Shown one piece after another: positions 1 through 64,000 of a stretch of 64,000 bases of DNA (its first letter is position 1; every line of letters starts with the position of its first letter). The notes beneath the pieces are model-generated. The model was not told the DNA's origin. It was given only the letters and a program-made list of their open reading frames with translations, and made no database searches. The DNA comes from Geminicoccaceae bacterium (GTDB lineage Bacteria; Pseudomonadota; Alphaproteobacteria; Geminicoccales; Geminicoccaceae), in NCBI GenBank assembly GCA_025999455.1, contig AP024683.1, positions 1,805,501 through 1,869,500 of the forward strand, read 5' to 3'. Made by a program: the position numbers and the translations under genes.

Positions 1-444
1 TGCGAGCTCCGAACGCTCGAGATCGTGGCCCGGGTCTGCGGCGAGGCGATGATCCGCAACCTGCCGGTCATGGTCGAGGCCTTGCCCTGCCGGCACCCCT
101 CGATCCCCGACACGAACGATCCCGGGATGATGGCGGATGCCTGCCGGATCGCCTTCGAGCACGGCGCCGACATCCTCAAGACCTATTTCCCGCACGACCG
201 TGCGGGCTTCGCCCGGGTCGTCCGCGCCTGCCCGGCACCCGTGCTGATCGCCGGCGGGCCGCGGCTGCCCGACGACCGATCGGTCCTCGCCATGGTCGCC
301 GAGAGCGTCGCCGAGGGCGGCAAGGGCGTCGTCTTCGGCCGCAACATCTGGCAGCACCCGAGGCCCGAGCGGATGGTCAAGGCCCTGCTCGCGACCTTGC
401 GCGGCGAGCCGCTCGACGAGGCGGTGGCCGAGCTCGGCGGCTGA
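1..444 (+). CDS. Class I aldolase, DhnA/LsrF-type (5' partial)
   Basis: The frame is open from the first base of the window, so the N-terminus is missing; 147 residues remain. The segment DILKTYF carries the lysine expected to form the Schiff base in DhnA/FbaB/LsrF-type class I aldolases. APVLIAGGPR and the GGKGVVFGRNIWQ segment near the end are the phosphate-binding loops of the same TIM-barrel family. It probably cleaves or forms a C-C bond in a phosphorylated ketose. It lies 7 bp before a sugar kinase and shares a strand with a sugar ABC transporter, so a catabolic role is likely. The substrate (fructose-1,6-bisphosphate, an autoinducer-2 derivative or another ketose phosphate) cannot be read from the sequence. 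Confidence 0.8.
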   Translation, partial: CELRTLEIVARVCGEAMIRNLPVMVEALPCRHPSIPDTNDPGMMADACRIAFEHGADILKTYFPHDRAGFARVVRACPAPVLIAGGPRLPDDRSVLAMVAESVAEGGKGVVFGRNIWQHPRPERMVKALLATLRGEPLDEAVAELGG

Positions 445-451
445 GCGGCCG

Positions 452-2011
452 GTGGCGGCGGGCACCGATCCGCTCCTCGTCGGGATCGACGCCGGCACGA
501 GCCGGGTCCGGGTGCTCGCCTTCGAGCCTTCGGGCCGGGTGCTCGCCGAGGCGAGCCGGCCGACCCCCTGGCGGGCGCCCGAGCCGGGGCTCGCCGAGCT
601 CGACGCCGAAGAGCTCGTCGCCACGACGGTCGCGGCCCTGGCCGAGCTCGCGGGGCGCCTCGACCGGCCGGCGCGGGTCGTGGGTCTGGCGGTCGCGAGC
701 GTGGGCGAGGCAGGCGTGCTGCTCGACGATCACGACCGGCCGCTCGCACCCGTCCTCGCCTGGTACGATCCGCGCCCTTCCTCCTTGCGCGAGGAGGTCG
801 TGGCGCGGCTTTCGGCCGATCGGCTCGCCCGGATCGCCGGGGTCACGCCGGACCCGATCCTGGGTGTCTTGAAGCTCGCCTGGCACGCCCGCCACACCCC
901 CGACGCCTTCGCCGCGGCGCGGCGCTGGCTGCACCTCGCCGATTGGCTGGCCTTCCGGCTGGGTGGTGCCCCCGCCACCGATCCGAGCCTCGCCTCGCGC
1001 ACCGGTCTCTTCGACCTCGCCTGCGGCACCTGGTCGGAGGAGCTCGTGACGGCCGCCCGGGTGCCGGCGCGGCTGTTGCCCGAGATCCTGCCCTCGGGGA
1101 CGCGGATCGGCACGCTCGGCCCCGAGCTCGCCGCCGCGACCGGGCTGCCCGCGTCCTGCGCGATCGGTGTGGGCGGTCACGATCACCCGATCGGCATGCT
1201 CGCGACGGGGGTCGTGGAGCCCGGGAACGTTCTCGACAGCATGGGCACGGCCGAGGGCCTGGCGCTGCCGCTCGAGGCACCGGTGCTCGACGGCCGGCTC
1301 GCCGCGGTCGGCTTCAACCAGGGGCTCGTGCGGGTCGACCGATCGATCCCGTACGTCCTGACCGGGCTCGTCACCTCCGCGGCGGCGATCGATTGGTGCC
1401 ACCGGCTCGTGGGCCCGGAGCTCGCCCGCCGGGCCCTGATCGAGGCGGCGCGGGCCGTGCCGCCCGGCGCCCACGGCCTCCTCTTCCTGCCGCATCTGCG
1501 CTTCACCTCGCCGCCGACCGACGATCCGGACGGCTACGGCGGTACGCTCCTCGGCATCACGCCCGAGACCGACCCGGCCCGTCTGTTCCGGGCGGTGCTC
1601 GAGGGCGTGGCGCTCGACTGGCAGCACATGCTCGAGCGGTTGTGCGCGCTGCTCGATCGGCCGCTCCCCGAGCGCTGCCGCGCGATCGGTGGCAGCACCA
1701 AGAACCGGCTCCTGCTCGAGATCAAGGCGGCCCTCTTCGGGCGGCCGATCGAGGTCGCCGAGATGCCCGAGGCGACGGCGCTCGGCGCCGCAATGGTGGG
1801 CGGGATCGCAGCCGGCCTCTGGCCGGGGCTCGACGCGGCGCGCGCCGACCTCGCGCTCGGATTCGCGCGCGTGGAGCCGCTCCCGGGCTGGCCGCCGGCC
1901 GCGGCCCGAGCCCTGCTCGCCGCGTACGCCGAGGCCTGCGCCGGCACGCGGGCGCTGCACCGGCGGCTCGCCGCCGCGCGCGGGGGTTGCTGGCCGGGAA
2001 AATCGTTCTAA
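452..2011 (+). CDS. FGGY-family carbohydrate kinase
   Basis: This 519-residue protein phosphorylates a sugar or polyol with ATP in the cytoplasm. The N-terminal GIDAGTSRVRV is the first phosphate-binding loop of the FGGY/actin-like fold. GVGGHDHPIGMLATG and DSMGTAE lie near the hinge, and GGSTKNRLLLEIKA with EATALGAAMVGG form the C-terminal adenosine-binding part. Length is normal for the family (about 500). The GTG start lies 7 bp after the aldolase stop, so the two are co-transcribed and probably act in sequence on the imported sugar. The family includes xylulose, glycerol, ribulose and autoinducer-2 kinases; I cannot choose among them. Confidence 0.85.
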   Translation: MAAGTDPLLVGIDAGTSRVRVLAFEPSGRVLAEASRPTPWRAPEPGLAELDAEELVATTVAALAELAGRLDRPARVVGLAVASVGEAGVLLDDHDRPLAPVLAWYDPRPSSLREEVVARLSADRLARIAGVTPDPILGVLKLAWHARHTPDAFAAARRWLHLADWLAFRLGGAPATDPSLASRTGLFDLACGTWSEELVTAARVPARLLPEILPSGTRIGTLGPELAAATGLPASCAIGVGGHDHPIGMLATGVVEPGNVLDSMGTAEGLALPLEAPVLDGRLAAVGFNQGLVRVDRSIPYVLTGLVTSAAAIDWCHRLVGPELARRALIEAARAVPPGAHGLLFLPHLRFTSPPTDDPDGYGGTLLGITPETDPARLFRAVLEGVALDWQHMLERLCALLDRPLPERCRAIGGSTKNRLLLEIKAALFGRPIEVAEMPEATALGAAMVGGIAAGLWPGLDAARADLALGFARVEPLPGWPPAAARALLAAYAEACAGTRALHRRLAAARGGCWPGKSF

Positions 2012-2073
2012 GAGATGGAGTGAGCGGCGCGGCCCGAGCCGACGTCCGCCTCGCAACGATCAGGGAGGAACAG

Positions 2074-3720
2074 ATGCGCAGCGTGAGGGCGCTCCTCGTC
2101 GGCACGGCGGCCTCGGCCTTGCTCGCCGGGTCGGCCGCAGCCGGTCAGTACGTCGATTGGAACGCCGACGGCACGGTGACTTTGAAGCTCGGGCCCGAAT
2201 ACGACAACGCCCGGATCACCGTGCCGCAGAGCATGCTCGGGAGCGCGTTCGGCCCCGGCAAGCAACCCTTCAAGGACGTGACGATCAGCGTCACCGTGAA
2301 CGGCGCCGGTCCCAAGGGCGGCATCTCCGGGCCGCTCTACAGCTTCCGGCCGATCTGGGAGGAGCTCTCGGGCGGCAAGGTCAACATCGTCGAGCTGCCG
2401 TTCGCCGAGCACTACACGAAGATGATGCTCGATCTCCGCAACGGCACCGGCCAGTACGACGCCTTCATGGTGGGCGCGTTCTGGTACGGCGACATCGTGC
2501 CGGCGGGCTACGGCTACCAGATCGACGACCTCATGAAGTCGGGCAAGTACCCGCAATGGTCGTACGACGTGATGCCGCCGTCCCTCAAAACGCTTCACCA
2601 GTGGGAAGGCAAGTCCTACGGGGTTTTGAACGACGCCGACGGCCAGGTCCTCTACTACCGCAAGTCGGCACTCGAGAACCCCGAGCATCGAGCGGCGTTC
2701 AAGGCGCAGTTCGGCTACGACATGCCCGTGCCGCCTGCCACATGGCAGCAGCTCCTCGACATCTCGAAATATTTCAACGGCAAGAACTGGGACAAGAACG
2801 ATCCGGACCCGGACAGCGGCACCGTCCTCCATCTCAAGGTCGGTGAGCAGGGCCACTACCACTTCCAGTCCTTGTCGGCCTCGTTCGTGATCAATCCGGG
2901 CGACAAGGTGACCCGGACCCAGAACGTCTACTGGTTCGATCCGGCCGACATGAAGCCCTTGATCAACAGCCCGGGGCACGTAAAGGCCCTCGAGTTCCTC
3001 CAAGAGCTGCACAAGACCGGCCCCGCGGCGCAGGTCGGCTGGTCGCTCGGCGAGGCGTGGGACTATTTCCTGCGCGGCAAAGCGGTCTTCGTCTTCTCCT
3101 GGGGCGACGTGGGCGCTCTGTGCCAGGACAAGGCCCGCTCGAAGATCCAGGGTGACTGCGCCGCGGCGATGCTGCCCTCCTCCAACGAATATTGGGACTT
3201 CGCCAAGCAGGCTTGGGTCAAGCTCGACAAGCCGCGCCAGGTCGGCAACACGACGGGCGGCTCTTGGCACGGGGTGATCTCGAACTATTCGGCGAACCCC
3301 GAAGCGACCTATTCCTTCCTTTCGCTCATGGCGATCCCGCCCGTCTCCAAGCTCATGGCGATGTACGGCTGGGACGGCGTCGACCCCGGCTTTTCCTACC
3401 AGTTCTTGCAGGAGGACGGCGGTACGGCGACCCTCGACGAATACGTCAAGGCCGGCTGGGATCCGAACGACGCCAAGACCTACACGAAGGCGTACAAGGA
3501 TCTCTTCTACGCGCCGACCACGCTCACCTATCTGCGCATTCCCGGCACCTTCGAATATTGGGACATCCTCGACAAGAACCTGTCGGCGGCGATGTCGGGG
3601 GCGAAGAGTGCCAAGCAGGCGCTCGACGACACCGCGGCGGCCTGGGAAGGCGTCACGAACCGGATCGGCCGCGACAAGCAGCTCGAGGATTACCGCGCGG
3701 CGATCGGCTACAAGGAATGA
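2074..3720 (+). CDS. Sugar ABC transporter substrate-binding protein (family 1)
   Basis: A 548-residue periplasmic binding protein for a sugar or polyol importer. It starts with a Sec signal peptide (MRSVRALLVGTAASALLAG, cleavage probably after SAAAG). The mature part has the extracellular solute-binding family 1 pattern, with EHYTKMMLDLRNGTGQYD and WQQLLDISKYF. At about 520 mature residues it is longer than typical maltose-type binding proteins, like the large binding proteins found with polyol transporters in alphaproteobacteria. An AGGGAGGA ribosome site precedes the ATG by about 5 bp. It lies 62 bp after the kinase and 65 bp before the first permease gene. Confidence 0.85.
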   Translation: MRSVRALLVGTAASALLAGSAAAGQYVDWNADGTVTLKLGPEYDNARITVPQSMLGSAFGPGKQPFKDVTISVTVNGAGPKGGISGPLYSFRPIWEELSGGKVNIVELPFAEHYTKMMLDLRNGTGQYDAFMVGAFWYGDIVPAGYGYQIDDLMKSGKYPQWSYDVMPPSLKTLHQWEGKSYGVLNDADGQVLYYRKSALENPEHRAAFKAQFGYDMPVPPATWQQLLDISKYFNGKNWDKNDPDPDSGTVLHLKVGEQGHYHFQSLSASFVINPGDKVTRTQNVYWFDPADMKPLINSPGHVKALEFLQELHKTGPAAQVGWSLGEAWDYFLRGKAVFVFSWGDVGALCQDKARSKIQGDCAAAMLPSSNEYWDFAKQAWVKLDKPRQVGNTTGGSWHGVISNYSANPEATYSFLSLMAIPPVSKLMAMYGWDGVDPGFSYQFLQEDGGTATLDEYVKAGWDPNDAKTYTKAYKDLFYAPTTLTYLRIPGTFEYWDILDKNLSAAMSGAKSAKQALDDTAAAWEGVTNRIGRDKQLEDYRAAIGYKE

Positions 3721-3785
3721 GCGGAAGCTGAGGAGGGGGTCCCGGTCGGCGCCGCCGCGCCGGCCGGGACCGTGCCGCCGCCGCG

Positions 3786-4730
3786 ATGCGCTGGACGGGC
3801 CGGATCCGCTTCCTCTTCTTGGCACCCGCCGTCGCGTGGGTGCTCGCCTTCACGATTTTCCCGCTCGGCTACTCGCTCTACCTCGCTTTCTTCAAGGTCG
3901 AGCAGAAGGTCGAGATCAAGCGCGTCCAACAGCCGGTCCTCGACGAACGCGGCCAGCCCGTCATCGAGGACGGGCAGCCCAAGATGCGCAACGTCGTCCT
4001 GCGCGAGAACGTCACCACCTCGACCTTCATCGGCCTCGACAATTTCCGCAGACTCGTGAGCGACCCGCAGGTCGCCGACGCGGTGCGGGTGACGCTCGTC
4101 TTCCTGTTGCTCGCCGTGCCGGCCGAGCTCGTCCTGGGCTTTCTCCTCGCACTCCTCTTCAATCGGCAGATCATGGGCCGGAGCGTGCTCCGGGCGATCA
4201 TGATCCTGCCGATCTTCGCCACACCTCTGGCCGTGGGCTACGTCTTCTTCACGATCTTCTACGAGGTGGGCGGGCCCTTGGCCTGGACCGGGATTCCCTG
4301 GCTCTCGCACCCCGGCTGGGCGCTCGTGTCGGTGGCGATCGTCGACATCTGGCAGTGGACGCCCTTCTGCTTCCTCGTGATCCTGGCGGCGCTGCAGGGC
4401 GTGCCGGACGATCTCTACGAGGCGGCGCAGATCGACGGTGCCTCGAACTGGGACATGCTCACCAAGGTCCTGGTGCCGCTTCTGACCCCGACCTTCGTGA
4501 TCGTCCTCTTGATCCGGCTCGCCGAGGCCTTGAAGCTCTTCGACATCCCCTTCGCCATGACCGGCGGCGGGCCGGGCACCGCCACCCAACCCTATTCGAT
4601 GCTCGCCTTCCGCACGGGCCTGCGCTTCTTCGACCTCGGTTACGCCTCGGCCATGGCCTACGGCCTCCTCGCCGTGGTCATGGTCGTGATCATGCTCTTC
4701 TTCCGCCGGATGCGCGAGAGCTATGGCTGA
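3786..4730 (+). CDS. Sugar ABC transporter permease, MalF/UgpA-like
   Basis: A 314-residue inner-membrane permease of the CUT1 carbohydrate family. It has about six hydrophobic segments, the first at residues 8-32. A charged periplasmic insertion lies at about residues 38-80. The cytoplasmic EAA loop reads EAAQIDGASNWDMLTKVLVPLL-like (about residues 217-238), where an ATPase would dock. The stop codon region overlaps the next permease gene by 8 bp, so the two are translationally coupled. No ATPase gene follows it. Confidence 0.88.
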   Translation: MRWTGRIRFLFLAPAVAWVLAFTIFPLGYSLYLAFFKVEQKVEIKRVQQPVLDERGQPVIEDGQPKMRNVVLRENVTTSTFIGLDNFRRLVSDPQVADAVRVTLVFLLLAVPAELVLGFLLALLFNRQIMGRSVLRAIMILPIFATPLAVGYVFFTIFYEVGGPLAWTGIPWLSHPGWALVSVAIVDIWQWTPFCFLVILAALQGVPDDLYEAAQIDGASNWDMLTKVLVPLLTPTFVIVLLIRLAEALKLFDIPFAMTGGGPGTATQPYSMLAFRTGLRFFDLGYASAMAYGLLAVVMVVIMLFFRRMRESYG

Positions 4731-5540
4731 ACCGAGCCCGCGCCGGGGTGCGAGCCTGGCCGACGGCCTCGCCTTCTTGGCCGCGGTGCTCGTCGCCTTC
4801 GTCTTCCTCTTCCCGATCTATTGGGCCTTCTCGCAGTCGCTGCGCAATCCGCTCGACACCTTCACGGTCGCGGGCTTCGGCATCCCCTGGGTCAATTTCA
4901 CACCCACACTCGCCAACTGGATCGACCAGGTCGGCACGCCCGAAACGCTGCGCTCGCTCGCGAACAGCACGATCGTCGCGATCGGCGCCGCGGCGTTGGC
5001 GCTCGCCCTCGGCACGCCCGCCGCTTACGCGGTCGCCCGCTTCCGCTTCGAGCGCTGGAAGAACCGCGACATCACGATCTGGTTCCTCTCGCAGCGGGTC
5101 CTGCCGCCGGTCGCGACGGTCGTGCCGTTCTATCTCGTGATGCGGTCGCTCGGCCTGCTCGACACGCACCTCGCGTTGATCCTCGTCAACGCCACCTTCG
5201 TCTTGCCCTTCGTCGTCGTGATCCTGCGCCAGACCTTCCTCGACCTGCCGCTCGAGCTCGAGGAGGCGGCGCTCGTCGACGGCGCTTCGCATTGGGGGGC
5301 CTTCTGGCGGATCGCCCTACCGCTCGCCGCACCCACGCTCGCCGCCACGGGCCTCATCGTCTTCGCCTTCACCTGGAACGAGTTCCTGTTCGCGGTGGCG
5401 CTCTCGAGCCGCAACGCGATCACCGTGCCGGTCCACATCGCCGGGGCCGTCGACACCCGCGGTGTACAGTTCTGGTTCATGGGGGTGCGGGCGATGACCG
5501 CGATCGTCCCGCCCGTGCTCATCGCCCTCCTCGCCCAGCG

Positions 5541-6364
<824 letters not shown>

Positions 6365-6368
<4 letters not shown>

Positions 6369-7309
6369 GGGACCGCCAGGTGGCAGGCGACACCCGCGCG
6401 CCGATCGCCGGACCAGGCTGGCCGCTCGACCCGGCAGCGGGCGAAAGCGAAGGCGCAGCGCGGCGCGAAGGGGCAGCCGCGCGCCGCCGCCTCGGGTTCG
6501 CCGGGGCTCGCCCGGACGGTCGCGAGCGCGTCGATCCGGCCGGCCTCCAGGGCGCGGGCGATCGCGACGAGGGCCGAGCTGTAGGGGTGGCGCGGGTCGG
6601 AAAGGATCCGCACGGCCGGCCCGCACTCGACGAGCGTTCCGGCGTAGAGGACGGCGATCCGATCGGCGATCCGGCTCGCGACCGCGAGGTCGTGGGTGAC
6701 GAGGAGGAGTGCTGCGCCCTGCTCGCGGACGAGGCCGTCCAGGAGGTCCAAAATCTGCGCCTGGACGACGGTGTCGAGGCCCGAGGTCGGCTCGTCGGCC
6801 AAGAGGAGCCGAGGGCCCGCGGCGATCGCGATCGCGATCGCGATGCGCTGGCGCTGACCGCCCGAGAAGCGGTGCGGCGGGTCGTCCACCCGCCGTTCGG
6901 GCTCGGGGATGCCGACCCGGCGCAGGAGCACGACGGCCGCCTGCCGGGCCGCCGACCAGCTCGCGCTCCTGTGGGTCACGAGGACCTCGCCGATCTGCTC
7001 GCCCACCGAGAGGACCGGGTTCAGGCTCGTGAAGGGGTCCTGGAGCACGAGCCCGACATCGCGGCCGGGAACGGGTGCACGGCCGAGCGCGGGGAAGCGG
7101 CAGCTGCCCGTGACCTCGGCCTCCTCGGGCAGGAGGCCGGCGATCTTCCAGAGAAGCGTGCTCTTGCCGGAGCCGCTCTCGCCCACGAGGACGAGCCGCT
7201 CGGACGGCAGGAGCTCGAGCTCCACGCCGTCGAGCGCGCGCACCGGCCGCGGCTCGGCCGGGAAGCGGACGGAAAGGCCCGAAAGCTCGAGGAGGGGTAC
7301 GAGGCTCAC
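6365..7309 (-). CDS. Oligopeptide/nickel-type ABC transporter ATP-binding protein, DppD-like
   Basis: A 314-residue ATPase. Walker A is GESGSGKST, the signature is FSGGQRQRIAIAIAIA, Walker B is LLLADEPTSGLD, and the H-loop is VTHDLAV. The C-terminal extension with CPFAPRC (about residue 284) is typical of peptide-importer ATPases, which add a zinc- or cluster-like cysteine motif and an 'oligo-HPY' tail (DPRHPYSSAL). The stretch coding IAIAIAIA is a four-copy hexamer repeat in the DNA, but the protein keeps its normal length there. It overlaps the permease gene upstream by 4 bp. Confidence 0.87.
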
Positions 7310-8139
7310 GGCCGGGCCCGGCGCGGGGCGAGGGCCTCGTTCAGACCCTCGCCCACGAGGTTGACGGCGAGCACGGTCGAAAGAAGCGCCAGGCCCGGGA
7401 GGATCGAGAGCCAGGGCTCGCTCACGAGCACCGCCCGGCCCTCGGCGATCATCGCCCCCCAGCTCGCCCGGTTGGGATCGGCGAGGCCCAGGAAGGAGAG
7501 CGCGGCCTCGATCAAGACCGCCGAGGCGACCGAGACCGCCGCGTAAGCCACGACGGGCGGTAGGGCGTTGGGCAGGAGCACGCGGAGGGCGACGTCGCGG
7601 CGCGGCAGGCCCGCGACGATCGCGGCGAGCACGAAGTCGCGCCCGCGGAGCGCCACGATCTCGGCGCGGATGAGCCGTGCCGGCCCGGTCCAGGCGGAGG
7701 CGGCGATCGCGAGGACGACACTCCGCGCGTCGGGGCCGAACACGCTCACGAAGGCGAGGGCCAAGAGGAAGCCCGGGACGGTCTGGAAGGCGTCCGTGAT
7801 CCGCATGAGGAGATCGTCGATCCGGCCGCCCACGAGGCCGGCCGCGAGGCCCACGGCCGCACCCAGGACCGAGGATGCCGCGGCGGCCGCGACCGCGACG
7901 GTGAGCGAGAGCCTCGCACCGTGCAACAGCCGGGCGAGGACGTCGCGGCCGAGCCGGTCGGTGCCGAGCGGATGGGCGGGGTCGAGGAACGGGCGCAGGA
8001 GCGGTGGCCCACCCACCGCGTCCGGGTCGACCGGCCAGAGGAGCGGGGCGGCGGCCGCGGCGAGCGCCAGGCCCAAGAGCAGGAAGGCGGCGACGAGCGC
8101 CGCGCGGTCGCGGGCGAAGCGGGCGAGGGCCGGGCTCAC
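7306..8139 (-). CDS. Peptide/nickel-type ABC transporter permease, DppC-like
   Basis: A 277-residue inner-membrane permease. The N-terminal hydrophobic helix (residues about 11-33) is followed by the LGTDRLGRDVLARLLHGARLSL signature of DppC/OppC proteins (about residues 58-79, read in parts). About five more membrane segments follow, with an EAA-like loop around GLPRRDVALRVLLPNALPP. It overlaps both neighbours by 4 bp, so the operon is translated as a coupled unit. It pairs with the DppB-like permease. Confidence 0.88.
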   Translation of the reverse strand: MSPALARFARDRAALVAAFLLLGLALAAAAAPLLWPVDPDAVGGPPLLRPFLDPAHPLGTDRLGRDVLARLLHGARLSLTVAVAAAAASSVLGAAVGLAAGLVGGRIDDLLMRITDAFQTVPGFLLALAFVSVFGPDARSVVLAIAASAWTGPARLIRAEIVALRGRDFVLAAIVAGLPRRDVALRVLLPNALPPVVAYAAVSVASAVLIEAALSFLGLADPNRASWGAMIAEGRAVLVSEPWLSILPGLALLSTVLAVNLVGEGLNEALAPRRARP

Positions 8140-9137
8140 GGGCTACGGTGGCCGAGCTCCACCCGGGGATCGAGCCGGGCGTAGAGGAGATCGACCACGA
8201 GGTTGACGATCAGGACGAGCGAGGCCGCCACGATCACGATCCCGAGCAGGAGCGGCAGATCGCGCTGCGTCACGGCCTCGGCGGCGAGCCGGCCGAGCCC
8301 GGGCACGGCGAACACGCTCTCGACCACGACGCTGCCGCCGATCAACGTGGCGCTCTGCAGGCCGAGCATCGTGACGACCGGCAGGAGCGCGTTCCTCGCC
8401 ACGTGGCGGAGCACCAGGCGGCGGCGGGCGATGCCCTTGGCGCGGGCGGCGCGGACGAAATCGCTGCGCCAGGCTTCGACCATGCCGGCACGGACGAGCC
8501 TGAGATAGAGGGCGGCGTAGACGAGGCCGAGCGTGAGCGTCGGCAGGACGAGATGGCGGGCGGTGTCGAGGAGCCGGGCCAGGCCCGTGTAGTGCACACC
8601 GATCGTCTCGATGCCGGCGAGCGGCAGCCAGCGCAGCCGCACGGCGAAGAGGAGCCCCAAGAGCAGCCCGAGCCAGAAGGACGGGACGGCGTTCAGGAGA
8701 AGGGCCAGGGCCGAGAGCAGCCGGTCGAGCGGGCCGCCCGGGCGGGCGCCGGCGAGGATGCCGAGGCCCGTGCCGAGGGCGAAGGCGAGGGCGGTGGCGG
8801 CGGCGGCCAGCGCGAGTGTGACGGGAAGCCGCTCGAGGATCACGTCGAGCACCGGCCGGCCGAAGGCGACCGACCAGCCGAAATCACCCGTCGCGAGCCC
8901 CGCGAGATAGAGGAGGAATCGGGTGGGGGCCGAGCGGTCGAGGCCCCAGCGCGTGCGCAGATCGTGGACGAACCCGGCATCGCCGCCGAGGCTCGCGACG
9001 TAGGCGTCGACCGCATCGCCGGGGGCCGCCTCGAGCAAAAGGAAAGCCCCCACGACGACGATCGCGAGCACGAAGGGGGCCTGGGCGAGCCGGCGCCAGG
9101 CGAGGCGGAGGGCCGGGGACGGGCCCGCGCTTTCCAC
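8136..9137 (-). CDS. Peptide/nickel-type ABC transporter permease, DppB-like
   Basis: A 333-residue permease of the DppB family. Signs are the N-terminal helix (LAQAPFVLAIVVVGAFLLLE), a periplasmic domain with RWGLDRS and GDFGWSV, and five further membrane segments. The EAA-like loop reads FVRAARAKGIARRRLVLRH. I chose the GTG at 9137 because it gives normal family length. A CTG at 9188 that overlaps the binding-protein stop is an alternative start. Six-helix DppB plus DppC form the transport channel. Confidence 0.85.
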   Translation of the reverse strand: MESAGPSPALRLAWRRLAQAPFVLAIVVVGAFLLLEAAPGDAVDAYVASLGGDAGFVHDLRTRWGLDRSAPTRFLLYLAGLATGDFGWSVAFGRPVLDVILERLPVTLALAAAATALAFALGTGLGILAGARPGGPLDRLLSALALLLNAVPSFWLGLLLGLLFAVRLRWLPLAGIETIGVHYTGLARLLDTARHLVLPTLTLGLVYAALYLRLVRAGMVEAWRSDFVRAARAKGIARRRLVLRHVARNALLPVVTMLGLQSATLIGGSVVVESVFAVPGLGRLAAEAVTQRDLPLLLGIVIVAASLVLIVNLVVDLLYARLDPRVELGHRSP

Positions 9138-9184
9138 CGGGCTCGGGGCCGGCAGCGGCCCGCCCTCGGGCTCGCCCCGCCCGA

Positions 9185-10777
9185 TCAGGCCTCGAGCCAA
9201 GTTTCGGCCCAGTGCGAGGTGGCCCAGCGGGGATTGTCCGCGACCCCCCGCACGCGCGTGCTCGCGACCGTGAGGAAGGTGAATTCGACGACCGGGATCA
9301 ACGGCAGCTGCTCGGCCGCGAGGCGCTGGAAGCGGCGGTAGAGCTCGGCGCGTTCGGCCGGGTCGAGGGTGCGGGCGGCGCGGGCGATGAGCTCGTCCAT
9401 CGCCGGGTCGGCATAGCCGTACTGGTTGGAGAAGGGCACGCCGGGCGGCAGGCCGCCCTGGTAGAGGATCGTCGTCGAGATCGCCGGGTCGTTGCGGTAG
9501 ACGGGCGAGCCGATCGCGAGATCGAAGGCGTGGTCGGTGTACACCGCCTTCTGGTGCCCGGCCGGGTCCTTGACGACGAGCTTCGCCTCGATGCCGACGG
9601 CCTTGAGCGCCTGGCGCAGATAATCGCCCATCTGCCGGGTGTGCTCGAACCAGGGGGCGGGCAAGAGCTCGACCGAGAAGCGCACGCCGTTCGGACCGCG
9701 CGGGAGGCCCGCCTCGTCGAGGAGCGCTTCGGCCCGCTTCGGATCGTAGGGGTAGGTCGGCACGTCGGCCGTGTAGAAGCGGCGGTCGAAGCGCGGGATC
9801 GGCCCGGTCGCGGGCTTCGCCCAGCCCAAGAAGATCCGCTCGACGACGAAATTCGGATCGATCGCGTGCGCGATCGCCCGGCGCACCCGGACGTCGGCGA
9901 GCTCCTTGCGGCGGTGGTTGATCTCGACCGTGAGCTGGTAGGTGATGCCCTCGTAGCCTTTGTCGATCACGGCGATGCCCGGGAGCTTTTCGAGCCGCTT
10001 CATGTCGGCCAAGGGCACGGCCGAGAAGGCGGCGAGCTGGATCTCGCCCGCCTCGAGGGCGGCCGCGATCGCGCCACGGTCGGGCAGCACGCGGTAGACG
10101 ATCCCGTCGAGCCAGGGCTTGGGCGCGTCCCAGTGATCGGGGTTGCGCTCGAGCCGGTAGAACTGGCCCGGCCGGTGCTCGACGAAGCGGAAGGGGCCGG
10201 TACCGACGAGCTTCTGGTTGTGCGGGTTGGTGAGTGGGTCGGTGCCCTCGAAGAGATGGCGCGGGACGACGGCGGTGAGAGCCGGCAGCGCGTTCTCGAC
10301 GAGCTGGAGCGGGGTCGGGCTCGCGAAGCGGAAGATCGCGGTCAGCGGATCGGGCGTGTCGACCGCCTCCAGGTCCTTGAAGAAGACGCGGCCCAGGTTC
10401 TGGTGCTTCTTCCAGAGCTCGAGGGCGCAATAGGCGACGTCGGCGCTCGTGAAGGGCCGGCCGTCGTGGAAGCGCACGCCCGGGCGCAGCCGGAAGGTGA
10501 CGCTCCGCCCGTCGGGCGCCCCTTCGAAGGCGAGGGCGAGGCGCGGGGTGAGACCCGGCTCGCCGTAGGCCATCTCGGCCAGGGGCTCGATGACCTTGCT
10601 CGCGACGAAGAAGACGCCGTTCGAGGCGACGAGCGCCGGGTTGAGGTTGCGGGGTTCGGTGTCGGCCGCGACGACGAGCACCCCACCCCGACGCGGCTGT
10701 TGCGCGAGGGCCGGGAAAGTCGGGAAAAGGAGCGGGCTCGCGGCGGTGGCGAGCAGGTGGCGACGCGTGAGCCTCAT
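9185..10777 (-). CDS. ABC transporter substrate-binding protein, family 5 (DppA-like)
   Basis: A 530-residue periplasmic binding protein, first gene of the five-gene importer operon. The N-terminus MRLTRRHLLATAASPLLF contains a twin arginine and a hydrophobic stretch ending at ALAQQ, so Tat or Sec export is likely. The mature part has family 5 landmarks: PRNLNPAL, GLTPRLALAFE, RPGVRFHDGRPFTSADV, KLVGTGPFRFVEH, and ADVRVRRAIAHAID. Family members bind peptides, nickel, opines or sugars; the ligand cannot be told. The divergent sod gene is 125 bp away. Confidence 0.87.
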   Translation of the reverse strand: MRLTRRHLLATAASPLLFPTFPALAQQPRRGGVLVVAADTEPRNLNPALVASNGVFFVASKVIEPLAEMAYGEPGLTPRLALAFEGAPDGRSVTFRLRPGVRFHDGRPFTSADVAYCALELWKKHQNLGRVFFKDLEAVDTPDPLTAIFRFASPTPLQLVENALPALTAVVPRHLFEGTDPLTNPHNQKLVGTGPFRFVEHRPGQFYRLERNPDHWDAPKPWLDGIVYRVLPDRGAIAAALEAGEIQLAAFSAVPLADMKRLEKLPGIAVIDKGYEGITYQLTVEINHRRKELADVRVRRAIAHAIDPNFVVERIFLGWAKPATGPIPRFDRRFYTADVPTYPYDPKRAEALLDEAGLPRGPNGVRFSVELLPAPWFEHTRQMGDYLRQALKAVGIEAKLVVKDPAGHQKAVYTDHAFDLAIGSPVYRNDPAISTTILYQGGLPPGVPFSNQYGYADPAMDELIARAARTLDPAERAELYRRFQRLAAEQLPLIPVVEFTFLTVASTRVRGVADNPRWATSHWAETWLEA

Positions 10778-10902
10778 GGCGGTCCGTCTCGACTCGAGGA
10801 CGAAAGGAGGGGGAGCGGGGCCCGCTTGGCGCCCGCACGGGAGCATGCCACAGTCGGCCGTGCGGAGGACGACCAAACCACCGAAAAACGAGGGGGCCAA
10901 GC

Positions 10903-11607
10903 ATGCGACGTCGCGCCGTTCTCGCCGGTCTCGCGAGCCTGCCGGTCTTCGCCTGGCAGATCCGGGTCGAGGCTCAGACGGGACCGTACAGCCTACCGCC
11001 GCTTCCCTATCCGACGAACGCCCTCGAGCCGCACATCGACCAGCGGACGATGGAGCTGCACCACGGCCGGCACCACCAGGCCTACGTGACGAATCTCAAC
11101 AACGCGCTCAAGGACCACGGCGAGGCGGCCAAGCTGCCGCTCCAGGACCTCTTGGCCAAGCTCGGCGAGCTGCCCGAGAGCATCCGCACGACGGTCCGCA
11201 ACAATGGCGGCGGACACGCCAACCACGCCATGTTCTGGGAGGTCATGGGCCCGGGTGGCGGCCGGCCCTCGGGGGAGCTCGCGGCCGCGATCGACCGCGA
11301 TTTCGGCGGGCTCGACAAGCTGCAGGAGCAGTTCAACGCGGCGGGCCTTCGGGTCTTCGGCTCGGGCTGGGTGTTCGTGACGGTGGACGCCACGGGCAAG
11401 CTCGCGCTCGTGACCCGGCCGAACCAGGACACGCCCTTGATGGAGGGCGGCCGCGTGCTGTTCGGCAACGACGTCTGGGAGCACGCCTATTATCTGCTCT
11501 ACCAGAACCGCCGCGGCGATTACCTCAAGGCCTGGTGGAACGTCGTGAACTGGCAGAAGGTCGGCGAGCGCTACGCCGCCGCCAAGGCGGGCAAGCTCTC
11601 GATCTGA
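10903..11607 (+). CDS. sodA: Superoxide dismutase, Mn-type, with export signal
   Basis: A 234-residue Fe/Mn-family superoxide dismutase that converts superoxide to oxygen and peroxide. The metal ligands are visible: His in HHGRHHQAYV, His in GGGHANHAMFW, and Asp and His in NDVWEHAYYL. The GGG before HANHAMFW and the Gln in RPNQDTPL point to the manganese type. An N-terminal extension (MRRRAVLAGLASLPVFAWQ) looks like a signal peptide and could send the enzyme to the periplasm, which is less common for this family. A GAGGGGG ribosome site precedes the ATG. Confidence 0.92.
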   Translation: MRRRAVLAGLASLPVFAWQIRVEAQTGPYSLPPLPYPTNALEPHIDQRTMELHHGRHHQAYVTNLNNALKDHGEAAKLPLQDLLAKLGELPESIRTTVRNNGGGHANHAMFWEVMGPGGGRPSGELAAAIDRDFGGLDKLQEQFNAAGLRVFGSGWVFVTVDATGKLALVTRPNQDTPLMEGGRVLFGNDVWEHAYYLLYQNRRGDYLKAWWNVVNWQKVGERYAAAKAGKLSI

Positions 11608-11624
11608 GGCGGGAGGCGGGACGC

Positions 11625-11650
11625 GGCGGCGCGGGTCCGACCGCGCCGCC
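11625..11650. terminator. Hairpin between convergent sod and leuB
   Basis: A perfect 10-bp stem (11625-11634 with 11641-11650) encloses a 6-base loop, between the stops of sod and leuB. There is no T-tract on either strand, so it may act only as an RNA 3'-end stabiliser or a Rho-assisted terminator for both genes. Confidence 0.45.
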
Positions 11651-11656
11651 CGGCGC

Positions 11657-12760
11657 TCAGGTCGAAGCGTCCAGGGCCTCGAGCACGCGGCTGCCCATCT
11701 CGGCGGTCGACACGCGTGTGCAGCCCGGCTGCATGATGTCGGCGGTGCGATAGCCCGCCTCGAGGACGCGCGCCACCGCCCGCTCGAGCCGGTCGGCCTC
11801 GGCCGGCAAGTCCAGGCTGTAGCGCAGGAGCATCGCGAAGGAGAGGATACAGGCCAGGGGGTTGGCGATGCCCTGGCCCGCGATGTCCGGGGCGCTGCCG
11901 TGCACGGGCTCGTAGAGGGCCTTGCGGCGGCCGTCGGGGCCGGGGGCGCCGAGCGAGGCCGAGGGCAGCATGCCGAGCGAGCCCGTGAGCATCGCCGCGC
12001 AGTCCGACAAGAGGTCACCGAACAGATTGTCGGTGACGATGACGTCGAACTGCTTGGGCTTGCGGACGAGCTGCATGGCGCAATTGTCGGCGTACATGTG
12101 CTCGAGCGCGACGTCCGGGAACTCGCGGTCGTGGACGGCCTGCACGATGCGGCGCCAGAGGACGCCCGTGTGCATGACGTTGGCCTTCTCGACCGAGGTC
12201 ACCTTGTTCTTGCGGACCCGGGCGAGCTCGAAGGCGACCCGCGCGATCCGCTCGATCTCGCCGGTCGTGTAGATCTGGGTGTCGACCGCCCGCTCCTGGC
12301 CGTCCGGGAGCCGCTCGATGCCGCGCGGCTCGCCGAAATAGACCCCGCCCGTGAGCTCGCGCAGGATCAGGATGTCGAGGCCCTCGACGAGCTCGCGCTT
12401 CAAGCTCGAGGCGTCGGCGAGCGCCGGGAAGACCATCGCCGGGCGGAGATTGGCGAAGAGGCCCATCTCCTTCCTGAGCCGCAGGAGGCCGCGCTCGGGC
12501 TTCTGCTCGAAGGGTAGCGAGTCGTATTTCGGACCGCCCACCGCGCCGAACATGACCGTGCCGATCCGCTGCGCCTTCTCGAGCGTCGCCTCGGCGAGCG
12601 GCGTGCCGTAGCGGTCGAAGGCGGCGCCGCCCACGAGATCCTCCTCGACCTCGAGGGCGATCTGGCGGCGGGCGTACCAGCCGATCACCCGGCGGACCTC
12701 CTCCATGACCTCGGGGCCGATGCCGTCGCCGGGCAAGAAGAGGATGGTGCGGGCGCTCAT
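11657..12760 (-). CDS. leuB: 3-isopropylmalate dehydrogenase
   Basis: A 367-residue enzyme that oxidatively decarboxylates 3-isopropylmalate with NAD+ in leucine synthesis. The N-terminal [12 protein letters not shown] is the family start, ELTGGVYFG is the substrate-side loop, and [20 protein letters not shown] is the metal- and NAD-binding signature. [15 protein letters not shown] binds the cofactor. Full length. It lies 55 bp after leuD on the same strand and is probably co-transcribed with it. Confidence 0.97.
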
Positions 12761-12815
12761 CGATCGTCTCCGGGAGCGGCCGCCGCGCGGGCGGGCGAGG
12801 GACGGGGAGGACGGT

Positions 12816-13439
12816 TCAGCCGCGGGCCGGCTCGAGCCAGGGCATCTCGACCCGCCGCTTGGCCTCGAAGGCGGCGATCTTGTCGACCCGCTCCATGGTC
12901 AGGCCGATGTCGTCGAGCCCGTTCAAGAGGCAGTGTTTCTTGAAGGGGTCGATGTCGAAGCGGATCGGCGCGTTGCCGGTGGGCCTGCGGATCTCCTGGG
13001 CCTCGAGGTCGATCTCGAAGGTCGGGTCGGCCGCGGTCTCGGCCTCCTTCGCGAGCAGCTCGACCTGCTCCTTCGGCAAGGTGATCAACAACATGCCGTT
13101 CTTGAAGGCGTTGTTGTAGAAGATGTCGGCGAAGGAGGGCGCGATCACGCAGCGGATGCCGAAGTCGAGGAGCGCCCAGGGGGCGTGCTCGCGCGAGCTG
13201 CCGCAGCCGAAATTCTCGCCCGTGATCAAGATCTTGGCGTTGCGCCAGCGGGGCTGGTTGAGGACGAAGTCCGGCCGCTCGCGCCCCTGCTCGTCGTAGC
13301 GCAGGGCCTCGAAGAGGGCGACCCCGAGGCCGGTCCGCCGGATCGTCTTGAGATGGCGGGCCGGGATGATCTGGTCGGTGTCGACGTTGATCGCGAGGAA
13401 CGGGGCGGCCGTGCCGCGGAGCGTCGTGAAAGGCTGCAT
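12816..13439 (-). CDS. leuD: 3-isopropylmalate dehydratase small subunit
   Basis: A 207-residue small subunit of isopropylmalate isomerase. It carries the swivel-domain motif [15 protein letters not shown] and the N-terminal [14 protein letters not shown]. It partners the LeuC large subunit encoded at 15130. The two subunit genes are usually adjacent, but here an opposite-strand peptidase gene lies between them. Confidence 0.97.
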
Positions 13440-13543
13440 GGGCGGGGACTCGGCTGATCGGCGTGGGTCCCTCTAGCGCGAAGCGCCGGCGCTGTCATCG
13501 GCCCGAGCGGGGAGCGGGGGCGCCGCGGGAGCACGACCAAGGG

Positions 13544-13572
13544 TTGATTTTTCCCAGACATAGGAATATAGG
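13544..13572 (+). promoter_or_regulatory. Candidate sigma70-like promoter for the C11 peptidase
   Basis: TTGATT (13544-13549) and TATAGG (13567-13572) are separated by exactly 17 bases, in an AT-rich island that stands out from the surrounding GC-rich DNA. The start codon of the C11 peptidase gene is 41 bp downstream. Each box matches four of six consensus bases. Inferred from sequence only. Confidence 0.5.
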
Positions 13573-13613
13573 CAAAAGCGACGCGCCGCCCCGCCGACCG
13601 ATCGGAGGCTCCG

Positions 13614-14855
13614 ATGGCCGCCCCCGAACCCTTCGCCGTCCGCGACCGCGACGTGACGCACGCCGTCCTCCTGCTGTTCGGCGGCGACAACGACCTCTCG
13701 CCCTGGGTGGAGGAGGACCTCGCCGAGATCGCGGCCGGCAATCGCGGTCCCTTCGCCGTACTCGCGCTCGTCGATCGGGCCCCTGGCGGCGGGTCGGTGA
13801 TCGAATGGACGCCGCGCACCGGCCGACACCTGGTCGAGGAGCGGGGCGAGATCGACACGGGCGATCCCGAAACGCTCGCCGACTTCGTGGCCCGCGCGCT
13901 CGTCACCTACCCGCCGAGCGTGAAGCTCGCGATCGGCTTCTGGGACCACGGCACGGGCGTGTTCGCCGAGCACGACCCGAACGAGCTCCTGCTCACCCGG
14001 GGCGGTCCCGGATCCGCGCCCGCGACGGGACCGCGGCCTCGCGGCCGGCCGGCGCGGCGGCTCCTCCTCGGCCGTCGCGGCGCCGGGGCGGTGCGCGCCC
14101 GCGCCATGCTCCACGACGACACGAACGCGGGTGTCCTCACCAATCTCGAAGCCGGGCGGATGCTCGCCGCGGCCTTCGCCCGCGCCGGCCGTACCCGCAA
14201 GGTGGAGCTTCTGTTCTCCGACACCTGCTTGAACGGCATGGTCGAGGTCACCGAACAGCTCGCCCCGTTCGCCGAGGTGATCGTCGCCTCGCCCGAACTC
14301 GAGCCGGGCGACGGGTGGGATTACACGGAGTGGTTCGCGCGGATGAGTGAGCGCCCGCCCGCGGACGGCGAAGCCTGGGGGCGGCAGGCGGTCCAAGCCT
14401 TCGAAGCGGGCTATGTCGGCCGGCCGGACCAGCATCCCTGCACGCTCGCGGCCTTCCGCACGATCCACACGATCACCGCCGCCTTCGCCGACTTCGTCGC
14501 CGCGGCGCGGCGGGCCGGCCGGTCGACCTTCGATCGGCTGCTCGAGGCCCGGGCGACGAGCCAGACCTTCGCGAGCGAGAAGGAGAGCGTCGATCTCGAG
14601 GACTTCCTGCGCCGCGTGCGCCGGCGCTGCCCCGAGGTGGCGCTCGTGGACGCCGCCGAGGCCGTGATCCGCGCGGTGCGCACGGCGCGGGTCGCGAACG
14701 TGGCGCTCGGGCCCACGGTGCGCCGCTCGAACGGGCTCGCCTTCTGGTTCCCGAGCAGCCGGCGCGCCTTCGCGGCCACGGTCGGGACCTACGCCCGGCT
14801 CGACTTCGCCCGGCGGACGGGCTGGGCCGACTATCTCGCCGAGACCTGGCGCTGA
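13614..14855 (+). CDS. Clostripain-like cysteine peptidase (family C11)
   Basis: A 413-residue protein with the caspase-like C11 dyad: catalytic His112 in GFWDHGTGV and Cys205 in LLFSDTCLNGMVEV, preceded by the family N-terminal strand and FGGDNDLSPW. Between them an arginine- and glycine-rich segment (about residues 130-165) resembles the linker that some C11 enzymes cut during activation. No signal peptide is visible, so it probably acts in the cytoplasm. It sits alone on the plus strand between leuD and leuC. Relatives cleave after arginine or lysine; the physiological target is unknown. Confidence 0.8.
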   Translation: MAAPEPFAVRDRDVTHAVLLLFGGDNDLSPWVEEDLAEIAAGNRGPFAVLALVDRAPGGGSVIEWTPRTGRHLVEERGEIDTGDPETLADFVARALVTYPPSVKLAIGFWDHGTGVFAEHDPNELLLTRGGPGSAPATGPRPRGRPARRLLLGRRGAGAVRARAMLHDDTNAGVLTNLEAGRMLAAAFARAGRTRKVELLFSDTCLNGMVEVTEQLAPFAEVIVASPELEPGDGWDYTEWFARMSERPPADGEAWGRQAVQAFEAGYVGRPDQHPCTLAAFRTIHTITAAFADFVAAARRAGRSTFDRLLEARATSQTFASEKESVDLEDFLRRVRRRCPEVALVDAAEAVIRAVRTARVANVALGPTVRRSNGLAFWFPSSRRAFAATVGTYARLDFARRTGWADYLAETWR

Positions 14856-14868
14856 GCGGCCGGTCCCG

Positions 14869-14900
14869 AAAAAAAGCGGGCCGAGGGAGCGCCTCGGCCC
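14869..14900 (-). terminator. Rho-independent terminator, minus-strand direction
   Basis: A perfect 9-bp stem (14878-14886 with 14892-14900, 5-base loop) is followed, reading the minus strand, by two bases and then seven T residues. It would end transcripts running leftward, either from leuC or from a short minus-strand RNA that may start near 14992. Confidence 0.75.
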
Positions 14901-15027
14901 ATAAAAGGGGACGGAGACGAAGTCGCACCCGGGCCCCGGCTCGCGTCGAAGCCCGCTCGCTCGAGGTCAGAATCATTCGATCCGCTTTTGACGCGCATTC
15001 GCTAAACTTATGGCGCCGGCCAGTCAA
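14869..15027 (-). ncRNA. Candidate small RNA between the C11 gene and leuC
   Basis: On the minus strand a TTGACT box (15022-15027) is followed after 17 bases by a weak TAGCGA box (14999-15004). About 120 bases downstream is the hairpin plus T7 terminator. The predicted RNA (about 14992 to 14869) begins GCGTC and contains GACGC internally, which could close a helix. No open frame is present. It could equally be the 3' untranslated region of leuC. Confidence 0.3.
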
Positions 15028-15082
15028 GCGCGGGCTGCGCAGGCCTGTCGCCCGGAGCGCCGGACGTGACACGAAACGCGAC

Positions 15083-15101
15083 GCCCCCGCGGAGCGGGGG
15101 C
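15083..15101 (-). terminator. Hairpin just after leuC
   Basis: An 8-bp perfect GC stem (15083-15090 with 15094-15101, 3-base loop) lies 29 bp past the leuC stop. The following minus-strand bases contain only a TTT, so termination here would be weak; it may protect the mRNA end. Confidence 0.4.
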
Positions 15102-15129
15102 TCGCCCGATTTCGGGAAAAGGCGAAGGC

Positions 15130-16530
15130 TCAGGAGAGCCGGCGGACGTCCGTGAGCCGGCCCGTGATCGCCGCGGCGGCGGCCATGGCGGGCGAGAGGA
15201 GGTGGGTGCGGCCACCCTTGCCCTGCCGGCCCTCGAAATTGCGGTTGCTCGTGGACGCGCAGCGCTCGCCCGGTTTGAGCTGATCCGGGTTCATGCCGAG
15301 GCACATGGAGCAGCCCGCTTCGCGCCACTCGAAGCCCGCCTCGATGAAGATCTCGTGCAGACCTTCTTCCTCGGCCTGGTGCTTCACGAGGCCGGAGCCG
15401 GGCACGATCATGGCCTGGACGTGCGGGGCCACCTTCTTGCCCTTGACGAGCTTGGCGACGAGCCGGAGGTCCTCGATCCGGGCGTTCGTGCAGGAGCCGA
15501 TGAAGACCTTGTCGATCTTGATCGACTCCATGGGCGTACCGGGCTCGAGGCCCATGTAGGCGAGCGCCCGCTCCATGGCCGCCCGCCGCTCCGGGGTCGG
15601 CGCATCCTTGGGGTCGGGCACGCGCCCGCCGATCGGCACGACGTCCTGCGGCGAGGTGCCCCAAGTGACCTGCGGCTCGATCGTCGCGGCATCGAGCACG
15701 ATCTCGCGGTCGAACACCGCGTCGGGATCGGAGGGGAGCGTGCGCCAATAGGCGACCGCCGCTTCCCAAGCCGCACCCTTGGGCGCCTTGGGTCGGCCCT
15801 TCAGATAGGCGAAGGTCTTCTCGTCGGGGGCGACGAGACCGGCCCGGGCGCCGGCCTCGATCGACATGTTGCAGATCGTCATCCGCCCCTCCATCGAGAG
15901 GCTCCGGACGACCGAGCCCGCATATTCGATGACGTGGCCGGTGCCGCCGGCGGTACCGATCGTGCCGATGATCGCGAGGATCACGTCCTTGGCGGTGCAG
16001 CCCTCATGCAGCTCGCCCTCGACGCGGATCCGCATCGTCTTGGGTTTCTTCTGCAAGAGCGTCTGGGTCGCCAGCACGTGCTCGACCTCGCTCGTGCCGA
16101 TGCCGAAGGCGAGGGCACCGAACGCGCCGTGGGTGCTCGTGTGGCTGTCGCCGCAGACGATCGTCGTGCCGGGCAGGGTGAAGCCCTGCTCGGGCCCGAT
16201 CACGTGGACGATGCCCTGGCGGACGTCGTTCATGCCGAAGAGCTCGATGCCGAACTCGCGGCAGTTCCGCTCGAGCGTCTCGACCTGGAGGCGCGAGACG
16301 GGATCGGCGATGCCGAGCCGCCGGTCGGTCGTCGGCACGTTGTGGTCGGGCACCGCGAGGGTGAGATCGGGCCGGCGGACCTTGCGGCCCGAGACGCGCA
16401 GCCCCTCGAAGGCCTGCGGGCTCGTCACCTCGTGGACGAGGTGGCGGTCGATGTAGAGGAGGCAGGTGCCGTCGGGCTGCTGGTCGACGACGTGGCTGTC
16501 CCAGATCTTTTCGAAGAGTGTCCGGCCCAA
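15130..16530 (-). CDS. leuC: 3-isopropylmalate dehydratase large subunit
   Basis: The 466-residue large subunit of isopropylmalate isomerase, an aconitase-like [4Fe-4S] enzyme of leucine synthesis. Cluster cysteines appear in [13 protein letters not shown] and in [12 protein letters not shown]. The [15 protein letters not shown] and [16 protein letters not shown] motifs are typical. I chose the TTG at 16530: it has a GGGGAG ribosome site 7 bases upstream, gives the usual family start ([10 protein letters not shown]) and exactly the usual length. A GTG at 16548 would add six residues. rplS ends 33 bp upstream. Confidence 0.95.
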
Positions 16531-16562
16531 GCTCGTTCTCCCCGGCACCCCGCGGCCGAAAG

Positions 16563-16973
16563 CTACTCCTGCGCGCCCGACTCGCCGGCGGGCGTCGGCG
16601 CCGCGCCCTTGGCCTCCTCGCGCCGCTCGACGATCCGCGCCGCCTTGCCCGTCCGCCCGCGCAGATAATAGAGCTTGGCGCGCCGCACCCGGCCGCGCCG
16701 GATGACCTCGATGCTCTCGATGCGCGGGCTGTAGAGCGGGAAGATGCGCTCCACCCCTTCACCGTAGGAGATCTTGCGCACGGTGAAGGAGGAATTGATG
16801 CCGCGGTTCTTCTTGGCGATCACGACACCCTCGAACGCCTGGACGCGCTCGCGGTTGCCCTCGATCACCTTGACGTTGACGCGCACCGTGTCGCCCGGGC
16901 CGAAATCGGGGATCGGTCGCTCCGCGGTCAGCCGCTGGATCTGCTCGCGCTCGAGCTCCAAGATCGGGTTCAT
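16563..16973 (-). CDS. rplS: 50S ribosomal protein L19
   Basis: A 136-residue ribosomal protein with the L19 core: [37 protein letters not shown] and [18 protein letters not shown]. The alanine- and glutamate-rich tail of about 20 residues is longer than in E. coli, as often in alphaproteobacteria. It overlaps trmD by 4 bp, in the conserved order rpsP-rimM-trmD-rplS. Confidence 0.98.
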
Positions 16974-17743
16974 GGCGGGTCACGCTCCGTCGAAGCGGTG
17001 GGTCGGGGCTCGGCGGCGCCGGGCTCGCGGGCCGCGCAGCATGCGGCCACGGCACGCGCCGTCAAGAGGTCGGGTCGCCGCCGGCGGGTGATCTCGAGGG
17101 CCCGCTCGAGCCGCCAGGCGCGGATCCGGGCGTGGTGGCCCGAGAGCAGGACCTCCGGCACGCGCCGGCCCTCGAACTCCTGCGGGCGGGTGTAGTGGGG
17201 ATATTCGAGGAGGCCCTGGGCGAAGCTCTCCTCCTCGAGCGAGGCGGCCTCGCCCACCACCCCGGGCAGGAGCCGCACGCAGGCGTCGATCAGGACCAAG
17301 GCGGCGAGCTCGCCGCCGGAGAGCACGTAGTCGCCGATCGAGAGCTCGCGGAAGGCGCGCGCTTCGAGGACCCGCTCGTCGACGCCCTCGAAGCGGCCGC
17401 AGAGGGCGACGAAACCCGGACCCGAAGCGAGCTCGCGGACGATCGTCTGGTCGAGCCGCTCGCCGCGCGGCGAGAGGTAGATCAAGGGGCCGGGGGCGCC
17501 GCGGGCGCGGACCGCGTCGACCGCGCGGGCGATCACGTCGGGGCGCATGACCATGCCGGCCCCACCACCGAAGGGTGCGTCGTCGACCGTGCGGTGGCGG
17601 TCGGTCGTGAAGTCGCGCAAATTCACGGCGTCGAGCCGCCAGATCCCGCGCTCGAGGGCCTTGCCGGCGAGCGAATGGCCGAGCGGCCCCGGGAACATTT
17701 CGGGGAAGATCGTGAGTACGGTGGCGATCCAGGGCGTGCTCAC
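16970..17743 (-). CDS. trmD: tRNA (guanosine(37)-N1)-methyltransferase
   Basis: A 257-residue SPOUT-class methyltransferase that methylates G37 of tRNA using S-adenosylmethionine. The knot region reads [12 protein letters not shown]-like ([10 protein letters not shown]), [11 protein letters not shown] and [28 protein letters not shown] is the conserved catalytic-side loop. It overlaps rimM and rplS by 4 bp each, so all are translated as a coupled set. Confidence 0.97.
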
Positions 17744-18273
17744 CGGACCGGCTCCGCCTCGATCGTCGCGGGCGGCACGACCACGAGCCGACCCGCCTCG
17801 AGGTCGATCTCGGGGACCACCGCGCGGGTGAAGGGGAGGTCGAGGAGCTCGCCCGCGTCGGTCCCGATCTCGAGGATCTCGCCCGCGCCGTGGTCGAACA
17901 GGGCCGTGACCCGGCCGAGCCGACGGCCCGAGGGCTCGACCACCTCGAGACCCAAGAGATCGGCCTCGTAGAACTCGTCCGGGCCGGGCTCGGGCAGCCG
18001 CGCCCGCGGCACGAACAGGGCCTTGCCGCGCAGCCGCTCGGCCGCGTCGCGATCGGTGATGCCGGGCGCCCGGGCGACCACCCCGCCCGGCACGCGGTGC
18101 AGCACCTCGAGGGCGAAGAGCTCGCGTCCGCGTTCGTCGCAGACCGGCCCGTAGGCCGCGACGCTCTCCGGCCGCTCGGTGAAGCAGCGCAGCCGGAACG
18201 CCCCGCGCACGCCGTGCGGCGCGGTGATCACCGCGAGGCGGACGAGCCGATCGCGCGGGCGGCTGCCGGGCAC
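17740..18273 (-). CDS. rimM: Ribosome maturation factor RimM
   Basis: A 177-residue factor for 30S maturation that binds S19. The N-terminal domain carries [12 protein letters not shown] (the usual HGIRGE-type motif), and the C-terminal PRC-barrel has [13 protein letters not shown] and [14 protein letters not shown]. It lies 10 bp after rpsP and overlaps trmD by 4 bp. Confidence 0.95.
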
Positions 18274-18283
18274 GGGGCCACCT

Positions 18284-18616
18284 TCAGGCCTTGGCCTCGG
18301 CCTCGGCGCGCTTGGCGGCGAGCTCCTGGGCCTTCTTGCCGGTGCCCTTGAGGCGCGGCGGCTCGCTCACGATCCCGGCCTTGTAGAGGAAGCGGTGGAC
18401 CCGATCGCTCGGCTGCGCGCCTTTCGAGAGCCAATAGCGGATACGCTCCTCGTTCAGGACGACGCGCTTCGGGTCGTCGGAGGGCAGGAGCGGGGCGTAG
18501 GTGCCGAGCCGCTCCAGAAAGCGCCCGTCGCGTGGGGCGCGCGCGTCGGCGGCGACGATCCGGTAGAAGGGACGCTTCTTCGCGCCGAAGCGGGCGAGAC
18601 GGATGCGGACGGCCAT
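18284..18616 (-). CDS. rpsP: 30S ribosomal protein S16
   Basis: A 110-residue ribosomal protein. [19 protein letters not shown] is the classic S16 start, followed by [13 protein letters not shown] and [16 protein letters not shown]. The lysine/alanine tail is an alphaproteobacterial extension. It lies 51 bp downstream of ffh and starts the ribosomal operon segment. Confidence 0.98.
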
Positions 18617-18667
18617 GCTGGTCCTCGTCGTTGGTCGGTGGCTCGATGGATGGGTTCGCTCGCGCTC

Positions 18668-20041
18668 TCAAGCTCTGGGCAAAAGGCCGGGTGGCAGCCC
18701 CGGCGGCAGGCGGCCGCCCAACAGCCGCTGCAGCCCGCCGGCCTTGCGCATCTGCCGCATGAGGTCGCGCATCTGCCGGTGCTGCTTGAGCAGCCGGTTG
18801 ACCTCGCTCACCTCCGTGCCCGAGCCCTTGGCGATCCGCCGCCGCCGCGAGCCGTTGATGATCTCCGGGTTGCGGCGCTCCTGCGGCGTCATCGAATCGA
18901 TGATCGCGACCTGCCGGATCAACAAACGGTCGTCGATGTTGGCGTCCTCGAGCTGCTTCTTGACCTTCCGGATGCCCGGCAGCTTGCCGAGGATGCCGCC
19001 CATGCCGCCCATCTTGCGGAGCTGCTGGAGCTGGCTCTTGAGGTCCTCGAGGTCGAACTCGCCCTTCGCCATCCGCTTGGCGAGCTTCTCGGCCTGCTCC
19101 TTGTCGAGCGTCTCGGCCGCCTTCTCGACCAGGCTCACGACGTCGCCCATGTCGAGGATGCGCGCCGCCACCCGCTCGGGGTGGAAGGGCTCGAGCGCGT
19201 CGAGCTTCTCGCCCACGCCCACGAAGCGGATCGGCCGGCCGGTGACCTGGCGCATCGAGAGCGCCGCACCGCCGCGCGCATCGCCGTCCATGCGGGTCAA
19301 GACGATGCCGGTGACGCCCACCCGCTCGTGGAAGATCCGGGCGGTGTTGACGGCGTCCTGACCGGTGAGCGCGTCGGCCACGAGGAGCGTCTCGTGCGGG
19401 CGGACGAGGTCGCGCACCCGGACGAGCTCGTCCATGAGCGCCTCGTCGATCGAAAGCCGACCGGCGGTGTCGAGGATCAAGACGTCGTAGCCCTCGCGGC
19501 GGGCCGTACCGAGGGCGCGGCGGGCGATTTCGAGCGGCGGCTGGCCGGGCACGATCGGCAAGGAGGCGACCTCGGCCTGACGCGCCAGGACCTCGAGCTG
19601 GTGCTGGGCGGCCGGCCGCTGCACGTCGAGCGAGGCCAGGAGCACCTTCTTCTTTTCGCGGACCCGCAGACGGCGCGCGAGCTTGGCCGCGGTCGTCGTC
19701 TTGCCCGAGCCCTGCAGCCCGGCCATCAGGATCACGGTGGGCGGCGACTTCGCGAGCTCGAGCTCGCCCGTGCCGGCCCCACCCAGGAGCTCGACGAGCC
19801 GGTCGTGGACGATCTTGACGACCATCTGGCCGGGCGTGATCGAGCGCAGGACCTCCTGGCCCACGGCCTTTTCGCGCACCCCGGCCACGAAGCTCTTGAC
19901 GACCGGGAGTGCCACGTCGGCCTCGAGGAGCGCGATGCGGATCTCGCGCAGGGCGGCGTCGACGTCCTCCTCGGAGAGGACGCCGCGTCCCTTGAGCCGG
20001 TCGAGCACCCGGCCGAGCCGGCCGGTGAGGTTCTCGAACAT
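18668..20041 (-). CDS. ffh: Signal recognition particle protein Ffh
   Basis: A 457-residue GTPase that binds signal sequences and the 4.5S RNA and delivers ribosomes to the FtsY receptor. The N domain begins MFENLTGRLGRVLDRL. The G domain has GLQGSGKTTTAAKLARRL, DTAGRLSIDEALM and TRMDGDARGGAALS. The C-terminal M domain is glycine- and methionine-rich (LRKMGGMGGILGKLPG). An in-frame ATG nine codons upstream is possible, but MFENL is the conserved start. ftsY lies about 2.8 kb away on the other strand. Confidence 0.97.
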   Translation of the reverse strand: MFENLTGRLGRVLDRLKGRGVLSEEDVDAALREIRIALLEADVALPVVKSFVAGVREKAVGQEVLRSITPGQMVVKIVHDRLVELLGGAGTGELELAKSPPTVILMAGLQGSGKTTTAAKLARRLRVREKKKVLLASLDVQRPAAQHQLEVLARQAEVASLPIVPGQPPLEIARRALGTARREGYDVLILDTAGRLSIDEALMDELVRVRDLVRPHETLLVADALTGQDAVNTARIFHERVGVTGIVLTRMDGDARGGAALSMRQVTGRPIRFVGVGEKLDALEPFHPERVAARILDMGDVVSLVEKAAETLDKEQAEKLAKRMAKGEFDLEDLKSQLQQLRKMGGMGGILGKLPGIRKVKKQLEDANIDDRLLIRQVAIIDSMTPQERRNPEIINGSRRRRIAKGSGTEVSEVNRLLKQHRQMRDLMRQMRKAGGLQRLLGGRLPPGLPPGLLPRA

Positions 20042-20153
20042 CCGCAAACCCGATGGCGCGCACGCCACTCCCGTCGGGAGGCTCGTGCGCGCCCGATCAC
20101 GATCCCGAAGCTGGTTCGCGGCGCTCGGCCGCGAGCCCTCGGTAGATGCGCGC

Positions 20154-20183
20154 CCGGCCCCGGGGTGTCAAGCGCGGGGCCGG
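20154..20183 (-). terminator. GC hairpin after the cupin gene
   Basis: A 9-bp stem (20154-20162 with 20175-20183, 12-base loop) lies 6 bp past the cupin stop in the minus direction. No T-tract follows, so termination is uncertain. Confidence 0.3.
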
Positions 20184-20188
20184 CGCCC

Positions 20189-20617
20189 CTACCAAGGCGT
20201 CCCGTCCTTGTGCAGGAAGCCGCGCTCGCTGTCGTAGAGGAGGTCGACGTCCGGGTAGACCACGCGCTCGCCGTCGGCCGCGCGGGTGCCGATCTCGAGC
20301 AGCAGCACGTCGCGGTCGCTGCGGTTGACGAAGTGGTGGCCGTCGGCCCGGCCGGCCGGGAAGCCCGCGACCATGCCCGGGCCGAGCACCGTTTCGCCGG
20401 CGTCGGTCACGAGCACGACCTCGCCTTCGAGGACGTAAACGAATTCGTCCTCCTTCTCGTGCCAGTGGCGCTGCGAACTCGCCGCACCGGGCTCGAGCCG
20501 GCACAGATTGACGCCGAACTGGCCGAGGCCGAAGGCGTCGCCGAGCCGCCGCCGGTGGCGGCCGGCCACGAGCGCCAGGAACGGCTCGGGGTAGCCGGTC
20601 GAGGACACTTCCGGCAC
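20189..20617 (-). CDS. Cupin-domain protein
   Basis: A 142-residue single-cupin protein with a GTG start. The metal-binding motif is seen as HWHEKEDEFVYVLEGEV (motif 1), and GHHFVNRSDRDVLLLEIG is motif 2. The C-terminus ends in a tail with DVDLLYD and GFLHKDGTPW that is common in small alphaproteobacterial cupins annotated near transcription or sugar genes. The substrate is unknown. It faces away from dapF, 130 bp apart, and lies behind ffh on the same strand. Confidence 0.75.
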   Translation of the reverse strand: MPEVSSTGYPEPFLALVAGRHRRRLGDAFGLGQFGVNLCRLEPGAASSQRHWHEKEDEFVYVLEGEVVLVTDAGETVLGPGMVAGFPAGRADGHHFVNRSDRDVLLLEIGTRAADGERVVYPDVDLLYDSERGFLHKDGTPW

Positions 20618-20747
20618 CTCGGTGGCGCGAAGGAATACCGGCCGGGCCGGCTCGTCGGGTCGCTACATGCCGCTCTCCCCGGGAAGGCCCGCCGTGCCGG
20701 CACGGCGCGGCGTTGCGCGGGCGCGCTCGGGCGCCTATCTGCCGCTC

Positions 20748-21581
20748 ATGGCGCGCGCGCTCCCCTTCATCAAGATGCACGGGCTCGGCAACGACTTCGT
20801 CGTGATCGACGCCCGCGAGGAAGCGCTCGACCTCTCGCCCGAGGCCATCCAGCGGCTCGCCGATCGGCACCGGGGCGTGGGCTTCGACCAGCTCGTGGCG
20901 ATCGCGCCCTCCGAGCACGCCGACGCCCGGCTCGTCTTCTACAACGCCGACGGCAGCGAGGCCGGCGCGTGCGGCAACGGCACCCGCTGCGCGAGCCGCC
21001 TCCTGATGCTCGAGGGGGATCGGACCGAGCTGCTGCTCGAGACTCGCGCCGGCACGTTGCGCGCCCGCCGCCGCCCGGACGGGCTCCTCTCGGTCGACAT
21101 GGGCCGACCGAAGCTCGATTGGCGCGACGTGCCGCTCGCCCGGCCCTGCGACACGCTCGAGGTCCCGCTCGGCCATCCCGAGCTGCCCGATCCGACCTGC
21201 ACGAGCATGGGCAATCCGCACGCCACCTTCTTCGTCGATGCGGTCGAGCGGCTCGACGTCGCCCGGCTCGGCGCCGAGCTCGAGCGGCATCCGATCTTCC
21301 CCGAGCGGGCCAACATCGGCTTCGCCACCGTGCTCGACCGTGCGACCATCCGGCTCCGGGTGTTCGAGCGCGGCGCCGGCCTCACCCTCGCCTGCGGCAG
21401 CGGCGCCTGCGCCGCGATGGTGGCGGCCCGGCGGCGCGGGCTCGTGGGCGATCGGGCGACCGTGCTCGTCGACGGCGGGCCGCTCGAGGTCGCCTGGGAC
21501 GGGGAGGGCGAGGTGACCTTGACCGGTCCCGCGGCGATCGTCTTCGAGGGCCGGCTCGCCCCCGAGCTCTTCGAGTCCTGA
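20748..21581 (+). CDS. dapF: Diaminopimelate epimerase
   Basis: A 277-residue enzyme that converts LL- to meso-diaminopimelate for lysine and peptidoglycan. The two catalytic cysteines are in GACGNGTRC and TLACGSGACA. KMHGLGNDFVVID is the family start and supports the ATG at 20748. It is the first gene of a dapF-mtaB-ftsY operon, with 12 bp to mtaB. Confidence 0.96.
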   Translation: MARALPFIKMHGLGNDFVVIDAREEALDLSPEAIQRLADRHRGVGFDQLVAIAPSEHADARLVFYNADGSEAGACGNGTRCASRLLMLEGDRTELLLETRAGTLRARRRPDGLLSVDMGRPKLDWRDVPLARPCDTLEVPLGHPELPDPTCTSMGNPHATFFVDAVERLDVARLGAELERHPIFPERANIGFATVLDRATIRLRVFERGAGLTLACGSGACAAMVAARRRGLVGDRATVLVDGGPLEVAWDGEGEVTLTGPAAIVFEGRLAPELFES

Positions 21582-21593
21582 GCCGAGGTCCGG

Positions 21594-22850
21594 GTGGCGC
21601 GGATCGTCACCTTCGGCTGCCGGCTCAACACCTTCGAATCGGAGGTGATGCGCCGGCTCGCGCAGGAGGCGGGGCTCGCCGACACGGTCGTCGTCCACAC
21701 CTGCGCCGTCACGGCCGAAGCCGAACGCCAGGCCCGCCAGGCGATCCGCCGCGCCCGCCGCGAACATCCGAGCGCGCGGATCGTCGTCACGGGCTGCAGC
21801 GCGCAGCTCCAGGCCGAGCGCTACGCCGCGATGCCCGAGGTCGACCACGTGCTCGGCAACGCCGAGAAGCTCGACCCCGCCATCTGGCGGGCCCTCGCCC
21901 GGCTGCCGGCCGGCGGCAGGCTGCGCGAGGTCGGCGACGTGATGGCCGTCAAGGAGACCGCGGGCCACCTGCTCGACGGCTTCGACGGCCGGACCCGCGC
22001 CTTCCTCGAGGTCCAGCAGGGCTGCGACCATCGCTGCACCTTCTGCATCATCCCCTTCGCGCGCGGCCCGGCGCGCAGCGTGCCGCCGGCCGAGGTCGTG
22101 GCGCGCGCCCGCAGGCTGCTCGAGGCCGGCTTCGCCGAGCTCGTCCTCACCGGGGTCGATCTCACCTCCTGGGGCCAGGACCTGCCGGAGCGCCCGCGGC
22201 TCGGCGATCTCGTGGCCGAGCTCCTGCGCGCCGTGCCGGAGCTTTCCCGGGTGCGGCTCTCCTCGCTCGACCCGGCGGAGATCGACCCGCGGCTCGAGCG
22301 GCTCCTCGTCGAGGAGCCGCGGCTCATGCCGCATCTCCATCTCTCCGTGCAGGCGGGCGACGATCTCGTCTTGAAGCGGATGAAGCGGCGCCACGACCGG
22401 CGCACCGTGATCGCGCTCTGCCACCGGCTGCGCGCCGCCCGGCCCGAGCTCGTGTTCGGCGCCGATCTGATCGCCGGCTTCCCGACCGAAGAGGAGGCGA
22501 TGTTCGCGCACACGCTCGACCTCGTCGAGGAGGCGGGGCTCACCTTCCTGCACGTCTTCCCCTATTCGCCGCGGCCCGGGACGCCGGCGGCGCGGATGCC
22601 GCAAGTGCCCGTGGCGGTCCGCCGCGAACGGGCGGCACGGCTGCGCGCGCTCGGCGAACGGCGGCTCGAGGCGTTCCTCGCCGCCCAGCTCGGCAAACGG
22701 GTGCGCGGCCTCGTCGAGCAGGGCGGCCGCGGCCACACCGACCAGTACGCGCCCTTCCGGCTCGCGGGTGAGCCGTTGCCGGCCGGCCGGGTCGTCGAGC
22801 TCGCGATCGAACGGGCCGAAGCCGGCGCGCTCTTGGGTCGACCCACGTGA
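21594..22850 (+). CDS. mtaB: tRNA t6A37 methylthiotransferase MtaB
   Basis: A 418-residue radical-SAM enzyme that adds a methylthio group to t6A37 of tRNA. The N-terminal UPF0004 domain holds three cluster cysteines (TFGCRLNTFE, HTCAVT, TGCSAQ). The radical-SAM cluster motif is CDHRCTFC in QQGCDHRCTFCIIPFARG, and VFPYSPRPGTPA is typical. The start is GTG. The stop overlaps ftsY by 4 bp, the usual alphaproteobacterial neighbourhood. Confidence 0.94.
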   Translation: MARIVTFGCRLNTFESEVMRRLAQEAGLADTVVVHTCAVTAEAERQARQAIRRARREHPSARIVVTGCSAQLQAERYAAMPEVDHVLGNAEKLDPAIWRALARLPAGGRLREVGDVMAVKETAGHLLDGFDGRTRAFLEVQQGCDHRCTFCIIPFARGPARSVPPAEVVARARRLLEAGFAELVLTGVDLTSWGQDLPERPRLGDLVAELLRAVPELSRVRLSSLDPAEIDPRLERLLVEEPRLMPHLHLSVQAGDDLVLKRMKRRHDRRTVIALCHRLRAARPELVFGADLIAGFPTEEEAMFAHTLDLVEEAGLTFLHVFPYSPRPGTPAARMPQVPVAVRRERAARLRALGERRLEAFLAAQLGKRVRGLVEQGGRGHTDQYAPFRLAGEPLPAGRVVELAIERAEAGALLGRPT

Positions 22851-23785
22851 GCGGCGAGAAGATCGGCTGGCTCGGCCGGCTCAAGGCCGGGCTGCAGCGT
22901 TCCTCGAGCGCGCTCAAGGAGCGCGTGCTCGGGGCCCTGCGCCGCCGCCGGCTCGACCAGGAGACGCTCGACGAGCTCGAGGAGGCCTTGATCCTCGCCG
23001 ATCTCGGGGTGGAGACGGCGCAGAGCCTGGTCGCGAGCTTGAAGAAGGAGCGCTTCGGCAAGGAGGTGAGCGAGGAGGAGGTCCGCGAGTTCCTGGCCGA
23101 GCGGATGGCCGCGATCCTCGAGCCCCTGGCCCAGCCGATCCCGCACCGCGAGCGGTTCCGCCCCCAGGTCGTCCTGGTCTGCGGGGTGAACGGCACGGGC
23201 AAGACCACGACGATCGGCAAGCTCGCCAAACAGGCCAAGGACGCGGGCCTTTCGGTCGTGCTCGCGGCCTGCGACACCTTCCGCGCCGCCGCCGTCGAGC
23301 AGCTCGCGATCTGGGGCGAGCGCAACGGCGTGCCGGTGATCCGCGGTAAGGAGGGCGCCGACCCCGCCGGCCTCGCCTACACGGCGCTCGAAAAGGCACG
23401 CGCGGAAGGGGCCGATCTCCTGCTGATCGACACCGCCGGGCGGCTGCACAACAAGCAGGCGCTCATGGCCGAGCTCCAGAAGATCGTGCGGGTGCTCAAG
23501 AAGCTCGACCCGGAAGCGCCGCACGACACGATCCTCGTGCTCGACGCGACCACGGGGCAGAACGCCCACGCCCAGGTCGAGATCTTCAAGAGCATGGTCG
23601 ACGTCTCGGGCCTGATCGTCACCAAGCTCGACGGCACGGCCAAAGGCGGGGTGGTGGTGGCCCTCGCCCGGCGCTTCGGCCTGCCGGTCCACGCCGTGGG
23701 GGTGGGCGAGGGGATCGACGATCTGCGGCCCTTCGAGGCGCGCGCCTTCGCCCGCGCGCTCCTGGGCCTCGACAATGGTGGCTGA
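22847..23785 (+). CDS. ftsY: Signal recognition particle receptor FtsY
   Basis: A 312-residue membrane-associated GTPase that docks the Ffh-ribosome complex. The NG domain is complete: GVNGTGKTTTIGKLA (about residues 112-126), DTFRAAAVEQL, DTAGRLHNKQALM, and TKLDGTAKGG. The acidic N-terminal A domain seen in E. coli is absent, as is usual in alphaproteobacteria. The GTG start overlaps the mtaB stop by 4 bp. Confidence 0.96.
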   Translation: MSGEKIGWLGRLKAGLQRSSSALKERVLGALRRRRLDQETLDELEEALILADLGVETAQSLVASLKKERFGKEVSEEEVREFLAERMAAILEPLAQPIPHRERFRPQVVLVCGVNGTGKTTTIGKLAKQAKDAGLSVVLAACDTFRAAAVEQLAIWGERNGVPVIRGKEGADPAGLAYTALEKARAEGADLLLIDTAGRLHNKQALMAELQKIVRVLKKLDPEAPHDTILVLDATTGQNAHAQVEIFKSMVDVSGLIVTKLDGTAKGGVVVALARRFGLPVHAVGVGEGIDDLRPFEARAFARALLGLDNGG

Positions 23786-23835
23786 ACGCGAAAAGCCCGG
23801 CGGGCGCGAGGGGGCTCGGAGCGGACGAAGGGACG

Positions 23836-24309
23836 ATGCAGCACAATCTCGTCGAGACGATCCTGGGTGCCGTCGTCCTCGTGGTCGCGATCGCGTTCTT
23901 CGGCTGGGCCTACGGGCGCAGCACGGCGGGTGATCCCGGCGGCTACGAGCTCGTCGCCCGCTTCGAGCGGATCGACGGCCTCGAGGTCGGCGCCGACGTC
24001 AAGATCGCCGGGATCAAGATCGGCCGCGTCCTTTCCGCCGACATCGACCCCGAGACCTGGCGCGCCGAGGTCCGCTTCTCGGTCAAGGCCGGGCTCGAGA
24101 TCCCGGCCGACAGCACGGCCGCGGTGGCGAGCGCCGGGCTCCTGGGCGGCAAGTATCTGGCCCTCGTGCCGGGCGGCGACGACCGGATGCTCAAGCCCGG
24201 CGAAGCGCTCACCTTCACCCAATCCGCCGTCAACCTCGAGGACCTGATCGGCCGCTTCATCTTCAGCGGCCAAGGCGGGTCGGGCGGCGCGAAGGCACCG
24301 GGCCCGTGA
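23836..24309 (+). CDS. mlaD: Outer-membrane lipid asymmetry protein MlaD
   Basis: A 157-residue MCE-domain protein that shuttles phospholipids across the periplasm. It has one N-terminal membrane anchor (residues about 8-26), then the MCE core YELVARFERIDGLEVGADVKIAG and ASAGLLGGKYLALVPGG. The gene lies 50 bp after ftsY. In related genomes a gene for the NDUFA12-like subunit of complex I often precedes mlaD; it is missing here. Other mla genes are not in view. Confidence 0.88.
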   Translation: MQHNLVETILGAVVLVVAIAFFGWAYGRSTAGDPGGYELVARFERIDGLEVGADVKIAGIKIGRVLSADIDPETWRAEVRFSVKAGLEIPADSTAAVASAGLLGGKYLALVPGGDDRMLKPGEALTFTQSAVNLEDLIGRFIFSGQGGSGGAKAPGP

Positions 24310-24731
24310 AACCGGTCTCGGCTACGACCCTTCTCGTCCTCGCCCTCGCGCTCGCGCCGCAAGCGGCGCCGGCCCGGCCGAGCGAGCCGCACCGGATCGC
24401 CCTGCTCCGCGCCCTCGACAAGGTCACGGCCCGGGTCACCACGCTCGAGGCCCCGGTCGATCGCCCGACCCGCTTCGGCACGCTCGTCGTGACGCCGCGG
24501 GCCTGTCTCGTCGCCCCGCCGATCGAGCCACCCGAGCGGGCGGCGTTCCTCGAGATCCGCGACGAAAGCCCGCGCGGCGGCGACGGCCTGCTCTTCAGCG
24601 GCTGGATGTTCGCCTCGAGCCCCGGCCTCTCGGCCCTCGAGCACCCGATCTACGATCTCTGGCTGCTCGACTGCCGCGAGCCCGAAGCCGGAGCACCGGC
24701 CGGGCCCACGAGCCCGAGCGCGAAGCCCTGA
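24306..24731 (+). CDS. DUF2155 protein with signal peptide
   Basis: A 141-residue secreted protein with a GTG start overlapping mlaD by 4 bp. The signal peptide is [19 protein letters not shown], cleaved near APA. The DUF2155 core has [25 protein letters not shown] (seen in parts) and [28 protein letters not shown]. Its function is unknown; it is usually found with mlaD and aat in alphaproteobacteria. The last 82 bp overlap the convergent aat gene. Confidence 0.8.
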
Positions 24732-25330
24732 GGGTCTTTGGGGAAGATCGCCGGCCGGGCGATCGCCGCCTTGAGGCGCAGGAGATAGGCGGCCCGCGGG
24801 ATCTCGATCGCGCCGAAGCGGCGCAGATGGTCGGTCACGAACTGGGTGTCGAGCAGCGTGAAGCCGCCCGCCACGAGCCGGGCGACGAGCTCGACGAGCG
24901 CCACCTTCGAGGCGTCGTGCTCGCGCGAGAACATCGATTCGCCGAAGAAAGCCGAGCCGAGCGTGACCCCGTAGAGGCCGCCCACGAGCCGGCCGTCGCG
25001 GCGGACCTCGACGCTGTGGGCGTGGCCCATGCGGGCGAGCGCGGTGTAGAGCTCGATGAGATCGTCGTTGAGCCAGGTCGAGGGACGATCCGCCGTCGGC
25101 TCCGCGCAGGCCTCGATCACGGCGCGGAAATCGCGGTCGATCGTGATCTCGAAGCGACCTTGGCGGATCGTGCGCGTGAGGCGGCGCGGGACGTGGAAGC
25201 TCTCGAGCGGGATGATGCCGCGGCGTTCCGGGTCGACGAGATAGACGTTCGGATCGTGCCGGCCGTCGGCCATCGGGAAGCGGCCGGTGGCGTAGCAGCG
25301 CAACAGCCGGTGCGGGGTCAAGACCAGCAC
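24650..25330 (-). CDS. aat: Leucyl/phenylalanyl-tRNA-protein transferase
   Basis: A 226-residue enzyme that adds Leu or Phe to N-terminal Arg or Lys, marking proteins for ClpAP under the N-end rule. Landmarks are [53 protein letters not shown] and [18 protein letters not shown]. The GTG at 25330 places the family start three residues in. The C-terminal tail overlaps the DUF2155 gene. Confidence 0.93.
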
Positions 25331-25353
25331 GGGCGCCCCCGCCGCCCTGCCGC

Positions 25354-26709
25354 TCAGCCGCGCCAGCCCTGGAGGAACTGGCCGAGCCAGCGGGTGTCGT
25401 ATTGCCCGCTCCGCACCTCCTCCGTCGCGAAGAGGGCACGCAGGAGCGGAAGGTTGGTCGCCATGCCGTCGATCACGTACTCGGCGAGCGCCCGCTCGAG
25501 CCGCCGGATCGCCTGGGCCCGATCGACGTCGTGGACGATCAGCTTGGCGATCAAGCTGTCGTAGTGCGGCGGCACGGTGTAGCCGGCGTAGAGGGCCGAA
25601 TCGACCCGCACGCCCGGCCCGCCCGGCGGGTGGTAGGCGCTCACCTTGCCGGGGGCCGGGGTCAAGGTCCGGGGATCCTCCGCCGTGACCCGGACCTCGA
25701 TCGCGTGGCCCTGGATCCGCACCCGGTCCTGGCGCAGCCGCAGCCGCTCGCCCGCGGCGATCCGGATCTGCTCGCGGACGATGTCGACGCCCGTGACGAG
25801 CTCGGTCACCGGATGCTCGACCTGCAGCCGGGTGTTCATCTCGATGAAGTAGAACTGGCCGTCCTGCCAGAGGAACTCGACCGTGCCGGCGTTCGCGTAG
25901 CCGAGCTTCGCAAGGGCCTTCGTCACCCGCGCGCCGATCTCGGCGCGCTCCTCGGCCGAGAGCACGGGCGAGGGCGCTTCCTCGACGACCTTCTGGTGGC
26001 GGCGCTGGAGCGTGCAGTCGCGCTCGCCCAGATGCACGAGGTTGCCGTGCTGGTCGCCCAGCACCTGGATCTCGATGTGGCGCGGCCGGTCGAGATAGCG
26101 CTCGAGGTAGACCCGGTCGTCGCCGAAGCCGAGCTTCGCTTCGCGCCGGGCGAGGCGCAGCGCCTCCTCGAGCTGCGAGCGGTTCTGCACGACCGTCATG
26201 CCGCGCCCGCCGCCGCCCGCCGCCGCCTTGATGAGGAGCGGGAAGCCGATCCGTTCGGCGGCGGCGAGCGCTTCGGCTTCGCTGCCGATCGCTTCCTCGG
26301 TCCCCGGCACGACCGGCAGGCCGAGCTCGGCCGCGGTCTTCTTGGCGAGGATCTTGTCGCCCATGATCCGCAGATGCTCGGGCGAGGGACCGATGAAGGT
26401 GAAGCCGTGCTCGATCACCATCTGGGCGAAGTCGGCGTTCTCGGCGAGGAAGCCGTAGCCCGGATGGATCGCTTCGGCCCCGGTGATCTCGGCGGCGGCC
26501 AGGATCGAAAGGGCGTTCAAGTAGGATTCGGACGCGGGCGGCGGGCCGATGCACACGCTCTCGTCGGCGAGCCGCACGTGCATCGCGGTGGCATCGGCGG
26601 TCGAATGGACGGCGACCGTGGCGATGCCGAGCTCGCGACAGGCGCGCAAGATGCGGAGCGCGATCTCTCCCCGGTTGGCGATCAGGACCTTGCGGAACAA
26701 GGCGCTCAC
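25354..26709 (-). CDS. accC: Biotin carboxylase subunit of acetyl-CoA carboxylase
   Basis: A 451-residue ATP-grasp enzyme that carboxylates biotin on AccB, the first step of fatty-acid synthesis. [21 protein letters not shown] is the family start (read in parts), [11 protein letters not shown] is the glycine loop, and the [11 protein letters not shown] and [18 protein letters not shown] motifs are present. A GTG start overlaps the accB stop by 4 bp. Confidence 0.97.
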
Positions 26710-27176
26710 TCGACGATCATGAGGGGCTCGCCGAACTCGACCGGCTGGGCGTTCTCGACGAAGATCCGGGTCACCCGGCCGCTGCGCGGCGCGCGGATCG
26801 AGTTCATGACCTTCATGGCCTCGATGATGAGGAGCGTGGCCCCTTCGCGCACCTCCTGGCCGACCGTGACGAAGGGGGCCGCACCGGGCTCGGGGGCCAG
26901 ATAGGCGGTCCCGACCATGGGCGAGGTGACGAGTCCCGGATGGTTGAGCTCGATCGCCGACGGTTCCGCGGTCGCGGCCGCGGCGGCCGGGGCCGGCACC
27001 GGCGCGGCGGGTGCCGCCGGCAGGGCGAGCGCGTGCACGTCGACGCTCTGCTGGATCTGGCGGACGACGCGGATGCGCGCGTCCCCCTGGCCGATCTCGA
27101 TCTCGGTGAGGCCGGTCCGCTGCAGGAGCTCGGCGAGCTTCTCGACGTAGGCGATGTCGATGTCGAAGGTGGCCAT
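26706..27176 (-). CDS. accB: Biotin carboxyl carrier protein
   Basis: A 156-residue carrier whose lysine in [11 protein letters not shown] is biotinylated. An alanine/proline-rich linker (about residues 48-70) joins an N-terminal helical part to the biotinyl domain. The gene for 3-dehydroquinate dehydratase (aroQ) that often precedes accB is not found; the 226 bp between accB and the acuI-like gene hold nothing recognisable. Confidence 0.96.
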
Positions 27177-27402
27177 GCACGGTTCCGGAGAGCGGCGCTC
27201 GCGCGCCTCGGCCCGGCGAGCCGGGGGCGATCCTCCGATCGGCCGGTCGCCGCGCCCGGCGGTCGGTCGACGAGCGGACGGACGAGACCCGGGCGGCGCC
27301 GGCCGGGCCGTCGCGCCGAGCGCCCTCTACAGCGCCGCCGACCCGCCCGCAACCATCGATCGAGAGGGTGGGGTCGCCGGTGCCGCCCCCGTGCCCCCGC
27401 CG

Positions 27403-28404
27403 TCACGCGCGCGGATCGATCCGCACGACGATCCGGCCCTCGACCTTGCCCTCGAGGAAACGCGGCGCGACCGCGGGCACGTCGGCGAGCTCAATCACCG
27501 AGGTCACCCGGTCGAGCCGCTCGAGGTCGAGGTCGCGGGCGAGACGGGCCCAGGCGCGCTCCCGCTCGGGCATCGGGTTCATGCTCGAATCGATCCCGAC
27601 GAGCCGCACGCCGCGCAGGATGAAGGGATAGACGGTGGTGACGAGCTCGGCGCCGCCGGCATTGCCGCAGGCCGCGACGACACCGCGGTAGCGGACCGCC
27701 TTGAGGAGCCCCGCGAGCACGGGACCGCCCACCGTGTCGACCGCCCCGGCCCAGCGCGCCGAGGCGAGCGGGCCCTTGCCGCTCTCGGCGACCTCGCGGC
27801 GGTCGACCACCGCGCCCGCGCCGAGCTCTTTCAGGCGCTCGGCGTGCTCCGGCCGGCCGGTCGCCGCGACCACCGTGTAACCGGCGCGCGCGAGCAAGAG
27901 GACGGCGATGCTGCCGACCCCACCCATCGCCCCGGTGACGAGCACCTCCCCGTCACCGGGCCGCAGACCCTGGTCCTCCAGGGTTTGGACGCACAGCGCG
28001 GCGGTGAAGCCGGCCGTGCCGATCGCCATGACCCGCTTCGGATCGAGCCCCTCGGGCACGCGCTGCAGCCAATCGGCCTTCAACCGGGCGAGGCGGGCGA
28101 GGCCGCCCCAATGCCGTTCGCCCACACCCCAGCCGGTCGAGAAGACGAGCTCGCCCGGGCGGAAGCGGGGATCGCTCGAGGCGACCACTCGCCCGGCGAG
28201 GTCGATGCCGGGGACGAAGGGAAACGAGCGGACGATCTTGCCGGCGCCGGTGACGGCGAGCGCATCTTTGTAGTTGAGGGTCGAGCAGAGCACCTCGACC
28301 AGGACCTCACCCTCGGGCAAGGCGTCGACGGGCAGGGTCTCGAGGCGGGCGACCGTTCGGCCGTCCTCTTGGTGCAGGACGAGGGCCTCGAAGGTCTCGG
28401 GCAT
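27403..28404 (-). CDS. acuI: Acrylyl-CoA reductase-type MDR oxidoreductase
   Basis: A 333-residue NADPH-dependent medium-chain reductase without zinc-ligand cysteines. The order is STLNYKDALAVTG, FPFVPGIDLAGRVV, the Rossmann motif TGAMGGVGSIAV and KAVRYRGVVAACGNAGG, which matches the YhdH/AcuI family. AcuI reduces acrylyl-CoA to propionyl-CoA, for example during DMSP or 3-hydroxypropionate metabolism. Its exact substrate here is inferred from family resemblance. Confidence 0.8.
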   Translation of the reverse strand: MPETFEALVLHQEDGRTVARLETLPVDALPEGEVLVEVLCSTLNYKDALAVTGAGKIVRSFPFVPGIDLAGRVVASSDPRFRPGELVFSTGWGVGERHWGGLARLARLKADWLQRVPEGLDPKRVMAIGTAGFTAALCVQTLEDQGLRPGDGEVLVTGAMGGVGSIAVLLLARAGYTVVAATGRPEHAERLKELGAGAVVDRREVAESGKGPLASARWAGAVDTVGGPVLAGLLKAVRYRGVVAACGNAGGAELVTTVYPFILRGVRLVGIDSSMNPMPERERAWARLARDLDLERLDRVTSVIELADVPAVAPRFLEGKVEGRIVVRIDPRA

Positions 28405-28564
28405 GGGGTCCTCCCTCGGCAGGCGAGGCGCTTCTGGCGCGGGTCGTGGGCGCTGTCGAGGGTCCGCCCGGGGGCGCGCCGCGTGCGACGCCCGGGCGGT
28501 CGACGGCCGGGCTCGCGGCCGGCATGCTCCGCGGCCGCAAGGGATCGGGACGAGCAGGAAGAGG

Positions 28565-29080
28565 ATGCGCGCCGTGGAGCGATCGCTGGAACGTCTGATC
28601 TTCGCGAGCCGCTGGCTCATGGCTCCGTTCTACGTGGGCCTCGTCGTGGCCCTCGCCATGTTGCTCGTGAAGTTCGTCCAGGAGCTCTTGCACTACCTTC
28701 CGGGCGTGCTCACGATGAAGGAGAGCGATCTCGTCCTCGCCGTGCTCGCGCTCGTCGACCTCACGCTCGCGGGCTCGCTCGTCTTGATGGTGATCTTCTC
28801 GGGCTACGAGAACTTCGTCTCGAAGATCGAGACCACGGACCAGAAAGACCGGCCGGAGTGGATGGGCACGCTCGATTTCTCGGGCCTGAAGCTCAAGCTC
28901 GTGGCCTCGATCGTCGCGATCTCGGCCATCCACCTCCTCAAGGCGTTCATGAACGTGCAGGCGGTCGCCAAGGAGGACATCTTCTGGCTGGTCGTCGTCC
29001 ACATGGCCTTCGTGGTCTCGGGCGTGCTCCTGGCCCTCATGGACTGGATCTCGGAGAAGGCGAAGAGCGCGCACGGCTGA
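28565..29080 (+). CDS. YqhA/UPF0114 family membrane protein
   Basis: A 171-residue inner-membrane protein with about four hydrophobic segments (MLLVKFVQELL, LVLAVLALVDLTLAGSLVLMVIF, VASIVAISAIHLL, VVHMAFVVSGVLLALMDWI). The motifs FASRWLMAPFYVGL and IFSGYENFVSKI define UPF0114. No function is established. The start chosen is the ATG at 28565. It is divergent from the acuI-like gene, 160 bp away. Confidence 0.8.
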   Translation: MRAVERSLERLIFASRWLMAPFYVGLVVALAMLLVKFVQELLHYLPGVLTMKESDLVLAVLALVDLTLAGSLVLMVIFSGYENFVSKIETTDQKDRPEWMGTLDFSGLKLKLVASIVAISAIHLLKAFMNVQAVAKEDIFWLVVVHMAFVVSGVLLALMDWISEKAKSAHG

Positions 29081-29159
29081 GGTCCTCGTGCGACGGGCCT
29101 TGTCGGACCCGCGCCGACCCGGCTAAGCGGGCGGCGGCGCTGATCCGGGGAGGTGGACG

Positions 29160-30098
29160 ATGCGGAAGATCGCACTTTCGGCCGTGGCGGCTCTGACGGT
29201 CGTGGCGACGACGCCGGCTTCGGCCGAAACGCTGCGGCTCATGACCGGCCCGCAGGGGGGTGTGTGGGTGCCGCTCGGCGGCGCGCTCAAGGGCATCTGG
29301 GAGAAGGCGCTGCCTGGTGTCACGATCCAGACCCTGCCGGGGGCCGGGATCGCCAACGTCCGCGGGGTCGACGAGGGGAAAGCCGAGATCGGCTTCGGCA
29401 ACACGATCTCGACGGTCGACGGTTACAACGGCGCGCCGCCCTTCCCCAAGAAGACCGAGAACGTCTGCAACCTCGCGACCCTCTATCCGCAATATTTCCA
29501 GATCGTCGTCCTCGCCGACGCCGGGATCAAGTCGGTCGCCGATCTCAAGGGCAAGAGCCTCGCCGCGCAGACCCGCGGCAACACCGCCGAGATCGTCACA
29601 CAGCACGTGCTGCAGGTCTTCGGGCTCAGCTACAACGACCTCAAGGTTAACTTCATGGCCTCCTACAACGACGCGGTCTCGCTCATGAAGGACGGCCACG
29701 CCCAGGCCTTCACGCTCGGCACGACGATCCCCTCGGGCGCGGTCATGGACCTCGCCTCGGCGCGCGACATCGAGCTCCTCCCGCTCGACGACGACAAGAT
29801 CGCAGCCCTGCGCAAGATCAATCCCGGCTACGCCGCGGTGCCGATCCCGGCCGGCACCTACCCCAAACAGACCAAGGACGTGCAGGCGGTCGGCTACGCC
29901 ACCCATCTCTTCGTCTCCTGCAAGCTGCCGGCGGCGCAGGTGACGAAGATGCTCGAGGCCATCGAGGCCAATCTCGGCGACCTCGTGGCGGTCAACAAGG
30001 CGATCCAGGGTCTCACGCCCAAGGCCATGGCGCAGGACATCGGCGTGCCGTTCCACCCGGGTGCGGTCGCCTACTACAAGGCCAAGGGCGTCCTCTGA
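29160..30098 (+). CDS. TRAP transporter substrate-binding protein, TAXI family
   Basis: A 312-residue periplasmic binding protein with a clear signal peptide (MRKIALSAVAALTVVATTPASA). The body has RLMTGPQGGVWVPLGGALKGIW and the TAXI-type TLPGAGIANVRGVDEGKAEIGF (seen in parts). It is the first gene of a two-gene TRAP system; the permease starts 37 bp downstream. TAXI systems import C4-dicarboxylates or glutamate-like solutes, but the ligand is not readable. Confidence 0.85.
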   Translation: MRKIALSAVAALTVVATTPASAETLRLMTGPQGGVWVPLGGALKGIWEKALPGVTIQTLPGAGIANVRGVDEGKAEIGFGNTISTVDGYNGAPPFPKKTENVCNLATLYPQYFQIVVLADAGIKSVADLKGKSLAAQTRGNTAEIVTQHVLQVFGLSYNDLKVNFMASYNDAVSLMKDGHAQAFTLGTTIPSGAVMDLASARDIELLPLDDDKIAALRKINPGYAAVPIPAGTYPKQTKDVQAVGYATHLFVSCKLPAAQVTKMLEAIEANLGDLVAVNKAIQGLTPKAMAQDIGVPFHPGAVAYYKAKGVL

Positions 30099-30135
30099 AC
30101 GCGTCGGCCGAGGGCCGAAGCTCGCGGCCGCGGCG

Positions 30136-31992
30136 ATGAGCGAGGAGGTTCCGGCGGGCGCGGGCCCCTGGCGGCAGGTGGCCCGCATCGTCGCCGTCGT
30201 CATGGCGCTCTGGCACCTCTGGGTGGCGGCGATGGGCCCACCCGAGGCGATGATCTTCCGCGCCCTCCACCTCCTCTTCGCGTTCCTGCTCGTCTTCCTC
30301 CTGGTCCCCACCCGGCGCGGGCGCACCGCGCCGGGACCCGAGGACCTCGCCTTGCTCGTGCTCGGGGCCACGGTCACGCTCTACCCGCTCCTGACCTACG
30401 AGCAGATCGTCAACCGCATCCCCTACATCGACGAGCCGACCACGCTCGACCTCGTGGCCGCCGGGCTCGCCGTCCTCCTCGTCCTCGAGGCGACGCGGCG
30501 GGTCCTGGGGTGGGCCTTGCCCGCGACCGCGCTCGCCTTCCTCGTCTACGCGCTCCTCTTCACGACCGTGGATTTGAAGACGCTCCTCGATCAGCTCTAC
30601 CTCACGACCGAGGGCATCTTCGGCACGGTGCTCGGCGTCTCGGCCGCCTACGTCATCGTCTTCGTGCTGTTCGGCAGCTTCATGGAGCGCTCGGGCACGG
30701 GCCGGCTCTTCATGGATTTCGCGGTCGCCGCCACCGGCCGGAGCGTCGGCGGGCCGGGCAAGGTGGCGGTCCTCTCCTCTTCGCTCTTCGGCACGGTCTC
30801 CGGGAGTGCCGTCGCCAACGTCATGGTGACGGGCCAGATCACGATCCCGCTCATGAAGCGGACCGGCTTCCGCCCGCCCTTCGCCGCGGCGGTCGAGGCC
30901 GTGGCCTCGACGGGTGGCCAGATCATGCCGCCCGTGATGGGTGCCGCCGCCTTCGTGATGGCCGAGTTCCTGGGCGTCTCCTATCTCCAGGTGACGATCT
31001 GGGCGCTCGTCCCGGCCCTCCTCTTCTACGTCGCGGCCTTCGCGACCGTGCATCTCGAGGCGCGCCGGCAGGGTCTCGCGGGGCTCGCCGAATCGGAAGT
31101 GCCGCGCCTGTCGCACGTGCTGCGCGAGCGCGGCCATCTCTTCCTGCCGATCGCGCTCCTTTTGGGCACGCTGCTGGCGGGCTACAGCGCGCCGCGGGCG
31201 GCGCTGATCGGTCTCTTGGCCTGCTTCCCGGTGGCGTTGTTGCGGCGTGGCACGCGGGAGGGGATCCACTGGCGTGCGATCCTCGACGCGCTCGAGGACG
31301 GCGCGCGCAACACGCTCTCGGTCGCCCTGGCCTGTGCCTGCGCCGGCATCGTCATCGGCACGATCGCCCTGACCGGGCTCGGCATCAACCTCACGGCGCT
31401 CCTCGTCGGGCTCGCCCAGAACAGCCTGCTCGTGGCCCTCCTCGTCACGATGGTGGCGGGCATCGTCCTCGGTATGGGGATGCCCACCACGCCCGCCTAC
31501 ATCGTCATGGTGGCGCTTCTCGTGCCGGCCCTCGTCAAGCTCGGCGTGGTGACGCCGGCCGCGCACATGTTCGCCTTCTACTTCGCCATCCTCTCCGCCA
31601 TCACCCCGCCCGTGGCGCTCGCGGTCTACGCCGCAGCCGGCCTCGCCCGCTCCGAGCTCTGGGCCACCGGGCGCGAGGCGGTGCGGCTCGGGGCGGCGGG
31701 ATTCCTCGTGCCCTTCCTGTTCGTCTACCAGCCCGAACTCCTCTTGATCGGCGAGCCCTGGCGCGTGGCGGTCGCCTGTGTCACGGCCGCGATCGGCGTT
31801 CTGGCGCTCGCCGCGGCGCTCGCCGGTCAGTTCCTGCGACCCTGCGGGCGGCTCGAGCGGGTGGCGCTCGGCCTCGCCGCGGCGCTGCTCGTGAGCCCGG
31901 AACGGCTCGCCGAGGCGGTCGGGATCGCGCTCCTCGCGGGCACGGCCCTCCTCCAGCTGCGTCGGCCGCGGGTGGCCGTCTCGGGAACGTGA
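30136..31992 (+). CDS. TRAP transporter permease, fused 4TM/12TM
   Basis: A 618-residue inner-membrane protein combining the small (DctQ-like) and large (DctM-like) subunits in one chain, as in TAXI-type TRAP systems. The large-subunit part has GTVSGSAVANVMVTGQITIPLMKR, EAVASTGGQIMPPVMGAAAFVMAEFL and MGMPTTPAYIVMVALLVPAL (all read in segments). The energy source is normally a sodium gradient. It starts at the ATG at 30136. Confidence 0.88.
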   Translation: MSEEVPAGAGPWRQVARIVAVVMALWHLWVAAMGPPEAMIFRALHLLFAFLLVFLLVPTRRGRTAPGPEDLALLVLGATVTLYPLLTYEQIVNRIPYIDEPTTLDLVAAGLAVLLVLEATRRVLGWALPATALAFLVYALLFTTVDLKTLLDQLYLTTEGIFGTVLGVSAAYVIVFVLFGSFMERSGTGRLFMDFAVAATGRSVGGPGKVAVLSSSLFGTVSGSAVANVMVTGQITIPLMKRTGFRPPFAAAVEAVASTGGQIMPPVMGAAAFVMAEFLGVSYLQVTIWALVPALLFYVAAFATVHLEARRQGLAGLAESEVPRLSHVLRERGHLFLPIALLLGTLLAGYSAPRAALIGLLACFPVALLRRGTREGIHWRAILDALEDGARNTLSVALACACAGIVIGTIALTGLGINLTALLVGLAQNSLLVALLVTMVAGIVLGMGMPTTPAYIVMVALLVPALVKLGVVTPAAHMFAFYFAILSAITPPVALAVYAAAGLARSELWATGREAVRLGAAGFLVPFLFVYQPELLLIGEPWRVAVACVTAAIGVLALAAALAGQFLRPCGRLERVALGLAAALLVSPERLAEAVGIALLAGTALLQLRRPRVAVSGT

Positions 31993-32064
31993 GGCGCGGG
32001 GGCGGGACGGCACCTGTCTTCCGCCCTATCTTCGCCTCGAGACCGGAACCGCGAGGCCGCCGCC

Positions 32065-32997
32065 ATGCCCCACGTCCGCCGCTCCCGCCCCTGGCAGCTT
32101 CCCGAACGGCTCGTCACGTCGGAACCGCTCGTCCTCGGCCGCCGATCGATCCTCGCCGGGCTCGGGGCGCTCGCCGCGTCCGGCCTCGTCCCACGCCCGA
32201 GCGAGGCGGCGGTGCCGCGCAACCCGAAATGGACGGCGGACGACCGCAAGCTCACGCGGGAAGATCTGGCCACGACCTACAACAATTTCTACGAGTTCGG
32301 TTCGCACAAGCAGATCGCCAAGGCGGCGGAAGCCCTCGTGACGAAGCCCTGGCGGATCCGGATCGAAGGCCTCGTCGAGAAGCCTTTCGAGCTCGACGTC
32401 GACGAGCTCCTGACCAAGGTCGAGCTCGAGGAGCGGATCTACCGCCACCGCTGTGTCGAAGCCTGGTCGATGGTCGTGCCCTGGACGGGCTTCCCGCTCG
32501 CGCGGCTGGTCGAGCTCGCGCGCCCGCTCGGATCGGCCGCGTTCCTCGAGATGCAGACCTTCTTGGATCCCAAGACGGCACCGGGCCAGCGCGCCTTCTG
32601 GTATCCCTGGCCCTACACCGAAGGGCTCACGATCGCCGAGGCGACGCACGAGCTCGCCTTCCTGGTGACCGGTGTCTACGGCAAGCCCTTGCCGAAATCG
32701 ATGGGCGCCCCGATCCGGCTCGCCGTGCCCTGGAAGTACGGCTTCAAGAGCATCAAGTCGATCGTCCGCTTCCGATTCACGGAGGAACGGCCGAAGACCT
32801 TCTGGGAAGAAGTGGCGGACCACGAATACGGCTTCTGGGCCAACGTCAACCCGGACGTGCCGCACCCACGTTGGAGCCAGAAGATGGAGCAGCCTCTGGG
32901 CGAGGCCGAGAAGATCCCGACCAAGATCTTCAACGGCTACGCCGAATGGGTCGCGCATCTCTATCCCGACCTGCGCGACCCGGTCTATTTCCGCTGA
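32065..32997 (+). CDS. msrP: Protein-methionine-sulfoxide reductase catalytic subunit MsrP
   Basis: A 310-residue periplasmic molybdenum-cofactor enzyme that repairs oxidised methionines. The Tat signal is seen in LGRRSILAGLGALAASG. The cofactor cysteine is in YRHRCVEAWSMVVPWTGFPL. NNFYEFGSHKQ and KYGFKSIKSIVRF are typical. Its heme-membrane partner MsrQ is not adjacent; the convergent adenine deaminase gene follows 6 bp later. Confidence 0.93.
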   Translation: MPHVRRSRPWQLPERLVTSEPLVLGRRSILAGLGALAASGLVPRPSEAAVPRNPKWTADDRKLTREDLATTYNNFYEFGSHKQIAKAAEALVTKPWRIRIEGLVEKPFELDVDELLTKVELEERIYRHRCVEAWSMVVPWTGFPLARLVELARPLGSAAFLEMQTFLDPKTAPGQRAFWYPWPYTEGLTIAEATHELAFLVTGVYGKPLPKSMGAPIRLAVPWKYGFKSIKSIVRFRFTEERPKTFWEEVADHEYGFWANVNPDVPHPRWSQKMEQPLGEAEKIPTKIFNGYAEWVAHLYPDLRDPVYFR

Positions 32998-33003
32998 ACG
33001 GCG

Positions 33004-34704
33004 CTAGAGCCGGACGAGCTCGAAGCGGTCGACGTCGAAGAGGCCGAGATCGGTGATCTTGAGGTGCGGGATCACCGGCAGCGGCAGGAAGGCCACCTGG
33101 AGGAAGGGCTCGGGGAGCGTGCAGCCGAGGCTCCGCGCGGCGGTACGTAGGGCCCGGAGCGCGGCCGTGACCTCGGCGAGGGGCCGGTCGGTCAGGAGCC
33201 CCGCGATCGGGAGCGCGAGCTCGGCCAAGACGCGCTCGGCCGTCGCCACGACGAAGCCGCCTTCGAGCTCGGCCACGCGGTTGGCGGCGAGCGCCATCGC
33301 CGCATCCTCCACGCCCACGACCGTGAGATTGTGGCTGTCGTGGCCGACCGAACTCGCGATCGCCCCGCGGGCGAGGCCGAAGCCGCGGACGAAGCCTTTC
33401 CCGATGTTGCCGTTCTTGCCGTGCCGTTCGATCACCGCGACCTTGGCGAGATCGGCCGCGGGATCGGCGTGCAGGAGCCCGTCGCGGCGCGGGGGGGCGG
33501 CCTCGAGCTTTTCGGTGAGGATCTTGCCCGGGATCACGCCGATCACGGGCACGCTCGTCGTAGCGGGCGCGGGGATCGCGAAATCCCGGGGCTCGAGCCT
33601 GCGGACCCGCACGCTCGCCCGGCCGACCGGGGCGGGCCCCGGCGGGCGTGCGGCGAGGGCCTCCTCGACCGGCCGGCCGCCCACGATGACCTCGGAGACC
33701 GCACAGGCCTCGAGATCGTCCAAGAGCACGATGTCGGCGCGCCGGCCGGGGGCGAGGAAGCCCCGATCCTCGAGCCCGAAGGTGCGCGCCCCGGACCAGC
33801 TCGCGACCCGATAGACGTGGTGCGGCGGGGCCCCCTTTCGGATCGCCTCGCGCACGAGATGGTCGAGATGGCCCTCTTCCTCGATGTCGAGCGGGTTGCG
33901 GTCGTCGGTACAGAAGGCGAGGAAGGGCGAAGTGTCGGCCGAGATCAGAGGCGACAGCGCCGCGAGGTCCTTCGAGACCGAGCCCTCGCGGATCAGCACT
34001 TGGAGACCCTTGCGGAGCTTCTCGAGCGCCTCCTCGGGGCGGGTCGCCTCGTGCTCGGTGCGGATCCCGGCCGCGGCGTAGCCGCAGAGCCCCTCGCCCG
34101 AAAGCAGCGGGCAATGGCCGTCGATCGGCCGGTCCGCGAAGGCGTCCAGTTTCGCGAGGAGCCCCGGATCGCGGGCGAGCACGCCCGGGAAGTTCATGAC
34201 CTCGGCGAGCCCCAGAGCCTTCGGGTGAACGAGAAGGGGCAGGAGGTCCTCGACCTCGAGCCGGGCTCCCGCGGTCTCGAAGGCGGTCGCGGGCACGCAG
34301 GAGGAGAGCTGGACCCGGAGATCGAGGGCCATCGCCGCGGCACAGTCGAGGACCCACCGGATGCCCTCGGCACCCAGCACGTTGGCGATCTCGTGCGGGT
34401 CGCAGACCATGGTCGTGACGCCGCGCGGGAGCACGCAGCGCTCGAGCTCGAGCGGGTGGACGAGCGAGGATTCGACGTGGAGGTGGGTGTCGACGAAGCC
34501 CGGCACGGCGATCCGGCCGCGGCCCTCGATCACCCGCCGGCCCTCGTAGCGCTCCAGCGTGCCGACGATCGTGGCACCGCAGATCGCGACGTCGCCGGGC
34601 AGGAGCGCGCCCGTGACGAGGTCGAGCAGGCGGACGTCGCGGATCACGAGGTCGGCGGGCTCGGCGCCCGAGCCTTGGGCGATGCGACGGGCGAGGTCGC
34701 GCAT
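33004..34704 (-). CDS. ade: Adenine deaminase
   Basis: A 566-residue amidohydrolase that deaminates adenine to hypoxanthine in purine salvage. DTHLHVESS carries the metal-binding His-x-His, [12 protein letters not shown] and [21 protein letters not shown] follow, and [13 protein letters not shown] is the C-terminal signature. Full length. It faces away from imuA, 197 bp apart. Confidence 0.95.
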
Positions 34705-34874
34705 GGGGCGGCTCCGTGCGGCGAGGGCTCGGAACGGCCGGTCCGGGGTCGCACCCGTAGCCGGCACGCTGGTCCTCCGTGAATGATGGCGTGCGCGGAA
34801 GCGCGGGACAATCTCGGTGGCCCGGCAGGGAGAGCGCGGCCGATTGCCGGCCGGCACGGTCGGGGCTTGTCCGA

Positions 34875-34889
34875 GAACGAAAGCAGAAC
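34875..34889. promoter_or_regulatory. SOS (LexA) box upstream of imuA
   Basis: GAAC (34875-34878), seven bases, then GAAC (34886-34889): the direct-repeat LexA site of alphaproteobacteria. The imuA ATG is 13 bases downstream, so LexA would block promoter clearance. A third GAAC at 34893 lies outside the repeat. Confidence 0.85.
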
Positions 34890-34901
34890 TAAGAACGGAG
34901 C

Positions 34902-35648
34902 ATGAACGAAGCTCCGCTCCCCGCCGACCGCGCCGGCCGGCTCGCGGCACTCCGCGCCCGCATCCGCGCCCTCGAAGGACGCGGCCGGGGCTTCGCGACC
35001 CCGCCCGTGCGGCTCGGCCCGGCCCTCGATCCGCTCCTGGCCGAGGAGGGGCTCGCCCGCCGCGCGCTCCACGAACTCGCCGGGCCGGCTTCGACCCTCT
35101 TAGCGCTTGCGATCGCGCGCGCCGCCCTCGACCGGCCGGGCCTCCTCGTCTGGTGCCTCGACGAGGCCGGGGTCCGCGCCCGCGGCCTGCCCTGGCCGCC
35201 CGGCCTCGCCGCCCGCGGGCTCGACCCGTCCCGGCTCCTGCTCGTCCGCGCCCCCGACGCCACGGCCCTCGCCCGCGCCGTCGAGGAGGCGCTGTCGAGC
35301 CCGGCCGCGGCGGTCGTCCTGGGCGAGCTCGCGCGGGTCAGCTTCGACCTCTCGCGCCGGCTCCAGCTCGCGGTCGAGCGCGGCGGCGGGATCGGGCTCC
35401 TGCTCCGCCCGGCCGCCGATCCGACCCCGAGTGCCGCCGCCACGCGCTGGTGGGCGGAACCGGTGCCCGGCTGCGAGGGGCCGGTCCGGCTGCGGCTCGA
35501 GCTCCGGCGCGCCAAGAGCGGGGCACGAGGACAGGTGGAGGTGCGGGTCGATGAGCGGACGCTGGCTCTCCATCCGGCTGCCGCGCTGGCCGATCCAGCG
35601 GCGGCGGCTGCGTGCCCGGCGGAACGGCGCGCCCTGGCCCGAAGCTGA
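34902..35648 (+). CDS. imuA: Mutasome protein ImuA
   Basis: A 248-residue RecA-like accessory protein of the damage-induced mutasome. It shows an ImuA-type N-terminus ([12 protein letters not shown]), [19 protein letters not shown] with [25 protein letters not shown], and [25 protein letters not shown]. The usual Walker A is degenerate, as in other ImuA. Its last 98 bp overlap imuB. An SOS box precedes it. Confidence 0.88.
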
Positions 35649-37053
35649 GCCGCTCGCCCTCGTCGCCCCGGGTCCGGGCGGGCCGCGGCTCGTCGCGGTG
35701 AACGCCGCGGCCGAGGCCCGGCGGCTCGCCCCCGGCCTCCTGCTCACCGACGCCCGCGCCGCCTGCCCCGCGCTGCGCGTCCTCCCGGCCGAACCCGAAG
35801 CCGATGCCCGGGCGCTCGAGAGCCTCGCGCTCTGGTGCACGCGCTGGAGCCCGAAGGTCGCGGTCGACGGGCCGGACGGGCTCGTCCTCGACGTCACCGG
35901 CTGCGCCCATCTCTGGGGTGGGGAAGAGGGCCTGCTCGCCGCCCTGGCCGAGGCCTTCGCGAAGCTCGGCCTCGAGCAGCGCGCCGCCCTCGCCGACCGC
36001 CGGCTCGCCGCGCGTGCCTGGGCCCGCTTCGGCCCGGGTGGGATCCTGCCGAGCCCGCGGGCGCTCGACCCCCTGCCGGTCGAGGCCCTCGAGCTCGAGG
36101 CGGAGACGAGCGCCGCCCTGCGCCGGCTCGGGCTGCGGACGATCGGCGCGCTCCGCCCGCTGCCGCGCGCCGCCCTCGCCCGCCGCTTCGGCCTCGATCT
36201 CGTGATGCGGCTCGCCATCCTCGATGGTGCCGAGGAGCCGCCCTTCACCCCGCTCGTCGAGCCGACCCCCTTCTCGGCACGGCTCGCCCGGGCCGAGCCG
36301 ATCGCCACTTCGGCCGGCATCGAGGCGGCCTGCGCGCGGCTCGCCCGCGACCTCTGCCGGATGCTCGAGCGGGCCGGGCGGGGGGCGCGTCGGCTCGTCC
36401 TCGGCCTGCACCGGGTCGACGGCCAGGTCGCCCGGCTCGAGCTCGGCACCGCCCGGCCGAGCCGCGACCCCGAGCATCTCTGCCGCCTGTTCCGCCACCG
36501 GCTCGACGGCCTCGATCTCGGCTTCGGCATCGAGCTCGCGATCCTGGAGGCGGTCGAGACGGTCGAATACCCGGCCGAACAGCCCGAGCTCGGTGCTCCG
36601 GCCGACGCGACGGCGACCGCGGTCTTGATCGACCGGCTCGCGGCCCGGCTCGGCGCCGAGCGGGTGCTGCGCCCCGAGCCGGTCGCGAGCCACGTCCCCG
36701 AGCGGGCGGTGCGCTGGTGCCCGGCCGGGGTCGAGCCGCGGCCCGGTGCCTGGGTCGCGAGCCCGTTGCGCCCGCTGCGCCTCTCGGAGCGGCCGCTCGC
36801 CGTGCGCGCCCTCGCGGTCGTGCCGGACGGCCCGCCCCTCCGGCTCGACGGCGCGGTCGTCGGCCGGGTCGTCGCGGCCTCGGGCCCCGAGCGGATCCTT
36901 CCCGAATGGTGGCGGCCCGCGGATCGCGAAGCCCGGCCGCGCGATTTCTTCCGGGTGCGGCTCGAGGACGGGCGCGAGCTCTGGTGCGCCCGCACGGGGC
37001 TCTGGGAGGAGGCCGCGCCGCCCGCCTGGCAGGTGCTCGGCAGCTTCTGCTGA
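35551..37053 (+). CDS. imuB: Y-family polymerase-like protein ImuB
   Basis: A 500-residue inactive Y-family polymerase homolog that bridges DnaE2 and the sliding clamp. [14 protein letters not shown] is the family start. VAVDGPDGLVLDVTGCAHLWGGEEGLLAAL is palm-like but lacks the acidic triad of active DinB polymerases. The rest of the little-finger region is arginine-rich. It overlaps imuA by 98 bp, so the two are translated together. Confidence 0.88.
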   Translation: MSGRWLSIRLPRWPIQRRRLRARRNGAPWPEAEPLALVAPGPGGPRLVAVNAAAEARRLAPGLLLTDARAACPALRVLPAEPEADARALESLALWCTRWSPKVAVDGPDGLVLDVTGCAHLWGGEEGLLAALAEAFAKLGLEQRAALADRRLAARAWARFGPGGILPSPRALDPLPVEALELEAETSAALRRLGLRTIGALRPLPRAALARRFGLDLVMRLAILDGAEEPPFTPLVEPTPFSARLARAEPIATSAGIEAACARLARDLCRMLERAGRGARRLVLGLHRVDGQVARLELGTARPSRDPEHLCRLFRHRLDGLDLGFGIELAILEAVETVEYPAEQPELGAPADATATAVLIDRLAARLGAERVLRPEPVASHVPERAVRWCPAGVEPRPGAWVASPLRPLRLSERPLAVRALAVVPDGPPLRLDGAVVGRVVAASGPERILPEWWRPADREARPRDFFRVRLEDGRELWCARTGLWEEAAPPAWQVLGSFC

Positions 37054-37055
37054 GC

Positions 37056-37619
37056 TCAGAGCCCCGAGAGGTCGTAGATCTCGTCGAGCCGGACCTCGCC
37101 ACCCAGGACCGGGCTCGGGAAGCTCGCGTCGGCCTCGTAGGGGAGGTGCGCGATCCAGCTTCCCTCGACCTTGCGCCAGACGAGGACCCAGCGCCGCGCC
37201 GCCGAGACGAGCCAGATCTCCTGCACGCTCGGCAGCCGGCCGTAGGCCGGGACCTTGACCGTCTTGTCGAGCCGTTCGGTCGAGGGGGAGAGGATCTCGA
37301 CCACGAGCCGGGGCTCCGCGACGTAGGGTGCCGAGGTCGGCTCTTCGCAGGTCACGACGAGATCGGGGATGTAGAAGGTGCCCTCCGCCCGGTCGATCAC
37401 GAGCCCGGCACCCGGCATCGCCCGGCACGGCCGCTTGTCGGCCAGATGGCGTTCGACGAGGACGGTGAGGTTGGCGCCGATGCGCACGTGCGGTGTGAGG
37501 GGCGGATTCATCGCCACGGGCACGCCGCGCTCCAGCTCGTAGCGCGTCTCGGTCCCGTCGTCCCAGGCGAGGAACTCCTCGATCGTCATCCGCCGGATCT
37601 CGTCGAGCCGCTTGGCCAT
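37056..37619 (-). CDS. Uma2-family endonuclease-like protein (DUF820)
   Basis: A 187-residue protein with the PD-(D/E)xK pattern of the Uma2 family: YIPDLVVTCEE, RLVVEILSPSTERLDKTVKVPAYGRLPSVQEIWLV, and the N-terminal MTIEEFLAWDD. These proteins are widespread in cyanobacteria and scattered elsewhere, with unknown biological role; the nuclease activity is inferred from fold. It sits on the minus strand between imuB and dnaE2, which are normally contiguous, so it may be a late insertion. Its stop is 3 bp past the imuB stop. Confidence 0.75.
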   Translation of the reverse strand: MAKRLDEIRRMTIEEFLAWDDGTETRYELERGVPVAMNPPLTPHVRIGANLTVLVERHLADKRPCRAMPGAGLVIDRAEGTFYIPDLVVTCEEPTSAPYVAEPRLVVEILSPSTERLDKTVKVPAYGRLPSVQEIWLVSAARRWVLVWRKVEGSWIAHLPYEADASFPSPVLGGEVRLDEIYDLSGL

Positions 37620-37689
37620 CGCCCGCTCTCCCTTGCCGGCCCGAGCTTAGCAGAGGAGGCGGCGGCCGTCGCGACGGCGGACCTCTTGA

Positions 37690-37704
37690 GAACGAAACAA
37701 GAAC
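37690..37704. promoter_or_regulatory. SOS (LexA) box upstream of dnaE2
   Basis: GAAC (37690-37693), seven bases, GAAC (37701-37704), the same site type as at 34875. The proposed TTG start of dnaE2 is 33 bases downstream. dnaE2 therefore has its own SOS control, consistent with its separation from imuB. Confidence 0.85.
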
Positions 37705-37736
37705 ATGCTCTCTCGGGGCCCCGAGGAGCCACGCCT

Positions 37737-40700
37737 TTGCCCGCCTACGCCGAGCTCGAGGTCACGACGAACTTCAGCTTCCTCGAAGGGGCCTCGCACC
37801 CCGAGGAGCTCGTCGAGCGCGCGGCCGAGCTCGGGCTCGCGGCGCTTGCGGTCACCGACCGCAACAGCCTCGCGGGCGTGGTGCGCGCCCACGTCACCGC
37901 CAAGCGGGTGGGGCTGCGCTTCCTCGTAGGCGCCCGGATCGATCTCGAGGACGCGCCCTCGGTGCTCGTCTGGCCGACCGACAAGAAGGCCTACGGCCGG
38001 CTCTGCTCCTTGTTGACCGAGGGCCGGAGGCGGGCGCCCAAGGGCTCCTCGAGCCTGCGGCTCGACGACCTCCTGGCCCACGCCGACGGCCAGGTCCTGG
38101 CGGTCCTCCCGCCCGAAGCGCCGGATGCCGCCTTCGCCGAGCTCTTGCGGAAGCTGCACCTGGTCCTGGGCGATCGGCTGCATCTGGCCGCCCGCTTCCT
38201 CTACCGCGGCGACGATCGCGAGCGGATCGACGGGCTCGCCGGCCTCGCCGCCGCGACCGGCGCGCGGCTCTTGGCGACCAACGCCGTGCTCTACCACGAC
38301 CCGGCCCGCCGCCCCTTGCAGGACGTCGTGACCTGCATCCGCGAGAAGGTGACGCTCGCCGAGGCCGGGCTCCGGCTCGAGGCCAATGCCGAGCGGCACC
38401 TGAAGTCGCCTGCCGAGATGGCCCGGCTCTTTTCCCGCTGGCCCGAGGCGCTCGAGGCCGGCCTCGCGATCGTTCGGCGTTGCCGCTTCTCGCTCGACGA
38501 GCTCGCCTACGACTATCCGGTCCGAGACTCCTACGACGGGCGCACCCCGGACGAGGAGCTCGCCCGCCGCACCTGGGAAGGGGCCGCCGAGCGCTATCCC
38601 GACCATCTGCCGGAGAAGGTGCGGAAGCTCCTCGAGCACGAGCTCGCACTCGTGAAGGAGCTGCGCTACGCGCCCTATTTCCTCACCGTCCACGACATCG
38701 TCCGCTTCGCCAAGAGCCGCGGCATCCTCTGCCAGGGCCGCGGCTCGGCCGCCAATTCGGCGATCTGCTACGTGCTCGGCATCACCGCGGTCGACCCCGC
38801 CCGGATGGACCTGCTCTTCGAGCGGTTCGTGTCGGCCGAGCGCGACGAGCCGCCCGACATCGACGTCGATTTCGAGCACGAGCGGCGCGAGGAGGTCATC
38901 CAGTGGGTCTACGAGACCTACGGCCGCGACCACGCCGCACTCGCCGCGACCGTGATCCGCTACCGGGCGAAATCGGCCTTGCGCGAGGTCGCCAAGGTCA
39001 TGGGCCTGTCGGCCGACGTCCAGGACGCGCTGTCCAAGACCGTCTGGGGTATGGGCCGCGAGGGGACGCAGCCGCACTGGCTGCGCGAGCAAGGGCTCGA
39101 CCCGGGCGATCCCACGCTCGCCCGCACCCTCGAACTCGCCCGCGAGCTCGTGGATTTCCCGCGCCACCTCTCGCAGCACGTGGGCGGCTTCGTGATCGCC
39201 AAGAGTCCCTTGCGCGAGCTCGTGCCGATCGAGAACGCGGCCATGCCCGGCCGCACCGTCGTCGAGTGGGACAAGGACGATCTCGACGCCTTGAAGTTCC
39301 TCAAGATCGACCTTTTGGCCCTCGGCATGCTCTCCTGCATCCGCCGGGCCTTCGAGCTCCTGCGCACCCATTACGGCCTCGAGCTCGACATGGCCCGGGT
39401 GCCGGCGGAGGACCCGGCCGTCTACGCCATGCTGCAGAAGGCCGGTTCGATCGGCGTCTTCCAGGTCGAGAGCCGGGCGCAGATGAGCATGCTGCCGCGG
39501 CTCGCGCCGCGCTCCTTCTACGACCTCGTCATCGAGGTCGCGATCGTCCGGCCGGGCCCGATCCAGGGCGACATGGTCCACCCCTATCTGCGCCGCCGCG
39601 AAGGCCTCGAGCCCGTGACCTTTCCGTCCAGGGAACTCGAGGAGGTGCTCGGCAAGACGCTCGGGGTGCCGCTCTTCCAGGAGCAGGCGATGCGGATCGC
39701 GATCGTGGCGGCCGGCTTCACCGCCGCCGAGGCCGACGGGCTGCGCCGGTCGATGGCCGCCTTCCGCCGCCGCGGCCAGCTCGAGCGCTGGCACGACAAG
39801 CTCGTCGAAGGCATGGTCGCGCGCGGCTACGAGCGCGCCTTCGCCGAACGCTGCTTCAAGCAGATCGAGGGCTTCGGCTATTACGGCTTCCCGGAGAGCC
39901 ACGCCGCGAGCTTCGCGCTCCTCGTCTACGTCTCGGCCTGGCTCAAATGCCATTATCCGGACGTGTTCCTGGCGGCGATCCTGAACGCCCAGCCGATGGG
40001 CTTCTACGCGCCGGCCCAGCTCGTCCGCGACGCGGTCGAACACGGCGTCGAGGTCCGCCCGGTCGACGTCAATTTCTCCTTCTGGGAGTCGACGCTCGAG
40101 CCCTTGCCGCGACGCGGGCCGCTCTCGCACGCCGTCCGGCTCGGCTTCCGCGAGGTCAAGGGCCTGGCCGAGGCCGAGGCGGTCCGCATCGTGACCGCGC
40201 GGCTGCGCCCCTACCGCACGGTGGGTGAGCTCCACCGCCGCGCGGGCTTACGCCGCGAGACGCTCGTGATCCTGGCCGAGGCGGACGCGTTCCGCTCGCT
40301 CGGGCTCGACCGCCGCCAAGCGCTCTGGGAGATCCGCGCCCTCGCCGACCGGCCCTTGCCGCTCTTCGCGCAGGCCGAGGCCGCCGAGCCCCCGGGCTCG
40401 AACCTGCCGCCGCTCGAGGCCGGCGAGGAGCCCTGGCTCGAGCTGCCGCCCGAGAGCCTCGGCGAAGCGGTGATCGAGGACTATGCCCGGCTGCGGCTCT
40501 CGCTCCGCGCCCATCCGCTCGCGCTGTTGCGGGAGAGGCTCGCCCGGCGGCGGATCGTCACCGCCCGCGAGCTCGCCACGCTCCCGCCCGGCAGCCGGGT
40601 CGCGGTGGCCGGCCTCGTGCTCGTGCGGCAGCGGCCGGGCAGCGCCAAGGGGGTCGTCTTCACCACCCTCGAGGACGAGACGGGCTTCGCCAACCTGATC

Positions 40701-40964
40701 CTCTGGCCCAAGGTCTTCGAGCGGTTCCGCACGACCCTCATGGTCGCCCGGCTGCTCGCCGCCACCGGCCGGCTACAGCGCGAGGGGCGGGTGATCCACC
40801 TCGTCGCCGACCGGCTCCTCGACCTCACGGACGAGCTCGCCGGCTTGCGCGGCGAGGCGCTCGACCCCGCCACCTTCGACGCGGCGATGGCGCGCGCCGA
40901 CGAGGCGCGCAACGACGGCCGGGATCCGCGCCGGGTGCTGCCCGAGGGCCGCAATTTCCGCTGA
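37737..40964 (+). CDS. dnaE2: Error-prone DNA polymerase DnaE2
   Basis: A 1075-residue polymerase III alpha-type enzyme for damage-induced mutagenesis. The N-terminal PHP domain has TNFSFLEGASHPEELVERAA and AVTDRNSLAGVVRAH. Catalytic acids lie in PPDIDVDFEHERREE, and later motifs include GRGSAANSAICYVLGIT, EVAIVRPGPIQGDMVHPYL and QEQAMRIAIVAAGFTAAEAD. I chose the TTG at 37737: a GAGGAG ribosome site lies 8 bases upstream, the protein starts MPAYAELEV, and length fits DnaE2. A C-terminal OB fold is present (about residues 950-1040). Confidence 0.93.
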   Translation: MPAYAELEVTTNFSFLEGASHPEELVERAAELGLAALAVTDRNSLAGVVRAHVTAKRVGLRFLVGARIDLEDAPSVLVWPTDKKAYGRLCSLLTEGRRRAPKGSSSLRLDDLLAHADGQVLAVLPPEAPDAAFAELLRKLHLVLGDRLHLAARFLYRGDDRERIDGLAGLAAATGARLLATNAVLYHDPARRPLQDVVTCIREKVTLAEAGLRLEANAERHLKSPAEMARLFSRWPEALEAGLAIVRRCRFSLDELAYDYPVRDSYDGRTPDEELARRTWEGAAERYPDHLPEKVRKLLEHELALVKELRYAPYFLTVHDIVRFAKSRGILCQGRGSAANSAICYVLGITAVDPARMDLLFERFVSAERDEPPDIDVDFEHERREEVIQWVYETYGRDHAALAATVIRYRAKSALREVAKVMGLSADVQDALSKTVWGMGREGTQPHWLREQGLDPGDPTLARTLELARELVDFPRHLSQHVGGFVIAKSPLRELVPIENAAMPGRTVVEWDKDDLDALKFLKIDLLALGMLSCIRRAFELLRTHYGLELDMARVPAEDPAVYAMLQKAGSIGVFQVESRAQMSMLPRLAPRSFYDLVIEVAIVRPGPIQGDMVHPYLRRREGLEPVTFPSRELEEVLGKTLGVPLFQEQAMRIAIVAAGFTAAEADGLRRSMAAFRRRGQLERWHDKLVEGMVARGYERAFAERCFKQIEGFGYYGFPESHAASFALLVYVSAWLKCHYPDVFLAAILNAQPMGFYAPAQLVRDAVEHGVEVRPVDVNFSFWESTLEPLPRRGPLSHAVRLGFREVKGLAEAEAVRIVTARLRPYRTVGELHRRAGLRRETLVILAEADAFRSLGLDRRQALWEIRALADRPLPLFAQAEAAEPPGSNLPPLEAGEEPWLELPPESLGEAVIEDYARLRLSLRAHPLALLRERLARRRIVTARELATLPPGSRVAVAGLVLVRQRPGSAKGVVFTTLEDETGFANLILWPKVFERFRTTLMVARLLAATGRLQREGRVIHLVADRLLDLTDELAGLRGEALDPATFDAAMARADEARNDGRDPRRVLPEGRNFR

Positions 40965-40973
40965 GCGCGCGGC

Positions 40974-41663
40974 TCAGACCTCGAACGGCTCGCCCGGGTT
41001 CGCGACGTGCACCCGGCCGCGCGTCACGCGCCGGGCGAAGTCGTGCGGATCGCCCGTGAGGAGGTCGAAGGTGCCCCAGTGGATCGGCACGACGAGCTCG
41101 AGCTCGAGGAACTCGTTGCAGGCGATCGCGGCGTGCTCGGGGCCCATGGTGAAGCGGTCGCCCACGGGGAGGAAGCCGACCTTCGGCCGGAAGAGCCTTT
41201 GGATCAGCGCCATGTCGGAGAAGAGCGCGGTGTCGCCGGCGTGGTAGACGGTCACCCCGTCGATCGTGATGACGAAGCCCGCCGGATCGCCCATGGTCTG
41301 CGCCTTGCCGTCGCGCATCACGGCCGAGCTGTGGAAGGCCGGGACCATGCAGAAGCGGATGCCGTCGTGGAGGATGCAGCCGCCGGTGTTCATGGGCTGG
41401 AGCTTCTCGACACCCTCCGCCGCGCAGGTCATGCAGATTTCCCACTGCGCGATCAGCGTCGCGCCGTATTTCTTGGCGAGCCGGACGGTGTCGCCCAGAT
41501 GGTCCTCGTGGCCGTGGGTCACGACGATCGCGTCGAGCCGGGCGAGGTGGTCCTCCCAGCCCTGCGGGTGCTTCGGATTGCCGGTGAAGAAGGGGTCGAT
41601 CAGGACGCTCTTGCCGGCGGCCTCGAGATGTACCGCCGAATGGCCGAGCCAGGTGAGCCGCAC
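40974..41663 (-). CDS. Metal-dependent hydrolase, UPF0173/MBL fold
   Basis: A 229-residue metallo-beta-lactamase-fold protein. The metal motif is VTHGHEDHLGD, preceded by LTWLGHSAVHLEAAGKSVLIDPF and followed by YHAGDTALFSDM and VPIHWGTFD. These match the UPF0173 group. A strong GGGGAGGA ribosome site precedes the GTG start. The substrate is unknown. The stop lies 10 bp past dnaE2 in the opposite direction. Confidence 0.85.
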   Translation of the reverse strand: MRLTWLGHSAVHLEAAGKSVLIDPFFTGNPKHPQGWEDHLARLDAIVVTHGHEDHLGDTVRLAKKYGATLIAQWEICMTCAAEGVEKLQPMNTGGCILHDGIRFCMVPAFHSSAVMRDGKAQTMGDPAGFVITIDGVTVYHAGDTALFSDMALIQRLFRPKVGFLPVGDRFTMGPEHAAIACNEFLELELVVPIHWGTFDLLTGDPHDFARRVTRGRVHVANPGEPFEV

Positions 41664-41817
41664 GTCGGTCCTCCCCTCGGATGGTCGCTCGGCGCGAAGG
41701 TGAACGCACCGTAAAGGGTTATGCAAGGCCGCGGCGGAGGGCTGCGGGCCGCGCCGCGGCGTGGCAGCCTCGCGGTCGACCGGGAAACCCGGCGGTCGAG
41801 GTGGAAGGGAGGGGCCG

Positions 41818-42099
41818 ATGCGCGCGATCGGAACGGCACTCGCAGCCGCGTTGCTGTTCGCGGCTCCGGCGGTCGAGGCGGCGGACGGGGAGGTCCGGAT
41901 CCTGCGGGGCAAGGGCTCGCCTCCACCGCCGCCGGCTGCCACCGCGGCCGGACTCGTCCGGATCGTGGCGGGCGAGCGGTTCTGGCTGCTCGACGAGGCG
42001 GCGGGCGAGCTCGTCGCCTGCCGGCTCGAGCGGACGAGCCGAGTGGGTACGCTTCGCATCCGTTGTGCCGAGCGCCGGCTCGCGACGCCGCGGAACTGA
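41818..42099 (+). CDS. Small secreted protein, unknown
   Basis: A 93-residue protein beginning with a Sec signal (MRAIGTALAAALLFAAPAVEA). The mature part is about 72 residues, with GKGSPPPPPAATAAGLVRIVAGERFWLLDEAAGEL and two cysteines (ACRL, IRCAE), which could form a disulphide. A GGAGGGG ribosome site is present. I recognise no family. It lies about 300 bp upstream of the acyl-AMP ligase gene and on the same strand. Confidence 0.55.
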   Translation: MRAIGTALAAALLFAAPAVEAADGEVRILRGKGSPPPPPAATAAGLVRIVAGERFWLLDEAAGELVACRLERTSRVGTLRIRCAERRLATPRN

Positions 42100-42396
42100 G
42101 GATCGGGGTCCGACTGTTGCGCCACGGCAACGACCTCGGCGGCGCTGAAACAAACGGCAACACAAGTTGAGTGGCCGCGAGGGGCGGCGCCCCTAAGATC
42201 GCGCGCAGCGAGAACCATTTAGGGTGGGCTCGCGGTCCGGGCGGCAGCGCCGGCCGCGGGAGGCCGTCCGGAGGAGAGTACGGGGTCCGGCCCGGCGGTG
42301 CGGCCGGCCCTTCGGACCGAGCAGGTTGCGTGGCGGACGCCCGGCCCTTGCCGTGTGCGGTCCGGCCGCGCGAGGGGACGCCGCACGAGGGGGACC
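42100..42396. other. Intergenic region before the sphingolipid operon
   Basis: Almost 300 bp without a convincing gene. It has a relatively A-rich stretch near 42150-42170, a TAAGAT box at 42194-42199 that could be a -10 element, a hairpin with a 6-bp stem at 42180-42194, and a short inverted repeat around 42117-42131. A promoter for aasR probably lies here, but I cannot place its -35 box. Confidence 0.4.
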
Positions 42397-44190
42397 ATGG
42401 TGCTTGCGACGCCGACCGTGAACAGGGGGCTGCCGTTCCGCACCGGAGGGTTCCGGAGCCTCCTCGAAGGGCTCGACTACGCCGCGGGCGGCGAGACGGG
42501 CGTGAACTTCTACAACGGCCGCGGCGAGCTCGAGCAGGTCCTCTCCTACCGCGAGCTGCGCGATCGGGCGGCGGCACTCGCCCCCCGGCTCGCCGGGCTC
42601 GGCCTCGCCCGGCTCGAGCGGGTCGCGATCCTCGCCGAGACGAGCCCCGAGTTCCTCGTGGCCTTCATGGCCTGCCAGTTCGCCGGGCTCGTGCCCGTGC
42701 CCTTGCCGCTGGCGCTGAGCCTCGGCACCCACCGCACCCACGTCGAGCGGCTGCGCGGCATGCTCGAGAGCTCGCGCGCCAAGGTGGCGATCGCCTCGGA
42801 AGCCTATCGCGGCCAGCTCGCCGAGGCGGCGGTCGGCACGCTCGTCACCTGGATCGGCACCCATGCCGAGCTCGCAGCCTTGCCGCCGAGCGACCGCCCG
42901 GTCCTCCCGCTCGGGCCCGACGATCCCTGCTACGTCCAATATTCCTCGGGCAGCACGAGCTTCCCGCGCGGGGTGCTCGTGACCCAGCAGGCGATCACCG
43001 CGAACGCCCGGGCGATCGCCGAGCACGGTCTGGCGCTCCGGCCGGGCGACCGCTGCACCTCCTGGCTGCCGCTCTACCACGACATGGGGCTCGTGGGCTG
43101 CTGCCTGACGCCCGTTTTGACCCAGATCAGCGTCGACTATCTCGCGACCGCGAGCTTCGCGACCCGCCCGCTCGTCTGGCTCAAGCTCTTGTCCGCGACC
43201 GGCGGCACGATCTCCTTCGCGCCGACCTTCGGCTACGAGCTCTGCGCCCGGCGGGTCGCCGCCAACGGGCTCGTGGGGCTCGACCTCTCGCGCTGGCGGG
43301 TGGCCGGGATCGGTGGCGAGATGATCCGCCCGAAGGCGCTCGCCGAGTTCGCCCGGGCCTTCGCCGCCGCGGGCTTCGACGAGCGCGCCTTCGTCCCCTC
43401 CTACGGGCTCGCCGAGGCGACCCTCGCGGTCACCTTCGCCCCGCTCGGCCGTGGGGTGCGCGCCGACACGGTCGAGCTCGGCGAGGCGTTCGAGCGGCGG
43501 CGGATCGCCGCACCGGCCGGGCCGCGCGCGCAGCGGACCCGCGCCTTCGCGATCTGCGGCCGGCCGATGCCGGGCTACACGATCGAGATCCGCGACGAGC
43601 ACGGCCGGGCGCTGCCGGAGCGACGGGTCGGCCGGGTCTGCATCAAGGGCCCGAGCCTGATGACCGGCTACGACCACAATCCCGAAGCGACCCGCCAGGT
43701 CCTGCTCGAGGACGGATGGCTCGACACCGGCGACATGGGCTATCTCGTCGACGGCGAGCTCGTCGTCACGGGCCGCAGCAAGGACCTCATCATCGTGAAC
43801 GGCCGCAACATCTGGCCGCAGGACCTCGAATGGGCGGTCGAGCGGCTGCCGGGCGTGCGGCCGGGCGACGTCGCGGCCTTCGCCGTGACGGGCGAAGACG
43901 AGCGCGAGCGGATCGTCGTCATCGTCCAGTGCCGGACCGGCGATCCGCGCCAGCAGGCCGAGTTCCGCCGCACCGTGCAGGCCGTGATCAACCGTCAGGC
44001 CGGCACCGAGTGCGAGCTCGTGCTCGCCCCACCCCGCTCCTTGACCTACACGACCTCGGGCAAGCTCAGCCGGGCCGCGGCGCGGGCGGGCTACCTCGAG
44101 GGGACGATCCGCGATCTGGGCGGGATCGTCCCGGTCGAGCCGGGGACGCCAGCCAACAGCCCGCGCGGCCCGCTCGCCGAAGTCGGCTGA
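42397..44190 (+). CDS. aasR: Fatty acyl-AMP ligase / acyl-ACP synthetase, AasR-like
   Basis: A 597-residue ANL-superfamily enzyme that activates a fatty acid as acyl-AMP and probably loads it on the carrier protein encoded at 45183. The AMP motif is YVQYSSGSTSFPRGV (about residue 180), with SWLPLYHDMGLVG and DGWLDTGDMGYL typical of the FAAL/acyl-ACP synthetase group. The final lysine region is TTSGKLSR. It is the first gene of the operon, matching the first step of Caulobacter ceramide synthesis (AasR). 16 bp separate it from the next gene. Confidence 0.88.
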   Translation: MVLATPTVNRGLPFRTGGFRSLLEGLDYAAGGETGVNFYNGRGELEQVLSYRELRDRAAALAPRLAGLGLARLERVAILAETSPEFLVAFMACQFAGLVPVPLPLALSLGTHRTHVERLRGMLESSRAKVAIASEAYRGQLAEAAVGTLVTWIGTHAELAALPPSDRPVLPLGPDDPCYVQYSSGSTSFPRGVLVTQQAITANARAIAEHGLALRPGDRCTSWLPLYHDMGLVGCCLTPVLTQISVDYLATASFATRPLVWLKLLSATGGTISFAPTFGYELCARRVAANGLVGLDLSRWRVAGIGGEMIRPKALAEFARAFAAAGFDERAFVPSYGLAEATLAVTFAPLGRGVRADTVELGEAFERRRIAAPAGPRAQRTRAFAICGRPMPGYTIEIRDEHGRALPERRVGRVCIKGPSLMTGYDHNPEATRQVLLEDGWLDTGDMGYLVDGELVVTGRSKDLIIVNGRNIWPQDLEWAVERLPGVRPGDVAAFAVTGEDERERIVVIVQCRTGDPRQQAEFRRTVQAVINRQAGTECELVLAPPRSLTYTTSGKLSRAAARAGYLEGTIRDLGGIVPVEPGTPANSPRGPLAEVG

Positions 44191-44206
44191 AGGTGGCCGG
44201 AGGCCG

Positions 44207-45151
44207 GTGACGGGCGATCCGGAACGCGTCGCGCTCACCGGGGCCACGGGCTTCCTGGGCCGCCACCTGGCCGCCCGGCTGCGGGCCCGTGGCCTTGCCG
44301 TGCGCGCCCTCGTCCGCCGCGACGATCCCGGCCTCGAGGCCACGGGTGTCGAGCTCGTCCGCGGCGATCTCGCGAACGAGGCGTCCCTCGAGGCGCTGGT
44401 CGACGGCGTCGGCACCGTCGTGCACGCGGCGGGGCTCGTTCGGGCCCGGCGGTCGGCGGAGTTCGAGGCGGCGAACGTGCGGGGCACGGCCCGGCTCGCC
44501 GAGGCTGTGCGACGGCGGGCGGAGGGCGCCCGCTTCGTCCTCGTCTCCTCGCTCGCCGCGCGTGCCCCCGGCGTCTCGGCTTATGCCCGGAGCAAGCGCG
44601 CGGCGGAGGAGGAGCTCACCCGACGCGCCGACGGGCTCCGACCGGTGATCCTCCGCCCGCCCGCGCTCTACGGGCCGGGCGACCGCGCGACCTTCCCGAT
44701 CCTGGCCCAGCTCGCCCGCGGCTTCCTCGTCGCACCGCGGGCCCGCGCGAACCGTTTCTCGCTGCTCTTCGCCGAGGATCTGGCCGAGCTTTTGGCCGAG
44801 CTCGTCGTGGAGCCGCGACCGCTCGCCGGGCCCGTGGAGCCGGACGACGGCACGCCCGGTGGCTACGGCTGGCGCGACCTCGCCGAATGCGCGGCGGCGC
44901 GGACCGGGCGGCGGGTCCGGCTCGTCGAGCTGCCGCGGCCCGTGCTCGCCGCGGCCGCCTGGCTCGCCGAGCTCGGCGCGCGGCCGTTCGGTGCGGTCCC
45001 GCCCCTCTCGCGCGGCAAGGTCGCCGAGCTCTTCCACCCCGATTGGCGGGCCGCCGACGACGGCGCGCTCTGGCGTGGCCGGCCGCGCACGACCTTCGCC
45101 GAGGGCTTCGAGCGCACGCTCGCCTGGTACCGTCGGGAGGGCTGGCTTTGA
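44207..45151 (+). CDS. cerR: NAD-dependent epimerase/dehydratase-like reductase, CerR-like
   Basis: A 314-residue extended short-chain dehydrogenase with a GTG start. The Rossmann motif is ALTGATGFLGRHLA (about residues 5-18), the region VVHAAGLVRARR follows, and the catalytic Tyr-x3-Lys is in AYARSKRAAEEE. In Caulobacter a homologous protein, CerR, reduces 3-oxo-sphinganine-type intermediates during ceramide synthesis. Here the position between aasR and acpR matches that of cerR, so I transfer the name by synteny and family. Confidence 0.8.
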   Translation: MTGDPERVALTGATGFLGRHLAARLRARGLAVRALVRRDDPGLEATGVELVRGDLANEASLEALVDGVGTVVHAAGLVRARRSAEFEAANVRGTARLAEAVRRRAEGARFVLVSSLAARAPGVSAYARSKRAAEEELTRRADGLRPVILRPPALYGPGDRATFPILAQLARGFLVAPRARANRFSLLFAEDLAELLAELVVEPRPLAGPVEPDDGTPGGYGWRDLAECAAARTGRRVRLVELPRPVLAAAAWLAELGARPFGAVPPLSRGKVAELFHPDWRAADDGALWRGRPRTTFAEGFERTLAWYRREGWL

Positions 45152-45182
45152 GCGGGGGTTGCGGAAGCGGCACGGAGCAGCC

Positions 45183-45452
45183 ATGCCTGCGGCCATGACG
45201 ACACCCGACCCCGACCGGCTCCTGGCCGAGGTGAGCGAGCTCGTGGCCCGCTTCGCCCCGCCCGGGGCGAAGCTCGAACGGACCACCGAGCTCACGAGCG
45301 ATCTGTCGATCGACTCGGTGGCGGCCATGGACCTCGTCATGGAGATCGAGGACCGCTACGGGATCGACGTCCCCGTCAACGAGATCGCCGATCTCGTGAC
45401 CTTGGGCGATCTGGTCGACCTCGTGGCGCGACAGCTCGGAGCGCGCGGCTGA
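45183..45452 (+). CDS. acpR: Dedicated acyl carrier protein, AcpR-like
   Basis: An 89-residue acyl carrier protein. The 4'-phosphopantetheine site is Ser45 in DLSIDSVAAMDLVMEIED, less acidic than the standard DSL motif. The GGAG ribosome site precedes the ATG at 45183 by five bases; a second ATG at 45195 is possible. It presumably carries the activated acyl chain from the AasR-like enzyme to serine palmitoyltransferase. The stop overlaps spt by one base (TGATG). Confidence 0.88.
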   Translation: MPAAMTTPDPDRLLAEVSELVARFAPPGAKLERTTELTSDLSIDSVAAMDLVMEIEDRYGIDVPVNEIADLVTLGDLVDLVARQLGARG

Positions 45453-46654
45453 TGGACATTTTCGACAAGTACCAGACCCTCGCGGCGCGTCGCGCCCAGC
45501 TCTTGGCCACCGGCACCGATCCGTTCCACCTCGAGATCGAGGACCTCGCGGGCCCCTGCGAAGCGACGATCGCCGGTCGGCGGACGATCTTGCTCGGCAC
45601 CAACAACTATCTGGGGCTCACCTTCGACCCGGCCTGCATCGAGGCCGGTGTCGAAGCGCTGCGCCGCTACGGCACGGGTACCACGGGCTCGCGGATCGCC
45701 AACGGCACCTATGCCGGCCATCGCGCGCTCGAGGCCGAACTCGCCGCCTTCATGGGCCGCCGCGCGGCGATCGTCTTCACCACCGGATACCAGGCCAATC
45801 TCGCGACGATCGCCGGGCTCGCCGGCAACAAGGACGCGATCTTCGTCGATTCCGACTGGCACGCCTCGATCTTCGACGGCTGCCTGCTCTCCGGCGCCAA
45901 AGTCGTCCGCTTCCGCCACAACGACCCGGAAGATCTCGACCGCCGGCTCGAGCGCAACCCGACCCCGGGCGGCTGCAAGCTGATCGTCGTCGAGGGGCTC
46001 TATTCGATGTTCGGCGACGTGGCCCGGCTCGCCGAGATCGTCGCCGTGAAGAAGAAGCACGGCGCTTTCCTGTTGCTCGACGAGGCCCATTCGTTCGGAG
46101 TGTTCGGCGCGCGCGGCCGGGGGGTCGCGGAAGAGCTCGGGGTCGAGGGCGAGGTCGACTTCGTCGTCGGCACCTTCTCGAAGTCGCTCGGGGGGATCGG
46201 CGGCTTCGCGGTCTCCGACCATCCCCGCTTCGAACTCCTGCGGGTGGCCGCGCGGCCCTACATGTTCACCGCATCCCCGGGCCCGGCGACGATCGCCTCG
46301 GTGCGCGCCGCCCTCGCCCGGATCGCCGCCCGGCCGGAGCTCCGGGCGAGGCTCTGGGAGAACGCACGGTGTCTGCACGCGGGGCTCACGCGCCTCGGCT
46401 TCGAGCTCGCCGCACCGCCGGGGCCGATCCTCTCGATCCGTCTGCCCGACGAGCGGAGTGCGGTCTTCGCCTGGAACCGGCTCCTCGAGTCCGGGGTCTA
46501 CGTCAATCTGGCGCTGCCGCCGGGCACCCCGGGCGGGGCATGCCTCTTGCGCTGCAGCGTCTCGGCGGCGCACACGGCCGAGCATCTCGAGACGGTCCTC
46601 GATCGGTTCGCGAGCCTCGCCGCGGCGCTCGCCCAGCCGCTCGCCGCCGAATAG
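45452..46654 (+). CDS. spt: Serine palmitoyltransferase
   Basis: A 400-residue PLP-dependent alpha-oxoamine synthase that condenses serine with an acyl thioester, the committed step of sphingolipid synthesis. PLP Lys244 is in GTFSKSLGGIGGF. TNNYLGLTFD, GTGTTGSRIANGTYAGH and LLDEAHSFGVFGARGRG are the family motifs. KBL and AONS are close homologs, but the neighbouring acyl carrier protein, acyl-AMP ligase and reductase genes support Spt. The next gene converges 11 bp away. Confidence 0.9.
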   Translation: MDIFDKYQTLAARRAQLLATGTDPFHLEIEDLAGPCEATIAGRRTILLGTNNYLGLTFDPACIEAGVEALRRYGTGTTGSRIANGTYAGHRALEAELAAFMGRRAAIVFTTGYQANLATIAGLAGNKDAIFVDSDWHASIFDGCLLSGAKVVRFRHNDPEDLDRRLERNPTPGGCKLIVVEGLYSMFGDVARLAEIVAVKKKHGAFLLLDEAHSFGVFGARGRGVAEELGVEGEVDFVVGTFSKSLGGIGGFAVSDHPRFELLRVAARPYMFTASPGPATIASVRAALARIAARPELRARLWENARCLHAGLTRLGFELAAPPGPILSIRLPDERSAVFAWNRLLESGVYVNLALPPGTPGGACLLRCSVSAAHTAEHLETVLDRFASLAAALAQPLAAE

Positions 46655-46668
46655 AGCCCGAGACCTCA

Positions 46669-47577
46669 GCGGACCGCGCCGCGCCGACGCAGCCGCGGCA
46701 ACAAGAGGAGCCCCGCCAGGATCGGGTGGCGGCGCTGCCAAGGCGTGAGCTCGATCCGCTCACCCGAATGGCGCTCGATCTTCCAAACGATGTAGTCGGC
46801 GCCGCCTTCGAAGGTGAACGCCGCCTTGGCGAGCCGCAGGAGCGAACGGAGCTTGCCGAGCCGGCGCCGCCGCGCCCAGAGGCGAAGGGCACGATCTTGC
46901 TCGCGCGGTGAACAGGGCGGGCGGCCGGCCAGACAGAGCCGGGCGAGCTGTTCGTAGCGGGCGGCATCGGCGGTGACGAGGCTCGTGGCGCGGCCGGGCC
47001 GTTCGGCGCGGAGCTCCGTCCGGTAGGTCTCGTGGAAGGCGCGCTCGAAGAGCGCGAGCGGAGGCGTGCCGGCCGGCACGAGTGGTCGGGTCGCGTCGAG
47101 GAGCGTGCGGACCGCCCGGGCGAGGAGGGCGTGGACGCGCCCGGCGACGGTCGGATCGGCGGCCCAGAGCAGGCGCACGGGTTGGGCGAGCCGAGCCCAG
47201 AAATAGGGCTCGAGGGTCGTCGGCGCGACGAGCCGTTCGAGCCGGGCGAGCCCTACGAGCGCCACCTTCGCGCGGACCGTGTCGTCTTCGAAGCGGGTCG
47301 CGAGGTGGTAGACGTTGGGCGGCAGGAGGGCGCCGAGCCGGCGCAGGACGGGGCCTTCCGCACCGGCGGCCCCGTCTTCGACGAGGACGAAGAGATCGAC
47401 GAGCCGGCCTCGCCATTCGCGGTCGCGGAGGCAGCTGCCGTAGAGGAGGACGGCGCGGACGGGTGCGCCGAAGCGGGCGCGGGCGGCATCCGCGAGGGTA
47501 TGGAAGACGGCCGGCACCGGCAGGGACGCTTCGGCGGCGAGGAAATCCCGGACGGGGTCGGGGGAGGGCCTCAGCAC
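46669..47577 (-). CDS. Nucleotidyltransferase-fold protein, possibly Tam41-like
   Basis: About 303 residues with a GTG start overlapping the lipid-kinase stop by 7 bp; the stop codon occupies the preceding three bases (46666-46668). The N-terminal VRAVLLYGSCLRD followed by VDLFVLVED resembles the GS...DxD-like core of polymerase-beta-fold nucleotidyltransferases, and the order of later segments (LPPNVYHL, LEPYFWARLAQPVRLLW) recalls Tam41-type phosphatidate cytidylyltransferases. The second acid is in VDL. The operon suggests a substrate made by the lipid kinase. The family match is a weak visual one and needs a profile search. Confidence 0.5.
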
Positions 47578-48536
47578 CGCACGAAGCGGACCTCCTCTGG
47601 CGCGGTGACGATCAGCGGCCTGCCGGGCAGCGGGCGGTAGAACTGGCCGTCGATCGTGATCTCGGAATTGAGCTCGAGCTCGGCGCGGGCGCTGCCGCGG
47701 CTGAAGAAGCTGTCGGGCGGCAGGTCGCGTCGCTCGCCGCCGTAGAGCACGTGGAGCGCGCGGCGCACGAGCCCTTCGGCGGGCTGGCGGATGGCGGTCA
47801 GCCGGAACGGGCGGGCGAGCCCGTTCCAGAACGGCCGCGAAGCGAGCACGAGCCGATCGAGGGTCGTCGCGAAGAGCAGGAGCTGGCGGCCTTCGCGGAC
47901 CTCGCCGTCCTCGAAGCGCATGGCGACCCGCCCGCCCTCGAGCATACCGGGTGGCCGGCGGCCCCGGGCGAGGCCCCAGAGGATCTGCGCGAGCGTGACG
48001 AAATGTGCGGCCTCGCCCTTGATGCCGAGGCTGTGGACCCGGCTCTTGCACAGGTGGATCGCGTCGGCGATGCCGAGCGCCCCCATGAACATGCCGCGTT
48101 GCGCGCCACCTTCCTCGAGGCCTTCGACGCGCAGGACCCGGCGGCGGACGAGGAAGCGATCGATCAGCCCGGCCCGGGCGGTCTCCAGGACCCGGGTCAA
48201 GGCGTCGGCACCGCGCCGGCGCAAGCCGCAATCGGCGGCGGTCATGTTGGCCATGCCGCGCGGCAGGATCGCGATGGGCGGGACCGGATCGATCAGGCGG
48301 TGCTCGAGGAGCTCGGTCAAGAGACCCTGCACGGTGCCGTCACCGCCGTTCACGACGATGAGGGCGGGGGCCAAGCGCGCGAGGTCCTTGGCGATGTCGT
48401 GCAGCCGGGCGGCGCCGTCGAAATCGAGCCGGGTGACCTCGGGGTAGCGGGCGAGCACGGCCTCGACGTCGGCCGTGCCGCGCTTGTTGCGCTCGCTGCG
48501 CCGGTTGTTGACGAAGCCGATCGCCGCGCGGCTCAT
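47571..48536 (-). CDS. Diacylglycerol kinase-like lipid kinase (ceramide kinase candidate)
   Basis: A 321-residue protein with the DAGK catalytic motif GGDGT (residues 64-68) in VVNGGDGTVQGLL and PRGMANMTAAD. Family members phosphorylate diacylglycerol, sphingosine or ceramide. In Caulobacter the DAGK-like CpgB is reported to be a ceramide kinase, and the present gene lies in a sphingolipid locus, so ceramide is a strong candidate substrate. The ATG overlaps lptG-like by 4 bp. Confidence 0.8.
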   Translation of the reverse strand: MSRAAIGFVNNRRSERNKRGTADVEAVLARYPEVTRLDFDGAARLHDIAKDLARLAPALIVVNGGDGTVQGLLTELLEHRLIDPVPPIAILPRGMANMTAADCGLRRRGADALTRVLETARAGLIDRFLVRRRVLRVEGLEEGGAQRGMFMGALGIADAIHLCKSRVHSLGIKGEAAHFVTLAQILWGLARGRRPPGMLEGGRVAMRFEDGEVREGRQLLLFATTLDRLVLASRPFWNGLARPFRLTAIRQPAEGLVRRALHVLYGGERRDLPPDSFFSRGSARAELELNSEITIDGQFYRPLPGRPLIVTAPEEVRFVRC

Positions 48537-49642
48537 GCGCCCGCCACTCCGAGCGGTGGTCCCACGGGGCGGCCGCGGCGGTGCTCGAACAGACCCGCGA
48601 GCACGAGGACGAAGCTCGCGAAGAGGAGCGGTGCGGTCCAGGCGGCGAGCGCGGGGGCGACGAGCCCGAGCTCGCCGAGCGCCAAGAGGAGGCCGTTGCC
48701 GATCAGGTGCACGAAGCCGATCGCGAGGCCCTTGGCGAAGAGCGCGAAGGTCTCACCGACCCGGGCGAGCCGCCGGACGAGCGCGAAGGGGAGGACGACG
48801 GTCGCCCAGAGCGCCACGAGGCCGGCCAGGCGGGCCTGCAGCCAGGTCCGGTGCCCTTCGGTGCCGCCGACGCCGAAACCGTCGGCCCGGATCACGCTCC
48901 AGAGCTGGGCGATCGAGAGCTCGCGCGGCAGCTTGGCCATGAGCGCCACCTGCTCGAGGTCGAGGCGCACGGGCCAGAAGAGCTCGGGCAGCCGCTCGAC
49001 CGGTCGCGCCGCGGCCGGCCGCCGCACGACCTCGTACAAGCGCCAGCCTTCGGGCCCGGGCTCGGCACGCGCCGCCTCGATCCGCTCGAGGAGCCGGCCC
49101 TGCGGGTCGAGGCGGAGGATCAAGAGGTCGCGCGGCTCGCCCATCGCCGCGGCGTCGGACGGCAGGCGCACGACGTCGTCGCCGGTGCGGACCCAGAGGG
49201 CGCCGTTGGAGGGCAGGCCCACGGTCTTGAAGTCGGCGACCCCCATGGCCCGCAGCACCGGCACGGTCGCGGGCACCGCCAGATCGTCGAGCAGGAGCTT
49301 GCCGCCCAGGACGACGAGGGCGACCGGCCACAGCCGAACCAGGAGGCCGAGGCGCGAGAGCCCGGCCCCCCACATCGCGACGAGCTCGCGGAAGCGCAGG
49401 AGATCGCTCGCCGTCAGGAGACCCGCCACGAGCACGGCCATCGGCAAGAGCTCGGTGAGGAGGGTCGGCAAGCGGATCGGGACGTAGGCGAGGAGCGCCC
49501 AGGCGGAGCCGCCGGCACGGCGGATCACCCGCGGACCCACGTCCAAAAGGTCGAAGACGAGCGCGAAACCGGTCACCGCCAACAGCACGACCGCCAGGCG
49601 GACGAGGTAGAGCCTCACCAGATAACGGCCGAGCCGGCTCAC
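48533..49642 (-). CDS. LptG-like permease
   Basis: A 369-residue LptF/LptG-family membrane protein. N-terminal membrane segments (VRLAVVLLAVTGFALVFDLLD and others), a periplasmic middle part, then C-terminal segments (LAGLVALWATVVLPFALV, FVHLIGNGLLLALGELGLV). LptG and LptF form the transmembrane part of the LPS exporter. The pair here sits inside the sphingolipid operon. GTG start, 4-bp overlaps on both sides. Whether another lptFG pair exists in the genome cannot be seen. Confidence 0.82.
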   Translation of the reverse strand: MSRLGRYLVRLYLVRLAVVLLAVTGFALVFDLLDVGPRVIRRAGGSAWALLAYVPIRLPTLLTELLPMAVLVAGLLTASDLLRFRELVAMWGAGLSRLGLLVRLWPVALVVLGGKLLLDDLAVPATVPVLRAMGVADFKTVGLPSNGALWVRTGDDVVRLPSDAAAMGEPRDLLILRLDPQGRLLERIEAARAEPGPEGWRLYEVVRRPAAARPVERLPELFWPVRLDLEQVALMAKLPRELSIAQLWSVIRADGFGVGGTEGHRTWLQARLAGLVALWATVVLPFALVRRLARVGETFALFAKGLAIGFVHLIGNGLLLALGELGLVAPALAAWTAPLLFASFVLVLAGLFEHRRGRPVGPPLGVAGA

Positions 49643-50841
49643 GGCCCGCTCCCGCGCAGCCCGAGCCGGCCGCCCGCCCAAGCCTCGAGCCGCTCGACCA
49701 GCAGATCGAAGCGCCCGCTACCTCCGGCCTGCGGCACGCGCGCCGATCGCCACCAGGTGAGGGCCGCGCCGAGCGCACCGAACGCCAGGAAGGGCAGCCA
49801 CAGACCGAGCCAGGGCGAAAGCTTGCCGTCGTCGGCGAGCGATTCGCCGAAATGGAGGATCTGGTTGTAAGCCAAAAGGAGCACGAGGCCGACCACGAGC
49901 CCGTAGGAGCGGCGGGCGCGGCGGCGGGCGATCGCAAGCGGCAAGGCCACGAGCGGCAGGAGCGGGATCGAGAGGACGCGGACGAGCCGGCCGTGCAGCT
50001 CGGCTTCGATCTCGGGCGGGTCGATGCCCTTCACCGGGCGGTCGAGGGCGGCCCGGAGCTCGGGCAGGGTGAGCTCGCGCTCGTCCTCGCCGCGTGGGCG
50101 GAAGGGCTTGGGCTCCGCACCCTCGAGATCGGTCGTGAAACTGCGGAAGCGGACGGTCGCGGCGGGTCGCTCGGCCCCGTCCTCGCCGGGCGCCGGCACG
50201 AGCTGATGGACCCCGTCCTCGAGGTCGAAGCGGATCGGCTGGTCACCCTCGGCGGCGAGGATCCGGCCGCGCCGGGCGGTGATCGTGAGCGTGCTGCCGT
50301 CCTTCATCCGGCTGAAGAGCACGAGACCTTCGAGCCGATCGCGTTCGGGGCTCAGCCGCTCGACCGCGTAGGTCGTGCCGGCGAGCGTCACGAAGGCCCG
50401 CTCGCGGATCAGGGTCAAGAAGGTGACGTTGGAAAGGGCGAAGAGCGCGGCTCGGTAGGCGTAGCGGCTGTAGGGCTGGAGGTGGCTCACGATCACGGCG
50501 TTGATCGCGAGGAGCAGGAAGCCGATCGCGACGAGCGGGCGCAACAGCTCGTGCAGGCCGCGCCCGGCGGCGAGGATCGCGTCGATCTCGCCGTCGCGCG
50601 AGAGCCGGCTGAAGACGAGGAGGATCGCGATGAAGAAGGCCGCCGGGAGGGCGACGCCCATGTAGTGCGGCACGAGATAGCCGAGCATCTCGAGCAGCAC
50701 GAGCATGCTGCCGCGCCAGCCGATCACGATGTCGAGCACGCGCAGCATGCGTTCGGCCAAGAGCACGGCCAGCGCCACGACGACGATCGCCAGCATCGGG
50801 CGGACGACGAGGCCGATCAGATAACGGCTCAGAAGACTCAT
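49639..50841 (-). CDS. LptF-like permease
   Basis: A 400-residue LptF-family protein: MSLLSRYLIGLVVRPMLAIVVVALAVLL at the N-terminus (two pieces), LVPHYMGVALPAAFFIAILL, a periplasmic jelly-roll region in the middle (about residues 130-270), and C-terminal helices. It partners the LptG-like protein, whose gene it overlaps by 4 bp. It is 103 bp downstream of the phosphoesterase gene, the only sizeable gap in the operon, so it may have its own promoter. Confidence 0.83.
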   Translation of the reverse strand: MSLLSRYLIGLVVRPMLAIVVVALAVLLAERMLRVLDIVIGWRGSMLVLLEMLGYLVPHYMGVALPAAFFIAILLVFSRLSRDGEIDAILAAGRGLHELLRPLVAIGFLLLAINAVIVSHLQPYSRYAYRAALFALSNVTFLTLIRERAFVTLAGTTYAVERLSPERDRLEGLVLFSRMKDGSTLTITARRGRILAAEGDQPIRFDLEDGVHQLVPAPGEDGAERPAATVRFRSFTTDLEGAEPKPFRPRGEDERELTLPELRAALDRPVKGIDPPEIEAELHGRLVRVLSIPLLPLVALPLAIARRRARRSYGLVVGLVLLLAYNQILHFGESLADDGKLSPWLGLWLPFLAFGALGAALTWWRSARVPQAGGSGRFDLLVERLEAWAGGRLGLRGSGP

Positions 50842-50944
50842 GCTCGGGCCGACGCGGCGGAACGCGATCGCGGGGGGAGCCGCGGGCGCCAGACGGAATA
50901 CCCGCTCACTCTGGAGCGCGCATAGCCCAAGGCGATCTCGCTGC

Positions 50945-51862
50945 CTAGGCGAGCGCGGCCACAGCTGCGCCCGGGAGTGCGACGGACTCGCGGACCACGC
51001 GGCCGTCGGGCTCGACCCGCACCGCCTCGGCCTCGATCCGGAACCGCCCGTCCGCGCCGAGGGGTGCGATCCGGTAGAGGAGCCCGCCGCCGCGCCGGTC
51101 GGGCTCGTCGGCGCGGAGCGAGGCCGAGGGGGCGGCCACGACCGGGACGGGACCCGCTGGGCCGTCGAGCGTGCCGACCTCGAGGCGGTGATCGTGGCCC
51201 GAGAGTACGAGCTCCGCCCCCTCGCGGGCGAGGACCGCCCGGAGATCCTCGGCGTCGAGCAGCGCCTTGCGCGACGGGCTCCAGCCTTCGACCGGTGGGT
51301 GGTGGACGAGCACGACGCGGCAGAGGCCGGCGCGCGCCGCTTCGCCGAGGTGACCGTCGAGCCGGGCGAGCTGCGCGCGACCCAGGCGGCCGGCCGCGTC
51401 GCCCCAGGGCCGCGGGACGGCGCTCGACAGGCCCACGAAGAGGAGGGGCCCCACCCGGCGCAGGAAGGGAAAGGCGTCGGGGCCGGCGACGCCTTCCATC
51501 CAGCACCGCCAAAGCGGCCAGAAGGCCTCGGCGGCACCGGCCACGTAGGCGTCGTGGTTGCCGGGGATCAGCGTGATCCGCTCGGGCGGGGCGAGTCGCT
51601 CGAGCCAACGCCGGGCGCGCTCGAACTCGCCCGGCAACGAGATGTTCACGAGGTCACCCGTGATCACCCAATGATCCGGCCGAGCCGCGGCGAGGGCCGC
51701 GACGGTCGCCTCGAGCACGGTCGAAAGATGCGCCCGCCGGCGGCGCAGTTGCCACGAGAGGAAGCCCGTGGCCCGCTTCGAGGCGAGCTCGCGCAGCCGC
51801 GGTCGGGGCAGGGGGCCGAGATGGACGTCGCTCAGATGGGCGAGCCGGAAGACGTCGCTCAC
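50945..51862 (-). CDS. Calcineurin-like metallophosphoesterase
   Basis: A 305-residue metallophosphoesterase. The dinuclear-metal motifs are visible: HLSDVHLG, VITGDLVN, IPGNHDAY, LVHHPP and SGHDH. The substrate is unknown; in a lipid operon it may remove a phosphate from a lipid head-group intermediate or nucleotide. GTG start, 4-bp overlap with the NTP-transferase gene. Confidence 0.8.
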   Translation of the reverse strand: MSDVFRLAHLSDVHLGPLPRPRLRELASKRATGFLSWQLRRRRAHLSTVLEATVAALAAARPDHWVITGDLVNISLPGEFERARRWLERLAPPERITLIPGNHDAYVAGAAEAFWPLWRCWMEGVAGPDAFPFLRRVGPLLFVGLSSAVPRPWGDAAGRLGRAQLARLDGHLGEAARAGLCRVVLVHHPPVEGWSPSRKALLDAEDLRAVLAREGAELVLSGHDHRLEVGTLDGPAGPVPVVAAPSASLRADEPDRRGGGLLYRIAPLGADGRFRIEAEAVRVEPDGRVVRESVALPGAAVAALA

Positions 51863-52671
51863 GAGGGGCTCCGGGCGGCGCGCCGGGCGAGGATCGCCTC
51901 GGCGAGGGCGAGATCGGCCGGGCGGTCGACGTCGATCGCCGCCTCGCCGATCGGGATCGACACCGCGGCGACGCTGCAGCCGAGCGTTCGCGAAGCGCGC
52001 GCCATCGCCCGGGCGAGCGTCAGCCGGCCGCTCAGATAGAGGAGGAGGTTGCCGAGGCCGAGCAGGCGGACGATCCGCCAGGGACGCTTGCGCTCGGCCT
52101 CGACGCGCCGCCAGAAGGCGAGCGCCGGGCGGGCCGCATCGCCGCGCAGGAGGAACAGGTTGGCGCCCGAGAAGCGGCCGTCGGCGAAGCGCCACCAGGT
52201 CCGCCGGGTCGACGGAGCCGCGGCGCGCACCGCCCATTCGGGCGCGAGCCCGACCACGACCGCGGCACCGCTCGCGAGCGCGGGGGCCAGGAACGCTTCC
52301 AGGATCGCCCGGTCGAGGAGCGGGTGGTCGGCCGTGGTGACGAGGAGCGGCAGCCCCTCCGTGTGGGCGAGCCCCGCCTCGACGCTCGCCGAGAGCGAAG
52401 CCTCCGGCGGCCGCAGCGCGAGCCGGCCTTCGGCCAGGAGCCGGGCGATCGCCGGCAGCCGCTCGAGCCCCGCCTCGGGTTCGGCCAGGACGAGGATGCG
52501 GCGGATCGCGGCCCTGTCGGCGAGTGTGTCGACCACGTGCGCGACCATCGGCCGGCCGGCGAGCGGCGCGAGACATTTGAAGGGCACGCCCGCGGCGCGC
52601 GCGACCGGATCCACCTCGCCCGGCCGCGCGCCCGCGAGGACCAGGGCGGCGAGCGCTTCGGCGCCGTTCAC
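51859..52671 (-). CDS. NTP-transferase family protein
   Basis: A 270-residue MobA-like nucleotidyltransferase. The motif LAALVLAGARPGEVDPVAR (starting at about residue 7) is the glycine-rich loop, followed by KCLAPLAGRPMVAHVV and VTTADHPLLD. Such enzymes make CDP-, GDP- or UDP-linked products or guanylylate cofactors. In this locus a CDP-linked head-group donor is plausible. GTG start, 4-bp overlaps with both neighbours. Confidence 0.7.
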   Translation of the reverse strand: MNGAEALAALVLAGARPGEVDPVARAAGVPFKCLAPLAGRPMVAHVVDTLADRAAIRRILVLAEPEAGLERLPAIARLLAEGRLALRPPEASLSASVEAGLAHTEGLPLLVTTADHPLLDRAILEAFLAPALASGAAVVVGLAPEWAVRAAAPSTRRTWWRFADGRFSGANLFLLRGDAARPALAFWRRVEAERKRPWRIVRLLGLGNLLLYLSGRLTLARAMARASRTLGCSVAAVSIPIGEAAIDVDRPADLALAEAILARRAARSPS

Positions 52672-53807
52672 GCCAGCTCCTTCACGTAGATCCGGTAGGT
52701 CTTGTAGGGCCGGCCGCCCATCAGACGGATCAAGGCGTCGGTCCGTCGATTGTCCTCGAGCACCCAGGAAAGCTCGGCACCCCGGGTGCCGCGGGCCCGA
52801 TGATGCTCGTGGACCGCGCGGATGACGGCGAGCGCCAGAGCGGCACCCCAAGGCCCGTTCTGGAAGGCGCGGCGCACACCCATGAGCGGCATGCGGCCCT
52901 CGGGGATGCCGCGGACCTTGAGCCGCCACAAGAGCTTCGCCCAGCCGAAGGGCCACAATCGGCCGCGCAGATCGCGGATCGCGAGGTTGAGGTTGGGCAG
53001 GGTCACGACCATCGCCGCGGCCTCGCCGTCGAGCTCGCCGATCGCGAAATCCTCGGCGCGGACGAGCGGGCGGATGCTCGTCGCGAGATATCGGGCCTCG
53101 GCCTCGTCGAACGGCAGGAAGCCCCAATTGTCGGCCCAGGCGTCGTTGAAGATCGCGCAGATGGTGGCGATTTCCTCGGCGTAACGGCGCATGTCGAGCG
53201 GCCGCACGCGGATCTTCCCGGCGCGCAGACCGCGCTCCAAGAGCCGGCTCGCCGCTTCGGGCCAATCGCGCTGCACGTCGTACCAATAGCAGATCAGATC
53301 TTTCGCTTTGCGGTAGCCGAGCGCCTCGAGCCGGCGGGCGTACCAGGGCCGATGATGGCCCATCATCATGCTGGGTGGGGTGTCGAAGCCCTCGACGAGG
53401 AGGCCGCAGGTATCGTTGATCGAGGGGTCGAAGGGGCCGGCGACCCGCGTCATGCCGCGCTCGGCGAGCCAGCGCTCGGCGGTGCCCGTGAGGGCCGCGA
53501 ACACGTCCGGGTCGTCCTCGCCCTCGAGAAAGCCGAAATGGCCCGTGGCGTCGCCGTAGCGCTCGAGATGCGCGCGGTTGATCTGGGCGCTGATCCGGCC
53601 GACGTCGCGGCCGCCGCGGCGGGCCACGAAGAGCGCCATCTCGATGCGCGCGAGGAACGGGTTCTTCGAGGCGTCGAGATGCTGGCGCCGCTCGAAGTCG
53701 AGCGGCTTCACCCAACAGGGATCGTCCCGATAGATCGGGTCGGGGACCGCGAGGAAGCGGGCGAGGCCCTTCGGGCCCTCGACCCGCTCGACCGTAACCT
53801 CCGCCAC
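52668..53807 (-). CDS. GNAT-like N-acyltransferase, bacterial ceramide synthase candidate
   Basis: A 379-residue protein with a GNAT-like profile. Its N-terminus (IYRDDPCWVKPLDFERRQHLD) and C-terminus (NRRTDALIRLMGGRPYKTYRIY) match the acyltransferase reported as bCerS in Caulobacter in general layout. bCerS adds an acyl chain to the amino group of a sphinganine-type base. Other landmarks are GFLEGEDDPDVFAALTG and GFDTPPSMMMGHHRPWYA. GTG start. It lies 10 bp after the hydroxylase gene. Confidence 0.65.
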   Translation of the reverse strand: MAEVTVERVEGPKGLARFLAVPDPIYRDDPCWVKPLDFERRQHLDASKNPFLARIEMALFVARRGGRDVGRISAQINRAHLERYGDATGHFGFLEGEDDPDVFAALTGTAERWLAERGMTRVAGPFDPSINDTCGLLVEGFDTPPSMMMGHHRPWYARRLEALGYRKAKDLICYWYDVQRDWPEAASRLLERGLRAGKIRVRPLDMRRYAEEIATICAIFNDAWADNWGFLPFDEAEARYLATSIRPLVRAEDFAIGELDGEAAAMVVTLPNLNLAIRDLRGRLWPFGWAKLLWRLKVRGIPEGRMPLMGVRRAFQNGPWGAALALAVIRAVHEHHRARGTRGAELSWVLEDNRRTDALIRLMGGRPYKTYRIYVKELA

Positions 53808-53817
53808 GGCCCCCCGC

Positions 53818-54579
53818 TCAGGCGGCGCGGCGGGTCCGCCGGGCGGCGAGCTCGGCCTCGCTCGGCGAGGCTTGCGCGACCCAGGGATAGCGCTCGCGCT
53901 CCTCGGCCGTGTAGCCGAGATTGAAGGTCGTGGGGCTGCGCGGGACCTCGCGCGGATGTTCGTAGAAGGTGCCGAGCAGACGGTCCCAGAGCCCGCTCGT
54001 GATGCCGAAATTGCCCTGTTCGTTGTGGAAGTGGTGGGCGAGGTGGCGCTTCTTGATCTCGCGCAGCCAGCGGTTCTTGGGCGTGAAGGGCAGGTGCTGG
54101 ACGCAGTGGCAGAACTCGTAGCCGGCGAAGAGCAGGAGCGCGGTCGCGAAGGCGGCGAACGCGCCGGCACTGCCACCCACGGCCCAGCCGAGCGGCAAAG
54201 CGACGAGCGCGATCGTGGGCAGGGTCGTGTAGAGTGCGCCGAAGAGGACGGCGAGGTCGTGCGGATCGGCGTGGTGGTCGTAGTGGATCCGCTTCCAGAC
54301 CTTGGCGGTGAGCGGTGACTTGTAGAGGAAGCGGCCGTGGAGGACGAAGCGGTGGAGGAGATATTCCGCCGCCGGGTAGACGAGGAGGGTGACGGCGACC
54401 GCCGCGAGCGGGCCGAGCCAGCCTTCGGCGAACCGCAGGGTGAGGACGATCGAGACGGCGGCGAGCACGAAATAGACGATGATCGAATAGTGGGTGAAAT
54501 AGGCGACGACGAGCTCGCCGAGCGTCATCTTGTCGAGCTGGTAGCGACGGTGGACCCAAGGCCGCCAAGACATCGCCAT
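53818..54579 (-). CDS. Fatty-acid hydroxylase / sterol-desaturase family protein
   Basis: A 253-residue di-iron membrane hydroxylase. Histidine boxes are clear: HRFVLH, HYDHHADPHD, HCVQH and RHLAHHFHNEQ, with about four membrane segments between them. Relatives hydroxylate fatty acids, sphingoid bases or carotenoids. In this locus an acyl chain or sphingoid base of the ceramide is the likely substrate. It is the first gene of the minus operon; a second ATG lies two codons in. Confidence 0.82.
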   Translation of the reverse strand: MAMSWRPWVHRRYQLDKMTLGELVVAYFTHYSIIVYFVLAAVSIVLTLRFAEGWLGPLAAVAVTLLVYPAAEYLLHRFVLHGRFLYKSPLTAKVWKRIHYDHHADPHDLAVLFGALYTTLPTIALVALPLGWAVGGSAGAFAAFATALLLFAGYEFCHCVQHLPFTPKNRWLREIKKRHLAHHFHNEQGNFGITSGLWDRLLGTFYEHPREVPRSPTTFNLGYTAEERERYPWVAQASPSEAELAARRTRRAA

Positions 54580-54685
54580 CGACCTTTCCCGTTCCCGTGC
54601 AACCTCGCGCGCCGGGCGGACGGCCCGGCGGCCAGCAAGTAGGCGCCGCCGAGGGGACCGACAAGCCCGACCGCCATCCTCCGCC

Positions 54686-54709
54686 GAAGGTCGCGTCGAA
54701 GGTCGCGTC
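54686..54709. repeat. 12-bp tandem direct repeat
   Basis: GAAGGTCGCGTC occurs twice without a gap in the 156-bp space between the ELM1-domain gene and the hydroxylase gene. A 7-bp hairpin (54611-54629) also lies in this space. The role of either is unknown. Confidence 0.6.
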
Positions 54710-54735
54710 GACCGCGCCGCCGCGGCCGGCGATCC

Positions 54736-57099
54736 TCAAGCGGCGCTCGGCTGCTCGCTCATGAGCCGCCGCACCCGCTCCGCCACCCGGCTCAGATCGT
54801 CGAGCGGCTTCGGCCGCGCCATCGGCTCCTCGGTCCCGCCGAGCCGGCGGACGAGCCCGCGCGCGACGAGGGCGCGGTGCAGCTCGACCGGGTCGGGCGG
54901 CAAGTTGAGGAGGCCGCGCGTGGCGAGATGATCGACGAAGCGGCCGAGCAGGTGCTGCTGGTGCGGCGTGCCGCGATAGGTCGTCCCACCGCCCACGAGC
55001 AGCCGGGCGAAGCGCACGAGCGGCCGGCCGAGCGGCACGCGATCGTACCAGCGCGGCAGGTCGAGCAGCTCCGTGGGCTTACCCGCGAGGCAGGCCTCGG
55101 CGAGGGTCACGAGCTCGTCGGCGCTCACCACGACCCGGTCGGCGAGGGTCAGGAAGGCGACACGGGCGCCCTCGTCCCCCGCTTCGTCGGCCCGCACCTC
55201 GACGAGCGGCAGCCCGGCCAAGGCCTCGCGCAGCGCGGCGACCGCCGCTTCGGGCGTCTTCCGATCGAGATGGAGGAGGAGAGCCCCGCCGCTCGCGCGG
55301 AGCTCCGCGGCGAGCCGCGCACCGGCGCGCGCGAGGACGTCCGGGGTGACCCGGTAGCCGGCGCGGCCGGGGCCCAGGAGGAGGGCGGTCCAGGGGCGCG
55401 GCAGTGCGGCGAGGCGGGCGCTCCAGGCGGCGTGCGCGGCCTCGACCTCCGCCGGATCGAGCCCGGCGAGCGGCGCCGCCACGGGCAGGACGTTGTCACG
55501 CAGCGGCAGCCGCGCCTGCGGCGTCGCGACGATCAGGTCGAAGAGCTCGAAGGGGGCGCGCGGCCGGCCGATCTGGACGAGCCGGGTCCGCCCGCCGGAG
55601 GCCCGGCGGATCCAGAGCGCCGCGGGCACGCTCTTGCGACCCGAGGCGACGACGAGATCGGGCCAGGGCGGTCCGAGCGGGTCGCTCGCGGCGAGGTCGA
55701 CGCTCGCGAGCGAAGCGCCGAGCACGAGGTTGGGCAGCCGTCGGCGGGCGTTGAGGACGAGCCGCCGGCTCTCCCAGGGCCAGCCGAGGGCGCGGGCGAG
55801 CTCTTCGACCTGGCGGTCGTGGACCGGATCGCCGGTGACGAGGGCCCAAACACGCGGCTGACCCGGATCGGCCGTCCGCCGGCAGGTGAAGGCGCGCGGG
55901 CCGTCGGAGGCGAAGCGCGGGTCGGGTGCGACCTCGAGACGCCACGAGGGGCCGGGCCGGCGCGCCGCCGCCTCGGCGATCCGTCGCCGCCACCATTCCG
56001 GGCTCGCGAGGCCGCGGTCGGCCCGCGCCCGCACGGTCGCGAGGACGGTGCGCTCGGCCCGGGCGAAGAGGGTGTCCAGGACCCAGGCGATGTCGGCGGG
56101 CGGTACCCGGTCGAGGAGGTCGACGGCGAGCACGGCATCGGCCGGAGAGGCTGCGGCGAGCCCGGGATCGCGGGCGAGGTCGCGGCTTTCGACGGCGAGC
56201 CCCTCGGGCGGGTCGGCGAGCTCAGGGGCGTGGCCGAAGCCCAGGACCAGGAGCCGCTTCGCGCCGGTGTCGGCGAGGAGCCGCCGTGCCGCTTCGGAGA
56301 GCCGCGCGGGCGGGCTTTCGGGCCAGGGCTCGTTCGCGAAGGCGAGCTCGGTGAAGGTGGGCGAGGGCCGGTCGGGGCCGAAGATCTGGTAGCCCGCCGC
56401 GTCGGCCTCGCGCTCGAGATCGTGCCAGATGTAGGCCAAGGGGTTCGGATGGTAGGAATAGTCGTCCGGGAAGGGCTCCCAGGGCTGCTGATGCAAGGCG
56501 GTGTAGTGCAGGCACTTGGTCCGCCCCTCGACATATTCCTGGTCGCGGGCGTTCCAGTGCGGATCGCAGGGGCCCCAGAGGCCCGGCACGGCGGCCGGTT
56601 TCTTGATGAGCGCGTGCTTGCCCTCGCGGGCCGCCGTGGTGCGGTTCCACAAGGGCAGCATCTTCGCGCAATCGATCAGCATGACCGAGGTTTCTTCGGG
56701 CGAGATCGCGAGATAGCCGTGCTCGCCCATCTCCAGATCGAAGAGCTCGGCCGGATCGGCCAGGTAGATCTGGTCGACGTCGTTGTAGATGGCGCGCCCC
56801 GTGCCACCGGCGAGCTCGGGGATGGCGAAGCGGTACTTGGTGAAGCCGGTGCGCCAGCCCTTGCGGTCGAAACCGGCGAGATCGCTCATCCGGTAGATCT
56901 CGTAAGTGCGGGCGGGATCGCGGTGCCGCTCGATCGACCAGAAGAAGATCCGCTCGGCGCGGTACTGGGCGGGCTCGGTGCCGAGGAAGATCCGCACGGG
57001 CGGCTTCGGGCTCGGCGTCACGCCGGGCCGCGGCGGCAGCACCACGCACTCCGGCTGCTCACGGAAATAGGGCCAGCTGCGGGCCGTGCTCGAATCCAT
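54736..57099 (-). CDS. Three-part protein: glycosyltransferase-like, methyltransferase-like and ELM1 domain
   Basis: A 787-residue protein. Residues about 30-250 look like a nucleotide-sugar glycosyltransferase: PPVRIFLGTEPAQYRAERIF, EIYRMSDLAGF and AIYNDVDQIYLADP with DVD at 107-109. About 265-410 resembles a Rossmann fold with the glycine stretch LVLGFGH, perhaps a methyltransferase. From about 415 to 720 is a DUF1022/ELM1-type region (VWALVTGDPVHDRQVEELARALG, QIGRPRAPFELFDLIVATPQ, LPLRDNVLP). Such a fusion is unusual. A GGAGGA ribosome site precedes the ATG. An ABC exporter gene ends 50 bp upstream. The function is unknown; glycolipid or surface glycan work is an inference. Confidence 0.7.
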   Translation of the reverse strand: MDSSTARSWPYFREQPECVVLPPRPGVTPSPKPPVRIFLGTEPAQYRAERIFFWSIERHRDPARTYEIYRMSDLAGFDRKGWRTGFTKYRFAIPELAGGTGRAIYNDVDQIYLADPAELFDLEMGEHGYLAISPEETSVMLIDCAKMLPLWNRTTAAREGKHALIKKPAAVPGLWGPCDPHWNARDQEYVEGRTKCLHYTALHQQPWEPFPDDYSYHPNPLAYIWHDLEREADAAGYQIFGPDRPSPTFTELAFANEPWPESPPARLSEAARRLLADTGAKRLLVLGFGHAPELADPPEGLAVESRDLARDPGLAAASPADAVLAVDLLDRVPPADIAWVLDTLFARAERTVLATVRARADRGLASPEWWRRRIAEAAARRPGPSWRLEVAPDPRFASDGPRAFTCRRTADPGQPRVWALVTGDPVHDRQVEELARALGWPWESRRLVLNARRRLPNLVLGASLASVDLAASDPLGPPWPDLVVASGRKSVPAALWIRRASGGRTRLVQIGRPRAPFELFDLIVATPQARLPLRDNVLPVAAPLAGLDPAEVEAAHAAWSARLAALPRPWTALLLGPGRAGYRVTPDVLARAGARLAAELRASGGALLLHLDRKTPEAAVAALREALAGLPLVEVRADEAGDEGARVAFLTLADRVVVSADELVTLAEACLAGKPTELLDLPRWYDRVPLGRPLVRFARLLVGGGTTYRGTPHQQHLLGRFVDHLATRGLLNLPPDPVELHRALVARGLVRRLGGTEEPMARPKPLDDLSRVAERVRRLMSEQPSAA

Positions 57100-57149
57100 C
57101 GAAGCGATCCTCCGCCCGGGATGCCGACGCCGGGCTGCTAGGGCGCCAC

Positions 57150-58889
57150 CTATCCGCCCGTCAATTCGACCGCCGGTCGCGGGGCGAGGGCCCGCGGTGC
57201 GGCGAGCGGCACGACCGCGCCGCCCTCGACGTGCCAGATCCGATCGGCGACCTCCAGGAGCTCGGGCCGGTGGGTGACGGCGAGCACGGTCGTGCGGTCG
57301 GCGAGCCGGCGGATGTTGCGGGTGATCTCTTGGGCCGTGGTCGGATCGAGCGCGCTCGTGACCTCGTCCAAGACCAGGAGACGCGGGGCGCCGACGAGTG
57401 CCCGGGCGAGCGCGATGCGCTGGCGCTGACCGCCCGAGAGCCGCGCCCCACGCTCGCCCACGACCGTGTCGAGCCCGTCGGGCAGGGCGGCCACGAAATC
57501 CCAGGCCTCGGCGGTCCGCAGCGCGGCCTCGAGGGCGGGCTCGGGGATCGTCTCGTCGCCGAAGGTGAGGTTGGCGCGGATCGTATCGTGGAAGAGCACG
57601 GTCTCCTGCGGCACGTAGCCGACCATCCGCCGCCAGGACGCGAGGTCGATCTCGGCGAGGTCGACCCCGTCGATCGTGACCCGGCCCGAGTCCGGTCGAT
57701 GGAGGCCCAAGATGAGGTCGACGATCGTCGTCTTGCCGGCCCCCGACGGCCCGGTGAGCACGGTGAGCGAGCCCGCCGGTACGACGAGATCGGCCCGCTC
57801 GAGCACGCGGTGCGCGCCGTGCGAGAAGCTCACCTTCTCGAGGGCGACGGCGCGCTCGAAGCGGGCCGGGAGACGGCCCGGATTGGGCTCGGGCTCGGCC
57901 GCGGCCTGGGCCACGAGCTCTTCGGCGTGGTACCAGGAGGCCTCCATCTCGACCGCGGTCTGGTAGGCCTTCTGGAGTTTGCCGATCGAGGAGACCGAGC
58001 GGTAGAGGACGATGCCGATCACGACGAGCTCGGCGACCGGGATCTTCCAGATCGCCCAGGCGACCCAGAAGCCGAGGCCGAGGGCGAGGGCCAAGAGGAT
58101 GTCTTGGAGATTGTTGAGGGCCTCGCGGTTGAAGACCTGGCGGCGGATCGTCTTGTGCAGGCGCCGGATGCGGGCCTCGAACAGCCGCGCGAACGCGGCC
58201 TCGCGGCCCATCGCCTTGACCGGCTTCAAATTGCTCAGCGTGTCCGAGAGGTAGACGAGCAGGTCCTTGGTCCGCAAGGTCTGCTTGCGGCCGGTCACCC
58301 GCGAGCGGCGGACGAAGACCGCGAGCGCACCCGTCACGAGCGCCCCGATGACCGCGGCGGCGAGCGCGATCTTCCAGGAGATGAGGACGGCGATCACGCC
58401 CATGACCGCGCTCTGGATGGCGAGGGCGAGGAGCTCGGCCACGAGGGTGAAGGCGCGGCCGGCGCGCATCGCTTCGCCCGAGGCCACGTTGGCGATCCGC
58501 CCGAGCGGCTGGTCGACGAGGAAGCGCCAACGGACCTGCAGGAGATGCTCGATCAGCCGGCGGCGGATGCCGGTCGTGAGGGTCGCCATGGCGTTGCCGA
58601 CGTAGACCGAGGCGACGAGCCGCAGCGCCGAGCGCAGCACCAGGATCGCGACGACCAGGATCAAGAGCGTGCCGACCTCGAGCGGCAGGCCGAGCGCCTC
58701 GAGGGTGGCGCGCACGGCGCGGTTGAGGGGCGAGCCGTCCTGGGCCCCGCTGTCGGCCGCCACGCCGATCAAGGGCATGAGCGTGGCGAAGCCGAGCCCC
58801 TCGGCGAGCGTCGCGGCCAAGAGGGCCAGGATCAGGAGCCAGGGCCGGGTGCCCGGTGCCTTGAAGAAGATCTCGAGGAGTTTGCGCAT
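57150..58889 (-). CDS. ABC exporter, half transporter, MsbA-like
   Basis: A 579-residue fused membrane-ATPase exporter. Six membrane segments fill the N-terminal half. The ATPase has Walker A GPSGAGKTT (about residue 380), signature LSGGQRQRIALARALVG, and Walker B LLVLDEVTSALD. Homologs flip lipids, export peptides or polysaccharides. It lies 50 bp upstream of the ELM1-domain gene and in the same direction as the sphingolipid minus operon, which suggests a lipid- or glycan-related cargo. Confidence 0.87.
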   Translation of the reverse strand: MRKLLEIFFKAPGTRPWLLILALLAATLAEGLGFATLMPLIGVAADSGAQDGSPLNRAVRATLEALGLPLEVGTLLILVVAILVLRSALRLVASVYVGNAMATLTTGIRRRLIEHLLQVRWRFLVDQPLGRIANVASGEAMRAGRAFTLVAELLALAIQSAVMGVIAVLISWKIALAAAVIGALVTGALAVFVRRSRVTGRKQTLRTKDLLVYLSDTLSNLKPVKAMGREAAFARLFEARIRRLHKTIRRQVFNREALNNLQDILLALALGLGFWVAWAIWKIPVAELVVIGIVLYRSVSSIGKLQKAYQTAVEMEASWYHAEELVAQAAAEPEPNPGRLPARFERAVALEKVSFSHGAHRVLERADLVVPAGSLTVLTGPSGAGKTTIVDLILGLHRPDSGRVTIDGVDLAEIDLASWRRMVGYVPQETVLFHDTIRANLTFGDETIPEPALEAALRTAEAWDFVAALPDGLDTVVGERGARLSGGQRQRIALARALVGAPRLLVLDEVTSALDPTTAQEITRNIRRLADRTTVLAVTHRPELLEVADRIWHVEGGAVVPLAAPRALAPRPAVELTGG

Positions 58890-58975
58890 GGATCCACGGG
58901 TCGGCGCGGCGGGCCGGGCGCCGCCGCGCCGGGCGCTTTCCCACGCGGGCGGCACCCTGTCCACCCCGCCCGAGG

Positions 58976-60049
58976 TCACGGGCTCGCCCCCGGGGTCTCG
59001 GGGGCGGCGGGGCGGATCCAGTCCTGCAGGAGCGCCCGGCCGAGCGCCAAGAGCACGGGCCCGATGAAGATCCCGAGGAAGCCGAAGGCGAAAGCGCCGC
59101 CCACCACGCCCAAGAAGGTCAACAGGAACGAGAGGTTGCTCTCGCGCGAGATGAGCCAGGGGCGGATCAGGTTGTCGATCCCGCTGATCACGAAGAGCCC
59201 GTAGGCCGCGAGGAAGAGGCCCGCCTCGGTCCGGCCCTGGGCGAGCAACCAGCCGGCGAGCGGCAGCCAGACGAGCGGCGGGCCGATCGCCGGCAGGAGG
59301 GCGGTGAAGAAGGTGAGGACGCCGAGCACGAACGCACCCGGGATGCCGACGAGGGCGAAGCCGATCGCCGCCGCCGCCCCTTGGACGAGGGCGGTGCCCA
59401 CGAAGCCGTAGACGACGCCGCGGACGGTCGAGCCCGCGACCTCGAGGAGATGCTCGGCGCGTTCGCCCGAGATCCGCTCGCCCGCGCGGCGGATCTGCTC
59501 GACCAGGCCGGGGCCGTCGCGCAGGAAGAAGAAGACCGCGGTCAAGGAGAGCGACAGCTCGACCAGCCCCGAGCCCAAGGTGAGGCCGGCGCGGATCGCG
59601 AAGTCGCGGATCGTCGCGAGCCAGGGCTGCACGAGGCCGGGCAGGTCGCGCACGTCCTCGGCGAGCCGGTTCCAGGCGTCGACCAGGTACGGCCCCATCG
59701 TCGGCAGGTCGAACAGCCACTCGGGCGGCGGCGGCATGCCGACCTCGAGGAGTTGGCGCACGGTCTCGACCAGGAGCAGGATCCCGTCGGCGATCTGCCG
59801 ACCGACCAAAACGAGCGGCAGGAGAAGGGCGAGGGCGAGGAGCGAGGTGGTGAGGCCGGCGGCGAAGCCGGCCCGGCCGCCGAACAGGCGCACGAGCCGG
59901 CGATGCAGCGGCCAGGCGGCGTAGGCGAGGATCGTGGCCCACAGGAGTGCGGAGGCGAACGGCAACAGGACGAGGAGGATCCCGAAGCCGAGCCCGGCGA
60001 GTGCCGTGAGCCCGATCGCGAGCTCGACACGGGCATCGGAGAGCCGCAC
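58976..60049 (-). CDS. AI-2E family (PerM-like) transporter
   Basis: A 357-residue membrane protein with about eight hydrophobic segments, including VELAIGLTALAGLGFGILLVLLPFA and LLALALLLPLVLVGRQIADGI (read in parts), and the C-terminal GIDNLIRPWLISRESNL and GIFIGPVLLALGRALLQDW typical of AI-2E/PerM. A GTG start is used. The transported solute is not known; AI-2 export is one assigned case. Confidence 0.8.
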   Translation of the reverse strand: MRLSDARVELAIGLTALAGLGFGILLVLLPFASALLWATILAYAAWPLHRRLVRLFGGRAGFAAGLTTSLLALALLLPLVLVGRQIADGILLLVETVRQLLEVGMPPPPEWLFDLPTMGPYLVDAWNRLAEDVRDLPGLVQPWLATIRDFAIRAGLTLGSGLVELSLSLTAVFFFLRDGPGLVEQIRRAGERISGERAEHLLEVAGSTVRGVVYGFVGTALVQGAAAAIGFALVGIPGAFVLGVLTFFTALLPAIGPPLVWLPLAGWLLAQGRTEAGLFLAAYGLFVISGIDNLIRPWLISRESNLSFLLTFLGVVGGAFAFGFLGIFIGPVLLALGRALLQDWIRPAAPETPGASP

Positions 60050-60069
60050 GGCGCGGGTCCGCCCCCGGC

Positions 60070-60969
60070 TCAGCCCTTCGCGCGGCCCTTCACCTCGATC
60101 CCGGCGAGCCGCTCGTAAACCTTGACCACGGCCGAATCGTCCTCGCGGCCGAGCCCGGCCGCGGCGGCGGCCAAGAACATCTGATGCGCGGCGGTGGCGA
60201 CCGGCAGGGGAAAGCGCAGCTCGCGGCCGAGGTCGGCGACGATCCCGAGATCCTTGACGAAGATCTCGACCGCCGAGAGGGGCGTGAAGTCGCGGGCGAG
60301 GATGTGCGGCACGCGGTTCTGGAACATCCAGGAGCTGCCGGCGCTGTTGGAGACGACCTCGAAGAGCGTGGTCGGATCGGCCCCGGCCCGCACGCCGAGC
60401 GCCATGGCCTCGCACGCCGCGGCGATGTGCACGCCCGCGAGCAGTTGGTTGATCGCCTTGACCGTGGAGGCGATGCCGGCCGTGTCGCCGAGCCGGTAGA
60501 TCTTGGCGGCCATCGCCTCGAGCGCCGGCCCGGCCGCGGCGAAGGCCGCCTCGCTGCCGCTCGCCATGATCGTGAGCTCGCCCGCTTCGGCCTTGAGCCG
60601 ACCGCCCGAGATCGGGGCGTCGAGGAAGGGGTGGCCGCGGCCCTCCAGCTCCTCGCCGAGCCGACGCGCGAAGGAGGGCGGCACCGTCGCGTGGAGCACG
60701 ACCGCGGCACGCTCGGGCAGCGCCGGCAGCGCGGCGTCGAGCACCGACCGGGCCTGCTCGGCCGTGGCGACCGCGAGCAGGAGGAGCTCGGCGTCTCGGG
60801 CGGCATCGGCGGGGTCGGAAGCGGCCGCGCCACCGGCCTCGACGAGCCGGGCGCGGGCCTCGGGCGAGAGATCGAAACCCCGCACGCGGAAGCCCTTGCG
60901 CACCAGGTTGGCGGCCATCGGCCCGCCCATCGCACCGAGGCCCACGAACCCGACCCGTCGTCCGTCCAT
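60070..60969 (-). CDS. ltnD: L-threonate dehydrogenase-like beta-hydroxyacid dehydrogenase
   Basis: A 299-residue NAD-dependent dehydrogenase of the 3-hydroxyisobutyrate family. The N-terminal GFVGLGAMGGPMAANLVRKG binds NAD, DAPISGGRLKAEAGELTIMASG is the substrate loop, and the catalytic lysine is in TVKAINQLLAGV. SSWMFQNRVPHILARDF and SAVEIFVKDLGIV resemble LtnD proteins of four-carbon acid sugar catabolism. The exact acid is inferred. Confidence 0.78.
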   Translation of the reverse strand: MDGRRVGFVGLGAMGGPMAANLVRKGFRVRGFDLSPEARARLVEAGGAAASDPADAARDAELLLLAVATAEQARSVLDAALPALPERAAVVLHATVPPSFARRLGEELEGRGHPFLDAPISGGRLKAEAGELTIMASGSEAAFAAAGPALEAMAAKIYRLGDTAGIASTVKAINQLLAGVHIAAACEAMALGVRAGADPTTLFEVVSNSAGSSWMFQNRVPHILARDFTPLSAVEIFVKDLGIVADLGRELRFPLPVATAAHQMFLAAAAAGLGREDDSAVVKVYERLAGIEVKGRAKG

Positions 60970-61103
60970 CGCCCGCTCCCCCGCTCGCTGCCGGGGCATC
61001 CTCGCGCCGGGCACGTGCCCCGACAAGGCGAGCGACGCGCGCGGTCCGGCATGCTAGGATGAGCGGAAAGGGCGGCTCGGGCCGTCCGATCGGGGAGGAG
61101 GCG

Positions 61104-61397
61104 ATGACCCTGTTCGTGGCGTTGGTGAACTGGACCGATCAGGGGATCCGCACGGTCCAACGCTCGCCCGCGCGGTTCGACGAGGCCAAGGCCGAGCTCG
61201 AGGCGATGGGCGGACGGATCCTCCATCTCTTCATGACGATGGGGCCTCACGATCTCGTGGTGGTCTACGAGACGCCGGACGATGCGATCGCGGCCCGTTG
61301 GACCCTGCAGCTCGTGAGCCGCGGGAACGTGCGCACCCTCACGATGAAGGCCTATCCCGAAGCGGCGTATCGGGAGATCGTGGGCGCGCTCGGCTGA
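61104..61397 (+). CDS. GYD-domain protein
   Basis: A 97-residue protein of the GYD family: MTLFVALVNWTDQGIRTV, RILHLFMTMGPHDLVVVYETPDD and RTLTMKAYPEAAY. No reaction is established for the family. A GGGGAGGAGG ribosome site precedes the ATG at 61104. It is the first plus-strand gene upstream of xoxF. Confidence 0.75.
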   Translation: MTLFVALVNWTDQGIRTVQRSPARFDEAKAELEAMGGRILHLFMTMGPHDLVVVYETPDDAIAARWTLQLVSRGNVRTLTMKAYPEAAYREIVGALG

Positions 61398-61418
61398 GGG
61401 GTCGACGGTGGAGCGCGC

Positions 61419-61447
61419 TTGCGCGCGCGCGTACGGTTCTCTAAGAA
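61419..61447 (+). promoter_or_regulatory. Weak promoter candidate upstream of xoxF
   Basis: TTGCGC (61419-61424) and TAAGAA (61442-61447) are separated by 17 bases in the 188-bp gap before xoxF. Each box matches only three of six consensus bases. An 8-bp palindrome TACGCGTA (61456-61463) follows. Tentative. Confidence 0.3.
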
Positions 61448-61585
61448 ACGAGCGCTTACGCGTATCGGTCGGAGGGCCGGGGCGCCGCGATCCCAGGGAA
61501 GACGGCGTGCCGGCGGGGTGGGAGGGCGGTTCCGATCGGCGTGCGGACGCGACCACACGACACGAACAACGACGGAGGCAAGGTC

Positions 61586-63373
61586 GTGAAGTCGAAGGTC
61601 GTACTCGGTTGTGGCGTCGCGATGGCGGCGTTGCTCGCCGGGTCATCGCTCGCCGAGGCCAACGACGAGTTGTTGCTGCTGCAGCAGAACCCGGCCTACT
61701 GGGTGATGCAGGGCGGTAATTACTCGCATCATCGTTACAGCCAGCTCGCGCAGATCAACAAGGACAACGCCAAGGACCTGAAGGTCGCCTGGACGTTCTC
61801 GACCGGCGTGCTGCGCGGCCACGAGGGTGGCCCCCTCGTGATCGGCAACGTCATGTACGTGCACACGCCGTTCCCGAACATCGTCTACGCGCTCGACCTC
61901 AACGATCACGGTCGGGTGATCTGGAAGTACGAGCCGAAGCAGGATCCGAACGTCATCGCGGTGATGTGCTGCGACACGGTCAATCGCGGCGTCGCCTACG
62001 GTGACGGCAAGATCTTCCTGCACCAGGCCGACACGACGCTCGTGGCGCTCGACGCCAAGACCGGTAAGGTCCTCTGGCAGAGCAAGAACGGCGACCCGTC
62101 CAAGGGTGAGACCGGCACCTCGGCGCCGGTCGTCTACAAGGACAAGGTCTATGTCGGCATCTCGGGTGGCGAGTTCGGCGTCCGCTGCCACCTGACCGCT
62201 TACGACGTCAAGACCGGCAAGCTGGTCTGGCGTGGCTACTCGATGGGGCCGGACAACGAGATCCTCGTCGATCCGGAGAAGACCACCGAGCTCGGCAAGC
62301 CGGTCGGCAAGGATTCGAGCCTCAAGACCTGGCAGGGCGATCAGTGGAAGATCGGCGGCGGGTGCACCTGGGGCTGGATCTCGGTCGATCCCGAGCTCAA
62401 CCTGATCTATTACGGCTCGGGTAACCCCGGCACCTGGAACCCGGTCCAGCGGCCCGGCGACAACAAGTGGTCGATGACCATCTGGGCTCGTGACGCCGAC
62501 ACCGGCATGGCCAAGTGGGTCTACCAGATGACCCCCCACGACGAGTGGGACTACGACGGCGTCAACGAGATGGTGCTGTTCGACGCCGAGTGGCAGGGCA
62601 AGCCGCGCAAGCTGCTCTTCCACCACGACCGTAACGGCCTGAGCTACACGCTCGACCGGGTGACCGGTGAGCTGTTGCGGGCCGACAAGGCCTTCCCCTG
62701 GGTCAACTGGGTGAAGGAGATCAAGGACGGTCGGCCGGTCGTCGATCCGCGGTACTCGACCCATCACAACGGCGAGGACGTCAACACCAAGGGCATCTGC
62801 CCGGCGGCGCTGGGGACCAAGGACCAGCAGCCGATGGCCTACAGCCCGAAGACCGGGCTCATGTACATCCCGTACAACACGGTGTGCATGGACTACGAGC
62901 CGTTCCGGGTGACCTACACGGCCGGTCAGCCCTATGTCGGCGCGACCTTGTCGATGTACCCGGCGCCTGGCGGCGACACGCTCGGTGCGATCGGCGCCTG
63001 GGATCCGATCAAGGGCGAGCACAAGTGGCTCAACATCGAGCCCTTCTCGGTCTGGTCGGGCGTCCTCGCCACGGCCGGTGACATCGTCGCCTACGGCACG
63101 CTCGAGGGCTGGTTCAAGGTCCTCGACAAGGACACCGGGCGCGAGCTGTACCGCTTCAAGACGCCGTCGGGCATCATCGGCAACGTGATGACCTATCTCC
63201 ACGGCGGCAAGCAGTACATGGCGGTCTACTCGGGCATCGGCGGCTGGGCCGGCATCGGTCTCGCCGCGGGTCTGACCGAGGACACGGCCGGCCTCGGCGC
63301 GGTCGGTGCCTACAAGGCGCTCGCCAACTACACCCAGCTCGGCGGTCAGCTCACGGTCTTCACGCTGAACTGA
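61586..63373 (+). CDS. xoxF: XoxF-type lanthanide-dependent methanol dehydrogenase
   Basis: A 595-residue PQQ-dependent periplasmic alcohol dehydrogenase. Signal peptide [19 protein letters not shown], then an eight-bladed propeller. The vicinal cysteines that contact PQQ are C128-C129 ([11 protein letters not shown]). ARDADTG holds the catalytic Asp303 and Asp305 two residues later; that second Asp marks lanthanide-binding XoxF rather than calcium Mxa[21 protein letters not shown] and [17 protein letters not shown] are XoxF-like. GTG start with GGAGG seven bases upstream. Codons look favoured for high expression. No cytochrome (XoxG) or XoxJ gene is in the window. Confidence 0.93.
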
Positions 63374-63395
63374 TCCCGCGCGATCCCTCTCGCGA

Positions 63396-63430
63396 GACCC
63401 GGCGTCGGCCCGACGCCGGGTCTTTTCTTT
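63396..63430 (+). terminator. Rho-independent terminator after xoxF
   Basis: A perfect 12-bp stem (63396-63407 with 63411-63422, 3-base loop) is followed by TTTTCTTT. It lies 22 bp past the xoxF stop, so most transcripts should end before the next gene. Confidence 0.92.
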
Positions 63431-63455
63431 CGGCTCGTCGGAGAGGACCCGCCCG

Positions 63456-63950
63456 ATGTCCCGACTTCTCGCCGCCCTTCTCGTCCTCGCTGCGACCGTG
63501 TTCCGGCCGGCGCCGGCCGCGGAACCCGTCCGCCTCGTGCTGTTCCCGCTCGAGTTCGTGACCACGAGCCTGGAGCCGGTGCGCGAGGACGAACGCGCCC
63601 GCCTCGCCCTGGCCGAGGCCGAATTGCGTCGGCGGCTCGAAGCCAAGGGCTACGTCCTGGTCGATCCCGCACCGGTCGCCGCCCGGGCGGCAGCCTACGC
63701 GTCCTTGCGCGAGTGCAACGGCTGCGAGCTCGAGCTCGCCCGCGCCCTCGGCGCCGAGCAGGCGGCCCTCGCCTGGGTCGGCAAGACGAGCAACCTCATC
63801 CTCGACCTGACGCTCCGGATCGGCGAGGTCGAAACCGGCAAGCTCGTGCGCGCGGGCTCGGTCGCGATCCGCGGCAACACCGACGAGAGCTGGCTCCGCG
63901 GGGTGCGTTACCTGGTCGAGAACGTGGTCTTCGCCGAGCGGCGTTCCTGA
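63456..63950 (+). CDS. Small secreted protein, DUF3280/DUF2380-like
   Basis: A 164-residue protein with a signal peptide (MSRLLAALLVLAATVFRPAPA). The mature part has RLVLFPLEFVTTSLEP, then two cysteines (RECNGCELELARALGA) and AWVGKTSNLILDLTLRIGEV, which look like the DUF3280/DUF2380 proteins often seen near PQQ-dependent dehydrogenase genes. GGAGAGGA ribosome site. The assignment is by pattern memory. Confidence 0.65.
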   Translation: MSRLLAALLVLAATVFRPAPAAEPVRLVLFPLEFVTTSLEPVREDERARLALAEAELRRRLEAKGYVLVDPAPVAARAAAYASLRECNGCELELARALGAEQAALAWVGKTSNLILDLTLRIGEVETGKLVRAGSVAIRGNTDESWLRGVRYLVENVVFAERRS

Positions 63951-63957
63951 GCGGCCT

Positions 63958-64000
63958 TCAGCCGCGGAACGCGCGGTCGAGATGACGGGCCCGATCGAGG
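63958..64000 (-). CDS. Possible 3' end of a minus-strand gene
   Basis: A TGA read on the minus strand at 63958-63960 is preceded by an open run of 13 codons ending in LDRARHLDRAFRG. It is too short to identify; it may simply be chance. Confidence 0.3.
   Translation of the reverse strand, partial: LDRARHLDRAFRG

Follow-up and report, generated by a model that had tools for sequence, protein, structure and literature searches.

A putative sphingolipid synthesis and export locus in a Geminicoccaceae-type alphaproteobacterium with probable loss of lipopolysaccharide

The closest described system is the ceramide gene cluster of Caulobacter crescentus, CC_1168-CC_1152. According to PMC11324152, this cluster contains aasR, cerR, acpR and spt in that order (CC_1165-CC_1162), together with a ceramide kinase, a CDP-DAG-synthase-like protein, a phosphoesterase, LptF2/LptG2, cerS and a CofC-like nucleotidyltransferase (CC_1153), and its LptF/LptG proteins are second versions. 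The same paper describes, in its introduction, a rule that cerS lies in a separate operon from the other four ceramide genes; it also states that CpgA and CpgD are required for the second phosphoglycerate in Caulobacter, that Sphingomonas koreensis has no lipopolysaccharide (LPS), and that the transport of sphingolipids to the bacterial outer membrane is unknown. Here, we describe a related locus within a 64,000-nucleotide stretch of DNA (the window) from a Geminicoccaceae-type alphaproteobacterium. We consider it likely that this locus is a sphingolipid factory and export station in a bacterium that has probably lost LPS.

Locus architecture and ceramide genes

Two convergent gene runs make up the core of the locus (Table 1). 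An earlier note, made from the letters alone, had described this arrangement, and codon-usage gene calls reproduced its units. The operon ends are separated by 11 bp, as the note had claimed (TAG stops at 46652-46654 on the plus strand and 46666-46668 on the minus strand), and the content it gave for the minus run (hydroxylase, bCerS candidate, lipid kinase, two nucleotidyltransferase types, phosphoesterase and LptF/LptG) matched the gene calls. For the hydroxylase, the codon-usage call preferred a later start at 54528 over 54579. On the minus strand, adjacent genes share a few bases or are separated by short gaps (10 bp between the hydroxylase and bCerS genes, 103 bp between the phosphoesterase gene and lptF). 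Seven of them (second nucleotidyltransferase, kinase, lptG, lptF, phosphoesterase, first nucleotidyltransferase and bCerS) are collinear in 15/27 related loci, so the arrangement is not due to chance; seven of the 12 loci without the full block are truncated by contig ends. Promoter and terminator scans revealed nothing exceeding chance (0 promoters; 2 terminator-like sites versus 4.4 expected).

Table 1. Genes of the locus, with positions in the window and the basis of each assignment
Feature	Position	Strand	Basis
aasR, acyl-ACP synthetase candidate (fatty acyl-AMP ligase)	42397..44190	+	NF006624, Pfam AMP-binding, operon position
cerR, NAD(P)-dependent epimerase-type reductase (3-ketosphinganine or oxo-ceramide reductase candidate)	44207..45151	+	Pfam Epimerase, order as CC_1164
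acpR, specialised acyl carrier protein	45195..45452	+	Pfam PP-binding, DLSIDS attachment site
spt, serine palmitoyltransferase	45452..46654	+	NF047599, phmmer versus solved Spt
Tam41-fold nucleotidyltransferase, putative CpgC/CC_1161 counterpart	46666..47577	-	Place and predicted fold
Lipid kinase, CpgB/CC_1160 counterpart by place	47571..48536	-	Pfam DAGK_cat, GGDGT motif
LptG, sphingolipid-type clade	48533..49642	-	Pfam LptF_LptG, genome count, trees
LptF, sphingolipid-type clade	49639..50841	-	TIGR04407, genome count, trees
Calcineurin-like metallophosphoesterase, CC_1158-like candidate (no direct comparison)	50945..51862	-	Pfam Metallophos
MobA/CofC-like nucleotidyltransferase, CC_1153 counterpart	51859..52671	-	Pfam NTP_transf_3, CofC TIGR03552, Caulobacter sp. 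D5 ORF
bCerS, bacterial ceramide synthase candidate	52668..53807	-	Caulobacter sp. D5 relative
Fatty acid hydroxylase (sterol desaturase superfamily)	53818..54579	-	Pfam FA_hydroxylase
Multidomain glycosyltransferase-like protein, probable unit member	54736..57099	-	Pfam Mito_fiss_Elm1
MsbA-like ABC exporter, probable inner-membrane flippase of unit	57150..58889	-	Pfam ABC_tran and ABC_membrane

All five genes of the ceramide pathway set (aasR, cerR, acpR, spt and cerS) were present, with cerS outside the operon of the other four. AasR scored 777 bits with the NCBIfam fatty acyl-AMP ligase model (cut-off 600) and matched Pfam AMP-binding, CerR matched Pfam Epimerase (1.4e-25), and AcpR matched Pfam PP-binding (7.6e-11) and contains the DLSIDS site in its translation. 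These three assignments rest on family membership and gene order, without comparison to the C. crescentus sequences; the order, which had been likened to that of the Caulobacter genes, agrees with the one available from PMC11324152. The Spt-like protein was to be rejected if it scored as a biotin-pathway (BioF) or glycine acyltransferase, and it did not: the Spt model gave 602 bits (cut-off 500), compared with 330 for BioF (cut-off 426) and 312 for BioF/Kbl acyltransferase (cut-off 535). Its best solved relatives in phmmer searches, 2x8u among them, were Spt entries with E as low as 7e-134. That the product is a different alpha-oxoamine, with the operon building some other aminolipid, is barely credible; the enzyme's family consists of close paralogues and the genome encodes a second BioF/Kbl-like protein, but the BioF/Kbl cut-offs were not reached and spt is accompanied by AasR, CerR, AcpR and bCerS.

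The bCerS candidate, GNAT-like in the reading of the earlier note, matched nothing in Pfam at E <= 0.01 or in NCBIfam at E <= 0.05 and gave zero sequence matches to solved structures up to E 1. It matched, at 49% over residues 4-378, a Caulobacter sp. D5 relative that precedes a CC_1153-like gene. The adjoining hydroxylase (Pfam FA_hydroxylase, 1e-20) lies next to bCerS in 20/27 loci. From Spt, bCerS and CerR we infer that the locus makes a sphingolipid, although no ceramide has been measured. AasR would charge AcpR with a fatty acid, Spt would join the AcpR-borne fatty acid to serine, and the hydroxylase would act on an acyl chain.

Headgroup genes and upstream neighbours

The protein encoded at 46666-47577 went unmatched in Pfam at E <= 0.05 and in NCBIfam at E <= 0.01. 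A sequence search of solved structures gave nothing and a profile search only a generic nucleotidyltransferase (E 0.015), so only the predicted fold was informative. The predicted structure (pLDDT 89.5) aligned with Tam41 (7ecd) at Z 18.3 and rmsd 3.2 over 221 residues, with the next unrelated structure at 7.6, and YGS and D were invariant across 23 homologues. On the strength of this model, the protein is a candidate CTP:ceramide-1-phosphate cytidylyltransferase, its CTP-dependent transfer being inferred, and a putative CpgC/CC_1161 counterpart by place and fold. The kinase matched Pfam DAGK_cat (8.9e-12) and carries GGDGT; it matched seven NCBIfam lipid-kinase models, including YegS, each below cut-off. 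These two proteins hold the CpgB and CpgC positions, an assignment by place made without direct comparison to the C. crescentus sequences.

The metallophosphoesterase matched Pfam Metallophos (4.8e-14), and the nucleotidyltransferase at 51859-52671 matched Pfam NTP_transf_3 (4.1e-12) and a solved relative (2dpw, E 1.7e-28). Its best NCBIfam model was CofC, below cut-off, and it showed 46% to the ORF immediately after cerS in Caulobacter sp. D5. Its assignment as CpgD was dropped on account of the CofC model and the position of the D5 counterpart directly after cerS, with a separate CpgD-type ORF approximately 3 kb further. CpgA (CDP-alcohol phosphatidyltransferase), queried with five cluster homologues and not the C. 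crescentus protein itself, had 0 matches in the window's genome, whereas the same search gave 510 bits in G057. CpgD (CTP:phosphoglycerate cytidylyltransferase) had only short partial matches in the window's genome, the best at 33.4 bits over residues 2-69, versus 341 bits in G057. With neither CpgA nor CpgD detected, the CPG2 headgroup of the published pathway cannot be assumed for this locus. The kinase would form ceramide-1-phosphate, which the Tam41-fold protein may convert with CTP to CDP-ceramide, and the CofC-like nucleotidyltransferase and phosphoesterase would finish a phosphate-linked headgroup.

The unit probably extends past 54579 on the same strand, where a glycosyltransferase-like protein and an MsbA-like exporter lie upstream; both adjoin the block in all five loci of the same genus (L031-L035). 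The first matched Pfam Mito_fiss_Elm1 (2.3e-51; ELM1 GT-B C-terminus) and weakly Glyco_transf_8 (0.13; GT8-like N-terminus), and its NDVDQIY motif is invariant. In fold comparison with the PDB, the plant galactolipid synthase MGD1 came first at E 3.5e-8, though the TM by query was 0.21. Because the ELM1-type model was only fair (pLDDT 73, with a poor N-terminal part), a glycosyltransferase role is merely a lead, and glycosylation of the headgroup by this protein is no more than possible. The exporter matched Pfam ABC_tran (1.3e-31) and ABC_membrane (8.3e-20), scored 250 bits with the MsbA model (cut-off 602), and would flip the lipid.

Lipopolysaccharide genes and LptF/LptG

The genome is a single contig and 99.7% complete. 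LpxC, LpxB and LpxK had no match in it, while relatives and the E. coli and Caulobacter controls were positive in the same searches. LpxC was matched in 8/25 family members bearing bCerS, and the six members without bCerS reached 331-361 bits. Loss of LPS is probable but inferred, with three lipid A enzymes searched and the other Lpx enzymes and LptA/LptB/LptC not covered. We regard it as very improbable that LPS is present and its enzymes were overlooked as highly diverged or replaced. LpxC does diverge within the family, scoring only 184-202 bits in four relatives (G012, G016, G024 and G028), but all three enzymes went unmatched in a genome of this completeness and the canonical lptFG genes have gone from their usual site. 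This site reads pepA followed by lptD-surA-ksgA, versus pepA followed by lptF-lptG-lptD-surA in the five LpxC-bearing family relatives with pepA in view.

The genome retains lptD and encodes exactly two LptF/LptG proteins, both in the minus operon. LptF scored 230.1 bits with TIGR04407 (cut-off 230), LptG matched Pfam LptF_LptG at 1.3e-39, and the Pfam match spans the full length of both. An ordinary Caulobacter-type CPG2 cluster in an LPS-making bacterium, with an extra LptFG pair as a mere accessory, would explain the shared ceramide genes, their order and several common modifying genes, and 22/55 Spt genomes do retain LpxC. It is nevertheless contradicted by the genome content, with no second LptFG pair, no match to the three lipid A enzymes or CpgA and only the partial CpgD matches, and we judge it improbable.

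Thinned mixture-model trees split canonical from sphingolipid-type LptF/LptG with SH-aLRT 100. All rows from LpxC-less genomes fell on the sphingolipid side (LptF 35/35, LptG 34/34). The window's LptF and LptG lie outside the lptD-linked canonical clade and group with spt- or cerS-linked copies, which in this clade come from many families. In G332 the pair near spt falls with the canonical copies, on a long branch. The trees came from quick searches, with SH-aLRT but not bootstrap support, and did not include the C. crescentus LptF/LptG proteins; thinning omitted 17 loci kept in the full trees, five long-branch or odd rows (L097, L233, L241, L243 and L227) and twelve near-duplicates.

Across 387 genomes of the class, LpxC was missing in 33/55 Spt-bearing versus 14/332 Spt-less genomes. 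Four LptF/G proteins were present in 20 of the 22 Spt genomes with LpxC, and two in 20 of 28 without it (27 from outside the family and the window's own). Counted separately, four other family members and G042 have two each. Exceptions were G322 (LpxC-less, four proteins) and G100 (Spt and LpxC with the canonical pair only). Distances were measured in 20 LpxC-less genomes, those of the 28 with the pair and spt on one contig, and in 17 of them the two are no more than 14 kb apart; G001, G006, G017, G019 and G042 stand outside this list. In G017, of the window's family, the pair is approximately 83 kb from spt yet beside bCerS, and in four LpxC-less Spt genomes (G101, G198, G241 and G322) the pair and spt are on different contigs. 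Only 20/47 LpxC-less genomes were named outright, and 20/33 of those with Spt were recognised by absence from the LpxC match list. Counts were not corrected for relatedness, and the Fisher P values assume an independence among genomes that does not hold. The cargo of LptF/LptG is not proven by this association.

AsmA/TamB-type bridges are a possible lipid route to the outer membrane. The sphingolipid could cross by the ABC exporter and such bridges, leaving LptF/LptG and LptD to another, non-lipid-A envelope glycolipid or polymer-lipid. The exporter and glycosyltransferase-like protein adjoining the operon would fit this, as would four LpxC-less Spt genomes without any LptF/LptG (G091, G269, G335 and G395), where sphingolipid genes exist without such a pair. 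However, the place of LptFG inside the conserved seven-gene block, its proximity to spt and the many families of spt- or cerS-linked copies in its clade speak against this possibility, which we consider unlikely without dismissing it.

We favor export of the sphingolipid in place of LPS by the LptF/LptG pair and LptD, an inference in which neither cargo nor headgroup has been shown. LptF/LptG would extract the lipid from the inner membrane and pass it over the Lpt bridge to LptD, and it would occupy the outer leaflet in the LPS position. Because the sphingolipid genes and the genome's only LptF/LptG lie in one cluster and the LPS genes looked for were not found, the data suggest that the sphingolipid has taken over the outer membrane. 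The proposal of the earlier note that the locus could make, modify and possibly export a sphingolipid is supported by the Spt score, the gene order and this sole pair in a genome where LpxC, LpxB and LpxK went undetected, with the lipid itself inferred. The proposal can be stated more sharply, in that the kinase would phosphorylate, the Tam41-type fold would probably activate with CTP, the hydroxylase would hydroxylate and LptF/LptG would export; catalysis and export remain inferred.

On a broader proposal our judgment is evenly divided: that the Lpt trans-envelope machine switched cargo in LPS-less alphaproteobacteria, with LptF2/LptG2 from the ceramide operon and the original LptD delivering sphingolipid to the outer leaflet, a headgroup made via CDP-ceramide from a Tam41-type enzyme, and LPS and canonical lptFG lost repeatedly, mostly in lineages already having the second pair.

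Comparison with known systems

Among the matches listed in our literature search, none described sphingolipids or a loss of LPS in Geminicoccaceae, and none related LptFG copy number to LPS loss; subscription papers were largely outside its coverage, and this is weak evidence of novelty. The genome comparison turns the suggestion on LptF2/LptG2 in PMC11324152 into a sharp, testable claim, with two LptFG clades of which the canonical one disappears with LpxC in most genomes counted and the other remains with the ceramide genes. The comparison also draws attention to a family whose sphingolipids may replace LPS without the CPG2 enzymes, and the locus suggests a CTP-activated ceramide intermediate.

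The Caulobacter cluster shares with this locus the aasR-cerR-acpR-spt order and the partners listed at the outset. It differs in CpgA (CC_1159) and CpgD (CC_1152), not found in the window's genome, and in the LptC-like gene (CC_1168), CC_1157 and CC_1167, which have no counterpart among the genes of our operon (the operon only being compared); our locus has the hydroxylase inside the operon. Caulobacter keeps LPS (the control genome was LpxC-positive), and the LptF/LptG described there as second versions are here the sole pair. Compared with LPS export permeases, this pair has the same full-length Pfam domain but belongs to a clade apart from the lptD-adjacent copies, in a genome without the three lipid A enzymes detected. 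The mitochondrial and bacterial Tam41 CDP-DAG synthases (7ecd, 6ig4 and 6ig2) share the predicted fold (206-221 residues, Z 14.4-18.3) and the invariant YGS and D with the 46666-47577 protein, but at 12-13% identity and with no Pfam match for the latter; its predicted substrate, from context, is ceramide-1-phosphate rather than phosphatidic acid. Among sphingomonads, G042 (Sphingomonad-like by our own reading) is likewise LpxC-less, keeps Spt and LptD, and has pepA beside lptD without lptFG. Within its family (f13), spt and the retained pair are 316-529 kb apart in G160, G309 and G371 and sit on separate contigs in G241, whereas the window's family has a compact locus with phospho-headgroup genes in 15/27 loci.

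Gene content and probable extent of the predicted sphingolipid locus

Codon-usage gene calls bore out the two convergent runs proposed in the earlier note, and the 11-bp gap it had placed between their stop codons is present in the sequence. Family scans matched the plus-strand proteins to acyl-AMP ligase, NAD-dependent epimerase-type reductase, acyl carrier protein and serine palmitoyltransferase (Spt), and the minus-strand proteins to fatty acid hydroxylase, MobA/CofC-like nucleotidyltransferase, calcineurin-like phosphoesterase, LptF, LptG and DAGK-type lipid kinase; these scans gave no family match for the ceramide synthase (bCerS) candidate or the Tam41-fold protein, both on the minus strand. 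The possibility that the Spt-like protein was a BioF/Kbl-type enzyme was not upheld: it scored 602 bits where the curated cut-off is 500, BioF and Kbl-type models stayed under their own cut-offs, and its best relatives among solved structures were solved Spt structures. Its identity as Spt, read from sequence, is firm. A second BioF/Kbl-type acyltransferase of the same genome (C1:1092629-1093684; loci L002 and L119), 34% identical to Spt, is likely a housekeeping paralogue. Because PMC11087976 describes Spt and bCerS as cytoplasmic but CerR as periplasmic, the sequence in which ceramide synthesis is completed is undecided for the window.

Coordinates of the features discussed
Feature	Position	Strand	Basis or remark
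aasR-cerR-acpR-spt run	42397-46654	+	
Hydroxylase to Tam41-fold gene run	54579-46666	-	
Tam41-fold protein (second nucleotidyltransferase)	46666-47577	-	
CofC-like protein (first nucleotidyltransferase)	51859-52671	-	
Multidomain glycosyltransferase-like protein	54736-57099	-	weak GT8-like start with invariant NDVDQIY; ELM1 GT-B end
Y-family polymerase-like gene (IMS, ImuB-like)	35551-37053		Pfam
Uma2-type gene	37056-37619	opposite to flanking genes	Pfam
Large gene, presumably DnaE2-like	37737-40964		from translation alone

The YGS and D residues of the Tam41-fold protein were invariant across 23 homologues. Foldseek searches with its predicted structure (pLDDT 89.5) returned Tam41 as all top five matches, and VIA-align gave Z 18.3 over 221 residues against Tam41 entry 7ecd, 14.7 and 14.4 against other Tam41 entries, and 7.6 for the next family. 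Tam41 makes CDP-diacylglycerol; from the operon context, CDP-ceramide is the natural guess for the product here, its catalysis being inferred.

The genome is a single 3.76-Mb contig, 99.7% complete. bCerS was present in 25/31 genomes of its family (f1) searched, own genome counted, and among the named records matched by this protein the nearest was a Geminicoccaceae metagenome-assembled genome (L120; 88% identity), which puts the window in or near Geminicoccaceae, Alphaproteobacteria. The seven-gene block second nucleotidyltransferase-kinase-lptG-lptF-phosphoesterase-first nucleotidyltransferase-bCerS was collinear in 15 of the 27 loci examined. Contig ends truncate seven of the remaining 12, and locus L021 holds all seven genes split over two blocks. 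Kinase/Tam41-type genes that face spt were also present in less closely related members of the class. The unit probably extends to about 58889, because all five same-genus loci, and some others, carry two further genes upstream in the same orientation, one for an ELM1-type glycosyltransferase-like protein and one for an MsbA-like ABC exporter.

The middle of the glycosyltransferase-like protein reads as methyltransferase-like from weak methyltransferase matches in a relative (L125), and in loci L121, L122, L125 and L128 the match to the protein is broken into several pieces, some of which lie on opposite strands. bCerS and parts of the same cluster were also seen on contigs labelled Desulfobulbaceae (L151), delta-proteobacterium (L157), Desulfobacterales (L160), Geobacter (L161), Nitrospinota (L167), Nitrospirota (L181), Rokubacteria (L197) and Deltaproteobacteria (L198); the cluster may range beyond the alpha-, beta- and gamma-proteobacteria, it may have moved, or some bins may be mixed. 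Elsewhere in the window, the ImuB-like gene and the gene we take to be DnaE2-like stand on either side of the Uma2-type gene.

Lipid A genes and the canonical lptFG site

No match to LpxC, LpxB or LpxK was found in the window's genome in searches that did pick up the controls, E. coli and Caulobacter, as well as other relatives; all five same-genus relatives were likewise negative. Across the family, LpxC was missing from 17/25 bCerS-bearing genomes and present in 6/6 without bCerS. Two of the eight bCerS-bearing, LpxC-positive members (G009 and G010) also had LpxB and LpxK; the LpxC-positive exceptions G021, G024 and G028 fell outside the LpxB/LpxK tests. Three members (G011, G012 and G016) had an LpxC match of 194-250 bits and neither LpxB nor LpxK, which raises the question of whether this LpxC is a leftover or a repurposed deacetylase.

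The window's genome encodes exactly two LptF/LptG proteins, both inside the operon, and a single LptD far from it. LptD was matched in 31/31 family genomes; among all 23 LpxC-less genomes covered by the LpxC and LptD searches, inside the family or not, it was kept in 18/18 with bCerS compared with 2/5 without, four of these five being just 71-91% complete. Family members with LpxC (G007, G009, G013, G014 and G022) have pepA followed by lptF-lptG-lptD-surA (LpxC-bearing G023 is cut ahead of pepA). At the corresponding site of the window's genome (C1:3010357-3016761; L116:2358-8762), pepA is followed by lptD-surA-ksgA-gmk, without lptF and lptG, and both are likewise absent from the site in G042 (L117). 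Judged by gene order, the ancestral site thus seems to have lost its canonical pair and retained lptD.

A second LptFG pair and probable loss of LPS

In a class survey of 387 genomes with completeness of at least 90%, Spt was detected at E <= 1e-110 in 55. LpxC was absent from 33/55 Spt genomes compared with 14/332 others (odds ratio 34, Fisher P = 3e-22, uncorrected for kinship). The 22 LpxC-bearing Spt genomes had four LptF/LptG proteins in 20 cases, five pieces in one and two in one. Among 28 LpxC-less Spt genomes, 20 had two, four none, two three, one four and one a single copy; one genome with three reaches that number through a fragment under the cut-off, and the single copy lies at a contig end. 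The pair lay within 14 kb of spt in 17 of 20 LpxC-less genomes measured, with pair and spt on a shared contig.

The LptF (86 rows) and LptG (85 rows) trees each split into a canonical and a sphingolipid-type clade, with SH-aLRT support of 100 for both proteins in thinned trees (69 rows each, mixture model). In the full trees, 14/15 LpxC-bearing two-pair genomes had one pair per clade, the sole exception (G332) having a long branch. Rows from LpxC-less genomes, window included, fell on the sphingolipid side in 35/35 cases for LptF and 34/34 for LptG; both pairs of LpxC-less G322 lie there, and LpxC-bearing G100 has the canonical pair only.

The simplest account of these comparisons, in which transport, cargo and lipid are all inferred, is that the second LptFG pair acts on ceramide lipids; LPS and its own LptFG pair could thereby be lost, and LptD would be left to serve the sphingolipid. 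Counting against it are four LpxC-less Spt genomes without LptFG and the Spt genome G100 with only the canonical pair, and there are no lipid or transport data. A transport role for LptF2/LptG2 was proposed, untested, in PMC11324152, which states that the route of sphingolipids to the outer membrane is unknown; the contribution made here is comparative genome evidence.

The four Spt-bearing, LpxC-less genomes with zero LptF/LptG proteins (G091, G269, G335 and G395; family f61, genus g76; 5.4-5.8 Mb) form a group that is Reyranella-like by gene-order resemblance to locus L178. No kinase, Tam41-type gene or LptFG was seen in the 20-kb spt locus of G091 (L084).

Comparison with the Caulobacter CPG2 cluster

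The Caulobacter enzyme CpgD makes CDP-glycerate, as shown biochemically (PMC12275187). Query alignments for CpgD (A3) and CpgA (A4) were drawn from such clusters and Pfam-checked. In paired searches CpgA had zero matches in the window's genome (510 bits in genome G057), and CpgD had just short partial matches of at most 33.4 bits (341 bits in G057). On this gene content, the inferred lipid would not be expected to bear the second phosphoglycerate that CPG2 carries, and its headgroup is otherwise undetermined.

The layout of the locus is similar to that of the Caulobacter CC_1168-CC_1152 cluster described in PMC11324152. There, CC_1160 is assigned as ceramide kinase, CC_1161 as CDP-DAG-synthase-like, with NDP-activated ceramide already proposed from a domain match, CC_1158 as phosphoesterase, CC_1156/1155 as LptF2/LptG2, CC_1154 as CerS and CC_1153 as CofC-like. 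Comparison with a named Caulobacter rests on part of the cluster only, from Caulobacter sp. D5 (L183), in which a separate CpgD-type ORF lies further along and the ORF directly after cerS is 46% identical to the window's CofC-like protein.
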